Shown here: piece by piece, positions 1 through 42,601 of the stretch | Layout of the letters: every line of letters begins with the position of its first letter | Numbering within the stretch: position 1 is the stretch's first letter | Assembly: GCA_018969975.1 (NCBI GenBank) | Contig: JAGWXI010000015.1 | Location: 1-42,601, forward strand | Reading direction: 5' to 3' | Origin: Burkholderiales bacterium | Lineage (GTDB): Bacteria > Pseudomonadota > Gammaproteobacteria > Burkholderiales > Burkholderiaceae_C | Length of the DNA: 42,601 bases | Notes under the pieces: generated by a model | Seen by the model: only the letters and a program-made list of their open reading frames with translations | Database searches by the model: none | What the model was told of the DNA's origin: nothing | Made by a program: the position numbers and the translations under genes

Positions 1-219
1 GTGCTCAACGTGATCTCCACGGACGACCCCTACTTTCGGCCCGACAACCCTTGGCATGGCGATGCCAAGCAACTGTTAGATGGGCATGCTGCAGCCTTAG
101 TCAAAGGCAATCGCAAGGCGGTGATCGTATTACTCTCAGGCGCGCCGCACACACTCTATAACCTCAGCCCCGCACGCAATGCCACACAGGCTTTTCTTGG
201 CGAACTGTTACAAGGCTGA
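1..219 (+). CDS. C-terminal fragment of an unidentified protein, possibly an alpha/beta hydrolase
   Basis: An open frame runs from the first base of the window to a TGA at 217-219 (72 codons), so the gene very probably begins upstream and only its C-terminus is seen. The GTG at base 1 is not convincing as a start. The segment holds VISTDD near the N-terminal side and SGAPHTLYN near the end. This resembles the last strand, acid and catalytic histidine of alpha/beta hydrolases, but that is a weak pattern match. No domain can be assigned with confidence. A gap of about 90 bases without clear features separates it from the next gene. Confidence 0.4.
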   Translation: MLNVISTDDPYFRPDNPWHGDAKQLLDGHAAALVKGNRKAVIVLLSGAPHTLYNLSPARNATQAFLGELLQG

Positions 220-309
220 GGGGGACTGCGCAAAATTGCAAATTCAGTATGCAGCACAATGGCTTGTAGCTACGGAACACCTATAAATCTCGGCAACTAC
301 CCATTACCT

Positions 310-939
310 ATGTATACCCCTTCGCATTTCTCCTTGACCGATACCCAATCCCTGCATCGCATCATGCGCAATCACCCTTTAGGCGTTTTGGTGACATCTA
401 CAACAAGCGGCTTGGATGCTAACCACATTCCGTTTGAATTCGATGCTTCAGCAGGCAAGTTGGGTATCCTGACTGGGCATGTGGCGCGTGCAAATCCTGT
501 TTGGCAACATTGTTTGCAGGGCGCAGATGTATTGGTTATTTTTCGTGGGGATGAAGCTTACATCTCACCCAATTGGTATCCCAGCAAGCACGAAACCCAC
601 CGACAAGTTCCCACCTGGAATTACGAGGTGGTGCATGTTTTTGGGCGATTAACAGTGCGTGATGAAGAGAAATTTATGCGCAGTTTGGTTGCTAAGTTAA
701 CGCGTAAACATGAAGCGCAAGAACCCAAACCTTGGAAGATGGGCGACTCGTCCCCTGACTATATTGACGGCATGCTCAAAGCTATTGTGGGGATAGAGAT
801 AACTATTGAACGATTCGAAGGAAAGTCCAAGCTCAGCCAAAACCGAGAGGTGCGAGATCGGCATGGCGTGGTTGAAAAATTGCGCCAAAAAGGAAAAGTG
901 GCGATGGCCCAAGCGATAGAAAAAACAACAGCGCGATAA
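310..939 (+). CDS. PaiB-family FMN-binding protein (split-barrel flavin fold)
   Basis: This 209-residue protein matches the PaiB family of FMN-binding split-barrel proteins, often annotated as negative transcriptional regulators. Family features include the start MYTPSHF, the segment NHPLGVLVTS, an HIPFEFD strand, GHVARANP, the YISPNWY motif and the VPTWNYEVVHV strand that builds the flavin site, with a basic C-terminal helix. I chose the ATG at 310 because it gives the family-typical N-terminus. An in-frame ATG at 259 would add 17 residues with no family resemblance, and neither has a strong ribosome binding site. The gene is convergent with the RsaM-like gene, their stops being 17 bases apart. 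The physiological role is not clear from context. A regulatory or flavin-reductase role is inferred only from the family. Confidence 0.88.
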   Translation: MYTPSHFSLTDTQSLHRIMRNHPLGVLVTSTTSGLDANHIPFEFDASAGKLGILTGHVARANPVWQHCLQGADVLVIFRGDEAYISPNWYPSKHETHRQVPTWNYEVVHVFGRLTVRDEEKFMRSLVAKLTRKHEAQEPKPWKMGDSSPDYIDGMLKAIVGIEITIERFEGKSKLSQNREVRDRHGVVEKLRQKGKVAMAQAIEKTTAR

Positions 940-956
940 AACAATAGCGGCTTGTT

Positions 957-1346
957 TTAGTTGTTATCTGCACTTACGGCCCGCACCACATCGGTTTGCC
1001 AGATGTGAGAGTCAACCCAGGTCGCCAAAATCCGAAGATTGTCTTCCCAGACGATAGCTTGGCCGTATTTATTGAGTAACTGGATATTGGTTCGCGGCAA
1101 CTCATCGCGCTGCCAAAAGATACCCTGCTCGCGGGCCATCACGCACCAGTCCCATCCGATAGTGATAAGAAGTTCGGCCCTTGCCATCCACTCGGTGTAG
1201 CCCGTGAGAACCGTTACAGTGCCACAACGTTGGTTGATCGATAAATCAGAGAGTTCCAGATCTACAGCAGAAAAGAAGTGTTGCATGCTCAGGTTGAGCA
1301 GTTCTTCTAGTGTGGCTTGTACCAACCCCATGTTGTTCATGTTCAT
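957..1346 (-). CDS. RsaM-like protein (DUF4902), putative quorum-sensing modulator
   Basis: The 129-residue protein has no signal peptide or membrane segment. It carries a tryptophan-rich pattern that I associate with the RsaM/DUF4902 family: GYTEW at residues 49-53, GWDW at 64-67, W78, an RTNI segment at 85-88, and WVDSHIW near the C-terminus. RsaM proteins in Pseudomonas fuscovaginae and Burkholderia are small negative regulators of acyl-homoserine-lactone quorum sensing and usually sit beside luxR/luxI pairs. Here the gene lies 43 bases downstream of an AHL-type luxR on the same strand, which supports the assignment. ATG codons at 1346, 1340 and 1331 are all possible starts and none has a good Shine-Dalgarno. 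The family call is by motif memory, not alignment. Confidence 0.6.
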   Translation of the reverse strand: MNMNNMGLVQATLEELLNLSMQHFFSAVDLELSDLSINQRCGTVTVLTGYTEWMARAELLITIGWDWCVMAREQGIFWQRDELPRTNIQLLNKYGQAIVWEDNLRILATWVDSHIWQTDVVRAVSADNN

Positions 1347-1389
1347 GGAAAGCAGTATGCCCTTTTAGTTGCTTGGATTGGTTGAGCAA

Positions 1390-2103
1390 TCAACGTAACC
1401 ATCCCATGAGTATGGAACGAACCACTGCAGCAGTTTTGTTGGGGCTATTGAGTTTTTTGATGCTGTTCTTGAGATGAAAATCCACTGCACTTTTACTCAA
1501 AGTGAGGATGTCAGCAATGTCTTGCGCTGATTTGCCATCGGCAGTCCATTGGAGTACTTCTCGCTCGCGCGTCGTCAGAGGAGAGAGAGTTCGAATATCT
1601 TTTACGGTTATGGCGCGTGACAAACTGACATGCGCGACCTGCACTAGCCAACGCATTTGAGACTCTTTGGCTTGCAACTCTTCAGTGGTCAATGGTTCAC
1701 TAGAGCGGCAAAGTGTGAGCAAGCTGCCACATCCATTGACCTCTAAACTAGATTGGGCCCAACCTGCCCGTATTCCATGGTCTTGTACATCTTTCCAAAG
1801 TTTTGGGTTACTCGCAAAAGCTTGGTCACTCCATAGCAGTGGATTTTGGTTTCGTTTGCCGTGTATCACGGTGGGATCCGTGAACAGGTAACCTGCTCGG
1901 ATGTAGTGCTCTTGCCAAGAGCAGGGGTAATTGTTGAGCAATACCACCTTTGGGCGGGTGATGGGGTGGGAAGCCTGAAAACCGAAGGCTACGTGCTCAA
2001 ACCCGAGTCTGAGCGCGGCAAATTCTATGTTTGAGAATACGTCCTCTGGGGACGCGTTGGGCGCTACCAGTAAATTAAGCAGGTCCTCATGCCATGAATT
2101 CAT
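1390..2103 (-). CDS. LuxR-family transcriptional regulator with acyl-homoserine-lactone-binding domain
   Basis: This 237-residue regulator has an N-terminal autoinducer-binding domain (about 15-165) and a C-terminal LuxR HTH (about 172-235). All residues invariant in TraR/LuxR AHL receptors are present with TraR spacing: W63, Y67, D76, P77 and W91 (TraR W57, Y61, D70, P71, W85), a glycine at 110/114 for G113, and E180, L184, G190 in the HTH (TraR E178, L182, G188). It should therefore bind an AHL and DNA. The ATG at 2103 follows the stop of the DadA-like gene by 15 bases, and a GGAAG ribosome site lies in that gap, so co-transcription is very likely. No luxI synthase is present in the window, so locally it is a LuxR solo with an RsaM-like partner. 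Confidence 0.93.
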   Translation of the reverse strand: MNSWHEDLLNLLVAPNASPEDVFSNIEFAALRLGFEHVAFGFQASHPITRPKVVLLNNYPCSWQEHYIRAGYLFTDPTVIHGKRNQNPLLWSDQAFASNPKLWKDVQDHGIRAGWAQSSLEVNGCGSLLTLCRSSEPLTTEELQAKESQMRWLVQVAHVSLSRAITVKDIRTLSPLTTREREVLQWTADGKSAQDIADILTLSKSAVDFHLKNSIKKLNSPNKTAAVVRSILMGWLR

Positions 2104-2118
2104 GGACTACTTCCAAAT

Positions 2119-3348
2119 TCACGATTTTCGCATAGCTAACGCTATTTGCGTCGCAGAACCAAAGGCTAGCGTGAGGCCTAGCCCGCCATGGCCAGTATTA
2201 AAAAATAAATTCGATGGAGCGCCCATCAGACTTCCAACAATTGGAATTCCAGTGGGGGTTGCAGGCCTTAACCCAGACCAAGGCTCTTGGGCTTGAACAG
2301 AGCCTAATTTGGGAAAAATTGATGTAGTTGCTTCGGTAAGTTGATGAATTGCAGCAGTCGAGACCGTAGTGTCATTTCCAACTAATTCAGCCATTCCAGC
2401 GACGCGTAGTTTTGCGCCTAATCGCGCAAATACGATTTTGCGCGCGAAATCGGTGACATTTACAGTAGGTGCTATGGGTTGACTGTTTGCGCCCAAAGGA
2501 GGCAGATCATAAGTAACGCTATACCCTTTGAGTGGATAAATGGGCAAAGTTATTTGTAATGTTTGCGCAAGTCGAACACTACCCACTCCACCTGCAAGTA
2601 CAAAGCTATTAGCTTCTATCGTATGACTGGGGGTATGCGCAGCAACAATTTTTTGATTGGACAACTCCAAGCGGTTGACACTGTGGTTGAACAAAAATTG
2701 AACACCTCTTTGACGCAATATGCTCTCAAGTCCCTTGCATAGTGCCAAGGTATCGACAGCACATTCAGATGCCGTGTAAATACCACCGGCGATTGAGCCC
2801 GCATAGTTATCTAATGCAGGCTCCGTTGCAATACATTGCGTCGCACTCAGTGCTTCTTGGACACAACCCATGGAGCGTTGTAAAAGCATTTGTTTTTTTG
2901 CATGGAGAAAGGACTCTGATGTCTGATACAGAACAAGTTTTCCAGAATTAGAAAAATGGCAGTTTAGATTTTCTCGGGCAAGCATGGCATCAAATGCTTG
3001 ACGACTTTGCGTTGCGAGCTCCAGCAAATGCGCTGTGGTTTGATGCGCTCTTGATCGATTGCATGCTTTAAGAAATGCAATGCACCATTGCCATTGCCGC
3101 AGATCCCATTGGGGTTTGAATGTGAGTGGAGAACTGCGCGATAGCAATAGTTTGGGCAATTGGAGCCAAATAGAGGCATCCGCTAGTGGCTGAACATAGC
3201 TGTAACTAAGTTGCGCACCATTGTTGCCACTCGCACCGCAGGCAACGCTTGCTGCAGCATCAATTACTGTTACGCGAAAACCCTGCTCCGAGAGCTTATA
3301 GGCAGTACTTAAACCAACAATACCTGCACCAATGACACAAACATGCAT
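2119..3348 (-). CDS. DadA-like FAD-dependent D-amino-acid dehydrogenase/oxidase
   Basis: The 409-residue protein starts with a Rossmann FAD motif, GAGIVG at residues 7-12 followed by STAY. It has the DAO-fold features of the DadA family: a GNNGAQLSYSY segment after the dinucleotide-binding region, FVLAGGVGS, LPIYPLKGYSVTY, and a C-terminal WSGLRPATPTGIP...GHGGLGLTLA region. DadA enzymes deaminate D-amino acids to 2-oxoacids and pass electrons to the respiratory chain. The ATG at 3348 is preferred because it places the FAD motif right at the N-terminus. A TTG at 3360 overlapping the TRAP permease stop would add four residues. Its position between a TRAP permease and luxR suggests it oxidises the imported substrate. 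Sarcosine or glycine oxidase-like activity is an alternative. Confidence 0.85.
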   Translation of the reverse strand: MHVCVIGAGIVGLSTAYKLSEQGFRVTVIDAAASVACGASGNNGAQLSYSYVQPLADASIWLQLPKLLLSRSSPLTFKPQWDLRQWQWCIAFLKACNRSRAHQTTAHLLELATQSRQAFDAMLARENLNCHFSNSGKLVLYQTSESFLHAKKQMLLQRSMGCVQEALSATQCIATEPALDNYAGSIAGGIYTASECAVDTLALCKGLESILRQRGVQFLFNHSVNRLELSNQKIVAAHTPSHTIEANSFVLAGGVGSVRLAQTLQITLPIYPLKGYSVTYDLPPLGANSQPIAPTVNVTDFARKIVFARLGAKLRVAGMAELVGNDTTVSTAAIHQLTEATTSIFPKLGSVQAQEPWSGLRPATPTGIPIVGSLMGAPSNLFFNTGHGGLGLTLAFGSATQIALAMRKS

Positions 3349-3356
3349 GTCAGATC

Positions 3357-5939
3357 TCAAGTAAAACTATTATGGATTCTTCTGCCTTGGGTAGACCAAA
3401 CTAGCCAACTTAATAAAAGTGCTGGAATAAAAACCCAGTTCTGTGAAGGTCGATGGGGGTTAGGTAATTTTAGTTCTTCAATTTTGTAACCTTGCTCAAG
3501 CCCCAACTTTTTAGCGCGGCTACCAAACTTGACTTGAGAGACTTCAAGATCTGCTCCTAGTTGCGACAAAGTGACGCCAGCGTCACGCAGTCGATCTCTT
3601 CCAGTCTCGCCTTTGCCTAGTGGAATTGCAACTGTTTTAGTTTGTGGCTTCCCATCTAATGTTTCGCCGGCAATACCTACTACTAGCCATTCTTCGGCAT
3701 GGAGTGAATCAGCCACCTTATAAATATCGGAGGATGGAGCAGATACATACTTGGGCGCAAATTGATCAATCACCCAATCGGGACGGAAAAATAGAAATGT
3801 CGCAATCAAAAGAGCAATTACTTCCATCCAGGTGCAACGGGTTCGAAACCATCGCATAGTGGCAGCAGCAAATAGCAAAGAAGCAATAGTTCCTGTGATG
3901 CAAACCAGCACAACTTCTACCCAAGAACCCACACCAATCAATAAAAGTTGAGGATTAAATATAAAGACAAAGGGCAAAATGGTTGTGCGAAGGCTGTACC
4001 AAGTGGCTTGCCATCCTGTGGTGTTGGGGTCGTCACCAGAGATGGCGGCAGCTGCATAGGAGGCTAAGCCAACTGGAGGCGTCACATCGGCCATGATGCC
4101 AAAGTAAAAAACAAACATATGCACTGCGATGAGCGGAATGACTAATCCTGCTCGGGCGCCTAGCTCGACTATCACTGGTGCCATCAGGGTTGCTACCAAA
4201 ATGTAATTCGCAGTTGTTGGTACACCTGCCCCAATCAATAAACAGATGACGGCAGTCAGCAGTAGCATTACCAGCACATTACCTGCGGAGACTAATTCAA
4301 CGAAATCAGTCATCATTAGCCCCATACCAGTAAGCGTAATCACGCCAACGATAAGTCCTGCACTAGCACAAGCCACTCCTATACCAACCATGTTGCGAGC
4401 GGCTAAAACTAAGCTTTCCCAAAGGTGAAGAAGCCCTAAATAAATGCTGTGTGTAATTGTTTGTATGGTGCCATCTGGCCTAAAAATAGACAAACAAAGG
4501 GGTTGGAATAAAACCATCGCAATACTGGTCACTGTAGCCCAAAATGCCGATAAGCCTGGGGAGAGTTCTTCAACCATGAGCGCCCAAAGCAGCACCACGA
4601 TTGGAATAAAAAAGTGCAAGCCAGCGCGAACTGTTGGCCAGGGAAGCGGTAATTTAATATCTTTGCTACTAACGTCCAAATCTTCGTGGGGCAGATCAGG
4701 ATGGCGCGCAGAATAAGCCATCAGTCCAAGATAGGAAACTGTGGCCAGAGTAGCCAGAGCCCACCCAGTGAACTCTCCAGCAATCAATTGCACAGCAGTG
4801 ATTGCAAAGTAAATAGCTGCGCAAGCACCAAACGTTCCACAAAGTCCTAGTGACCATCCCAATAGGCGTTCGCGCAAGGTGGGTTGCTTAACACGCGAGA
4901 GAGGCTGTAAATCGTATTTCAGTGCTTCTAAATGCACGATATAAAAAAGGGCGATATACGAAATGAGGGCCGGTAATGCAGCGTGCTTGATGATTTCAGA
5001 GTATGGAATTCCAACATACTCCACCATCAAAAATGCTGCAGCCCCCATGACTGGCGGCATGATTTGTCCATTGATCGACGAGGCAGCCTCAATAGCGCCT
5101 GCCTTCACACCAGAATAGCCAGTGCGCTTCATCAGGGGGATAGTAAATATTCCACCAGAGACAACATTCGATACGGAGGATCCAGAAACGATGCCATTCA
5201 AAGCAGAAGAGACTACCGCTACCTTGGCGGGGCCACCTCTTAAGTGTCCGAGTGTTGCTAGCGAGACTTGGAGCATGTAGTTGCCTGCTCCAGCTTTGTC
5301 CAGCAAAGTCCCAAATAGAACAAAAAGAAAAATAAATTGAACACTAACACCAAGAGCTACGCCATACACCCCTTCCGTGGTCAGCCACATATGTGAAATA
5401 AATCGTGTGACGGAAGCGCCGCGATGCTGAATGACATCAGGCATATAGGGACCTAAAAATACAAAGGCCATGAAAAGGCCAGTAGTCACCAACATACCAA
5501 AGCCCATTGCTCTGCGTGTAGCCTCCAGCATGATCAGGACGCCCGTAGCGCCCACCACTATGTCCATTGTTGTTGGAAGCCCCGGACGCGTTGAAAGCTC
5601 TCTGTAAAACAAAAACAAATAGGCTGCGCAAAATGCGCCGACTATGGCTAGAAGCCAATCCACTAAGGGGACAACTGTGCGTGAAGATCGCTTAAACGCA
5701 GGATAAGCACAAAAAGCTAAAAATACGGCAAAAGCCAAATGGATAGCGCGAGCTTGCGTATCGTTGAAGATGCCAAAGCCAAAAGTAAAAGGTAGTGGTG
5801 ACGCATACCAAACTTGGAAAATAGACCACAGCCCAGCCGTTGCAGCTAATAAAAAACCTGCAAACCCTATGGGTTCGCGCCCACCTACATCAGACTCTTT
5901 AACAAGTTGGTCAAGAACTTCTGACTGAGATGGGCGCAT
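3357..5939 (-). CDS. TRAP transporter fused permease (4TM/12TM, TAXI type, with C-terminal DUF3394-like domain)
   Basis: An 860-residue polytopic inner-membrane protein that fuses the small DctQ-like and large DctM-like TRAP subunits, as is typical for TAXI-TRAP systems. The first ~180 residues hold four to five hydrophobic segments. The large part carries the TRAP motifs GSSVSNV, EAASSINGQIMPPVMGAAAF, GAGVPTTANY and FYFGIMADVTPPVGLASYAAAAI. The C-terminal ~190 residues, with VKFGSRAKKLGLEQGY followed by a final hydrophobic helix, match the DUF3394 extension known on these fusions, so the full length is normal. It lies 21 bases downstream of the TAXI binding protein and just upstream of the DadA-like gene. 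It should be a sodium- or proton-coupled importer of an organic anion or amino acid. The substrate cannot be read from sequence. Confidence 0.96.
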   Translation of the reverse strand: MRPSQSEVLDQLVKESDVGGREPIGFAGFLLAATAGLWSIFQVWYASPLPFTFGFGIFNDTQARAIHLAFAVFLAFCAYPAFKRSSRTVVPLVDWLLAIVGAFCAAYLFLFYRELSTRPGLPTTMDIVVGATGVLIMLEATRRAMGFGMLVTTGLFMAFVFLGPYMPDVIQHRGASVTRFISHMWLTTEGVYGVALGVSVQFIFLFVLFGTLLDKAGAGNYMLQVSLATLGHLRGGPAKVAVVSSALNGIVSGSSVSNVVSGGIFTIPLMKRTGYSGVKAGAIEAASSINGQIMPPVMGAAAFLMVEYVGIPYSEIIKHAALPALISYIALFYIVHLEALKYDLQPLSRVKQPTLRERLLGWSLGLCGTFGACAAIYFAITAVQLIAGEFTGWALATLATVSYLGLMAYSARHPDLPHEDLDVSSKDIKLPLPWPTVRAGLHFFIPIVVLLWALMVEELSPGLSAFWATVTSIAMVLFQPLCLSIFRPDGTIQTITHSIYLGLLHLWESLVLAARNMVGIGVACASAGLIVGVITLTGMGLMMTDFVELVSAGNVLVMLLLTAVICLLIGAGVPTTANYILVATLMAPVIVELGARAGLVIPLIAVHMFVFYFGIMADVTPPVGLASYAAAAISGDDPNTTGWQATWYSLRTTILPFVFIFNPQLLLIGVGSWVEVVLVCITGTIASLLFAAATMRWFRTRCTWMEVIALLIATFLFFRPDWVIDQFAPKYVSAPSSDIYKVADSLHAEEWLVVGIAGETLDGKPQTKTVAIPLGKGETGRDRLRDAGVTLSQLGADLEVSQVKFGSRAKKLGLEQGYKIEELKLPNPHRPSQNWVFIPALLLSWLVWSTQGRRIHNSFT

Positions 5940-5960
5940 ATTTTTCTGAGAAATACAGTG

Positions 5961-6935
5961 TTACTTCAACCAACCTTTTTCTTTGTAGTAGCGTATGGCT
6001 CCCTCATGCAAGGGGGCAGAGAGACCGTCTTTCATCATATTGGTGGATGAGAGGTTAGCTAGTGCAGGATGCAGTTTTTTAAACTCATCCAAATTATCGA
6101 AGACGGCTTTTGTAACTTGGTAAACCGTTTCAGCTGGAGTTTTGCTTGACACCACGACCGTAGCTAACACACCATAAGTGTTGGTTACTTGCGGGTTGTT
6201 GGGATAGAGACCGCCAGCAATGGTTGCCTTAGCGTAATAGGGTTTGTCGGCTACAAGCTTGTCCACTACCGGGCCAGTGAGTGACACTAGTTTGGCTCCG
6301 CAAGATGTAGTGGGGTCTTGGATATTGGCTGAAGGATGTCCGACACCATAAAAAAATCCATCTATCTTTCCATCACACAGTGCAGGCCCATGTTCATCAG
6401 CTTTAAGTTCCGATGCGAGAGAAAAGTCGCTCATCTTCCAACTCATAGCTTCCATCAACTCTTCCATGGATGCGCGGGTACCTGAACCTGGATTGCCTAC
6501 GTTAAAACGTTTGCCTTTGAAATCAGCCAGACTTTTGATATTGGCCTCTTTACGGGCAACAACTGTGAAAGGCTCAGGATGCACTGAAAAAACAGAGCGT
6601 AAATCTGCATGTGCGCCACCATCCTTGAAAGCGCCAAGTCCCTTACTTGCGTTGTAGCCTACGTCAGACTGGGCAAATCCAAAATCGAGCTCACCGGCTT
6701 TAATCGTGTTGATGTTGAATGCTGACCCTCCTGTGGACTCTACTGAGCAACGGATGCCGTGCTTGGAGCGGTCTTTATTGACCAAGCGGCAAATAGCACC
6801 ACCTGCTGCGTAGTAAACGCCAGTCACACCGCCGGTTCCGACAGTGACAAATTTTTGTTGCGCAAAGGAAGGCGCACTAAAGGATGAGACCAGCAAAGTA
6901 ATACTAGCAAGCACGCTTAAATTGAATTTTTTCAT
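5961..6935 (-). CDS. TAXI-family TRAP transporter solute-binding protein
   Basis: This 324-residue periplasmic protein has a signal peptide (lysines at 2-3, hydrophobic 6-20, likely cleavage after SFA near residue 25). The TAXI family signature follows: [45 protein letters not shown] and a [18 protein letters not shown] segment. TAXI proteins capture a ligand, in characterised cases glutamate or other organic acids, and deliver it to a fused TRAP permease, which is encoded directly downstream. An AGGAG ribosome site sits about 9 bases before the ATG at 6935. It begins 26 bases after the aminotransferase stop, so the uptake genes are probably in the same operon as the catabolic enzymes. Confidence 0.96.
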
Positions 6936-6961
6936 GGGGAAAGGCTCCTGATTAAAAGAAG

Positions 6962-8302
6962 TTACAAACTTTGGATGGCTGCGTCAATGGATGCCACCAA
7001 TAAACTAGCAATATCATGTATTTGTGATTCACTGGTTATGAACGGTGGCGCAAGCAGCACATGGTCACCATACCTTCCATCGACCGTTCCGCCCATGGGA
7101 TATACCATGAGTCCTCGTAACATGGCCTCGCGCTTGATACGGGAGTGAAGTTGAAATTGGGGGTCAAATGGTTTTTTAGTGTTTTGCTCTTGAACAAGCT
7201 CAATCCCCCAAAAGAGACCTCTTCCCCTTATATCGCCTAAGTGATCGCCAGCCTGTTGTGAATTTTTAAAAGATTGCAAAAGGGCTGAATTCAGCTGGTC
7301 CCCTCGGGTACGAACTTGCTCCAATAAATGGTTGTCACGGATCACATTTTGTACTGCAAGTGCAGCGGCGCAGGCAACAGGATGTCCTAGATAAGTGTGA
7401 CCATGCTGAAAAAATCCACTGCCAGCGCGCATGGCTTGCACGATAGACTGCGAAGCCAGTACCGCACCAATAGGCTGATAACCTCCGCCAAGACCCTTAG
7501 CGATGGCTAGCAAATCAGGCACTGTGTTTTCATAGGTACACGCGTGCAATGTGCCGGTTCGCCCCATGCCGCACATGACTTCATCCAAAATAAGTAGTAC
7601 ACCGTATCGGTCACAAACTTCACGCACTGCTTTGAAATATCCTGGAACAGGTGTGAGTACACCAGCGGTAGCGCCCCCAATCGTCTCGGCTACAAATGCA
7701 ATTACCGCATTTTCACCAAGAGAAATAATGGCATCCTCTAATTCTTTAGCGAGCCGCTGGCCGTATGCGAAATCCGTTTCGTCTGGCTGTTTTTCTCGGT
7801 ATGCGTAGCAAGGGGACACATGCGTGGCATCTATCAATATGGGAGAAAAGGGCGCCTTGCGCCATGCATTACCACCAACCGCAAGTGCTCCTAAGGTGTT
7901 GCCGTGGTAACTTTGCCTGCGCGCTATAAAGTGCTTACGTTGTGGCTGACCTATTTCTACAAAATACTGCCGCGCCATTTTCATTGCAGCTTCCATGGCC
8001 TCAGATCCACCGCTCACAAAATAAACATGGTCGAGGCCTGGTGGAGCGTCTGTAACCAGGCGCTCGGCGAGTTCCTCCGCTACATCGGTTGTAAAAAAGC
8101 TAGTGTGCGCATAAGCGAGTTTGTCAATTTGCGCATGCATTGCAGCTAGAACGTCTGGATACGCATGGCCAAGACAAGACACGGCAGCACCACCTGATGC
8201 GTCCAAATAACGTTTTCCTTCGGAATCTATCAAGTAGATTCCTGATCCACTGACGGCTGTAGGTGGTTTTTTTTGAAGAGACCGATGCAATACGTGGGTC
8301 AT
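6962..8302 (-). CDS. Class III PLP-dependent aminotransferase
   Basis: A 446-residue fold-type I, class III (omega) aminotransferase. The phosphate-binding [10 protein letters not shown] (97-106), YHGNT (132-136), the PLP-ring aspartate in [14 protein letters not shown] (D240) and the Schiff-base lysine in [13 protein letters not shown] (K269) are all present, so the enzyme should be active. The family moves amino groups from omega- or beta-amino acids or amines to pyruvate or 2-oxoglutarate. The motifs do not fix the substrate. Its place between a ferredoxin gene and TAXI-TRAP genes suggests that it processes the imported compound or a product of the DadA-like enzyme. Spacing to the upstream ferredoxin stop is 41 bases. 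Confidence 0.93.
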
Positions 8303-8343
8303 AAATTTACCGAGTTGCTAAGGAGATCGGCGAGAAGATACCA

Positions 8344-8673
8344 CTAGTATTGGCTAGCAGGTAAATCTACCTCCATGCCTTGCATGGCCTCTGTCACGTG
8401 AATTTGACAAGACAGACGACTATTGGGTTGACGGGTGCATGCTGCAAAGTCGAGCATGCCGTCTTCGTCGTCTGTCATAGCGGGTAATTGGCTAAACCAA
8501 GGTTCGCGCACCATGACATGACAAGTGGCGCAAGTCAATGTGCCGCCGCAGTCTGCCGCTACACCTTCGATGTTGGCAGCAACAGCTGCCTTCATCAAGC
8601 TTTGGCCGAGCTTGGCATCTAGGACGGCGCTTGGAGTGTTTTTTGTAGTTTCAAATAAAACAATTTTTACCAT
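8344..8673 (-). CDS. Putidaredoxin/adrenodoxin-type [2Fe-2S] ferredoxin
   Basis: The ATG at 8673 gives a 109-residue ferredoxin with cysteines C42, C48, C51 and C89. The spacings (6, 3, 38) are identical to putidaredoxin (C39, C45, C48, C86), and the cluster loop reads CGGTLTCATC. Upstream in-frame codons to 8712 add a sequence without family resemblance. Vertebrate-type ferredoxins carry single electrons to cytochrome P450s, Rieske oxygenases or Fe-S assembly. No oxygenase or ferredoxin reductase is present in the window, so its partner is unknown. It sits between the zinc-ribbon gene (43-base gap) and the aminotransferase (41-base gap), same strand. Whether it belongs to the catabolic unit or serves another oxygenase is open. 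Confidence 0.92.
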   Translation of the reverse strand: MVKIVLFETTKNTPSAVLDAKLGQSLMKAAVAANIEGVAADCGGTLTCATCHVMVREPWFSQLPAMTDDEDGMLDFAACTRQPNSRLSCQIHVTEAMQGMEVDLPASQY

Positions 8674-8716
8674 ATGCGTTGAGAAAAAATGGGGATGGTG
8701 CTGAGGCCACAATTTT

Positions 8717-9508
8717 TTAAGAAGTGAACTGAGTCCATTTTGTTTTGCAGTTAGGACAAGTCACTTCAATTTGCTTGAATAAATTTCCGCGACATTTTTG
8801 CCCACACTTAGGACAGGATACGATAACTTTTGCATCGCGAATCAAGGGTGCTTCGACTTGACCCATTTCAATAAATGCTGGAACACGCAAATCAAACAGT
8901 TTGGTGCTTCTGAAGTGCACCTGATAGCCTGGGCGGGGCAAACTGGTTTTAGTAATGTCGGCATCTGTTATCCATAAGGGGTTTAATTTATCGCCCAATC
9001 CTGTTGCGGTTTTGTACCAAGCCTTGGAGCACGAAGGGGCTAAAAGGTTGGCAATATCAGGCGCATCTATACGACTTTTCGCAGCACTACCGCCTAAAAA
9101 TTCACTCTGTCTTAAGTGTTCATTGAAAATGTTGACTGCATGCGAGTGGCATGAATAAGCAAAGTAGCCAAAATATAAACAACTGTCTAATTTATGGCCC
9201 AGGGCATACCATTTCAGAGTGAGGGATCGCACAATGTCTATGGCTTTAGTTGCAGTGTCGCCATCGACCAATAGCCCATCGCTAAAGCAAGCAATCAATA
9301 AAACTTTCAGAGCATTTTCAAACCCCAAGTCTTGTCGAATTCCAAGCGGATTTCCAAAGATATTTATTTGTTGAATACTCCTGTAAGCGATCTCTGTAGT
9401 GCGAAAAAATTCTGGCATCGCGTTGTGGATATTTGGTAGAGACTTCTTGAATCCTGCAATTTCATGCGGCTGAGCGCGGATGTGTTCAAACGGATAGGCT
9501 TGGGACAT
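8717..9508 (-). CDS. Uncharacterised protein with C-terminal zinc ribbon
   Basis: I do not recognise the family. The 263-residue protein is soluble, with no signal peptide, and its N-terminal ~225 residues match nothing known to me. The segment 65-125 is helical-looking and fairly hydrophobic (LKVLLIACFSDGLL, LYFGYFAYSC). The C-terminus is a clear four-cysteine zinc ribbon, C232-x2-C235 and C251-x2-C254, of the type found in many small DNA-, RNA- or protein-binding modules. The ATG at 9508 lies 3 bases after the J-domain gene stop, so the two are almost certainly translated from one message and may act together. Confidence 0.75.
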   Translation of the reverse strand: MSQAYPFEHIRAQPHEIAGFKKSLPNIHNAMPEFFRTTEIAYRSIQQINIFGNPLGIRQDLGFENALKVLLIACFSDGLLVDGDTATKAIDIVRSLTLKWYALGHKLDSCLYFGYFAYSCHSHAVNIFNEHLRQSEFLGGSAAKSRIDAPDIANLLAPSCSKAWYKTATGLGDKLNPLWITDADITKTSLPRPGYQVHFRSTKLFDLRVPAFIEMGQVEAPLIRDAKVIVSCPKCGQKCRGNLFKQIEVTCPNCKTKWTQFTS

Positions 9509-9511
9509 AAC

Positions 9512-9976
9512 TTAGCTCTCTAAATGGGCAACAATTTTTGTTTTTAAGCCGACAAAATCAAAAGTGACTTTATTTTTTTCAATAACCGTGCTGTACGTGT
9601 TTATCCATCCTGTGTGTACTTTGACTTTGCAATCAAATAGCTCTTCAAAAAGTGTAATCATGCCAACTTCATCGATGCCATTTCTTTTAATCTTTTGCAC
9701 CAGATCTTTATGCAGTTCATCTTTGGTTGGTGCGCTACTTTGCCTTGAGTGTTTGCTAGTGTGGGCGCTGAATTTTTCATCGTAAGCTTGTCTGCGCGCT
9801 TTGGTTTTTAAAGACGCAAAAGCCACATTCAATTCCGCCATCACCTTTTGTGCGTGACTGATGTCTCCCTTGTATTTATCGGGGTGGTATTTTTGGGCCA
9901 GGGCTTTGAATGCGGCTTTGATCACTACATCATCTGCACTTGAAAGTAGTCCTAAAGTTTTGTAATGGTCCTGCAT
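9512..9976 (-). CDS. J-domain (DnaJ-like) co-chaperone with a short private C-terminal domain
   Basis: This 154-residue protein opens with a J domain: YKTLGL at 5-10, the KALAQKYHPDK helix II with the HPD motif at 31-33, then ELNVAFASLKTKARRQAYDEKF at about 48-69. It has no Gly/Phe region, zinc-finger domain or CTD, so it is a class III J protein that should recruit DnaK/Hsp70 to a specific client. The linker (70-85) is Ser/Lys-rich and the C-terminal ~70 residues match nothing I know. The ATG at 9976 faces the divergent membrane/coiled-coil gene across 131 bases. The partner is presumably the zinc-ribbon protein 3 bases downstream. Confidence 0.88.
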   Translation of the reverse strand: MQDHYKTLGLLSSADDVVIKAAFKALAQKYHPDKYKGDISHAQKVMAELNVAFASLKTKARRQAYDEKFSAHTSKHSRQSSAPTKDELHKDLVQKIKRNGIDEVGMITLFEELFDCKVKVHTGWINTYSTVIEKNKVTFDFVGLKTKIVAHLES

Positions 9977-10107
9977 AGTTCAAGTATCGACAAAAAAAGC
10001 CTTAATTTAATGGCATTCCAACTCTTTTTTGATGCGGGTCACATTGCACAGGTTAACCGCTTGGGAGTTTGTATAGACTAAGAGTATTACTGCTTTCGAT
10101 ACGGCGC
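9977..10107. promoter_or_regulatory. Divergent intergenic region with GGTTAACC palindrome
   Basis: These 131 bases separate the divergently read J-domain gene and membrane/coiled-coil gene, so promoters for both directions are expected here. A perfect 8-base palindrome GGTTAACC lies at 10051-10058. TTGGGA at 10061 and TATTAC 18 bases downstream is a possible weak sigma70-like pair for the plus gene. No well-scoring promoter can be asserted from the sequence alone. Confidence 0.35.
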
Positions 10108-11547
10108 ATGTCATTCTTTGCTAATTTGATGAAAAATCTCAAGTCTTTTAAAGGATGGTTTTCCAGCAAAAAGCCTGAGCCAACGCTTGAAGTTACGGTT
10201 ATTACAAAGCAGTTCAACCTGCTTGAGGAAGCTAGAAAACTAGGTGAGCTTGGCCTGCCCTCTTTTCACAGCAAAGCCATAACAGCTACAGAGCAAGAAG
10301 TTGTTCGCTATATAGAGGGCGTAAGAGAACACATTCAAATACAAACACTTGCGGATTTGGATCGAATGGATCGTTTGATCCATGAGTCCCAAGTACATGA
10401 ATACGACCTAAAGCCTGATATTTTGTCGGCTGACTTTGAGCGTAAAGCCCTGATTATTTTCAATGAACAAAATGCCTGGTTACAAAAGTTAGGCACGATT
10501 GCAAATCGTCGATTCAAGGAGCTTGAGAAATTTCGAGCACTCCATCAACTAGAAAGAGATGCAATCTACCCGGATGGGACAGGCCTTTTCTTTCGTTATG
10601 CCTTGCTTGTTCTATTGGTCACTTTTGAAGGTGTATTTAATTCTGCCTTTTTTGCCGAAGGACTGAGCACAGGATTATTAGGTGGATTCTTTTATGCTGT
10701 TTCGCTAGCAAGTATCAATGTGTTGACCGCTTTTATTTTGGGAAAAACAGCTGTGCGCTGGATATTCCATACCAAGCCGGCATTGAAGTCTTTGGGTCTA
10801 GTAGCACTGGGCTTAACTCTTGGATTTATTGCAAGCATGGCCTTGGCTATTGGGCATTTGCGAACAGCCATACTCATGGAGAGCGCAAATCCTACGCAAG
10901 ATGCTTGGCTGGCTTTAGTCCATAGTCCTTTGGGGTTGAATGATTTGGTCGCTTGGATTTTGTTCTTGGTCACTATTGGTTTTGGACTTGCTGCATTGAT
11001 GGATGGTTTATTCATCGACGATTTATATCCAGGCTATGGCGCCATTACCCGCAGAGAAAAGCAAGCTTGCGAAGAGTTTGAAGAGGAGTTTGAAGACGTC
11101 CGCGTTTCTTTAGAGGAAGTAAAACAAGAAAATATCGATGCTTTGGACGATGAGATTCAAAGGGCTAAGCAATTTGCCGCGCGGTTTAGGCAACAAATTG
11201 AAGACAAGAAAGCTATTTTTCAGTCTTGGATGCAAAAACTCAACGAATCTGAGGTTGCCCTCTATGCCTGTTTGCGAATTTTTAGAGCCGAAAACAATAG
11301 GCATAGAAAAGATGCGCTTCGACCTGCGTACTTTGATACTCTTCCTGTGCTCAGAAAGGTCGCCATTGAAAAACCAGACTTGTCTGCATACGAGCAAGCC
11401 CATACGCATTTGCAGGAGCGCATTAAATTACTCGAAGACAGCTTGCCTAGTCGTAGAGAAAAAATTTACAAACTTTTCGATCGCCATGTTGAGCAGCTCA
11501 ACTTCATTCAGCATCCGCCCACACTTTCAAGAAGAGACGCGGTCTAA
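10108..11547 (+). CDS. Uncharacterised inner-membrane protein with coiled-coil C-terminal domain
   Basis: I do not recognise the family. With the ATG at 10108 it is 479 residues (a TTG at 10069 would add 13). The first ~160 residues are polar and helical, rich in Glu/Lys/Arg. Roughly 160-305 hold four to five membrane segments (YALLVLLVTFEGVF, GGFFYAVSLASINVLTAFIL, LGLVALGLTLGFIASMALAI, LVAWILFLVTIGFGLAALM). The ~170 C-terminal residues are strongly charged and helical (EEFEEEFEDVRVSLEEV onward), typical of a coiled coil, and are probably cytoplasmic. Its stop overlaps the next ATG as TAATG, so translation of the two is coupled. The layout suggests a membrane scaffold for a multi-protein assembly; that is inference. 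Confidence 0.78.
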   Translation: MSFFANLMKNLKSFKGWFSSKKPEPTLEVTVITKQFNLLEEARKLGELGLPSFHSKAITATEQEVVRYIEGVREHIQIQTLADLDRMDRLIHESQVHEYDLKPDILSADFERKALIIFNEQNAWLQKLGTIANRRFKELEKFRALHQLERDAIYPDGTGLFFRYALLVLLVTFEGVFNSAFFAEGLSTGLLGGFFYAVSLASINVLTAFILGKTAVRWIFHTKPALKSLGLVALGLTLGFIASMALAIGHLRTAILMESANPTQDAWLALVHSPLGLNDLVAWILFLVTIGFGLAALMDGLFIDDLYPGYGAITRREKQACEEFEEEFEDVRVSLEEVKQENIDALDDEIQRAKQFAARFRQQIEDKKAIFQSWMQKLNESEVALYACLRIFRAENNRHRKDALRPAYFDTLPVLRKVAIEKPDLSAYEQAHTHLQERIKLLEDSLPSRREKIYKLFDRHVEQLNFIQHPPTLSRRDAV

Positions 11548-12353
11548 TGGCTCGTAAAAGTAAAGTCGCACGTAGTCGTCAGCGCAGTAATATTTTTTTT
11601 GGAAGCATGGCTTTGTTGCTGGTTATTTTTGTAATGGGAACTGCAGCTTGGTGGTGGAATCAAAAAAGAAATGCAATTGACCCCAAAACGCTGTGTCCAC
11701 TTCATGGACCCCTGGGGCACAACATTTTGCTGGTTGATAAAACCGATCCATTGAATCTTGCGCAAAAGGCGGCCTTTGATCTTCTTGTAACTGATTTGGT
11801 TTCTAATAAAACGCCGCCAGGGTTTTTGTTGTCGATCTTTGTTCTTGGCGATAACTTTGTAGCGCAAAACAAACCTTTGGTTGAGTTGTGTAATCCAGGT
11901 GATGGCAAGGGACACAACGAGCTGACTGAGAACATCAAGCAACTCAACCGAATGTACAAAGACCGATTTTTAAACCCAATTTTTGAGCAAAGTACGCAGC
12001 TCTTGAGCATTGCTCCAGCCCAAGAATCCCCCATATTAGAAATGTTGCAAATGGTGAGTTTGAACGCAATTCAAAAGCACCATGTCGATGGCCCAAAGAC
12101 ACTCATCATCTTGTCTGACTTACTTCAAAACAGCAAGCAACTCAATATGTACAAGGGGTTGCCCAATTTTGCGCAATTTACAAACACCCCCTATGCACAG
12201 AAAACCAAGATCCATTTTCAAGAGGTTGATATTCAAATCCACTATCTGCAAAACAGTCCCCAATTACAAGGTGAAGGGCTCTTTCTTTTTTGGCGGGAGT
12301 ATTTCAAAGCCGCTGGATCTAAAAGCGTTGCTTTAGTTGCCCTACCTGGTTGA
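11547..12353 (+). CDS. Membrane-anchored von Willebrand factor A-like protein
   Basis: A 268-residue protein with a basic N-terminus, one transmembrane anchor at about 17-36 and a periplasmic-looking domain. The domain begins with NILLVDKTDPL (59-69), resembling the first metal-binding loop of a vWA fold (D64, T66, D67), and has a later hydrophobic strand ending in aspartate, TLIILSDLLQNS (185-196), with SPILEMLQ between them. I therefore call it vWA-like, though the MIDAS motif is DxTD rather than the classic DxSxS. C50 and C115 could form a disulfide. The start codon overlaps the upstream stop (TAATG). No enzymatic activity is predicted; vWA domains usually mediate protein contacts. Confidence 0.7.
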   Translation: MARKSKVARSRQRSNIFFGSMALLLVIFVMGTAAWWWNQKRNAIDPKTLCPLHGPLGHNILLVDKTDPLNLAQKAAFDLLVTDLVSNKTPPGFLLSIFVLGDNFVAQNKPLVELCNPGDGKGHNELTENIKQLNRMYKDRFLNPIFEQSTQLLSIAPAQESPILEMLQMVSLNAIQKHHVDGPKTLIILSDLLQNSKQLNMYKGLPNFAQFTNTPYAQKTKIHFQEVDIQIHYLQNSPQLQGEGLFLFWREYFKAAGSKSVALVALPG

Positions 12354-12383
12354 TTAGTCGCGATAATGGGACAGGAGCTTTTT

Positions 12384-12809
12384 ATGAACGTTGGCGCAAA
12401 AATTTCTGCTGCTTTTTTAATTGGTATTTTTTTGCCCCCATTAGCGTGGTCGCAAACTTTCAAAATGTCTTGCGAGTTAGAGGGCGTCATACCCGCTTTG
12501 GACGATAGAAAGCTCAAACCTGAAAAAGTGGTAGTAGAAATTCAGACCCTTGGAAAGAACCTTTTTATGAAGGTGCTGGGTTCTAACCTGTATACCGTTC
12601 AAGCCAGTAGTTTGGTCACCGAGGAATTTATTGGGAAAAACCTCACTACTGAAAAATCCATGGGTGTTGCACGTAAAAACAAATCAACCGGATTGGAGTC
12701 GGAAATTCGAATTGAGCGCGAAACTGTGATGATGACGGCATTCAATGACATGGAGTACCGCGGCAAAACAGTTCGCGTTCTTTTGTCTGGCCCCTGTGTC
12801 AAACCCTAA
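12384..12809 (+). CDS. Small exported protein of unknown function
   Basis: An AGGAG ribosome site at 12371-12375 with ideal spacing selects the ATG at 12384 over an in-frame one at 12366. The 141-residue product has a signal peptide (about 1-23, ending PPLAWSQ) followed by a beta-rich, lysine-rich domain with cysteines near both ends (SCELEG and GPCVKP), which could be bridged in the periplasm. No known domain is recognised. It follows the vWA-like gene by 30 bases on the same strand and is probably the last gene of this operon. Confidence 0.72.
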   Translation: MNVGAKISAAFLIGIFLPPLAWSQTFKMSCELEGVIPALDDRKLKPEKVVVEIQTLGKNLFMKVLGSNLYTVQASSLVTEEFIGKNLTTEKSMGVARKNKSTGLESEIRIERETVMMTAFNDMEYRGKTVRVLLSGPCVKP

Positions 12810-12839
12810 CCACAATGGGTGCTTTTCGTGTTTCGTAAG

Positions 12840-12998
12840 TCAAGAGAACCAACACCAAAAACCTGTACAAGCCCCCGTGAAGTACTGGATCAAAAGATCT
12901 ACCATGCTTCCAATTACTACCAAGGGAAGAGCCAAATAAATACATCCCCACCACACGACCCACCATGTCAAGTGGGGCTCTTTCAAGCGATGGCCCAT
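12840..12998 (-). CDS. Putative small membrane protein (52 residues)
   Basis: On the minus strand this ORF encodes MGHRLKEPHLTWWVVWWG followed by a long hydrophobic stretch and the ending TGACTGFWCWFS. A polar head, aromatic belt (WWVVWW), one or two membrane-spanning helices and a Cys/Trp-rich tail look like a true small membrane protein, not a shadow. A farther start at 13040 would give 66 residues. Neither start has a clear ribosome site. It lies in the 248-base interval between the exported-protein gene and the FemAB-like gene, convergent with the former and divergent from the latter. The other frames here encode nothing plausible. Confidence 0.45.
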   Translation of the reverse strand: MGHRLKEPHLTWWVVWWGCIYLALPLVVIGSMVDLLIQYFTGACTGFWCWFS

Positions 12999-13057
12999 CA
13001 CAGTCTGATTTTTTTTGCGTTGGCGATAGGCTGTAAGCATCTGCAGATTTTAAGCCT

Positions 13058-13981
13058 ATGAAAGTGACTTGGGACGCGGTAGAGGCGCAAACATGGGACA
13101 CCCACCATGCGCGTGTAGGTGGTGCTCTACAACAAGATTGGGCCTATGGTGCCTGCATGAAAACATTAGGCGTGCAAGTATTGCGGGCATGGGTAACGCG
13201 TGAAGATGAGCCACTTGCACTGGCGCAATTCATAGTCCGGTATTTTGTGGGTAAGCTGGCAAGCATGGCTTTGTGTTCCATGGGTCCGTGTTGGCTGACA
13301 ACAGTGCGCGCAAATGAAAAAAAACAGGTCTACCAGCTGCTCAAAAAAACCATTCCTTTGAATAAATTTCGCTTGGTAATTTTTACCCCTCCCGATGTTG
13401 TTGGTAGTGAACTGGGTCTTTCTTCTTGGCGTCGCGTCATGACGGGGCAGAGCACCGTCTTACTAGACATCACAAAGCCCTTGGAAGACCTGCGTGCAGG
13501 TTTAGACCGGCGGTGGCGGGCTCCGTTAGCAAGTGCAGAAAGTTCTGAATTAAAAATCCACCGCGTGGGTACCAATGCAGGTCAATACCGCTGGCTATTA
13601 GATGCCGAGATGCAGCAACGTGAAAAGCGCGGTTTTATGGGTTTGCCTTTGCAATTCTTTGATTTGTATGTGCAATCGCGTCGCCAACCTAACAAAAATA
13701 TATTAACAATCCGCGCAGATATTGGTCGTGACAGGGTGGCGGGCATGATGTTTTTAATTCATGGCGAGGCAGCTACCTACCAAGTTGGCTGGAATAGCGA
13801 TGCAGGGCGTGACCTCCATGCCCACCATCTCATACTGTGGCATGGCATCCAAGAACTGCAGACGCGCGGAGTACGGGTATTGGATCTTGGCGGAGTCAAC
13901 ACCATGCGCAGCGCTGGCGTTGCACGCTTCAAAATAAGTACTGGTGGAAAAGTCATCACCTTTGCGGGCAGTTATTTTTAG
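13058..13981 (+). CDS. FemAB/GNAT-like peptidoglycan bridge-type acyltransferase
   Basis: The 307-residue soluble protein resembles the double-GNAT FemAB-like family. The clearest part is the C-terminal module: VAGMMFLIHGEAATYQVGW, then a helix and VLDLGGVNTM...GVARFKISTGG, the hallmark order in which the late GG(x)n-FK-x-GG segment closes the fold. Characterised FemABX members add amino acids to lipid II using aminoacyl-tRNA; many relatives transfer other acyl groups. It ends 6 bases before ccmA, so it is likely co-transcribed with the cytochrome c maturation genes, although a functional link is not evident. The substrate is unknown. Confidence 0.8.
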   Translation: MKVTWDAVEAQTWDTHHARVGGALQQDWAYGACMKTLGVQVLRAWVTREDEPLALAQFIVRYFVGKLASMALCSMGPCWLTTVRANEKKQVYQLLKKTIPLNKFRLVIFTPPDVVGSELGLSSWRRVMTGQSTVLLDITKPLEDLRAGLDRRWRAPLASAESSELKIHRVGTNAGQYRWLLDAEMQQREKRGFMGLPLQFFDLYVQSRRQPNKNILTIRADIGRDRVAGMMFLIHGEAATYQVGWNSDAGRDLHAHHLILWHGIQELQTRGVRVLDLGGVNTMRSAGVARFKISTGGKVITFAGSYF

Positions 13982-13987
13982 ACAGCT

Positions 13988-14638
13988 ATGTTGACTATTA
14001 CCAACGTCTCATGCCAGCGAGGTTACAAACGTTTATTTGAACCAGTCAGTTTTTCTTTACGACTCGGGCAAGCTCTACATTTAGAGGGTGATAACGGAGT
14101 TGGCAAAACATCGCTTCTTCGAATTATTTGCGGCCTCTCGCCTGCTGATTCTGGAGAGCTGCTATGGAATGGAAATCCCTTAAATAAACATCACCCAGAA
14201 GTTATTACAGACTTTCGCGCATCGCTTTGTTATGTAGGACATAACTTGTCGCTGAAGGATGATTTAACAGCGATTGAGAATTTACTATTGGATGCCCAAG
14301 TAGCTGGAAATAAATTAAGCTACCACTTAGCGATAGCGGCATTGCAAAAAATCGGATTGCACAAACAAGCAAGCCTACCTCTCAAGGTTTTATCGCAGGG
14401 GCAAAAACGCCGCATGGCTTTAGCCCGCTTGTTCATAACGCATGCAAAGTTATGGGTTTTGGATGAGCCTTTTGTTGCCCTCGATACACCATCGTTAGAA
14501 AATTTACGCTTGCTACTTCTACAGCATGTGCAACAAGATGGCATGCTTATTTTTACAAGCCATCAGTCTGTGAAGTTATTCCTTCCGCACGAACATGCGA
14601 TCGACGTTCAAAACCTACGTATGGCGGCTGCTCTATGA
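13988..14638 (+). CDS. ccmA: CcmA, heme ABC exporter ATPase subunit
   Basis: This 216-residue ATPase has Walker A GDNGVGKT at 34-41, an ABC signature reading LSQGQKRRMALAR and Walker B LWVLDEP. Length and order in the operon match CcmA. CcmA with CcmB forms the ATP-driven complex that, with CcmC and CcmD, releases holo-CcmE in the periplasm during System I cytochrome c maturation. Its stop overlaps the ccmB start by four bases (ATGA). Confidence 0.95.
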   Translation: MLTITNVSCQRGYKRLFEPVSFSLRLGQALHLEGDNGVGKTSLLRIICGLSPADSGELLWNGNPLNKHHPEVITDFRASLCYVGHNLSLKDDLTAIENLLLDAQVAGNKLSYHLAIAALQKIGLHKQASLPLKVLSQGQKRRMALARLFITHAKLWVLDEPFVALDTPSLENLRLLLLQHVQQDGMLIFTSHQSVKLFLPHEHAIDVQNLRMAAAL

Positions 14639-15306
14639 CGTGGCAGGCATTTTGGTCAGTAGTTCGGCGCGACTTATTGCTTTCATGGCGTAGAAAAAGT
14701 GAAGGTTTGAGCGCGGTTTTTTTCTTTGTCGTAGTGGCAGCATTGTTTCCTCTTGGAATCGGGCCAGAGTTAAATGTGTTGCGCAGCATAGCCCCAGGTG
14801 TTTTATGGGTAGGTGCTTTGCTCTCGGCCATGCTGGCGTTACAGCGTTTATTTGAGGCCGATTACCGTGACGGCACCCTCGAACAAATGGCTTTATCGCC
14901 GGTTTTAATGCCCCTATTGATTGGGGCAAAAATGTTGGCACATTGGCTGATATCGGGGCTGCCGTTGGTATTATTGGCGCCAATTTTGGGTCTGCAATTC
15001 GACCTCTCTGGTGACGCCCTGTTTACTCTCACCCTAAGTCTTTTACTTGGTACACCGGTTTTGTCTTTGGTGGGTGGCGTTGGCGCTGCCTTGACTTTAG
15101 GAGTGAGAGGTGGTGGTGTTTTGTTGTCTTTGCTGGTTCTGCCCTTGTTTGTTCCAGTGTTGGTTTTTGGTGCAGGCGCGGTGCAAGCCCAACTCAATGG
15201 ATTAGGTGCGCAAGCCCATTTATCTATCTTGACAGCGATGCTCTTACCAGCACTTTTTTTTGGACCTTTGGCGTCTGCGGTTGCGTTGCGCATTGCGCTG
15301 GAATAA
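14635..15306 (+). CDS. ccmB: CcmB, heme exporter membrane subunit
   Basis: A 223-residue inner-membrane protein with about six hydrophobic segments. Family features include the N-terminal RRDLLLSWRRKSE, GVLWVGALLSAMLALQRLFEADYRDGTLEQ split around the first helices, and SPVLMPLLIGAKMLAHW. It is the permease partner of CcmA and overlaps its gene by four bases. Eight bases separate it from ccmC. Confidence 0.95.
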   Translation: MTWQAFWSVVRRDLLLSWRRKSEGLSAVFFFVVVAALFPLGIGPELNVLRSIAPGVLWVGALLSAMLALQRLFEADYRDGTLEQMALSPVLMPLLIGAKMLAHWLISGLPLVLLAPILGLQFDLSGDALFTLTLSLLLGTPVLSLVGGVGAALTLGVRGGGVLLSLLVLPLFVPVLVFGAGAVQAQLNGLGAQAHLSILTAMLLPALFFGPLASAVALRIALE

Positions 15307-15314
15307 CTTTTTTT

Positions 15315-16067
15315 ATGTCTATATTTCGCGCCAATTTTTGGTTTTACTACGCTGGACCCCAAGCTTTCTATGGTTTGGCTACACGCTTGTGGCCGTGGTT
15401 TGCTGCACTATCGGTAGTCTTGGGGCTGTGGGGTCTGTGGCTTGGATTTATGGTTGCCCCTGCAGACGCTCAACAAGGTGAGGGTTACCGCATTATTTTT
15501 GTACATGTTCCTGCCTCTTGGATGTCCATGATTATTTATATGGCTATGGCTTTTTGGAGTGTTTTAGGCTTGACCTTCAACACCCGATTGTCGGGAATGA
15601 TGACGCGCGCTTTAGCACCAACTGGTGCTATGTTTGCCTTTTTGTCTTTGTGGACGGGTGCTTTTTGGGGCAAACCTATGTGGGGTACTTGGTGGGTATG
15701 GGATGCCCGACTCACATCCGAATTGATTTTGTTCTTTCTCTACCTCGGTTACATCGCTTTAACGTCTGCGATTGACGACCACAGAAGAGGCGATAGGGCA
15801 GGTGCTTTGATTGCGATTGTTGGTGCTATCAATGTGCCCATTATTTATTTCTCCGTGAAGTGGTGGAATACCTTGCACCAAGGTGCTTCAGTGTCGCTGA
15901 CCAAGTCCTCTAGCATGGCTGAGGTGATGTTGTGGGGCATGTTGTTAATGGCAGTGTCCTTTTGGCTCTACACCATTGCCGTGGTTTTATACCGTGTGCG
16001 TACTGCTATTTTGTTACGTGAGTCCCACACTGCATGGGTTAGAGCGATAGTTCAGGAGGGCGCATGA
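15315..16067 (+). CDS. ccmC: CcmC, heme-handling protein of System I
   Basis: The 250-residue polytopic protein holds the periplasmic tryptophan-rich WWD segment WGTWWVWDARLTSELILF, which binds heme, plus flanking VHVPASWMSM and the late KWWNTLHQ segment with a conserved histidine. CcmC attaches heme to CcmE together with CcmD. Six membrane helices are expected. The stop TGA (16065-16067) overlaps the ccmD start region. Confidence 0.96.
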   Translation: MSIFRANFWFYYAGPQAFYGLATRLWPWFAALSVVLGLWGLWLGFMVAPADAQQGEGYRIIFVHVPASWMSMIIYMAMAFWSVLGLTFNTRLSGMMTRALAPTGAMFAFLSLWTGAFWGKPMWGTWWVWDARLTSELILFFLYLGYIALTSAIDDHRRGDRAGALIAIVGAINVPIIYFSVKWWNTLHQGASVSLTKSSSMAEVMLWGMLLMAVSFWLYTIAVVLYRVRTAILLRESHTAWVRAIVQEGA

Positions 16068-16234
16068 TGTGGGAGAGTTGGAGTCAGTTTTGGTATATGG
16101 GAGGCTATGGCCTCTATGTTTGGGCAAGTATGGCAATGACAGCTTTGTGTATGGTGCTAGAAATTGGTCAATCTGGCTTGGCGCATAGACAACTCCTCAA
16201 CCAATTGCGCGCAGAACACGAGGGCAATGCATGA
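16067..16234 (+). CDS. ccmD: CcmD, small heme exporter subunit
   Basis: This 55-residue protein has one membrane helix ([21 protein letters not shown]) followed by a basic amphipathic tail ([11 protein letters not shown]), the standard CcmD layout. An AGGAGG at 16054-16059 gives 7-base spacing to the ATG at 16067 and only 4 to the ATG at 16064, so 16067 is preferred. The stop overlaps ccmE as ATGA. CcmD links CcmC and CcmE in the holo-CcmE release complex. Confidence 0.9.
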
Positions 16235-16677
16235 AAGCAAGAACACAGCGATTCCTTTGGATTAGTCTTGGCGTGTTGGTATTGTGTGGAGCAGCTGCAT
16301 TTGTTTTGAATGCTTTTCAAAGTAATTTGGTGTTCTTTTTCACTCCGACTCAAGTCAGTAATGGCGAGGCACCTAAGGGGCGGACGTTTCGCGCAGGCGG
16401 TATGGTGAAAGAAAACAGTTTGGTACGTGAAGGTAATTCCGTACGTTTTGTGATCACAGACACTTTACAAGAAGTACCCGTTACCTATGTCGGGCTATTG
16501 CCTGATTTGTTCAAAGAAGGGCGCGGTGTGGTTGCGCAGGGTAAGCTGGGAGCGGACGGTATTTTTGTTGCAAGCGAAGTACTAGCGAAGCATGATGAAA
16601 ACTACATGCCACCAGAAGCCAAGCATGCCCTAGACCAAGCAGCGACTATCAAAGCATCGCAAACTTTAAAACCTTAA
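16231..16677 (+). CDS. ccmE: CcmE, periplasmic heme chaperone
   Basis: A 148-residue protein with a single N-terminal anchor (about 9-29) and an OB-fold domain. The heme-attaching motif is intact in the form [12 protein letters not shown], with H121 as the covalent heme ligand and Y125 as the axial ligand. [20 protein letters not shown] and [11 protein letters not shown] are family segments. Four-base overlap with ccmD. Confidence 0.96.
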
Positions 16678-16698
16678 TCCAACCCTACTAGGTAACCC

Positions 16699-18618
16699 AT
16701 GATTCCTGAACTTGGTCATTTCGCGCTTATCTTGGCAACTATCGTTGCTTTGATCCAAGGCGTACTGCCTTTGACGGGAACCTTTTTATCGTCAAGAGTT
16801 CTGCAAATTACTTTGCAATCTTTGGCAAGACCAATGGCTTTATTGCAATGCGCTTTGCTGGCTTTTGCTTTTGCTACGCTAGCAGCGGCTTTCTTGAGCA
16901 ATGATTTTTCACTCACCTATGTGGCCCAACATTCCAACTCCTTATTACCCAAGCCTTATCAATTCGCTGCGGTGTGGGGCGGTCATGAAGGATCCCTCTT
17001 GTTATGGGTGTTGTTGTTAGCAGTGTGGTCAATGGCTGTGGCTGTTTTTTCCAAAAGCTTGCCTCTGGATATGGTTGCACGGGTTTTAGGTGTTTTAGGT
17101 TTGATCTCAGTTGGTTTTCTTGTTTTTATCCTTACCACATCCAATCCATTTGAGCGCTTGTTACCAGCCGCTTTAGATGGACGAGATTTAAATCCCCTCT
17201 TGCAAGATCCTGGTCTTGTGATTCATCCTCCTATGCTCTACATGGGCTATGTTGGTATGTCCGTAGCGTTTGCTTTTGCAGTCTCTGCTTTGTTGAGTGG
17301 GCGCTTAGACGCGGCTTGGGCTCGCTGGTCCCGTCCTTGGACAGTGATTGCGTGGACTTTTCTAACCTTTGGAATCGGTTTAGGTTCATGGTGGGCTTAT
17401 TACGAATTAGGTTGGGGGGGGTGGTGGTTTTGGGACCCCGTTGAAAACGCTTCCCTGATGCCTTGGTTGGTAGCTACAGCATTGATTCATTCCTTAATGG
17501 TGACCGAAAAACGCGGTAGTTTCAAAGCATGGACGGTGCTTTTAGCCATTGCTGCATTTTCCTTATCGTTGCTAGGAACATTTTTAGTACGCTCTGGTGT
17601 GCTGACTTCTGTTCACGCTTTTGCTTCTGACCCAAAACGTGGCGTTTTTATATTGATTTTTTTAGCGATCGTGGTGGGTGCGTCTCTCACCCTATTTGCT
17701 TGGCGCGCTCCTCGCGTCACTTTGGGTGGACGAATGGAATTGGTTTCGCGTGAATCTTTTTTATTAGCCAACAGCGTTTTTTTGGTAGTGGCTACAGGGG
17801 CCGTGTTGCTCGGAACCATTTACCCTTTGATCATTGACGCTCTGAATATGGGCAAATTGTCTGTAGGGCCTCAGTATTTCAATGCGGTTTTTATCCCTTT
17901 GTTGGTACCCACTGTCTTTTTGATGTTGCCCGGTTCGGTCGCGCGCTGGAGAGAAGCAAAAGTTGCTGAAATCGCGCACACCTTGCGGTTCACAGGCCTG
18001 GTCGCAGTTGCTTTAGGGATAGCACTACCCATTGTTTTGGGTGGTTGGTCTTTGAGTGCGATGTTGGGCATATTTTTAGGAGCGTGGGTTGGTTTGGGTA
18101 CTTTGCAACAAGTTGTTGTGCGTTTGCGAAAGCCAGGCCGAATTGGCTTATCTTTTTGGGGTCAACACATCGCACATTTTGGAATTGCTGTTTTGGTAAT
18201 TGGCGTGACTGGGGTGAGCTCTTACGAGGTTGAGCGTGATGTGCGCATGCATGTAGATGACGTGGTCACGATTGCACCCTACAGCTTTAAGTTGAAATCC
18301 TTGGACGAAGTACAAGGTCCTAACTACAAAGCTATCCGGGCTGATGTCGAGGTCAGCCGTGGTGGTGAGGTGATTGAAACCCTTTTTCCTGAGAAGCGAC
18401 GCTATTTCTCTTCTGCTATGCCGATGACTGAAGCGGGAATTGACTCTGGGTTTATGCGCGATCTCTATGTATCTCTTGGCGAACCCTTAGATGATGCCCG
18501 CACTGAATGGAGTATGCGGGTTTATTACAAACCTTTCGTGCCTTGGCTGTGGGCAGGAGTGTTGTTGATGGTGCTAGGAGGGGTGTTTGCTGCGTTAGAT
18601 CGAAGGTACCGCGCATGA
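16699..18618 (+). CDS. ccmF: CcmF, cytochrome c heme lyase subunit
   Basis: The 639-residue polytopic protein has WGGHEGSLLLW near residue 93, the WWD heme-binding domain GWGGWWFWDPVENASLMPW near 237-255, and TFLVRSGVLTSVHAFASDP shortly after, all diagnostic for CcmF. It carries about 15 membrane helices and a periplasmic domain near the C-terminus. It ligates heme from CcmE to apocytochrome with CcmH/CcmI. An eight-G homopolymer at 17414-17421 lies inside the WWD codons. The stop overlaps ccmG by four bases. Confidence 0.97.
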   Translation: MIPELGHFALILATIVALIQGVLPLTGTFLSSRVLQITLQSLARPMALLQCALLAFAFATLAAAFLSNDFSLTYVAQHSNSLLPKPYQFAAVWGGHEGSLLLWVLLLAVWSMAVAVFSKSLPLDMVARVLGVLGLISVGFLVFILTTSNPFERLLPAALDGRDLNPLLQDPGLVIHPPMLYMGYVGMSVAFAFAVSALLSGRLDAAWARWSRPWTVIAWTFLTFGIGLGSWWAYYELGWGGWWFWDPVENASLMPWLVATALIHSLMVTEKRGSFKAWTVLLAIAAFSLSLLGTFLVRSGVLTSVHAFASDPKRGVFILIFLAIVVGASLTLFAWRAPRVTLGGRMELVSRESFLLANSVFLVVATGAVLLGTIYPLIIDALNMGKLSVGPQYFNAVFIPLLVPTVFLMLPGSVARWREAKVAEIAHTLRFTGLVAVALGIALPIVLGGWSLSAMLGIFLGAWVGLGTLQQVVVRLRKPGRIGLSFWGQHIAHFGIAVLVIGVTGVSSYEVERDVRMHVDDVVTIAPYSFKLKSLDEVQGPNYKAIRADVEVSRGGEVIETLFPEKRRYFSSAMPMTEAGIDSGFMRDLYVSLGEPLDDARTEWSMRVYYKPFVPWLWAGVLLMVLGGVFAALDRRYRA

Positions 18619-19193
18619 AAAAGGTTTTTATTCCTTTGATTTTTTTCTTTGCATTGGTGATCTTTCTCGCTATTGGTTTGAACCGTGACCCGCGAGAAAT
18701 TCCTTCTCCCTTGATTGGCAAACCTGCACCTGCTTTTACTTCTGTCACCTTAGAGAGTGACAAAACGTTTTCTCCACAACAAATGCTTGGGAAAGTATGG
18801 CTTTTGAATGTGTGGGCGACTTGGTGTGTCGCATGCCGTCAGGAACATCCTGTTTTGGTGGCGTTTTCCGAAAAAAATAATATTCCTATCATTGGGCTGA
18901 GCTACAAAGAAATTCAACCTCAGGACCCTGCATACAAGCAAAGCGACGCTACCAAATTGCAACTCGCGCGGGAGCGCAGTGCTATCTGGTTGCAACGCTA
19001 CGGCAATCCTTATGCCACTTCCGTGATGGATTTAGATGGCCGGGTGGGCATTCAATACGGGGTCTACGGTGTCCCTGAAACCTATGTCATTGATCAGCAA
19101 GGCGTGATACGTTTCAAACACGTGGGGGCAGTTACTCCACAACTTTTGGCAGATAAGATTTTGCCTTTGATTCAAGGGCTGGGTAACTCATGA
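18615..19193 (+). CDS. ccmG: CcmG/DsbE, periplasmic thiol:disulfide oxidoreductase
   Basis: With the ATG at 18615 overlapping the ccmF stop (ATGA), the protein has 192 residues: an N-terminal anchor (3-21), then a thioredoxin fold with active site WCVAC (C71, C74), the GVYGVPETYVID cis-proline segment and a final helix. CcmG reduces the CXXCH cysteines of apocytochrome, directly or through CcmH. Upstream in-frame codons back to 18507 lie inside ccmF and are not used. Confidence 0.95.
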   Translation: MKKVFIPLIFFFALVIFLAIGLNRDPREIPSPLIGKPAPAFTSVTLESDKTFSPQQMLGKVWLLNVWATWCVACRQEHPVLVAFSEKNNIPIIGLSYKEIQPQDPAYKQSDATKLQLARERSAIWLQRYGNPYATSVMDLDGRVGIQYGVYGVPETYVIDQQGVIRFKHVGAVTPQLLADKILPLIQGLGNS

Positions 19194-19639
19194 GGTTCCT
19201 TGGGGCTATTTTGATTTCTTTGTGGATAGGCATGTGCAGCGCACGCGAAGCTGCACCATTAGCCCAAGATCCAGTTCTAGAGGCACGTTTGGTGAAGTTA
19301 TCGCATGAGCTTCGCTGCTTGGTATGTCAAAACGAATCACTGTCTTCTTCCCGTGCGGAATTAGCGGAGGACTTGCGTCGTGAAGTACGTGATTTGATTC
19401 GGGCCAATAAATCAGACCAAGAAATCAAAGATTTTTTGGTTTCCCGTTACGGTGACTTTGTGCTCTATAGACCTGAAGTCAAGCCCTTAACCTGGGTGCT
19501 TTGGTTCGGTCCATTTGTGGTGTTGTTGGTAGCCGGCGTCTTTTTATTGGTTTATCTGCGCCAGCGTCGATCATCTGTCAAACCCATGGTTTTAAGCGAA
19601 GCCGAACGCGCTCGGGTTGAACAACTACTGAAAGATTGA
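19190..19639 (+). CDS. ccmH: CcmH (CcmL-type), thiol-reducing heme lyase subunit
   Basis: A 149-residue protein with a signal peptide/anchor (about 1-18), the LRCLVCQN active-site motif (C43, C46) in a three-helix domain, and a C-terminal membrane helix (WVLWFGPFVVLLVAGVFLLV). This is the short CcmH form; the TPR part is a separate gene downstream (ccmI). The start overlaps the ccmG stop by four bases. Confidence 0.95.
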   Translation: MRFLGAILISLWIGMCSAREAAPLAQDPVLEARLVKLSHELRCLVCQNESLSSSRAELAEDLRREVRDLIRANKSDQEIKDFLVSRYGDFVLYRPEVKPLTWVLWFGPFVVLLVAGVFLLVYLRQRRSSVKPMVLSEAERARVEQLLKD

Positions 19640-19640
19640 T

Positions 19641-20936
19641 GTGAATCCAGCTCTGAGCTTTCTCTTATGCGCTTTAGCACTGGTAGCTATTGTGTTGGTC
19701 GTTTTAGGTACGAGCATTTGGCGTGGTTCCAAGCTTGGTGCTCAAGAGGCGCACCAAGCGCAAATTCGAGCAGATGACCCTGTCCAAGCAAATGCTGCCG
19801 TGTACCGAGATCAGATTCGTGACTTAGAAAAAGAATATTTGCTAGGAAACGCAACGAGCCAAGAATTGCAGATTGCAAAAGATGAACTGGCAAGGCGCAT
19901 GCTAGAAGACTTAGGGGAGATGCAGGATCCTCTTGCTCAGAAAGACCAGGCCTCGCTCGTTACAAAACCCCAGGCGCAAGCTTGGCGCGCACCTTGGGTA
20001 GGTGTTATGAGTTTTGTATTCCTAGTGCCCATAGCAGCCATGCTGATGTACGCCAGTCTGGGCCAACCTCTTGCACTAGACCCTGAAAATTTACAGTTTC
20101 AGGCGCAAGAAGGCTCGGATATTACGCCTGAAAAAATGGCTGAAATGGCGACAGCGCTCACGCGTCGCTTGCAGGACCAACCTAATCAAGTAGATGGCTG
20201 GGTCATGCTTGCGCGCATACAACGCGCGCGTGAATATTTTGATGAATCTGACGAGGCCTTCAAAAAAGCGCTGGCGCTTAGCAAAGACGACAACTTGGCA
20301 ATTGAACATGCTGAAGTCTTGGCGCAAAAAAACCAAGGTAACTTTTCAGGACAGCCTTGGGCCATTATTCAGCGTGTTTTAACAGCAGACCCGCAACACT
20401 TGAATGCATTGCTACTGGCTGGCAGTGCGTCGTATGCAGAAATGAATTACCGATCAGCCTTGCGGTTTTGGGAGCGAGCCAGGGAAGTGATCGAACCCAA
20501 TTCTCTGGAAGCCCCGGAGCTAGACCAAGCAATAGCGCAAACTCGAGAAAAAATGGGCCTACCAGCTTCGCCATCGCGTAGTAACGCCATGGCGAATCGA
20601 ATAACTGGCAGAGTGAGTCTGATAAAGGAACTTGCTGACAAAGTAGCGCCCACGGACACAGTTTTTATTTTTGCAACCCCTGTTTCTGGCTCGCGAATGC
20701 CGTTAGCGATTATTAAAACTACGGCTGATAAATTACCCTATGACTTTGTATTAGATGACAGCACAGCTATGAGTTCTGGTGCCAAGCTATCTAGTATGAG
20801 CGAAGTCACTGTAAAGGTCCGTATCTCAAAAGGCGGACAGGCCGCAGTTCAGCCCGGCGATTTGGGCGTCAGTCTTACCCCAGTGAAACTAGGCAGTAGC
20901 GGTCTCAATCTCATGGTGCGAGAGCCTTTGCAATAA
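19641..20936 (+). CDS. ccmI: CcmI, TPR apocytochrome c chaperone
   Basis: The 431-residue protein begins with a GTG one base after the ccmH stop. Residues 1-25 form a membrane helix. The stretch YRDQIRDLEKEYLLGNATSQEL is the family's conserved cytoplasmic coiled-coil domain. A second helix (WVGVMSFVFLVPIAAMLMYASLG) leads to a periplasmic TPR region (WVMLARIQRAREYFDESDEAFKKAL and a similar later repeat) and a beta-rich C-terminal domain. CcmI binds apocytochrome C-termini and presents them to the heme lyase. It is the last gene of the ccm operon. Confidence 0.93.
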   Translation: MNPALSFLLCALALVAIVLVVLGTSIWRGSKLGAQEAHQAQIRADDPVQANAAVYRDQIRDLEKEYLLGNATSQELQIAKDELARRMLEDLGEMQDPLAQKDQASLVTKPQAQAWRAPWVGVMSFVFLVPIAAMLMYASLGQPLALDPENLQFQAQEGSDITPEKMAEMATALTRRLQDQPNQVDGWVMLARIQRAREYFDESDEAFKKALALSKDDNLAIEHAEVLAQKNQGNFSGQPWAIIQRVLTADPQHLNALLLAGSASYAEMNYRSALRFWERAREVIEPNSLEAPELDQAIAQTREKMGLPASPSRSNAMANRITGRVSLIKELADKVAPTDTVFIFATPVSGSRMPLAIIKTTADKLPYDFVLDDSTAMSSGAKLSSMSEVTVKVRISKGGQAAVQPGDLGVSLTPVKLGSSGLNLMVREPLQ

Positions 20937-20958
20937 AAAAGCCCCAAAAATTTGGGGC
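20935..20958 (-). terminator. Intrinsic terminator after the response-regulator gene
   Basis: Read on the minus strand, an 8-base-pair perfect stem (GCCCCAAA/TTTGGGGC, 20958-20951 with 20948-20941) and a two-base loop are followed by six T residues (20940-20935). This is a standard Rho-independent terminator 19 bases after the response-regulator stop. On the plus strand the hairpin lies just after ccmI but has no T tract, so it serves mainly the minus operon. Confidence 0.85.
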
Positions 20959-20977
20959 CTTGGGAGCTGGCTGTTAA

Positions 20978-21568
20978 TTAAAGCAAACCGTGGGTGCGTG
21001 CAAAGTGTAGGGTTTGGGTGCGACTTTTGACACCAAGACGTCTAAACAGGCGCCAAAGGTGCACTTTGACGGTGTGTTCACTGATGTCTAACTCTTCCGC
21101 GATTTCTCGGTTACCCAAGCCACGGTCTAGCATGATGATGAGTTGCTTTTGACGCTTGGAGAGCTTGGTGTCACCCAAGGGAATGGTTTCTTCCTCACCA
21201 ACTTCGGCGGCAAATAAGCCTTTCAGAGCCTCGCCAATTTCGTTGCTTGGTACTGATTTTTCAATATAAATGTCTGCCCCAGCTTCGATACAAGTTTCTT
21301 CTGCTTCACCTGCGGGCATAGAAGATAAAACAGCCAAAGGCACATCCGGGTACATTTTTTTGACTTCGGTGACTGCGCTGGTGCCCTTGACGCCAGGCAA
21401 GAGCAAGTCAAGCACAAACAGTGTCGGCTCTCCGTTTTTGATAATGGCGGCCTGTAATTCACTAAATTTGTCTAATTCGATGACCTTGGTGGAAGAGCGC
21501 ATGCGACGCAACAGCATGGCAATGGCGGAACGGACTAAGGGATGGTCATCGATGATGTACATACTCAT
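20978..21568 (-). CDS. Orphan NarL/FixJ-type response regulator
   Basis: The 196-residue regulator has a receiver domain (about 1-120) with acidic pocket D7-D8, phosphoacceptor D54 in FVLDLLLPG, switch Ser82/Ser83 and K104. A LuxR-type HTH (about 133-196) includes LSKRQKQLI, GLGNREIAEEL and SEHTVKVHLWRLFRRLGV. An AGGAG eight bases before the ATG supports the start. No histidine kinase is encoded in the window. It begins 24 bases after trpS on the same strand and ends before a terminator, so it is probably the last gene of the lolC-to-trpS operon. Confidence 0.93.
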   Translation of the reverse strand: MSMYIIDDHPLVRSAIAMLLRRMRSSTKVIELDKFSELQAAIIKNGEPTLFVLDLLLPGVKGTSAVTEVKKMYPDVPLAVLSSMPAGEAEETCIEAGADIYIEKSVPSNEIGEALKGLFAAEVGEEETIPLGDTKLSKRQKQLIIMLDRGLGNREIAEELDISEHTVKVHLWRLFRRLGVKSRTQTLHFARTHGLL

Positions 21569-21592
21569 TTTTATTACTCCTGCTCGTGTAAG

Positions 21593-22789
21593 TTAGTAGT
21601 TTAGCCCCATTGCTGCCCGAACATCGCACATGGTGGCTCGGGCGGTTATGCGTGCTTTTTCAGTACCTGCGTCGACAATATCACGAACGAGCTGGGGTTG
21701 GCTTAGGTATTTCTCAGCACGCTCAAACATGGGTTGTTGCTCGAGCAAGATCGCATCAATGATGGGCTGTTTGCAGTCCAGGCAGCCAATGCCAGCAGTT
21801 TTACAGCCTTGGGTCACCCACTTTTTGGTGTCATCCGTGCTGTAGACCTTGTGGAATTGCCAAACAGGGCAGTTCTCAGGATTACCAGCATCGGTGCGTT
21901 TGACGCGTGCGGGGTCGGTGGGCATGCGCTTGACTTTGTGCTCCAGCGTGGCGCGGTCTTCACGGATGGCAATGGCGTTGTTATAACTTTTGCTCATCTT
22001 GGCGCCGTCTAAGCCTGGCAGTTTGCTGGCTTCGGTCAATAAAACTTGCGGCTCGGGCAAGATGACTTTGCCCGTTCCTTTGAAGTAGCCCTCTAAACGC
22101 TCACGGTCTAAGGCGTCGAGCTCAGGTGCGCTAGATAAATAGCCCATAGCGCCTTCTAATGCCTTGGCGTCTCCAGTCTCTTGGTAGGTTTTGCGCGATT
22201 TCTCAAACCGCTTAACGCTGTCTTTCGGCAACTTGGCCAAACTGGCTTGGGCTTTCTCGAGGGCGTTGGCTTCGCGCCCATAGAGATGGTTGAAGCGTCT
22301 TGCAGCTTCGCGGGTTAATTCAACATGGCTGGCTTGGTCTTCGCCCACTGGCACATATTTGGCTTTGTAAATCAGGATGTCAGCCGCCTGTAGCAGGGGA
22401 TAGCCCAAAAAACCGTAAGTGGCCAGGTCTTTGTCTTTGAGTTTTTCTTGCTGGTCTTTGTAGGTGGGTACCCGTTCTAACCAACCCAATGGCGTACCCA
22501 TAGCGAGAAGGGTGAAAAGCTCGGCATGTTCAGGTATGCGGCTTTGCAAAAACATGGTGCACTGGTTAGGGTCGAGGCCTACGGCCAGCCAATCGATCAC
22601 CATCTCATACACATTTTGTTCAATGACTTCGCGGCTTTCGTAGTGCGTGGTCAGAGCGTGCCAATCGGCGACGAAGTAGTAGCACTCCATTTCAGACTGC
22701 AAACGCACCCAGTTTTTCAAGGCGCCGTGGTAGTGGCCTAAATGCAATGCACCCGTGGGGCGCATGCCCGAGAGAACGCGGTCTTTCAT
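21593..22789 (-). CDS. trpS: Tryptophanyl-tRNA synthetase
   Basis: A class I aminoacyl-tRNA synthetase that charges tRNA-Trp. The HIGH-like motif HLGH is at 16-19 and the KMSKS motif is intact at 264-268. GEDQASHVELTREAARRFN is the family's substrate-binding helix. The ATG at 22789 places SGMRPTGALHLGH at the N-terminus and has a GAGA ribosome site; longer in-frame starts add an unrelated tail. At 398 residues it is longer than the usual ~330-340 because of an insertion of about 65 residues (roughly 177-241) between the catalytic halves. Confidence 0.97.
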   Translation of the reverse strand: MKDRVLSGMRPTGALHLGHYHGALKNWVRLQSEMECYYFVADWHALTTHYESREVIEQNVYEMVIDWLAVGLDPNQCTMFLQSRIPEHAELFTLLAMGTPLGWLERVPTYKDQQEKLKDKDLATYGFLGYPLLQAADILIYKAKYVPVGEDQASHVELTREAARRFNHLYGREANALEKAQASLAKLPKDSVKRFEKSRKTYQETGDAKALEGAMGYLSSAPELDALDRERLEGYFKGTGKVILPEPQVLLTEASKLPGLDGAKMSKSYNNAIAIREDRATLEHKVKRMPTDPARVKRTDAGNPENCPVWQFHKVYSTDDTKKWVTQGCKTAGIGCLDCKQPIIDAILLEQQPMFERAEKYLSQPQLVRDIVDAGTEKARITARATMCDVRAAMGLNY

Positions 22790-22862
22790 GAATTTATCTC
22801 TGTGGAATGAATTGGCAGAATTGTCGCACTGGCTTGCAGCAGGTTTGTTCAACAGCGGTTCA

Positions 22863-23501
22863 CTAAGAAAGGCCCAATGCCCGTAAAGCTCCGCGTCCTT
22901 GCCTCAAGATGAGGGGGTCACCGCCACCATCCATGCTGGTGAGATCAACCACCGTGGTGGCTTCTAGCGGACAAGCGCCAGCGTCGATCACGGCAGCGAG
23001 TTCGTGCTCAAAACGCTCGCGAATCTCTTGTGCGTCATTCAAGGGCTGGGTTTCGCCGGGGGGGATCAATGTGGTGGCAAGCAGGGGTTCGCCATGCAGC
23101 GCCAAAAGTTCCAGCAAGGTTTTGTTCTCTGGCACCCGCAGTCCGATGGTTTTGCGTTGCGGATGGCTCACACGCCGGGGGACTTCTTTGGTGGCCTCTA
23201 ATAAGAATGTGTAGGCGCCTGGGGTTGCCGCCTTGAGCAGACGGAATTGGCGGTTGTCCACTTTGGCGTAGTTGGCCAACTCGGACAAATCGCGACACAG
23301 CAAGGTGAGGTGGTGCTTGTCGTCTACTTGGCGAATGCGGCGCATCTTTTCGACAGCGGTTTTGTCATCTAAGTGGCAGACCAAGGCGTAGCTCGAATCG
23401 GTTGGCACGGCCACCACGCCACCGCTGGCGAGGAAAGCCACGGCCTGTTTGAGTAAGCGCGGTTGGGGGTTTTCAGGATGCACCTGCAGAAACTGGGCCA
23501 T
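22863..23501 (-). CDS. yciO: YciO/YrdC/Sua5-family protein
   Basis: The 212-residue protein has the YrdC fold: GGVVAVPTDSSYALVCHLDD near 28-47, KHHLTLLCRDLSEL, GAYTFLLEATKEVPRRV, and TIGLRVPENKTLLELL. YrdC/TsaC enzymes make threonylcarbamoyl-AMP for the t6A37 modification of tRNA. This length and the KHHLTLLC variant fit the YciO subgroup, whose exact role is less certain. It lies 73 bases upstream of trpS, suggesting a translation-linked operon. Confidence 0.88.
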   Translation of the reverse strand: MAQFLQVHPENPQPRLLKQAVAFLASGGVVAVPTDSSYALVCHLDDKTAVEKMRRIRQVDDKHHLTLLCRDLSELANYAKVDNRQFRLLKAATPGAYTFLLEATKEVPRRVSHPQRKTIGLRVPENKTLLELLALHGEPLLATTLIPPGETQPLNDAQEIRERFEHELAAVIDAGACPLEATTVVDLTSMDGGGDPLILRQGRGALRALGLS

Positions 23502-23513
23502 GGCTGGTTTGGC

Positions 23514-24446
23514 TCAATCGTGGGCGGGTGGAATACTTTTGGCGTGTTCGCGTTGCCCGAGCCAGCCAGCACCCAAGCCGCACAGGGCAATCAAAGACAT
23601 ACCCAATAGCGCAATCGGGTCAGGAATATGGGAGAAGACAACCCACCCCGTCAAGGTGGCAAAAGCGATGCCACTATAGAGAAAAGGCGTGACGCGTGAA
23701 GCTGGCGCACGCGCAAAGGCCACTATCAGAAGGTAGTGCCCTAAGGTTCCAGCACTACCAATCAAAACCATCAATATCCATTGAAAACCAGTTAGTTCGG
23801 TGGTCCAAACGCCCAGGACTAAACAGGTAGATACCAATGCGCCGACCCAGCCGGTATATATATGCATGGTCTCCGGTGTTTCTGTTTTAGCCATGTGGCT
23901 GGTCAAAATTTGGAAGCAGGAATAAGACAACACCATCAGCATTGGCATCCAGGCATGGCTTGCATCCATGCTGCCACCCGGACGCACGATCAGCATGGCT
24001 CCCACCATGCCGCCAAAGACAAATAACCAACGCAACTTGGAGACCTGTTCTTTTAAGACAAAGCGCGCCAAGATGGTGACCGTCAAAGGCGACAACATGG
24101 CAATTGCACTGAATTCGGCGACGGGCATACGAATCAGACTTCCAAAAGCCAAAAAACTAGACGCTAACAGTAGCAAGCCACGAATGACTTGGAGTTTCCA
24201 ATCTCGGGTCTGAAAAACAGATCGGCCTTTACGCGGCAAGATCAGGGCGGTGGTTGCAACGGCTTGGAAGGCATACCGAAACCACAGCACCATCAACATG
24301 GGCACGCTGGCCAAAAGAAACTTATTAGTGGTGTCGAGCACCGCAAAGCACGCCATCGCAATCACGGCATAGAGCATGCCAGCCATGGCTTGTTGCGCGG
24401 AGAGAGGGGAGCCGTCTAGAGACGTGTGTTGGGAGCTTCTACTCAT
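23514..24446 (-). CDS. EamA/DMT-superfamily transporter
   Basis: A 310-residue inner-membrane protein with ten hydrophobic segments arranged as two EamA repeats. Typical features are GMLYAVIAMACFAVLDTTNKFL in the first helix and LMVLIGSAGTLGHYLLIVAFARAPASRVTPFLY in the second half. The start at 24446 overlaps the upstream stop (ATGA). DMT transporters export amino acids, nucleobases or drugs; no substrate can be inferred. It sits inside an otherwise housekeeping operon. Confidence 0.92.
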   Translation of the reverse strand: MSRSSQHTSLDGSPLSAQQAMAGMLYAVIAMACFAVLDTTNKFLLASVPMLMVLWFRYAFQAVATTALILPRKGRSVFQTRDWKLQVIRGLLLLASSFLAFGSLIRMPVAEFSAIAMLSPLTVTILARFVLKEQVSKLRWLFVFGGMVGAMLIVRPGGSMDASHAWMPMLMVLSYSCFQILTSHMAKTETPETMHIYTGWVGALVSTCLVLGVWTTELTGFQWILMVLIGSAGTLGHYLLIVAFARAPASRVTPFLYSGIAFATLTGWVVFSHIPDPIALLGMSLIALCGLGAGWLGQREHAKSIPPAHD

Positions 24447-25300
24447 TGGATGCGATGGGCCAAGGCTTCCCACACAGGGGTGAGCTGGCCGGGCAGCCAA
24501 GGCAAGGTACCTAAATCAATGCGGCTTTCTTCTGGGCTATGAAAATCGCTGCCGCGTGAAGCCAGCAGGTTGAATTCTTTCGCCATGTCACCGTATTTGA
24601 CATATTCAGCGGTGGTGTGGCTACCGGTTACCACTTCCACGCCTTGTCCACCATGGTTTTTGAATTCAGTGAAGAAGGCGTATTCCTCATTCGGCGTAAA
24701 GCTGTAACGTGCTGGATGGGCGATAACGGCAATGCCCTTTGCTTGGGTAATCCACTGCACCGCTTCTTTGAGCGAGGCCCAACGGTGTGGCACAAAGCCA
24801 GGTTTGCCCTCGGTCAAATACTTGCGAAAAACTTCGTGGGTATCAGCGCAAACACCCGACTCGACAAGATAGCGGGCGAAGTGGGTGCGAGAGATGAGTT
24901 CTGGGTTACCCACATATTTCAAGGCGCCCTCATAACAACCATGGATACCAACTTGCGCTAACCCCTGCGCCATGACGAGGGCGCGTTCGCCACGACCGCC
25001 TCGGGTTTTCTGCAAGCCTTGTTGCAAAGCCATATCCAGGTGGTCAAAGCCTAGTCCAACAATGTGCACGGTTTGTCCGGCGAAAGTGACGGAAATTTCA
25101 GTTCCAGTGAGGTACTGCATACCTTGGGCTTTGGCGGCAGTCAGTGCGCGGGCTTGACCGCTAATTTCGTCATGGTCGGTCAGCGCCCAAAGTTCGACAC
25201 CGTTGGCTTTGGCACGCTTTGCTAACACCTCAGGGGTAAGTGTGCCGTCAGAAACCACTGAATGACAGTGCAAATCGGCGTTTAATACAGTTTTGATCAC
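24443..25300 (-). CDS. rnm: PHP-domain phosphoesterase (RNase AM / nucleoside 3',5'-bisphosphate phosphatase type)
   Basis: The 285-residue PHP-fold metalloenzyme has metal-ligand motifs ADLHCHSVVSDG (8-19) and ALTDHDE (39-45), a later HRWASLKEAV, GIAVIAHPARY and LLASRGSDFHSP. This matches the YciV/Rnm family, which hydrolyses 3',5'-nucleoside bisphosphates and trims RNA 5' ends. It uses a GTG start that overlaps the tatD-like stop (GTGA), so translation is probably coupled. The gene symbol follows the family; orthology to E. coli rnm is inferred. Confidence 0.88.
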   Translation of the reverse strand: MIKTVLNADLHCHSVVSDGTLTPEVLAKRAKANGVELWALTDHDEISGQARALTAAKAQGMQYLTGTEISVTFAGQTVHIVGLGFDHLDMALQQGLQKTRGGRGERALVMAQGLAQVGIHGCYEGALKYVGNPELISRTHFARYLVESGVCADTHEVFRKYLTEGKPGFVPHRWASLKEAVQWITQAKGIAVIAHPARYSFTPNEEYAFFTEFKNHGGQGVEVVTGSHTTAEYVKYGDMAKEFNLLASRGSDFHSPEESRIDLGTLPWLPGQLTPVWEALAHRIQ

Positions 25301-26127
25301 AAGTGAGATTGTAGGCGGGGCAGGGCTTGGCGTGCATTGGCCGAAGTTGCTGTGGCAAGTTCCTCTAGAGAAATACCGCGCAGTTCAGCCAAAACCGTAG
25401 CGATGCGTGGCAACTCGGCGGGGCTGTTTCTACCTTGTGGCTTGCCTTTTTCTCGGTCTTCGGCGGTGGTGTACATCCAATGGGGCGGGATGTCTGGCGC
25501 ATCAGTTTCAAGTACCAAAGCCGATAACGGCAATTCAGTGGCTAGCGCACGCAACTTGGTCGCGCGGTCATAGGTCATGGCGCCGCCGAAGCCAAGTTTG
25601 AAACCCATCTCGATAAACATTTTGGCTTGTTGCAGACTGCCATTGAAAGCATGGGCAATGCCACCCGAGACGGGGAATTGACGAAGCCCTTTGAGCAATC
25701 CGTCTGCGCTGCGCCGCACGTGCAAGATGACGGGGAGTTGGTGGCGTTGCGCAATTTGCAGTTGCGCTTCAAAAAAATGGGTTTGCTTGGCAAACGCCTC
25801 GGGTGTGTTGATTTCTGGCACAAAGCCATCCAAACCAATTTCACCTAGCGCGACCAATCGTGGGTCATCGCGATGCGCATGCAGATGCGTGTCCAAGGTG
25901 GCAAGGTCTTTGTCTTCGGCTTGTGGGGTGTAGAGCGGATGGATGCCCAAAGCGTAGGCGTCTGCAAATCGGTGGGCGAGTAACCGCACTTCGTCAAAGT
26001 GGGATGCCATGACGGCGGGGATGATGCATGTTTCTACGCCCAATGACTTGGCGTTTTCGCGCACCGTATCGCGGTCAGCGTCAAATTCTGCGGCGTCTAG
26101 ATGGCAGTGGGTGTCTATCCAAGGCAT
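25297..26127 (-). CDS. TatD-family metal-dependent hydrolase
   Basis: A 276-residue TIM-barrel nuclease of the TatD family. Metal ligands are visible: H7 and H9 in DTHCHLD, E96 in ALGEIGLD, H136 in VILHVRRS, H159 in GIAHAF and D209 in LETDAPDIPP. The last segment with YTTAEDREKGKPQGRNSP is characteristic. TatD proteins are 3'-5' exonucleases or DNases involved in DNA repair and quality control. A YjjV-type member is possible. It starts 4 bases after lolD ends and is followed by a 4-base overlap. Confidence 0.93.
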   Translation of the reverse strand: MPWIDTHCHLDAAEFDADRDTVRENAKSLGVETCIIPAVMASHFDEVRLLAHRFADAYALGIHPLYTPQAEDKDLATLDTHLHAHRDDPRLVALGEIGLDGFVPEINTPEAFAKQTHFFEAQLQIAQRHQLPVILHVRRSADGLLKGLRQFPVSGGIAHAFNGSLQQAKMFIEMGFKLGFGGAMTYDRATKLRALATELPLSALVLETDAPDIPPHWMYTTAEDREKGKPQGRNSPAELPRIATVLAELRGISLEELATATSANARQALPRLQSHL

Positions 26128-26131
26128 GGCC

Positions 26132-26839
26132 TTAGTCTTGCAAACTGCCTGCTACCAAATGCAGTTGTCTGTCACAACGGCTTGCGAGCTGGGTGTCGTG
26201 CGTGACCACGACAAAGGCTGTGCCTTGCGAATGGGCTAAGTCGAGCATCATGGAGAACACAAGGTCTGCAGTGTTGCGGTCTAGGTTGCCCGTAGGTTCG
26301 TCTGCTAATAAACAGGCAGGCCGTGTTACCAAAGCACGGGCAATCGCCACACGCTGGCGTTCGCCGCCAGACAACTCGGCTGGGCGATGTTGCATGCGTG
26401 GGCCAAGACCTACAGATTCCAGCAGACCTTTTGCCTGCGCATGGGCCGCACTGCGGTCCATTCGGCGTATCCACAAAGGCATGGCCACGTTGTCGATGGC
26501 GCTGAACTCTGGCAAGAGGTGGTGGAACTGGTACACAAAGCCCAAGTGATGGTTACGTAAATCGCCCAATTCACTGGCGCTGAGTCCGCTCAGTGTTTGG
26601 CCTAACAAGTTCACAGAGCCTGAGGTGGGTAAATCCAAACCGCCCAAGATATGCAACAAAGTGCTTTTGCCAGACCCCGATGCGCCGACGATGGCCAAGG
26701 TTTCGCCAGCGGACACCGAAAGGTTGACATCTTGCAGGACAGACACGTCCAGTGCTCCTTCGCTGAACCGCCTGCTGATATGGTGCGCTTCTAAAACAGC
26801 TGTCTTGTTCAACTTGGCAAAACTGACCGGCTTATTCAT
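26132..26839 (-). CDS. lolD: LolD, lipoprotein-releasing ABC transporter ATPase
   Basis: With the ATG at 26839 the protein is 235 residues. Walker A GASGSGKST (52-60), LSGGERQRVAIARAL and Walker B CLLADEP are intact, together with the LolD-typical LGFVYQFHHLLPEFSA segment. LolD powers release of outer-membrane lipoproteins from the inner membrane to LolA. The gene overlaps the end of the lolC-like gene by eight bases, so the pair is translationally coupled. Upstream in-frame codons to 26902 lie within lolC. Confidence 0.95.
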   Translation of the reverse strand: MNKPVSFAKLNKTAVLEAHHISRRFSEGALDVSVLQDVNLSVSAGETLAIVGASGSGKSTLLHILGGLDLPTSGSVNLLGQTLSGLSASELGDLRNHHLGFVYQFHHLLPEFSAIDNVAMPLWIRRMDRSAAHAQAKGLLESVGLGPRMQHRPAELSGGERQRVAIARALVTRPACLLADEPTGNLDRNTADLVFSMMLDLAHSQGTAFVVVTHDTQLASRCDRQLHLVAGSLQD

Positions 26840-28121
26840 AGCGCAACGCCTGTGCAGGTTGGATGCGGCTAGCGCGCCAACTCGGATAAATCGTCGCCAC
26901 AAACGACAAGGCCAGCGATATCAAAGCCACGGGCCAAATATCGGCGGACTGCGGATCACTCGGCATACGGCTGATCAAATAAATATCGCGCGGCAGAAAA
27001 CTTGCACCCAGCAATTGCTCGATCGCAGGAACGATGACGTCGATGTTGAATGCCACGCCAAGACCCAGCAGCAGTCCACCCAAAGTGCCCATCACCCCTA
27101 CGGTCGCGCCTTGCACCACAAAAATCGCCAAGATGCTCGACGGGCTAGCACCCAGCGTGCGCAGAATCGCAATGTCAGCGCGTTTGTCGGTCACGGTCAT
27201 GACCAAGGTTGTTACCAAGTTAAAAGCTGCCACCGCCACGATCAGGGTGAGGATGATGAACATCATGCGTTTTTCAACTTGCACAGCAGCAAACCAGGTG
27301 CGGTTTTGACGCGTCCAATCGCGCACGATCACTTCGCCACCTAAAAGGGCTGAGAGTTCATAAGCCACCGAGCGCGCATCGTTGATGTGTTGAATCTTGA
27401 GTCGAATGCCGCTTGGGGCCTCGACCCGAAAAATACGTTGTGCGTCTTCGACATGCATGAGCGCCAAGGTGGCGTCGTATTCGTAATGGCCAGAATCAAA
27501 AATGCCAGACACCGTGAGCTGCTTTAGGCGCGGCAATACGCCAGCAGGTGTTACTTGACCGCCAGGCGAGATGAGTGTGATGCTCTCACCCACTTGCACA
27601 CCCATGGCAAGTGCAAGTTCACCACCCAACACCACATTGAAAGTGCCAGGTTGCAAAGAAGCCATGGCTTTTGGTGGAAGCTGCAAAGTGAAGTCGCTGA
27701 CCTTGGCTTCTAGCTCGGGTTCAATACCGCGCACCAAGGCACCGCGCATGTCTTCACCACGGGCTAACAAAGCTTGCTGCGCGACAAAAGGAGCGGCGGC
27801 CACTACTTCAGGGTGCTGGCCAACTTTTTTGAGCACAGCGCCGACATCCGGAAAACCCTCGCCAGTAGGTGTTGTCAGTTCGATGTGCGAAACAACGGCA
27901 AGCATGCGGTCGCGCACTTCTTTTTGAAAACCATTCATCACGCTCAACACGATGATCAAAGCGGCGACCCCCAAAGCGATGCCCAACATTGACACGCCAG
28001 AAATAAACGAAATAAATCCGTTGCGCCCAGCGCTGCGGCCCGCACGCGTGTAGCGCCAGCCGATCAGTAATTCATAGGGAAGAGAGGAAGAGCGGTTTTT
28101 CACAGGGGGAGATTGTGTCAT
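26832..28121 (-). CDS. lolC: LolC/LolE-family lipoprotein-releasing permease
   Basis: A 429-residue inner-membrane protein with the family N-terminus YELLIGWRYTRAG, a first helix with GFISFISGVSMLGIALGVAALIIVLSVMNGFQKEVRDR split over it, a large periplasmic domain, and three C-terminal helices of the FtsX/MacB type (TLVMTVTDKRADIAILRTLGAS). Only one LolC/E gene is present, as in species with a single LolF-type homodimer. The ATG at 28121 is preferred to a TTG at 28130. It is the first gene of the eight-gene minus operon and is divergent from the RpfE-like gene by 17 bases. Confidence 0.93.
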   Translation of the reverse strand: MTQSPPVKNRSSSLPYELLIGWRYTRAGRSAGRNGFISFISGVSMLGIALGVAALIIVLSVMNGFQKEVRDRMLAVVSHIELTTPTGEGFPDVGAVLKKVGQHPEVVAAAPFVAQQALLARGEDMRGALVRGIEPELEAKVSDFTLQLPPKAMASLQPGTFNVVLGGELALAMGVQVGESITLISPGGQVTPAGVLPRLKQLTVSGIFDSGHYEYDATLALMHVEDAQRIFRVEAPSGIRLKIQHINDARSVAYELSALLGGEVIVRDWTRQNRTWFAAVQVEKRMMFIILTLIVAVAAFNLVTTLVMTVTDKRADIAILRTLGASPSSILAIFVVQGATVGVMGTLGGLLLGLGVAFNIDVIVPAIEQLLGASFLPRDIYLISRMPSDPQSADIWPVALISLALSFVATIYPSWRASRIQPAQALRYE

Positions 28122-28138
28122 CAAGGACAATCGCGGCT

Positions 28139-29242
28139 ATGTCTTTTGATTTACCCACGTGGGTGCTTCCTTATGCGCTGTGGTCTGGCCATCGCGCACC
28201 AGCTAACTGGCTACCGAACGACGCCTTGCCTCATGTGCGCCAATGGCTGCGTGACATGCAACGCATATCGGTGACCCAAGAAGCCCCACAAGAGCCCTTA
28301 CCCAGCAGTTTGTCCATGCCGCATGAAGTGGCGCAGGCTAAAGCTTTGGGCTGGGATTTTCCAGATGGCTGTATTCCATGGGCCGCAAATGCAGCAGCCG
28401 AACAACATTTAAGTGCTGACACATCGGCTTGGTCTTTTGTCACGCTGTGCAATTGGCATGTCAGCAATGGCCAAGTCACTATGGGTGACCCAGCGCAATT
28501 GCAGATCGACCCGAATACAGACATACAGCTTTTTGAAGCGATGCAAGGTTTTTTCGCGCAAGACGGTATTGCGCTCTACCCATACGCGCCGGGTCAGTGG
28601 CTAGCACAATCCGATGTATTTGCCAATTTGCCAACCGCCTCGCTCGATCGGGTGATTGGCCGCAATATGGATTCATGGTTAGTGGGCGGTGCAACGCCGA
28701 CGGGGCCTGCCACCTTGCTGCGACGTTTGCAAAATGAAATGCAAATGTTGCTCTATACCCATGAGGTCAATGCCAACCGCGGTCTAGCCATCAACTCTTT
28801 GTGGTGGCATGGTGCTGGCGCTTTGCCTACTAGTGCGAAAACTAGTCTTGCGAAAGAAAACCCAACAAACTTACCTCGACCTTCAACGCTACAAACTTTC
28901 AATGAAGCGCAATTACGGGCTATTTCAGATTTACGCAACGCTTCTTTGCAACAAGACTGGCAAGGTTGGATGCAAGCTTGGACCTTGTTAGACCAAACGC
29001 TTTTTGCTGATTTGCTCAAACGCGTCCAACATGGCGAAACCATGCAACTGGTGTTGTGCGGTGAGTATGAGCGACATGTTTATGAAACACGACCTGCTTC
29101 CGCTTGGAGCAGGCTGCAAGCTATCGTAGGTTGGCAAGACCTTTGGCAATCCAATGCGGTTTTACAAAATATTGCAAGGCGATTTGGCGCAACGGCATTA
29201 CACGAACGTTTAGTCGTTCCACCCAGATCTGAGGACATGTGA
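28139..29242 (+). CDS. RpfE-like protein upstream of recJ
   Basis: The 367-residue soluble protein resembles the RpfE-type proteins, sometimes called phosphoglycerate mutase-like, encoded beside recJ in Burkholderiales and in the Xanthomonas rpf region. Visible features are LGWDFPDGCIPWAA, NWHVSNGQVTMGDP, GRNMDSWL, LRRLQNEMQMLLY and INSLWWHGAGALP. The last two segments are the most family-like. Biochemical function is not established. The ATG at 28139 avoids overlap with the divergent lolC start; a GTG at 28115 would overlap it. The stop overlaps the recJ start by one base (TGATG). A stretch at about 28830-28915 is locally more lysine- and asparagine-rich and probably a linker. Confidence 0.78.
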   Translation: MSFDLPTWVLPYALWSGHRAPANWLPNDALPHVRQWLRDMQRISVTQEAPQEPLPSSLSMPHEVAQAKALGWDFPDGCIPWAANAAAEQHLSADTSAWSFVTLCNWHVSNGQVTMGDPAQLQIDPNTDIQLFEAMQGFFAQDGIALYPYAPGQWLAQSDVFANLPTASLDRVIGRNMDSWLVGGATPTGPATLLRRLQNEMQMLLYTHEVNANRGLAINSLWWHGAGALPTSAKTSLAKENPTNLPRPSTLQTFNEAQLRAISDLRNASLQQDWQGWMQAWTLLDQTLFADLLKRVQHGETMQLVLCGEYERHVYETRPASAWSRLQAIVGWQDLWQSNAVLQNIARRFGATALHERLVVPPRSEDM

Positions 29243-30951
29243 TGCAATTTATTTCCCGCGAGGTAGCGCCTCGCAGTGTTTGGGCTTTGGAACAAGCGGG
29301 CGTGCACCCGTTGTTAGCGCGTTTGTATGCGGCGCGCGGTATCCATGAAGCGCATCAACTCGATACATCCCTTGCGCAATTACTACCACCCAGCGGTTTG
29401 AAAGGTATTGCACAAGCGGCTGAGTTATTGGCAGACGCAATTGCAGCCAACAAAAAACTTTGTATCGTTGCTGATTACGACTGCGACGGCGCCACGGCAT
29501 GTGCAGTGGCGCTAAGAGGTCTGCGTATGTTGGGCGCGCAACAGGTGTCTTACATCGTGCCAGACCGTGTGGTGGACGGCTATGGCTTAACGCCGCCAAT
29601 CGCTGAACGCGTTAAAGCCAGTGGTGCGGACGTGTTGATCACGGTGGACAACGGCATTGCTAGCGTAGAAGGTGTAGCAACCGCCAAAGCACTGGGCTTA
29701 CAAGTCTTGGTGACAGACCACCATTTGCCAGCCGCTGTATTGCCCGATGCCGATGCCATCGTTAATCCCAACCAACCGGGTTGCACGTTCGAGAGCAAAG
29801 CCTTAGCAGGCGTGGGTGTGATGTTTTATGTATTGCTAGTGTTGCGTGCACTGCAACGCACGCGCGGTGTGTGGGACGCGCAATCGCAACCTAAGCTCGA
29901 CAGCCTCTTGCCTTTGGTGGCTTTGGGTACGGTGGCCGATGTCGTCAAACTAGACGCCAACAACCGCCGTTTGGTCGCGCAGGGGTTGGCACGTATTCGC
30001 AAAGGCGCCATGCCTGCTGGCATGTCAGCTTTGTTGGTGGCAGCAGGTCGCGCGAGTGCGCAATGCACGGCGCAAGATTTTGGTTTTGCATTAGGGCCGC
30101 GTATCAACGCTGCAGGGCGTTTGGCGGATATGACCTTAGGTATTGAATGCCTCTGTACCGACGACCTAGCGCGTGCCACTGAATTGGCCACTGCCCTAGA
30201 CCGCATCAATCGCGAACGTCGTGTCATCGAAGGCGATATGCGTGACCAAGCACTGGTTATTGCGCAAGACATGCTCGATCCTGATGAAACGCCGCCTCCA
30301 GCTTTGTGCGTGTTTGACCCAGAGTTTCATGAAGGCGTGGTGGGTATCGTGGCGGCGAAGTTGAAAGATTTGCACCACCGTCCCACTTTTGTTTTTGCGC
30401 CTAGCCAAGCCAGTGGTAAATCGCATGAACTCAAAGGTTCAGGTCGATCGATTCCCGGTTTTCATTTGCGCGATGCTTTGGACTTGGTGGTCAAACGGCA
30501 TCCCGGCGTGTTGTTGCGCTTTGGTGGTCACGCCATGGCTGCAGGTTGCACGATAGAAGAAGAGCAATTGGGGCTTTTTGAAGAAGCCTTGCAACAAGTG
30601 GCACAAGAGTGGTTGGACGACGCTACCTTGCAACGCCGTTTGCAAACTGATGGCCCGTTGCCACCAGAGTTTCGACGTCCCGATATGGCGGACGTTCTGG
30701 CGCAAGAAGTGTGGGGGCAAGGTTTCGCAGCACCGACTTTTAGTGAAAACATCGAAGTCTTAGGCCAACGTTTGGTCGCTGAAAAACATTTGTCTTTGAA
30801 GCTACGTCACCATGGGCAACCGGTAGACGGCATTTGGTTCGGACGTGTAGAACCTTTGCCACCGCTGGCGCATTTGGCGTACCGCATAGAGACGGACGCA
30901 TGGCAAGGCACCAAGCGTGTGCGTTTTGTGGTGGAAGGCATGGCAGAGTAA
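29242..30951 (+). CDS. recJ: Single-stranded-DNA 5'-3' exonuclease RecJ
   Basis: A 569-residue DHH-family nuclease. Motif I DYDCDG (78-83), motif II VDNG, the DHH triad (159-161), the later LGTVADVV and the DHHA1 segment GGHAMAAG (about 427-434) are all intact, so the metal site is complete. RecJ degrades ssDNA in RecF-pathway recombination and mismatch or base-excision repair. A GAGGA ribosome site six bases upstream supports the ATG at 29242 (a GTG at 29239 is adjacent). Confidence 0.97.
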   Translation: MQFISREVAPRSVWALEQAGVHPLLARLYAARGIHEAHQLDTSLAQLLPPSGLKGIAQAAELLADAIAANKKLCIVADYDCDGATACAVALRGLRMLGAQQVSYIVPDRVVDGYGLTPPIAERVKASGADVLITVDNGIASVEGVATAKALGLQVLVTDHHLPAAVLPDADAIVNPNQPGCTFESKALAGVGVMFYVLLVLRALQRTRGVWDAQSQPKLDSLLPLVALGTVADVVKLDANNRRLVAQGLARIRKGAMPAGMSALLVAAGRASAQCTAQDFGFALGPRINAAGRLADMTLGIECLCTDDLARATELATALDRINRERRVIEGDMRDQALVIAQDMLDPDETPPPALCVFDPEFHEGVVGIVAAKLKDLHHRPTFVFAPSQASGKSHELKGSGRSIPGFHLRDALDLVVKRHPGVLLRFGGHAMAAGCTIEEEQLGLFEEALQQVAQEWLDDATLQRRLQTDGPLPPEFRRPDMADVLAQEVWGQGFAAPTFSENIEVLGQRLVAEKHLSLKLRHHGQPVDGIWFGRVEPLPPLAHLAYRIETDAWQGTKRVRFVVEGMAE

Positions 30952-30953
30952 GT

Positions 30954-31715
30954 ATGGCCACGCAACGCAAAAACAATTTGCCTGAAGTTAATTTCTCCGA
31001 CTACGGTGATGTGCGCTATCTGCACTTAGGCACGCCTTGGGTGCAAGGCTCGATGAAGATCAACAAGCCGTTTGAGATCCATCTGGAATATGTGCAACGC
31101 ATGATGGGCTGGTTGCTGTTTGCGGATCTCGATAAGGTAGGAAGCTTGCATGCGATGCAACTTGGACTCGGTGCTGCGTCTTTGACCAAGTTTTGCCACA
31201 AACATTTGCGTATGCAAACGACGGCGATTGAATTGAACCCGCAAGTTGTTGCAGCATGCCGGTTGTGGTTCAAATTGCCTGAAGACACATCCAAATTGAA
31301 TGTGGTGTTGGGAGACGCCGCTGAGGTAGCAGGGCACGACCACTGGCGCGGAAAAATTGACGCCTTGCAAGTGGACTTGTATGACCAAGATGCAGCATGT
31401 CCAGTTTTAGACAGTGAAGCTTTCTATGCAGATTGCAGACAACTACTAACCGACAACGGCTGTATGACTGTCAATTTATTTGGACGCAGTTCAAGCTTCG
31501 AGAGCAGTGTGCAAAAAATTGCCAATGCTTTTGGTAAAGATGCTTTGTGGGCGTTTAGACCCACCAAAGAGGGCAATACGATTTTGATGGCATTGCGCAC
31601 TCCAAGAATTTTTGAACGTGATGCGTTGTTATTGCAAGCGCAACGGATTCAATCACGTTGGCCACTGCAAGCCACAAAATGGTTAAAGGTTTTGTCCCCA
31701 GTCGCGCTGTCTTAA
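30954..31715 (+). CDS. Spermidine-synthase-like protein (SAM-type Rossmann fold)
   Basis: The ATG at 30954, two bases after the recJ stop, gives 253 residues. The class I Rossmann core is visible: MQLGLGAASLTKF (69-80), the acidic ligand residue in TAIELNPQVV (E93), VVLGDAAEV (D121) and VDLYDQDA (141-146). Similar proteins are annotated as spermidine synthase-like and may use S-adenosylmethionine derivatives. The catalytic GGGDG motif of true SpeE appears here as GLGAAS, so polyamine synthesis is uncertain. It is the last gene of the RpfE-like/recJ unit. Confidence 0.82.
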   Translation: MATQRKNNLPEVNFSDYGDVRYLHLGTPWVQGSMKINKPFEIHLEYVQRMMGWLLFADLDKVGSLHAMQLGLGAASLTKFCHKHLRMQTTAIELNPQVVAACRLWFKLPEDTSKLNVVLGDAAEVAGHDHWRGKIDALQVDLYDQDAACPVLDSEAFYADCRQLLTDNGCMTVNLFGRSSSFESSVQKIANAFGKDALWAFRPTKEGNTILMALRTPRIFERDALLLQAQRIQSRWPLQATKWLKVLSPVALS

Positions 31716-31722
31716 ATGTTCA

Positions 31723-31744
31723 TTTGCAAGGGTTAACCCGCAAA
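31723..31744. promoter_or_regulatory. Interrupted palindrome between the recJ unit and tctB
   Basis: TTTGC (31723-31727) and GCAAA (31740-31744) flank a perfect ten-base palindrome GGGTTAACCC at 31730-31739. It starts 8 bases after the stop of the spermidine-synthase-like gene. The downstream tail is only moderately T-rich, so it may be a weak terminator or an operator in the tctB leader. The same GGTTAACC core occurs at 10051-10058. Confidence 0.4.
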
Positions 31745-31842
31745 TCGTTTGTCTTAGCATAGGTAGGTGAAACCCACATCTACCCTTTGGGAATGTGAGG
31801 CCACAATCTGCGCCACTGAGATATTTTGTTTAAGGAGATGAA

Positions 31843-32328
31843 ATGATCAAAAGTCAAAAAGACTTTTTCTCTGGATTGATGTTTGCTGCCATTGGCGGTG
31901 CATTTGCATGGGGGGCTACCAATTATTCTGTTGGAACGGCTGCCCGCATGGGACCAGGATACTTTCCTTTGTTATTAGGAATTTTGCTTGCCGCTTTGGG
32001 TTGCTTTATCGTCTTCTACTCCTTGGTTGAGCATGCAGAAGACGGTGACAAAGTAGGTAGTTTTGCTTGGCGCCCTGTTGTTTATATTTTGGGAGCCAAT
32101 ATTGCCTTTGGCATTTTGTTAGCAGGCTTACCCAGTTTGGGACTGCCGCCAACAGGTTTGATTGCGGGCATTTACGCTTTAACCATCATCTCTAGTAGGG
32201 CTGGCGATGTTTTCAACCTCAAGGAGGTTCTGATACTCGCTACCTTTCTGTCTGTTCTGAGCTATCTCGCATTTATCAAATTATTGAATTTGCAGATGCC
32301 AGTGTGGCCCTCGTTCATTACTGGTTAA
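31843..32328 (+). CDS. tctB: TctB-family small subunit of tripartite tricarboxylate transporter
   Basis: A 161-residue membrane protein with four hydrophobic segments. The family signature is in the first half: AIGGAFAWGATNYSVGTAARMGPGYFPLLLG. An AAGGAG ribosome site precedes the ATG. TctB partners with TctA in secondary transport of citrate-like dicarboxylates or tricarboxylates. The gene lies 17 bases upstream of tctA. No tctC (binding protein) is found on either side. Confidence 0.93.
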   Translation: MIKSQKDFFSGLMFAAIGGAFAWGATNYSVGTAARMGPGYFPLLLGILLAALGCFIVFYSLVEHAEDGDKVGSFAWRPVVYILGANIAFGILLAGLPSLGLPPTGLIAGIYALTIISSRAGDVFNLKEVLILATFLSVLSYLAFIKLLNLQMPVWPSFITG

Positions 32329-32345
32329 GCAGGGAGAAATAGAAC

Positions 32346-33857
32346 ATGGATTTATTAAGTAACTTGGCTTTAGGTTTTGGTGTGGCCTTCACACCCATAA
32401 ATCTGCTTTACTGTCTGATCGGTTGTATTTTGGGGACGTTGATCGGCGTGCTTCCTGGCATTGGGCCTGTGGCCACCATCGCAATGCTTTTGCCCGCAAC
32501 TTATGCGTTGCCGCCTGTTTCAGCTTTGATTATGTTGGCCGGCATTTATTACGGCGCGCAATACGGTGGTTCCACCACCGCTATTTTGGTGAATTTGCCT
32601 GGCGAATCGTCCTCGGTTGTAACAACGATAGATGGCTATCAAATGGCGCGTAAGGGCCGTGCGGGCCCTGCTCTTGCTGCATCTGGACTCGGTTCTTTCT
32701 TTGCTGGCACGATTGGCACCATGATCTTGGCCGCCTTTGCGCCACCTTTGACTGAACTAGCTTTCAAGTTTGGCCCTGCTGAGTATTTCTCGCTCATGGT
32801 GCTGGGCTTAGTGGGTGCCGTCGTATTGGCTTCGGGCTCATTGCTTAAAGCTATTGCGATGATCATCTTGGGTCTTCTAATGGGACTGGTGGGTACTGAC
32901 GTTAATTCTGGCGTTGCCCGGTTTAGTTTTGACATACCTGAGCTGACTGACGGAATTGGCTTTGTGGTTGTTGCGATGGGTGTATTTGGATACGGAGAAA
33001 TCATCTCTAATCTGTCCCGACCAGAAGATGAACGCGAAGTCTTCACTGCCAAAGTGGAGGGTTTGTTCCCTACCAAAGAAGACTTCAAAAACATGTTGCC
33101 TGCGGTAATTCGCGGAACATCTTTAGGCGCACTACTTGGCGTGTTACCAGGGGGTGGTGCATTGCTAGCAGCTTTTGCTGCTTACACCATCGAGAAGAAG
33201 ACAAAGTTGCGTCCTGGCGAAGTGCCTTTTGGACAGGGCAATATTCGTGGCGTGGCTGCGCCTGAATCTGCTAACAATGCTGGCGCGCAAACTTCATTTA
33301 TTCCCCTGCTAACTCTGGGTATTCCACCTAATGCAGTGATGGCTTTGATGGTCGGAGCAATGACGATACACAACATCCAGCCCGGCCCTCAGGTAATGAC
33401 AAGCAACCCACAACTGTTTTGGGGCTTGATCGCTTCAATGTGGATAGGTAACTTAATGCTTGTTATCCTGAACCTGCCGTTGATTGGTATGTGGATCAAG
33501 TTGTTAACAGTTCCCTATCGTTTCCTGTTTCCCGCCATCGTGTTGTTTTGTGCGATTGGTGTTTACTCGACCAATAACAATACATTCGATATTTGGATGG
33601 TCGCAGCCTTTGGCCTTATTGGCTATATTTTTGTAAAGCTGGGCGTAGAGCCTGCGCCTTTATTACTTGGCTTCATATTGGGGCCCATGATGGAGGAGAA
33701 CCTAAGACGTGCTCTGTTGCTCTCACGTGGCGACTGGCTGGTATTTGGCACACGCCCTTTATCTGCCGGATTATTGGCCGCAGCCCTGTTTCTATTGGTT
33801 GTGGTGTTGCTACCTTCTATTCGAAACAAACGTGCAGAGGCTTTTGTCGAAGAATAA
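32346..33857 (+). CDS. tctA: TctA-family large subunit of tripartite tricarboxylate transporter
   Basis: The 503-residue polytopic protein shows TctA motifs: LIGVLPGIGPVATIAMLLP, YYGAQYGGSTTAILVNLPGE, and in the second half LLGVLPGGGALLAAFAAYTIEKK and GNIRGVAAPESANNAGAQTSFIPLL (the inverted repeat). About 10-12 membrane helices are expected. It is followed by a strong intrinsic terminator. Binding proteins for such systems are often encoded elsewhere in Burkholderiales (Bug proteins), so the absence of tctC here does not make it inactive. Confidence 0.96.
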   Translation: MDLLSNLALGFGVAFTPINLLYCLIGCILGTLIGVLPGIGPVATIAMLLPATYALPPVSALIMLAGIYYGAQYGGSTTAILVNLPGESSSVVTTIDGYQMARKGRAGPALAASGLGSFFAGTIGTMILAAFAPPLTELAFKFGPAEYFSLMVLGLVGAVVLASGSLLKAIAMIILGLLMGLVGTDVNSGVARFSFDIPELTDGIGFVVVAMGVFGYGEIISNLSRPEDEREVFTAKVEGLFPTKEDFKNMLPAVIRGTSLGALLGVLPGGGALLAAFAAYTIEKKTKLRPGEVPFGQGNIRGVAAPESANNAGAQTSFIPLLTLGIPPNAVMALMVGAMTIHNIQPGPQVMTSNPQLFWGLIASMWIGNLMLVILNLPLIGMWIKLLTVPYRFLFPAIVLFCAIGVYSTNNNTFDIWMVAAFGLIGYIFVKLGVEPAPLLLGFILGPMMEENLRRALLLSRGDWLVFGTRPLSAGLLAAALFLLVVVLLPSIRNKRAEAFVEE

Positions 33858-33884
33858 GACGCGACATACTTTAAAAATAACTTC

Positions 33885-33912
33885 ACGGCACCTTTAGGTG
33901 CCGTTTCTTTTG
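33885..33912 (+). terminator. Intrinsic terminator between tctA and the first gamma-glutamyltransferase gene
   Basis: A perfect eight-base stem ACGGCACC/GGTGCCGT (33885-33892 with 33897-33904), loop TTTA and tail TTTCTTTT form a standard Rho-independent terminator on the plus strand. It ends only 9 bases before the next start codon, so it probably separates tctBA from the ggt genes or attenuates read-through. Confidence 0.85.
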
Positions 33913-33921
33913 GACCTGATC

Positions 33922-35544
33922 ATGCAGTTTGATTACAACAACCCCTACACCTCCACACGTTTACCTGTTTTTGCACGTAACGTAGTTTCTACCTCGCATC
34001 CATTGGGCTCGCAAGCCGGCTTGCGTATGTTGTGGCAGGGTGGTAACGCTGTCGATGCTGCCATTGCAGCGGCAGCCATGATGACCGTGGTAGAGCCCGT
34101 GAGTAACGGCTTAGGTTCTGATGCCTTTGGTTTGATTTGGGATGGCACATCACTGCATGGGTTGAATGCCTCAGGTTGTGCACCGCAAGCGTGGACGCCA
34201 GCATATTTTCAAAACAAATACGGCAAAGACACCTTGGCACCACCTAAGCGCGGCTTGGACTCTGTCACAGTGCCTGGCGCTGTTGCATCCTGGGTGGCGA
34301 TGCATGAACGCTTTGGGAAATTGCCTTTTGAAGATGTGTTGCAGCCGGCCATTGAGATTGCAGAACGTGGTTACTTGTTGCCCATCGTCGTACAACAAAA
34401 ATGGGCGGCAGCTACGCCTGAGTTACAAGATATGCCAGGCTTTAAACAAAGCTTTCTGCCCTGGGGGCGTGCGCCAAACGTTGGCGAACTCTTTAGGTTC
34501 ACATCGGCTGCCAAAGGATTGCGTGCAATTGCCAAAAGCAAAGGCCAAGCGTTTTATGGCGGAGAAATTGCACACGCGATTGAAAAGTTTTCTAAAGCGC
34601 ATGGCGGCAGCCATACGGCCAAAGACTTCGAGAATTACAAAGCTGAATGGGTCACGCCCATCACCCAAAACTACCGCGGATACACACTTCACGAAATACC
34701 ACCGAATGGCCAAGGCATAGCGGCCTTGATTGCGTTAGGTATTTTGGAAAATTTTGATTTAAGCGCTTTGAAAGTCGATGGCGTTGATTCTCAGCATGTA
34801 CAAATCGAAGCGATGAAGTTGGCTTTTGCCGATGTCTACCGCTATGTAGCCGAAGCTTGTGCGATGGAGGTGACACCTGCGCAAATGTTGGACCCCGCGT
34901 ATCTAAAAAGCCGCGCCCAGTTGATCAATATGAAAAAAGCGCAAGACTTTGGTGCAGGCAACCCCGTTAAAGGGGGCACGATTTATTTAAGTGCCGCAGA
35001 TGAAAACGGCATGATGGTCAGCTTTATCCAAAGCAATTACATGGGCTTTGGCTCTGGTTGTGTAGAACCCACTTTTGGCATCAGTTTGCAAAACCGAGGC
35101 CATGCTTTTAATGTGAGTGCACAAGGGCATAACCCAGCCAATTTGGTGGCACCAGGCAAGCGGCCATTTCACACCATCATTCCAGCATTTCTCACCAAAG
35201 ATGGACAACCCGTGATGAGTTACGGCGTGATGGGTGCCAATATGCAACCTCAAGGACATATGCAGACCTTGGTGCGTATGCTCGATTACGGGCAGAGCCC
35301 CCAAGTTGCATGCGATGCTCCCCGTTGGCGCTACAACCAAGGCTTAGAGATCAACGTGGAGTCGGCTTTAGATTCCAATACTGTGGCAGGTCTGACCGCG
35401 CTTGGCCATCGCTTGGAGGTGATCAACGATAGTTATCAAGATTTTGGTTCAGGTCAATTTATTTGGCGTGCAGGCAACCCTAAAGTCGAAGGCTATATCG
35501 TTGCGAGCGATTCGCGTCGTGACGGATTAGCGGCAGGGTTCTGA
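33922..35544 (+). CDS. Gamma-glutamyltransferase-family protein without signal peptide (YwrD-like)
   Basis: The ATG at 33922 gives 540 residues of the Ntn-hydrolase GGT family. The N-terminal HPLGSQAGLRMLWQGGNAVDAAIAA, VPGAVASW and the autoprocessing site GGTIYLSA with nucleophile T353 are present. The oxyanion segment is GVMGANMQPQGH, not the canonical GSPGG, as in YwrD-type paralogues. There is no signal peptide, so it should be cytoplasmic. GGTs cleave or transfer gamma-glutamyl groups from glutathione and related peptides. Some relatives of this type act as acylases. Thirty-four bases separate it from a second, exported paralogue. Confidence 0.92.
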   Translation: MQFDYNNPYTSTRLPVFARNVVSTSHPLGSQAGLRMLWQGGNAVDAAIAAAAMMTVVEPVSNGLGSDAFGLIWDGTSLHGLNASGCAPQAWTPAYFQNKYGKDTLAPPKRGLDSVTVPGAVASWVAMHERFGKLPFEDVLQPAIEIAERGYLLPIVVQQKWAAATPELQDMPGFKQSFLPWGRAPNVGELFRFTSAAKGLRAIAKSKGQAFYGGEIAHAIEKFSKAHGGSHTAKDFENYKAEWVTPITQNYRGYTLHEIPPNGQGIAALIALGILENFDLSALKVDGVDSQHVQIEAMKLAFADVYRYVAEACAMEVTPAQMLDPAYLKSRAQLINMKKAQDFGAGNPVKGGTIYLSAADENGMMVSFIQSNYMGFGSGCVEPTFGISLQNRGHAFNVSAQGHNPANLVAPGKRPFHTIIPAFLTKDGQPVMSYGVMGANMQPQGHMQTLVRMLDYGQSPQVACDAPRWRYNQGLEINVESALDSNTVAGLTALGHRLEVINDSYQDFGSGQFIWRAGNPKVEGYIVASDSRRDGLAAGF

Positions 35545-35578
35545 AAGCTCAACAAAGCTTTGATCGAATGGCGTGCAT

Positions 35579-37450
35579 ATGAAAATGCATTTGCGCACAC
35601 ATGTAATCGTCCTTGTCATGGGGGTGATTTGTCTTTTAGGGGGATGTGCAAATAGACAATCCTGGGCAATGGATAACAAGTCTGAAATGCAGACCAGTAA
35701 TGCCAATGCGTTCACATCACCTTTGCAGCCAGAAATCGCCAGTGCGGTAAAAAGCAACCAAGATGTAATCACACAAAGTACTGCGGTTGCAAGTGCCAAC
35801 CCTTTAGCCTCTCAGGCTGGTCTTGCAATATTGCAAGCAGGGGGTTCAGCAGTGGATGCAGCAATTGCTGTGCAAATGGTTTTAGGCTTGGTGGAGCCGC
35901 AGTCCAGTGGCATTGGGGGTGGCGCTTTTTTATTGCACAGTACTAGCGCAGGAGCAGCGCGACACTTACAAGCTTTTGATGGCCGAGAAACAGCGCCAGA
36001 GGGTGTAGATGAAAATTTATTTTTAAATGCGCAAGGACAGCCGCTGCCCTTTTATCAGGCTGCAGTGGGGGGACGCTCTGTGGGGATACCGGGCACTTTA
36101 AAAATGTTGGCAATGGCGCATCAGCAACACGGCAAATTGCCTTGGGCCCAATTGTTTGTGCCAGCGATTCAATTGGCTAAAAATGGGTTTGCTATCAGCC
36201 CGCGTCTGCATGCATCGCTGCTTGCTGATGCATATCTCCCACTAGACCCTAGTGCACGCACTTATTTTTACCAAGCAGATGGCGCACCACATTCAATAGC
36301 TTATGTGCTGCGTAACCCGGAGTTGGCAGAGGTGCTCGAGCGTATTGCCAAGGAAGGTGTGGATGCTTTTTACAAAGGCGATGTGGCGCGAGCGATAGTC
36401 GACAAAGTGCAACAGCATCCTAAAAACCCCGGATTCATGCATTTGCAAGACTTAGCGCAATACCAAGCGAAAGAGCGGCAAGCCTTGTGCTTTGACCATG
36501 CAGTTGGTAGAAAATTGTTCGAGATTTGTGGCTTTCCACCGCCTAGCTCTGGTGCGATTGCGATCGGACAAATACTGGGCTTGTTGCGTCATGCATCCTT
36601 GCCCGCTAGAGCACCAATTCAAGGAATAGTGGATGCAGATTGGCTGCACTACTACGCCCAAGCTTCACGCTTGGCGTTTGCAGACCGTGCCCAGTATGTG
36701 GCAGACCCCGATTTTGTGGAGGCGCCAGCAGATGACTGGCGTAGTTTGTTGGACCCAGACTATTTAAAAATACGTGCCCAACTTATGGGGTCTATGAGTT
36801 TGAAACAAGCACCTTCAGGTATCCCTTTGCGCGCCAAAAAGAGTGCCTATGCCCCTATGCCCGATCAAATAGAGTTTGGTACTTCGCACATCAGCATTGT
36901 TGATGCCTATGGCAATGCATTGGCAATGACAACAACCATTGAAGATGCTTTTGGCGCGCGTCAAATGGTGCGTGGGTTTTTGCTCAACAATGAGCTTACA
37001 GACTTTAGTTTTGTTCCCCGTGACGCGCAAGAGCGACCTATTGCCAATCGCGTTCAAGCCCGCAAGCGTCCGCGATCTTCCATGTCGCCCACCTTGGTTT
37101 TCGATAAAGCCACTGGCGAGTTAGTTATGAGTGCCGGTAGCCCAGGGGGCGCCATGATCATCCACTTCACTACCAAAACATTGCTGGGTGTTTTGCACTG
37201 GGGTATGACACCGCAACAAGCAATCGACTTACCCAACTTTGGAGCACTGGGAGACCCCATGGTGTTGGAGGAAAAGCGTTTCCCTGCAGAAACTGTGCAT
37301 TCTTTACGCGCACGCGGTGCACAAGTGCGCGAGGTGCCATTGACAAGTGGCCTACAAGCCATCGTCAAAATTATCAAGTTGGAAGATGCTTCAACCCAAT
37401 GGATGAGCGGAACCGATCCTAGGCGCGAAGGTCTTGTGTTGGGTCAGTGA
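35579..37450 (+). CDS. ggt: Gamma-glutamyltransferase, predicted lipoprotein
   Basis: A 623-residue GGT with an N-terminal lipoprotein signal: hydrophobic 9-19 and lipobox LLGGC with C23. Family motifs are complete: NPLASQAGLAILQAGGSAVDAAIAVQ in part, SSGIGGGAFLL, GIPGTL, the cleavage site FGTSHISIV with nucleophile T435, LLNNELTDF, and the canonical oxyanion segment GSPGGAMII. It should be processed to two subunits in the periplasm and attack glutathione or gamma-glutamyl peptides. I chose the ATG at 35579; a GTG at 35573 adds two residues. It ends seven bases into the convergent EamA gene. Confidence 0.95.
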   Translation: MKMHLRTHVIVLVMGVICLLGGCANRQSWAMDNKSEMQTSNANAFTSPLQPEIASAVKSNQDVITQSTAVASANPLASQAGLAILQAGGSAVDAAIAVQMVLGLVEPQSSGIGGGAFLLHSTSAGAARHLQAFDGRETAPEGVDENLFLNAQGQPLPFYQAAVGGRSVGIPGTLKMLAMAHQQHGKLPWAQLFVPAIQLAKNGFAISPRLHASLLADAYLPLDPSARTYFYQADGAPHSIAYVLRNPELAEVLERIAKEGVDAFYKGDVARAIVDKVQQHPKNPGFMHLQDLAQYQAKERQALCFDHAVGRKLFEICGFPPPSSGAIAIGQILGLLRHASLPARAPIQGIVDADWLHYYAQASRLAFADRAQYVADPDFVEAPADDWRSLLDPDYLKIRAQLMGSMSLKQAPSGIPLRAKKSAYAPMPDQIEFGTSHISIVDAYGNALAMTTTIEDAFGARQMVRGFLLNNELTDFSFVPRDAQERPIANRVQARKRPRSSMSPTLVFDKATGELVMSAGSPGGAMIIHFTTKTLLGVLHWGMTPQQAIDLPNFGALGDPMVLEEKRFPAETVHSLRARGAQVREVPLTSGLQAIVKIIKLEDASTQWMSGTDPRREGLVLGQ

Positions 37451-38394
37451 ACAGGTTCGTCTAGGAGTGCTTTTGCAGTCCTTTGGCCTTCTCGTCGCGC
37501 AATCCAAACAGTTGCAGCCAAGATCACCACAGCACCTAGCCAAGTCGATTGGCTGGGTATGTCAGAAAAAATTAACCAACCCCATGCAGACGTCCACACC
37601 AAGTCTAAAAAGCGCAGCGATTGGGTAGAAGAAATATCTGCCGCATGAAAAGCCCGGGTCCAACAGTAATGACCAACACTTCCCAAAATACCAGCGATCA
37701 AAAAACCCAGCCATTGCCATAGGTTGGGCGTTTGCCAGTGCAGTAATGCCAAAGGCAAACTAAAAAGAGATACCGTCAAGGCTTGCCAAAAAACAATGAC
37801 ACTGGCTCTCTCGTATCGGGTCAGTGCTTTGGTGATTAGAAAAGAAGCAGCGAAAAAAGGTGCTGACGCTAACATCACCAAGTGGTAGCCACCGCCAGAC
37901 CCTGACAATTGCGGGGCAACAACGATAACCACCCCAGCAAAACCAATCAATGCTGCAATCCAGCGATCGCGCCGCATCGGTTCACCCAAAAACCAAGATG
38001 CACCAATCATGATGAAAATTGGCCCGGTGAAACTGATGGCCGTCATATCTGCCAAAGGAATTTTGGGCAATGCAATAAACCATAGCACCATCCCAATGGT
38101 ATGAACCCCGCCTCGCCAAAACTGGCCTTTGACATCTGTTGGCCAATAGTTGCGAGGCCCTGCTTTGAATACCCAAGGCAACATCACCAGTAGGCCAAAC
38201 AGGTAGCGCAAAAACTGCACTTCAAACGGATCCATCTGCATAGCAATGGCGCGCACGATGGTGTTGAGGATGGAGAACAAAAATCCACCTGCTGCCATCC
38301 ACAGCATGCCTTTCCAAATGACTGGCAAACCAGATGCTTTGCGCCGTGTCTGCCGATTGGCTAAAAGCAAGCGTTGGATAAGAGACAGGCGCAT
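37444..38394 (-). CDS. EamA/DMT-superfamily transporter
   Basis: The 316-residue protein has about ten membrane helices in two EamA repeats: AAGGFLFSILNTIVRAIAM, FEVQFLRYLFGLLVMLPW, MTAISFTGPIFIMIGASWFLGEP in the first, and GILGSVGHYCWTRAFHAADISSTQSLRFLDLVW in the second. It resembles the RhaT/PecM-type exporters of unknown substrate. It overlaps the ggt end by seven bases in convergent orientation and is divergent from another EamA gene. Confidence 0.92.
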   Translation of the reverse strand: MRLSLIQRLLLANRQTRRKASGLPVIWKGMLWMAAGGFLFSILNTIVRAIAMQMDPFEVQFLRYLFGLLVMLPWVFKAGPRNYWPTDVKGQFWRGGVHTIGMVLWFIALPKIPLADMTAISFTGPIFIMIGASWFLGEPMRRDRWIAALIGFAGVVIVVAPQLSGSGGGYHLVMLASAPFFAASFLITKALTRYERASVIVFWQALTVSLFSLPLALLHWQTPNLWQWLGFLIAGILGSVGHYCWTRAFHAADISSTQSLRFLDLVWTSAWGWLIFSDIPSQSTWLGAVVILAATVWIARREGQRTAKALLDEPVH

Positions 38395-38409
38395 AGATAG
38401 AGTTTAGGT

Positions 38410-38481
38410 GTTGAGCGTCCTGGCATCAGTCGCTTGCATGACCAAAGTCAGCGTATTTCGAGGCTTCAGGCGGTTGAGCGT
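38410..38481. promoter_or_regulatory. Direct repeat GTTGAGCGT in a divergent promoter region
   Basis: Between two divergent transporter genes (38395-38507) the nine-base sequence GTTGAGCGT occurs at 38410-38418 and at 38473-38481, 63 bases apart (six helical turns). The spacing suits cooperative binding of a regulator, but nothing identifies one. Confidence 0.25.
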
Positions 38482-38507
38482 GCGCTACTAAGAATAAACT
38501 CTCTCGG

Positions 38508-39416
38508 ATGACTTTAGCCAACCGCTCTTCTATATCGGGTTTACTCTTGGCTGCGGCAGGAGCGATTGCTTTTAGCGGTAAAGCCATCATTGTGAAGCTT
38601 TCTTACCTCTATGGGGTGGACGCAGTCACAGTCATTATGTTTCGTATGTTGTTGGCGTTACCTTTTTTCATTGCGCTTGGTATCTGGTCAGAGAAGCAAA
38701 CTCAGGCGCGTGAGAATCCATTAACGCGCCGTGATTTACTGGGAATTGTGGCGCTTGGTTTTGTGGGCTACTACTTATCAAGTTACTTGGATTTCTTGGG
38801 TTTGCAATACATCACCGCAAGTTTGGAACGTTTAATCTTGTATCTCAACCCGACCTTGGTGGTTGTGTTGGGATGGCTCATTTATAAAAAACCTGTGCAA
38901 CCCATTCGCATGATGGCCATGGCCGTGAGCTACGCCGGTGTGCTGTTGGTATTCGCACATGAACTGTCTTTTACGGGCTCTGATGTTGCATTAGGTAGCG
39001 CATTGGTCTTTGCGAGTGCGCTGACATATGCTGTCTATTTGGTTTTCAGTGGGCAGTTGGTGCAACGCATTGGGGCTATGCGCTTGGTGGGTTGGGCCAC
39101 CAGCGTGGCATGTGTGTGTTGCATCGTGCAATTTATAGTGCTACGTCCTTTGTCGGCAATGGACGTACCGCATCCGGTTTTATGGTTAGCGCTACTGAAT
39201 GCTTTATTGTGTACCGTAGCGCCAGTCCTTATGGTCATGATGGCCATTGAACGCATCGGCGCAGCTTTGACTGCGCAAACTGGCATGATCGGGCCCATGT
39301 CCACGATTACGCTGGGAGTAATGGTGTTAGGTGAGCCACTCAACCTCTGGATAGGGGCTGGTACCTTGTTAGTCGTGGGTGGTGTTTTTTTAGTGACTAA
39401 GTATGGAGAGAAATAA
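38508..39416 (+). CDS. EamA/DMT-superfamily transporter
   Basis: A 302-residue inner-membrane protein with ten helices in two EamA repeats: GLLLAAAGAIAFSGKAIIVKLSY, FVGYYLSSYLDFLGLQYITASLERLILYLNPTLVV and, in the second half, ALLNALLCTVAPVLMVMMAIERIGAALTAQTGMIGPM. Export of metabolites is inferred from the family only. Its stop overlaps the SDR start as TAATG, so the transporter and the dehydrogenase are translationally coupled. Confidence 0.92.
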   Translation: MTLANRSSISGLLLAAAGAIAFSGKAIIVKLSYLYGVDAVTVIMFRMLLALPFFIALGIWSEKQTQARENPLTRRDLLGIVALGFVGYYLSSYLDFLGLQYITASLERLILYLNPTLVVVLGWLIYKKPVQPIRMMAMAVSYAGVLLVFAHELSFTGSDVALGSALVFASALTYAVYLVFSGQLVQRIGAMRLVGWATSVACVCCIVQFIVLRPLSAMDVPHPVLWLALLNALLCTVAPVLMVMMAIERIGAALTAQTGMIGPMSTITLGVMVLGEPLNLWIGAGTLLVVGGVFLVTKYGEK

Positions 39417-40210
39417 TGGATTTAGGAATCAAAGGTAAGTGGGCGTTGGTTGGTGGAGCCAGCAAAGGCTTGGGCTACGGTTGTGCGCAATCGTTAGCAC
39501 GAGAAGGCGTCAATGTGGTGATCGTGGCCCGCGGTGCAGAAGCACTCGAAGCCGCAGCCAAAGAACTTCGTAAATTTGGCACCACCATCATTGCCGCTGC
39601 AGTGGACATCACCACCACACAAGGACGTGAAGCCATTTGGTCTATCCAAGGCGGTCCTGGTAAAAATTACGACATCGTGGTGACGAATGCAGGCGGCCCA
39701 CCCCCTGGAGACTTTCGCAATTGGAACCGCGACGATTGGATCAAAGCCGTTGACGCCAATATGCTCACGCCTATTGAGTTACTCAAAGCCACTGTAGATG
39801 GCATGGCCGAACGTAAATTTGGTCGTATCGTCAACATCACGTCCAGTGCGGTCAAAGCACCCATTGATATTTTGGGATTGTCCAATGGCGCACGTTCTGG
39901 TTTGACGGGTTTCATCGCTGGTGTTGCACGCACCACCAAACTCGCTTCCAACAACGTGACGATCAACAACCTCTTGCCAGGTGCTTACGATACAGACCGC
40001 CTCAAAGGCACGATGAAGGGGGCTGCAGAAAAAACCGGTCAACCTATCGAAGCCATCATGGACGCGCGTAAGAAAACGATTCCAGCATTGCGTTTTGGAC
40101 ATCCCGATGAATTTGGTGAGACCTGTGCATTTTTGTGTTCCGCACAAGCCAGCTACATCACAGGTCAAAATATTTTGACGGATGGCGGGGCTTACTCAGG
40201 CTCGTTTTGA
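39416..40210 (+). CDS. SDR-family protein lacking the YxxxK catalytic pair
   Basis: The 264-residue protein has an SDR Rossmann fold with GGASKGLG (13-20), VTNAGGPPPGDF (89-100), a serine pair in VNITSSAV (S143/S144) and a C-terminal ITGQNILTDGG. At the usual YxxxK position the sequence reads LSNGAR, leaving S156 and R160 in place of Tyr and Lys. This matches the known BKR-like SDR subgroup that lacks characteristic catalytic residues, so classic ketoreductase activity should not be assumed. It is co-translated with the EamA transporter upstream. It overlaps the convergent EamA gene by 19 bases. Confidence 0.88.
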   Translation: MDLGIKGKWALVGGASKGLGYGCAQSLAREGVNVVIVARGAEALEAAAKELRKFGTTIIAAAVDITTTQGREAIWSIQGGPGKNYDIVVTNAGGPPPGDFRNWNRDDWIKAVDANMLTPIELLKATVDGMAERKFGRIVNITSSAVKAPIDILGLSNGARSGLTGFIAGVARTTKLASNNVTINNLLPGAYDTDRLKGTMKGAAEKTGQPIEAIMDARKKTIPALRFGHPDEFGETCAFLCSAQASYITGQNILTDGGAYSGSF

Positions 40211-41130
40211 TTAAGCGAAGACACCACAATTCCGCCTACTATCAAAGCAAATGCCGCGGCGTGAAATGTTTGCGGCAAGTCACCCAATACCAAGGCGGAC
40301 ATCACAGCTGCAAACAGTGGCGTGAGGTTGGCAAAAAAGCCAGCGATATTAGGCCCAGCTTGTTGTACACCCAACCCCCAGCAACGATAGGCCAGCAGCG
40401 ATGGACACAGTGCGACATAGGCAAGTGCTGCAGCCAAGGGCCAACTCCAAACCACATAAGCATCGCCTGCGAGCCATTCACCCGTTGTAAACAAGCCAGA
40501 CCAAGACAAGCCAAATGCCATTTGCGCCATTAAAAAATAAGCCCAGTTACTGCGTATCTCTGCAGGGTCGTCAGGGCGAGTGAGAAGCCAACTGTAAAAG
40601 CCCCAACATGCGGTGGCGATCAATACGTAAATATCACCAATGACCCACTGCACATTGGCAAGCGCATTCCAGTCACCTCGGCATAGCACCAGAAGTACAC
40701 CTGCAATGGATAACGCCGCACCGATAACTTGGTGCCATCGAATAGTTTGGTTAAAAAAGATGGCGCCAATCGCCAACATAAATACAGGTGTACTGGAGGC
40801 CACTAAGGTCACATTGATAGGGCTAGAAGTTTGTAGCGCAAGGTATTGAAAACTGTTGTAGCACCCCACGCCCAAAAAACCCAATACAGCAAAACGTTTC
40901 CATTTGGACCACAGAGCACTGTTGCGCTGCAGTACCTTGTACGCAATGGGAAGCAGCAGCAACAACGCGAGTCCCCAACGAAAAAAATTGAGCGTTAGCG
41001 GCGAGATCAGTTCATGCACTAAGCGCCCCGTGATAGCGTTGCCTGCCCATAAAACAGGTGGAACCAATAGCAAAGCAGCAGCGCGCACTGTTAATGCGGG
41101 GGTTGAAGCGCTTGCGGAGGTGTCAGACAT
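40192..41130 (-). CDS. EamA/DMT-superfamily transporter
   Basis: The 312-residue protein has ten hydrophobic segments in two EamA repeats, with AGNAITGRLVHELISPLTLNFFRW and FNQTIRWHQVIGAALSIAGVLLVL in the first repeat and CPSLLAYRCWGLGVQQAGPNIAGFFANLTPLFAAVMSALVLGD in the second. This is the classical YdcZ/RhtA-like DMT exporter layout. It ends inside the 3' end of the convergent SDR gene and starts 110 bases from the divergent quinone oxidoreductase gene. Substrate unknown. Confidence 0.93.
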   Translation of the reverse strand: MSDTSASASTPALTVRAAALLLVPPVLWAGNAITGRLVHELISPLTLNFFRWGLALLLLLPIAYKVLQRNSALWSKWKRFAVLGFLGVGCYNSFQYLALQTSSPINVTLVASSTPVFMLAIGAIFFNQTIRWHQVIGAALSIAGVLLVLCRGDWNALANVQWVIGDIYVLIATACWGFYSWLLTRPDDPAEIRSNWAYFLMAQMAFGLSWSGLFTTGEWLAGDAYVVWSWPLAAALAYVALCPSLLAYRCWGLGVQQAGPNIAGFFANLTPLFAAVMSALVLGDLPQTFHAAAFALIVGGIVVSSLNQNEPE

Positions 41131-41240
41131 TAGGGCAAGACTCTACCTGAGCGTATAAAACCTAGGTGACAACTCGGTGACCGCTTTCATGGCAGGATGC
41201 AGGGCGTTAAAAATTATCGATTTCCCTAGGAGCACACACC

Positions 41241-42224
41241 ATGAGCAAAGCAGTCATTATTGAAAAAAACGGCGGACCAGAAGAACTCAAGATCGTCGAT
41301 GTCACGGTCGGCCAACCTGGTGCAGGTGAAATTCGCATTCGCCACAAAGCCGTTGGTTTGAATTTCATTGACGTATACCAACGCACAGGTCTTTATCCAC
41401 ATCCAATGCCTTTGCGTTTAGGTATGGAGGCTTCGGGCATTGTGGTGGCGGTGGGCGAGGGTGTGACGCATCTCAAAGCCGGCGACCGCGCTGCTTATGC
41501 CAGCGCACCTCCCGGAAGCTATTGCGAAGAACGTGTGATGCCGGCTAAGACTGTTTGTAAATTGCCTGATGCCATTTCTTTTGAAACCGGTGCGGCCATG
41601 ATGCTCAAAGGTTTAACTGCGCAGTATTTACTCAAGAGCACTTTGCCACAAGGCGGATTGCATAAAGGCGATTTCATCTTGTTCCACGCAGCAGCGGGTG
41701 GCGTTGGTTTGATTGCATCGCAATGGGCCAAAGCTTTGGGGTATCAGTTGATTGGAACTGCGGGCAGTGATGCGAAATGCAAACTGGCATTGGCCAATGG
41801 TGCAAGCCACGCGATCAACTACAACACCGAAGACTTCTTGGCCAAGGTCAAAGAAATCACTGGTGGCAAAGGCGTAAAAGTGGTGTACGACTCGGTTGGA
41901 AAAGACACTTGGGAGAAGTCGCTTGACTGCTTGTCGCCTTTGGGTTTGATGGCAAGTTTTGGAAATGCATCCGGTCCCGTACCTGCATTTGCTCCTGGTA
42001 TTCTTGGTGGTAAGGGTTCTTTGTATGTCACGCGCCAAACCTTGTTTACCCACATAAGCACCCGTGAAAACACACAAGTGATGGCTGACGATTTATTTGG
42101 AGCAGTTACCAGTGGCAAGGTCAAAATCCATATTGACCAGACCTATCCTTTGGCAAATGTTGCGCAAGCGCATATCGATTTAGAAGCCCGCAAGACTACG
42201 GGTTGTACGATCATTACGCTCTAG
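41241..42224 (+). CDS. Zinc-independent NADPH:quinone oxidoreductase (QorA-like)
   Basis: A 327-residue MDR-superfamily enzyme of the QorA type. GLNFIDVYQRTGLYP near 39-53, GMEASGIVVAVGEGV (61-75), the nucleotide-binding FHAAAGGVGLIASQWAK (148-164) and NYNTEDF are diagnostic. It lacks the cysteine zinc ligands of alcohol dehydrogenases. It should reduce quinones with NADPH by one- or two-electron transfer. AGGAG at 41228-41232 precedes the ATG by eight bases. It stands alone, with a divergent neighbour on its 5' side and a convergent lspA on its 3' side. Confidence 0.95.
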   Translation: MSKAVIIEKNGGPEELKIVDVTVGQPGAGEIRIRHKAVGLNFIDVYQRTGLYPHPMPLRLGMEASGIVVAVGEGVTHLKAGDRAAYASAPPGSYCEERVMPAKTVCKLPDAISFETGAAMMLKGLTAQYLLKSTLPQGGLHKGDFILFHAAAGGVGLIASQWAKALGYQLIGTAGSDAKCKLALANGASHAINYNTEDFLAKVKEITGGKGVKVVYDSVGKDTWEKSLDCLSPLGLMASFGNASGPVPAFAPGILGGKGSLYVTRQTLFTHISTRENTQVMADDLFGAVTSGKVKIHIDQTYPLANVAQAHIDLEARKTTGCTIITL

Positions 42225-42337
42225 GCAATTTCAAGCGAGACCTCGCCATGACATGACGGCTACAACTGGAAACCCTTTGCTCAGTCTTTTAAGCGCGCTT
42301 TCCGCTGTCCGTTGTATTTGATTGGGGGGGGTGCGAC

Positions 42338-42378
42338 ATTTGTACAAAATGACTTTTTAAAAGTCGAACTGTACAAAT
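42338..42378. repeat. 41-bp interrupted palindrome in a convergent intergenic region
   Basis: Two concentric inverted repeats share one dyad at 42358: outer arms ATTTGTACA (42338-42346) and TGTACAAAT (42370-42378), and inner arms GACTTTT (42351-42357) and AAAAGTC (42359-42365), with four mismatched bases between each pair of arms. The left arm contains the ten-base palindrome TTTGTACAAA. As RNA it would fold into a long hairpin, but no T tract follows on either strand. It lies in the 203-base gap between the ends of qor and lspA, which holds no gene I can support. Confidence 0.7.
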
Positions 42379-42427
42379 CTAGAAAATCTTGTCAACGTAG
42401 TAGATGACGTGTTCCCTGGTCGATAGA

Positions 42428-42601
42428 CTAGCGACCTCTGCGAACTCTTAAGAGTTCATCCAATATCAAGCAGGCAGCGCCTAAAGTAATGGCGCTGTCT
42501 GCCAGATTGAACGCGGGAAAGTGTATGCCCGCATAATAAAAATCTAAGAAGTCGACTACGTAGCCATACATCACGCGGTCGATCACATTGCCTACTGCGC
42601 C
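42428..42601 (-). CDS. lspA: LspA (signal peptidase II), C-terminal part only
   Basis: On the minus strand the frame is open from the window edge to a TAG at 42430-42428 (57 residues). It encodes [10 protein letters not shown] at the start, [23 protein letters not shown] and a last membrane helix, which are the C-terminal catalytic region of lipoprotein signal peptidase. Both catalytic aspartates are visible, in GNVIDR and FNLADS. The N-terminal half lies outside the window. The enzyme cleaves prolipoproteins after diacylglyceryl transfer. Confidence 0.93.

Follow-up and report, generated by a model that had tools for sequence, protein, structure and literature searches.

A LuxR receptor gene and an rsaM-like gene in the window (the whole stretch of 42,601 nucleotides analyzed here) appear to stem from a complete quorum-sensing cassette that has lost its synthase gene. 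In the reading we prefer, to which we assign a probability of about 0.55, the receptor became a LuxR solo through loss of luxI, its target is an oxygenase operon on another contig, and the catabolic operon behind which it now lies tunes the dose of the receptor. Below, we discuss the operon, the receptor, the missing synthase and the candidate target, and weigh this reading against others.

The pair closes a row of seven genes, all on the minus strand and separated by small gaps, and profile searches (E-values in brackets) and measured gaps bear out the orientation, spacing and families given in the preliminary description. In the direction of transcription, the row comprises a 2Fe-2S ferredoxin (8344..8712, with the first ATG at 8673; PF00111, Fer2, 1.6e-7), a class III aminotransferase of the PRK07483 type (6962..8302; NF005685, 2.7e-232), a TAXI-family solute-binding protein (5961..6935; TIGR02122, 1.2e-100), a TRAP transporter fused permease with a DUF3394 region (3357..5939; TIGR02123, 2.3e-212; PF11874, 6.8e-59), a DadA-like FAD amino-acid dehydrogenase or oxidase (2119..3360; PF01266, 1e-66), luxR (1390..2103) and rsaM (957..1346). 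The DadA-like protein scores 387.6 bits for the D-amino acid dehydrogenase subfamily NF001933, against a cut-off of 383. Intergenic gaps measure 41 bases between ferredoxin and aminotransferase, 26 between aminotransferase and TAXI protein and 21 between TAXI protein and TRAP permease, while the TRAP and dadA genes either overlap by 4 bases (TTG start) or are 8 bases apart (ATG at 3348). Two further genes on the same strand adjoin the ferredoxin gene upstream, so the operon may begin near 9976: a gene without an assigned family (8717..9508; zinc-ribbon-like matches, all below cut-off), a possible member that ends 4 bases ahead of the ferredoxin TTG, and a DnaJ-domain gene (9512..9976; PF00226, 1.3e-14), possibly the first of the operon. 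On the plus strand and convergent to rsaM lies an FMN-binding gene (259..939; PF04299, 1.2e-65), which we take to be of the PaiB type.

As described earlier, luxR starts 15 bases after the dadA stop, and this junction (2104..2118, minus strand) carries a ribosome site, GGAAG, six bases 5' of the luxR ATG. The proposal of a joint transcript fares less evenly. A promoter and terminator scan finds neither kind of match in the junction, which favors it, but detects two same-strand terminator-like matches (2228-2212 and 2184-2163) inside dadA, within 110 bases of its stop; the scan overall performs at chance, with 13 terminators found against 10.3 +/- 3.8 expected, and promoter matches fall below chance (3 against 11.7 expected). 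Judged by spacing, the operon genes may be co-transcribed with luxR and rsaM, the evidence being mixed.

The luxR product (237 aa) has an autoinducer-binding region (PF03472, 2.3e-32, 112 bits) and a GerE helix-turn-helix (HTH) region (PF00196, 5.8e-17, 61.5 bits), both above cut-off. Pocket residues W63, Y67, D76, P77, W91 and G114 and HTH residues E180, L184 and G190 are invariant across 14 aligned sequences, including this one. They are equivalent to the nine invariant residues of TraR (W57, Y61, D70, P71, W85, G113, E178, L182 and G188, as given in parts of PMC4338825 and PMC10134790), all of which are thus represented in the window LuxR under a correspondence fixed by spacing and motif and not by alignment to TraR itself. 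The protein is, by its sequence, an intact AHL-type receptor with predicted AHL binding, as had been proposed from its letters. No other gene in the assembly was found to encode an autoinducer-binding region, the one other LuxR match in the genome spanning residues 172-228 (HTH) only. Comparison with related genes (pN 0.17-0.22, pS 0.74-0.80) gives no sign of decay, with the limit that saturation of pS would hide a recent loss of constraint.

Downstream of luxR, the rsaM-like product (129 aa) matches DUF4902 (PF16245) with an E-value of 5.9e-17 and 62.1 bits against a gathering score of 25, so the HMM search suggested for this gene returned the expected family. Its solved relative is 4o2h (BCAM1869; E 4.6e-4), and it shares 57% identity with the rsaM product of G385 and 46% with that of G087. 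The two genes are separated by a spacer of 43 bases (1347..1389, minus strand), which carries GGGCATACTG. The same string is common to the relatives L155, L158 and L081, L157 has AGGCATACTG, and the spacers of L156 and L159 are only partly similar, such that most of the six closest cassettes resemble the window here; GGGCATACTG might serve rsaM as a -10-like element, which is at most suggestive of a separate rsaM transcription unit.

Kinship points to where the pair came from. The nearest relative of the window LuxR is 72% identical, and in a tree from which the luxR row of G253 and 14 other rows were left out, it groups with six others at 100/100 support. All six are encoded in luxR-rsaM-luxI cassettes running in one direction. 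On this comparison, the pair is a putative luxR-rsaM-luxI cassette minus luxI. A luxI profile (PF00765) finds no match in the own genome (2.72 Mb in 167 contigs, 89.42% complete), in agreement with the absence noted at the outset. It is likewise without a match in 14 control genomes and matches 61 of 399 genomes of the family, 44 of them above cut-off, which indicates that the profile works. No luxI follows rsaM in tandem, the arrangement of type 4a cassettes; the convergent FMN-binding gene occupies the place that luxI has in the relatives, and because its stop lies 17 bases from that of rsaM, there is no room for a luxI remnant.

The junction with the catabolic operon lies in a segment that is accessory relative to a genus mate. 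Window positions 12,366-42,224 are syntenic with G080: between 13,058 and 42,224, 21 of the 23 genes compared match in order at 52-94% identity (the exceptions are g23514 and g37444), and for the gene at 12,366, 77 of 140 residues match. These ordered matches also led us to reject contamination as a source of the window. Twelve genes tried from positions 1-12,353 have no match in the surrounding 96 kb of G080, which places the operon arrangement within an accessory segment of at least 12.3 kb. Nor is the link between dadA and luxR conserved, as a check of gene order showed. Relatives of the window dadA, TRAP, TAXI, aminotransferase or ferredoxin genes occur near none of 80 LuxR relatives (up to 10 kb per side), and across 84 genomes of the genus, the own excluded, no dadA match exceeds 37%, so conserved dadA-luxR synteny was rejected. 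Among the matches listed, there is one further genome, G253, in which a homologue of dadA (56%) is lined up with genes for a TctC-type binding protein and a LuxR.

To locate operators, we modeled the lux box of this LuxR group from 32 distinct sites in 64 luxI upstream regions. The box, near ACCTACY-N6-RGTAGKT, is found in 47 of the 64, and training sites score 14.3-28.2 when left out one at a time. None of the training sites occurs in the remaining 17 regions (best scores from 19.8 down to -4.3), indicating that this LuxR family also has other operators, which the search of the operon could overlook. Between 900 and 10,200 of the window, the best score is 4.9, against the training minimum of 14.3. 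Over all 42,601 nucleotides, the highest score is 14.6, at 32,181, which does not exceed what 30 simulated windows reach (maxima averaging 12.1 and going up to 17.8). Among the 82 pattern sites listed for the own genome, three score above 18. Two are inside coding frames, those of an FlhB-family gene and a LysM-domain gene (C46:9228, 20.5, and C75:13680, 18.8), and the third follows groEL on contig C2. With two coding sites of similar score, the C2 box does not stand out by strength; it is singled out by its place.

That box, AACTACCGTATTTAGTAGCT, scores 19.4 and occupies positions 10422-10441 of contig C2 of the same genome (G000). Four simulated genomes contain 1, 0, 1 and 0 sites as strong per 2.72 Mb. 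It stands 63 bases upstream of an ATG, compared with 61-66 bases between box and luxI ATG in six close relatives, and is followed by about 13 codons that resemble a luxI start and run into a gene for a 2OG-Fe(II) oxygenase (PF13640). The encoded peptide, MYQFSIGTSQQFQ, agrees with LuxI starts from close relatives in 6 to 8 of its 13 residues. Among 2,551 further 13-mers with an ATG start, drawn from 103 kb of the own genome, none exceeds 6, a value found in four cases. At the DNA level, the likeness is 26/36 with L158 and L155 and only 20/36 with L157, the latter within the range of shuffled sequence (18-24 over 120 shuffles). The alignment with a Massilia homologue of the oxygenase (52% identity) begins only at residue 13. 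For the next gene, Pfam gives no match, nor does it for the Massilia and G253 homologues of that gene; these two bear a weak likeness to the amino-acid hydroxylase model NF041365 (55 and 48 bits, cut-off 380). A by-eye reading of the gene as a desaturase was dropped, and it is left unnamed here.

The position after groEL is shared with complete systems. In G407, luxR-rsaM-luxI follows groEL, and in G385 and L158, it follows a second 3' piece of groEL. Eight of the 11 genomes examined (G455, G439, G080, G184, G399, G189, G087 and G447) have no box above 11.0 in the 6 kb after groEL; the two closest genomes have no insert there, and the groEL of G455, which is 100% identical, is followed by a transaldolase gene. 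Because groEL on C2 is single copy in its own genome and 99-100% identical to those of G455 and G439, the contig belongs to this genome, and contamination (its GC content is 0.51) was rejected.

These results bear directly on the idea put forward in the preliminary description, namely that a co-made LuxR controls the transporter and oxidase so that uptake and oxidation answer to an AHL or amino-acyl compound. It draws on the common strand, the 15-base gap and the ribosome site, on the row of genes in G253, a genome with no luxI match, and on solos such as PipR and OryR that adjoin peptidase and transporter genes (in the part of PMC10134790 that treats them). However, no box of the receptor's own group is found between 900 and 10,200, which led us to reject control through such a box, and the strong site lies after groEL instead. 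The absence of any of five operon genes near the 80 relatives also speaks against it, as does a pocket with the residues of AHL receptors and not the changed ones of XccR and OryR (parts of PMC4338825 and PMC10134790), while the G253 luxR resembles the window gene only from residue 18 and has a lux-box-like site behind the gene. We regard control of the catabolic operon as improbable; the likely target is the oxygenase operon.

It is slightly less probable still that luxR-rsaM is a recently stranded, functionless remnant, carried behind dadA by chance after luxI was lost and not yet decayed. The window arrangement is seen in this genome only, and luxI is missing or broken beside related luxR genes (absent from the matches in G253, split over two frames in L161/G065), as such a reading would have it. 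Against this, both genes are intact with key residues all kept, the lowest pN of ten luxR pairs compared is that of the window and L155 (0.166), and elsewhere in the genome is a promoter whose box suits a LuxR of this type. An ordinary circuit of LuxI and LuxR, with scattered genes and its luxI in unassembled sequence, carries the smallest probability of the readings considered. With the assembly 89% complete and C2 ending at 11,714, 1.5 kb after groEL, luxI could lie further along or in a gap, and scattered RsaM circuits are described in PMC10710839 (types 6b and 7). In these, either a divergent rsaM-luxR pair is separated from luxI by 2-18.5 kb or an rsaM-luxI pair from luxR by 3-33 kb. Yet the 2.72 Mb at hand yield no luxI match, and at the groEL site the luxI-like promoter and start lead into another protein.

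Several known systems share features with the one proposed here. Type 4a cassettes (PMC10710839), as at the Limnohabitans radicicola (L159) and L. lacus (L156) loci, have a LuxR of the same group, luxR and rsaM arranged in the same order and orientation and a similar spacer; they differ in that here luxI is absent, the pair stands behind the dadA operon and a luxI-like promoter elsewhere is found with another gene. RsaM beside an AHL-type LuxR solo is already known as type 6a (Pelomonas, Thauera, Kinneretia, Albitalea and Xenophilus), but type 6 genes run in opposite directions and the window pair in tandem, an order without luxI that falls outside the eight topology types in section 4 of PMC10710839. 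PAB solos such as PipR and OryR also accompany transport and amino-compound genes; according to portions of PMC10134790 and PMC4338825, pocket residues of XccR/OryR are changed and PAB solos adjoin a proline iminopeptidase, which a profile search did not find among ten window genes, and a PAB assignment was rejected on both counts. A plasmid cluster of Massilia forsythiae (NZ_CP051686; 2OG-Fe(II) oxygenase and NRPS) encodes the 52% identical oxygenase and a second protein 66% identical to its C2 counterpart, with an extra gene between the two followed by NRPS genes; no box of this kind occurs in the surrounding 20.6 kb (best 3.2). SdiA and other class B solos sense foreign AHLs and, like the window LuxR, have an AHL-type pocket; they lack a synthase, and none is found in the 89%-complete assembly here. 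The window protein differs in its RsaM partner and its probable origin in a complete cassette, and SdiA, its best NCBIfam match, is reached at 137 bits, below the cut-off of 350. Searches of the open-access PMC literature returned nothing on luxI quorum sensing in Limnohabitans, on luxR with a catabolic operon, a TRAP transporter and quorum sensing, on a LuxR solo with an amino acid dehydrogenase and transporter or a D-amino acid/aminotransferase operon, or on luxI genomic islands at groEL.

In the preferred reading, luxR-rsaM would be the regulatory half of a Limnohabitans-like type 4a cassette whose synthase was lost, now placed last in a catabolic operon within an accessory segment. The solo would bind AHLs from other bacteria and activate the oxygenase operon through the C2 box, and RsaM would damp it, as it does where the system is complete. 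The dose of LuxR would be set by read-through of the catabolic operon, from DnaJ or ferredoxin to dadA, as would that of RsaM unless RsaM has a promoter of its own. Metabolism would thus tune the receptor, while the receptor would not control metabolism. A bolder version, which we consider unlikely, is that the cassette was rebuilt as an eavesdropping circuit, with luxI swapped for the oxygenase operon and both receptor and RsaM brought under a nutrient-uptake operon. If true, the oxygenase operon kept the luxI promoter and start codons, a self-amplifying loop became an output, and only cells importing and oxidizing the amino compound would hear foreign AHLs.

LuxR solos are widespread, and their origin and regulated targets are often unknown. 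Here, the source cassette, the missing synthase, a luxI-like promoter now ahead of another gene and a receptor behind a catabolic operon can be compared side by side, and the box after groEL offers a testable target for a LuxR solo. The pair also allows one to ask what function RsaM has when there is no synthase for it to restrain. In Limnohabitans and a related genus, moreover, quorum-sensing islands seem to have landed repeatedly at the place after groEL.

Seven minus-strand genes running from 8712 down to 957 encode a ferredoxin, a class III aminotransferase, a TAXI binding protein, a TRAP fused permease and a DadA-like enzyme, then an AHL-type LuxR and finally a DUF4902 protein. As the preliminary description held, they share one orientation with gaps of at most 43 bases, and only 15 bases, containing the ribosome site GGAAG, separate the dadA stop from the luxR ATG. 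Two more minus-strand genes, one for a protein of no assigned function with weak zinc-ribbon likeness (8717-9508) and a DnaJ-domain gene (9512-9976), abut the ferredoxin gene upstream, and the transcription unit may therefore be longer than previously described. The final 110 bases of dadA contain two terminator-like matches, from a scan whose overall yield was at chance level. In alignment, the LuxR carries all nine residues listed for AHL receptors in PMC4338825 (six in the pocket, three in the HTH); among solved structures, RhlR variants and 3szt, a quorum-sensing control repressor, match it best at the sequence level. The DUF4902 product, suspected to be RsaM-like, matches the solved BCAM1869 (4o2h; E 4.6e-4). 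As a measure of constraint, luxR compared with four relatives shows pN of 0.17-0.22 and pS of 0.74-0.80, similar to values among complete systems. Full-length LuxR relatives occur in two other genus genomes of 84, G407 (68%) and G447 (53%).

The reported lack of luxI extends to the whole assembly (2.72 Mb, 167 contigs, 89.42% complete, 3.66% contaminated; the window is contig C27), in which the luxI profile PF00765 gave 0 matches. Fourteen control genomes are likewise without matches; the search works, because 61 of 399 family genomes matched, 44 of them above the cut-off. An alignment scan of a named-species genome collection provided the best 80 of 315 LuxR relatives, with neighbourhoods of up to 10 kb on each side, shorter at contig ends. 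Among these 80, luxI is present in 64 and rsaM in 47: both in 46, luxI only in 18, rsaM only in one (L175, near a contig end) and neither in 15. One of the 64 (L161, genome G065, 2098-2884) has a luxI match that spans two reading frames beside a 53%-identical luxR, and G065 may be a second relative that has lost a working synthase. Conservation of the dadA operon beside luxR is not seen, as relatives of the window DadA, TRAP, TAXI, aminotransferase or ferredoxin proteins occur in none of the 80 neighbourhoods.

Where both partners are present, luxR-rsaM-luxI run in one direction in 15 loci, rsaM and luxI together point away from luxR in 23, and eight are arranged otherwise. In a LuxR tree of 23 rows (21 hand-picked from the best 80, G385 and the window), the window protein falls in a seven-row group with support of 100/100. 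All six other members (L155, L156, L157 from G407, L158, L159 from G087, and G385) carry luxR-rsaM-luxI in the same direction, with further genes between rsaM and luxI in G385, and the luxR-rsaM spacer is similar in four of the six. The window pair is thus a type 4a cassette (the luxR-rsaM-luxI tandem of PMC10710839) minus luxI. The usual place of luxI after rsaM is taken by a convergent FMN-binding gene ending 17 bases from rsaM.

Synteny with the genus mate G080 covers 21 of 23 compared genes from 13,058 to 42,224, in order, and is continued by the gene at 12,366, which agrees with the adjoining G080 gene at 77/140 residues. None of 12 genes tried from 1-12,353 has a match in 96 kb of G080 around the syntenic place; this contrast places luxR, rsaM and the catabolic operon within a segment, 12.3 kb or more in length, that is accessory when compared with G080. 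Elsewhere in the examined G080 stretches there are just distant relatives of the FMN-binding (33%) and DadA (32%) proteins, and the best DadA match outside the own genome among 84 genus genomes is 37%. The segment (1-12353) also holds the DnaJ-domain gene, the zinc-ribbon-like protein and two genes (10069-11547 and 11547-12353) that gave no matches in a Pfam search.

An inverted repeat approximating ACCTACY-N6-RGTAGKT lies upstream of luxI in the relatives' loci. The box matrix was built from 32 distinct sites occurring in 47 of 64 luxI upstream regions; the 17 regions left out have best scores from 19.8 to -4.3. In each of the seven training loci on which it was tried, the matrix ranks the luxI box first. 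Between 900 and 10,200 of the window it finds no box (best score 4.9; training sites, each scored when left out, give 14.3-28.2), leaving the proposed LuxR control of the catabolic operon without sequence support. In G385 (L081), the box occurs twice, at 10278 and 11985, and a short second rsaM-like stretch (11783-11902; 53% over 40 residues) lies right before luxI, apparently a trace of duplication between rsaM and luxI.

Searching the own genome with the box pattern (up to two mismatches, both strands) gave 126 matches, fewer than the 345 for the reversed control pattern, so most matches are chance. Among the 82 matches listed, three score above 18: C46:9228 (20.5) within an FlhB-family gene, C75:13680 (18.8) within a LysM-matching gene, and C2:10422 (19.4) in the interval that separates groEL from a 2OG-Fe(II) oxygenase gene; four simulated genomes contain on average 0.5 sites of 19.4 or more. 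The C2 site is likely the one that matters. The luxR-rsaM-luxI cassette of G407, a member of the same genus, stands immediately 3' of groEL, and in G385 and L158 it follows a second, 3' groEL piece right behind the full groEL. Across 11 genomes inspected, the first 6 kb after groEL contain a box scoring over 19 in G407, G385 and the window's genome, and none above 11.0 in G455, G439, G080, G184, G399, G189, G087 and G447. G455 and G439, with groEL 100% and 99% identical to that of the window's genome, continue directly with an opposite-strand gene (transaldolase in G455).

Behind groEL in the window's genome come an inverted repeat with a run of T, then the box, then an ATG 63 bases on; in six close relatives, the box lies 61-66 bases from the luxI ATG. 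The start peptide MYQFSIGTSQQFQ is identical to five LuxI starts at 6, 8, 8, 7 and 6 of 13 positions, and the highest agreement among 2,551 further 13-residue peptides starting at an ATG, taken from 103 kb of the own genome, is 6/13. At the DNA level, 26 (L158), 26 (L155), 25 (L081), 24 (L156), 23 (L159) and 20 (L157) of 36 bases are identical, against 18-24 for shuffles. From residue 13 on, the protein is the oxygenase, 52% identical to a Massilia forsythiae plasmid protein in an alignment beginning only there. The next gene, within which C2 ends and whose family has no Pfam model, is 66% identical to the Massilia protein two genes beyond the oxygenase. Within the genus, 1 of 84 genomes has the oxygenase; among 35 genomes selected for luxR or luxI it occurs in 2, the own genome and G253. 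Most simply read, a luxI once present at the groEL site was replaced, and the oxygenase gene captured the luxI promoter and first codons.

The quorum-sensing island after groEL in G385 (L280) has additional 3' groEL pieces on either side, 97% identical to the GroEL of the window's genome (groEL stretches at 1252-2832, 3940-4752 and 12236-13258), and in L158 a single piece of this kind precedes luxR (groEL stretches at 4792-6372 and 7514-8326), as if islands landed at the groEL 3' end, carrying or duplicating a piece of it. In G385, luxI is followed by a methyltransferase-like gene and an iron-containing redox enzyme (PF14518; L081 12861-15222), so the cargo differs from that in the window's genome.

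A possible parallel occurs in G253, from another genus of the family, where a homologue of dadA (56%), the gene of a TctC-type binding protein, luxR and a second luxR lie in a row; likeness in the first luxR starts only at residue 18. Relatives of the C2 oxygenase (39%) and its neighbour (33%) lie a few kb on, the whole group falling in L235 10973-18090, and the G253 genome has no luxI match. Between its two luxR genes is a site scoring 13.1, at the place occupied in its congener G318 by a box (18.9) and luxI; the five other genomes of that genus lack the oxygenase. Two genomes that lack a luxI match combine dadA, luxR and this oxygenase; this could be coincidence or a theme, two cases being too few to tell.

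In PMC10710839, an RsaM beside a LuxR solo (a LuxR without luxI) is type 6, with the genes in opposite directions; the window, in contrast, has luxR and rsaM in tandem, an arrangement without luxI that is not among the eight types of its section 4. Searches of the open-access PMC literature found neither a case in which another gene had captured a luxI promoter nor a LuxR solo ending such a catabolic operon; the window case would be a variant of the LuxR solo. Most likely, LuxR would be produced from the 3' end of the catabolic operon's transcript, as the spacing suggests, would bind AHLs from neighbours and, as the box suggests, would turn on the oxygenase operon, with RsaM restraining it.
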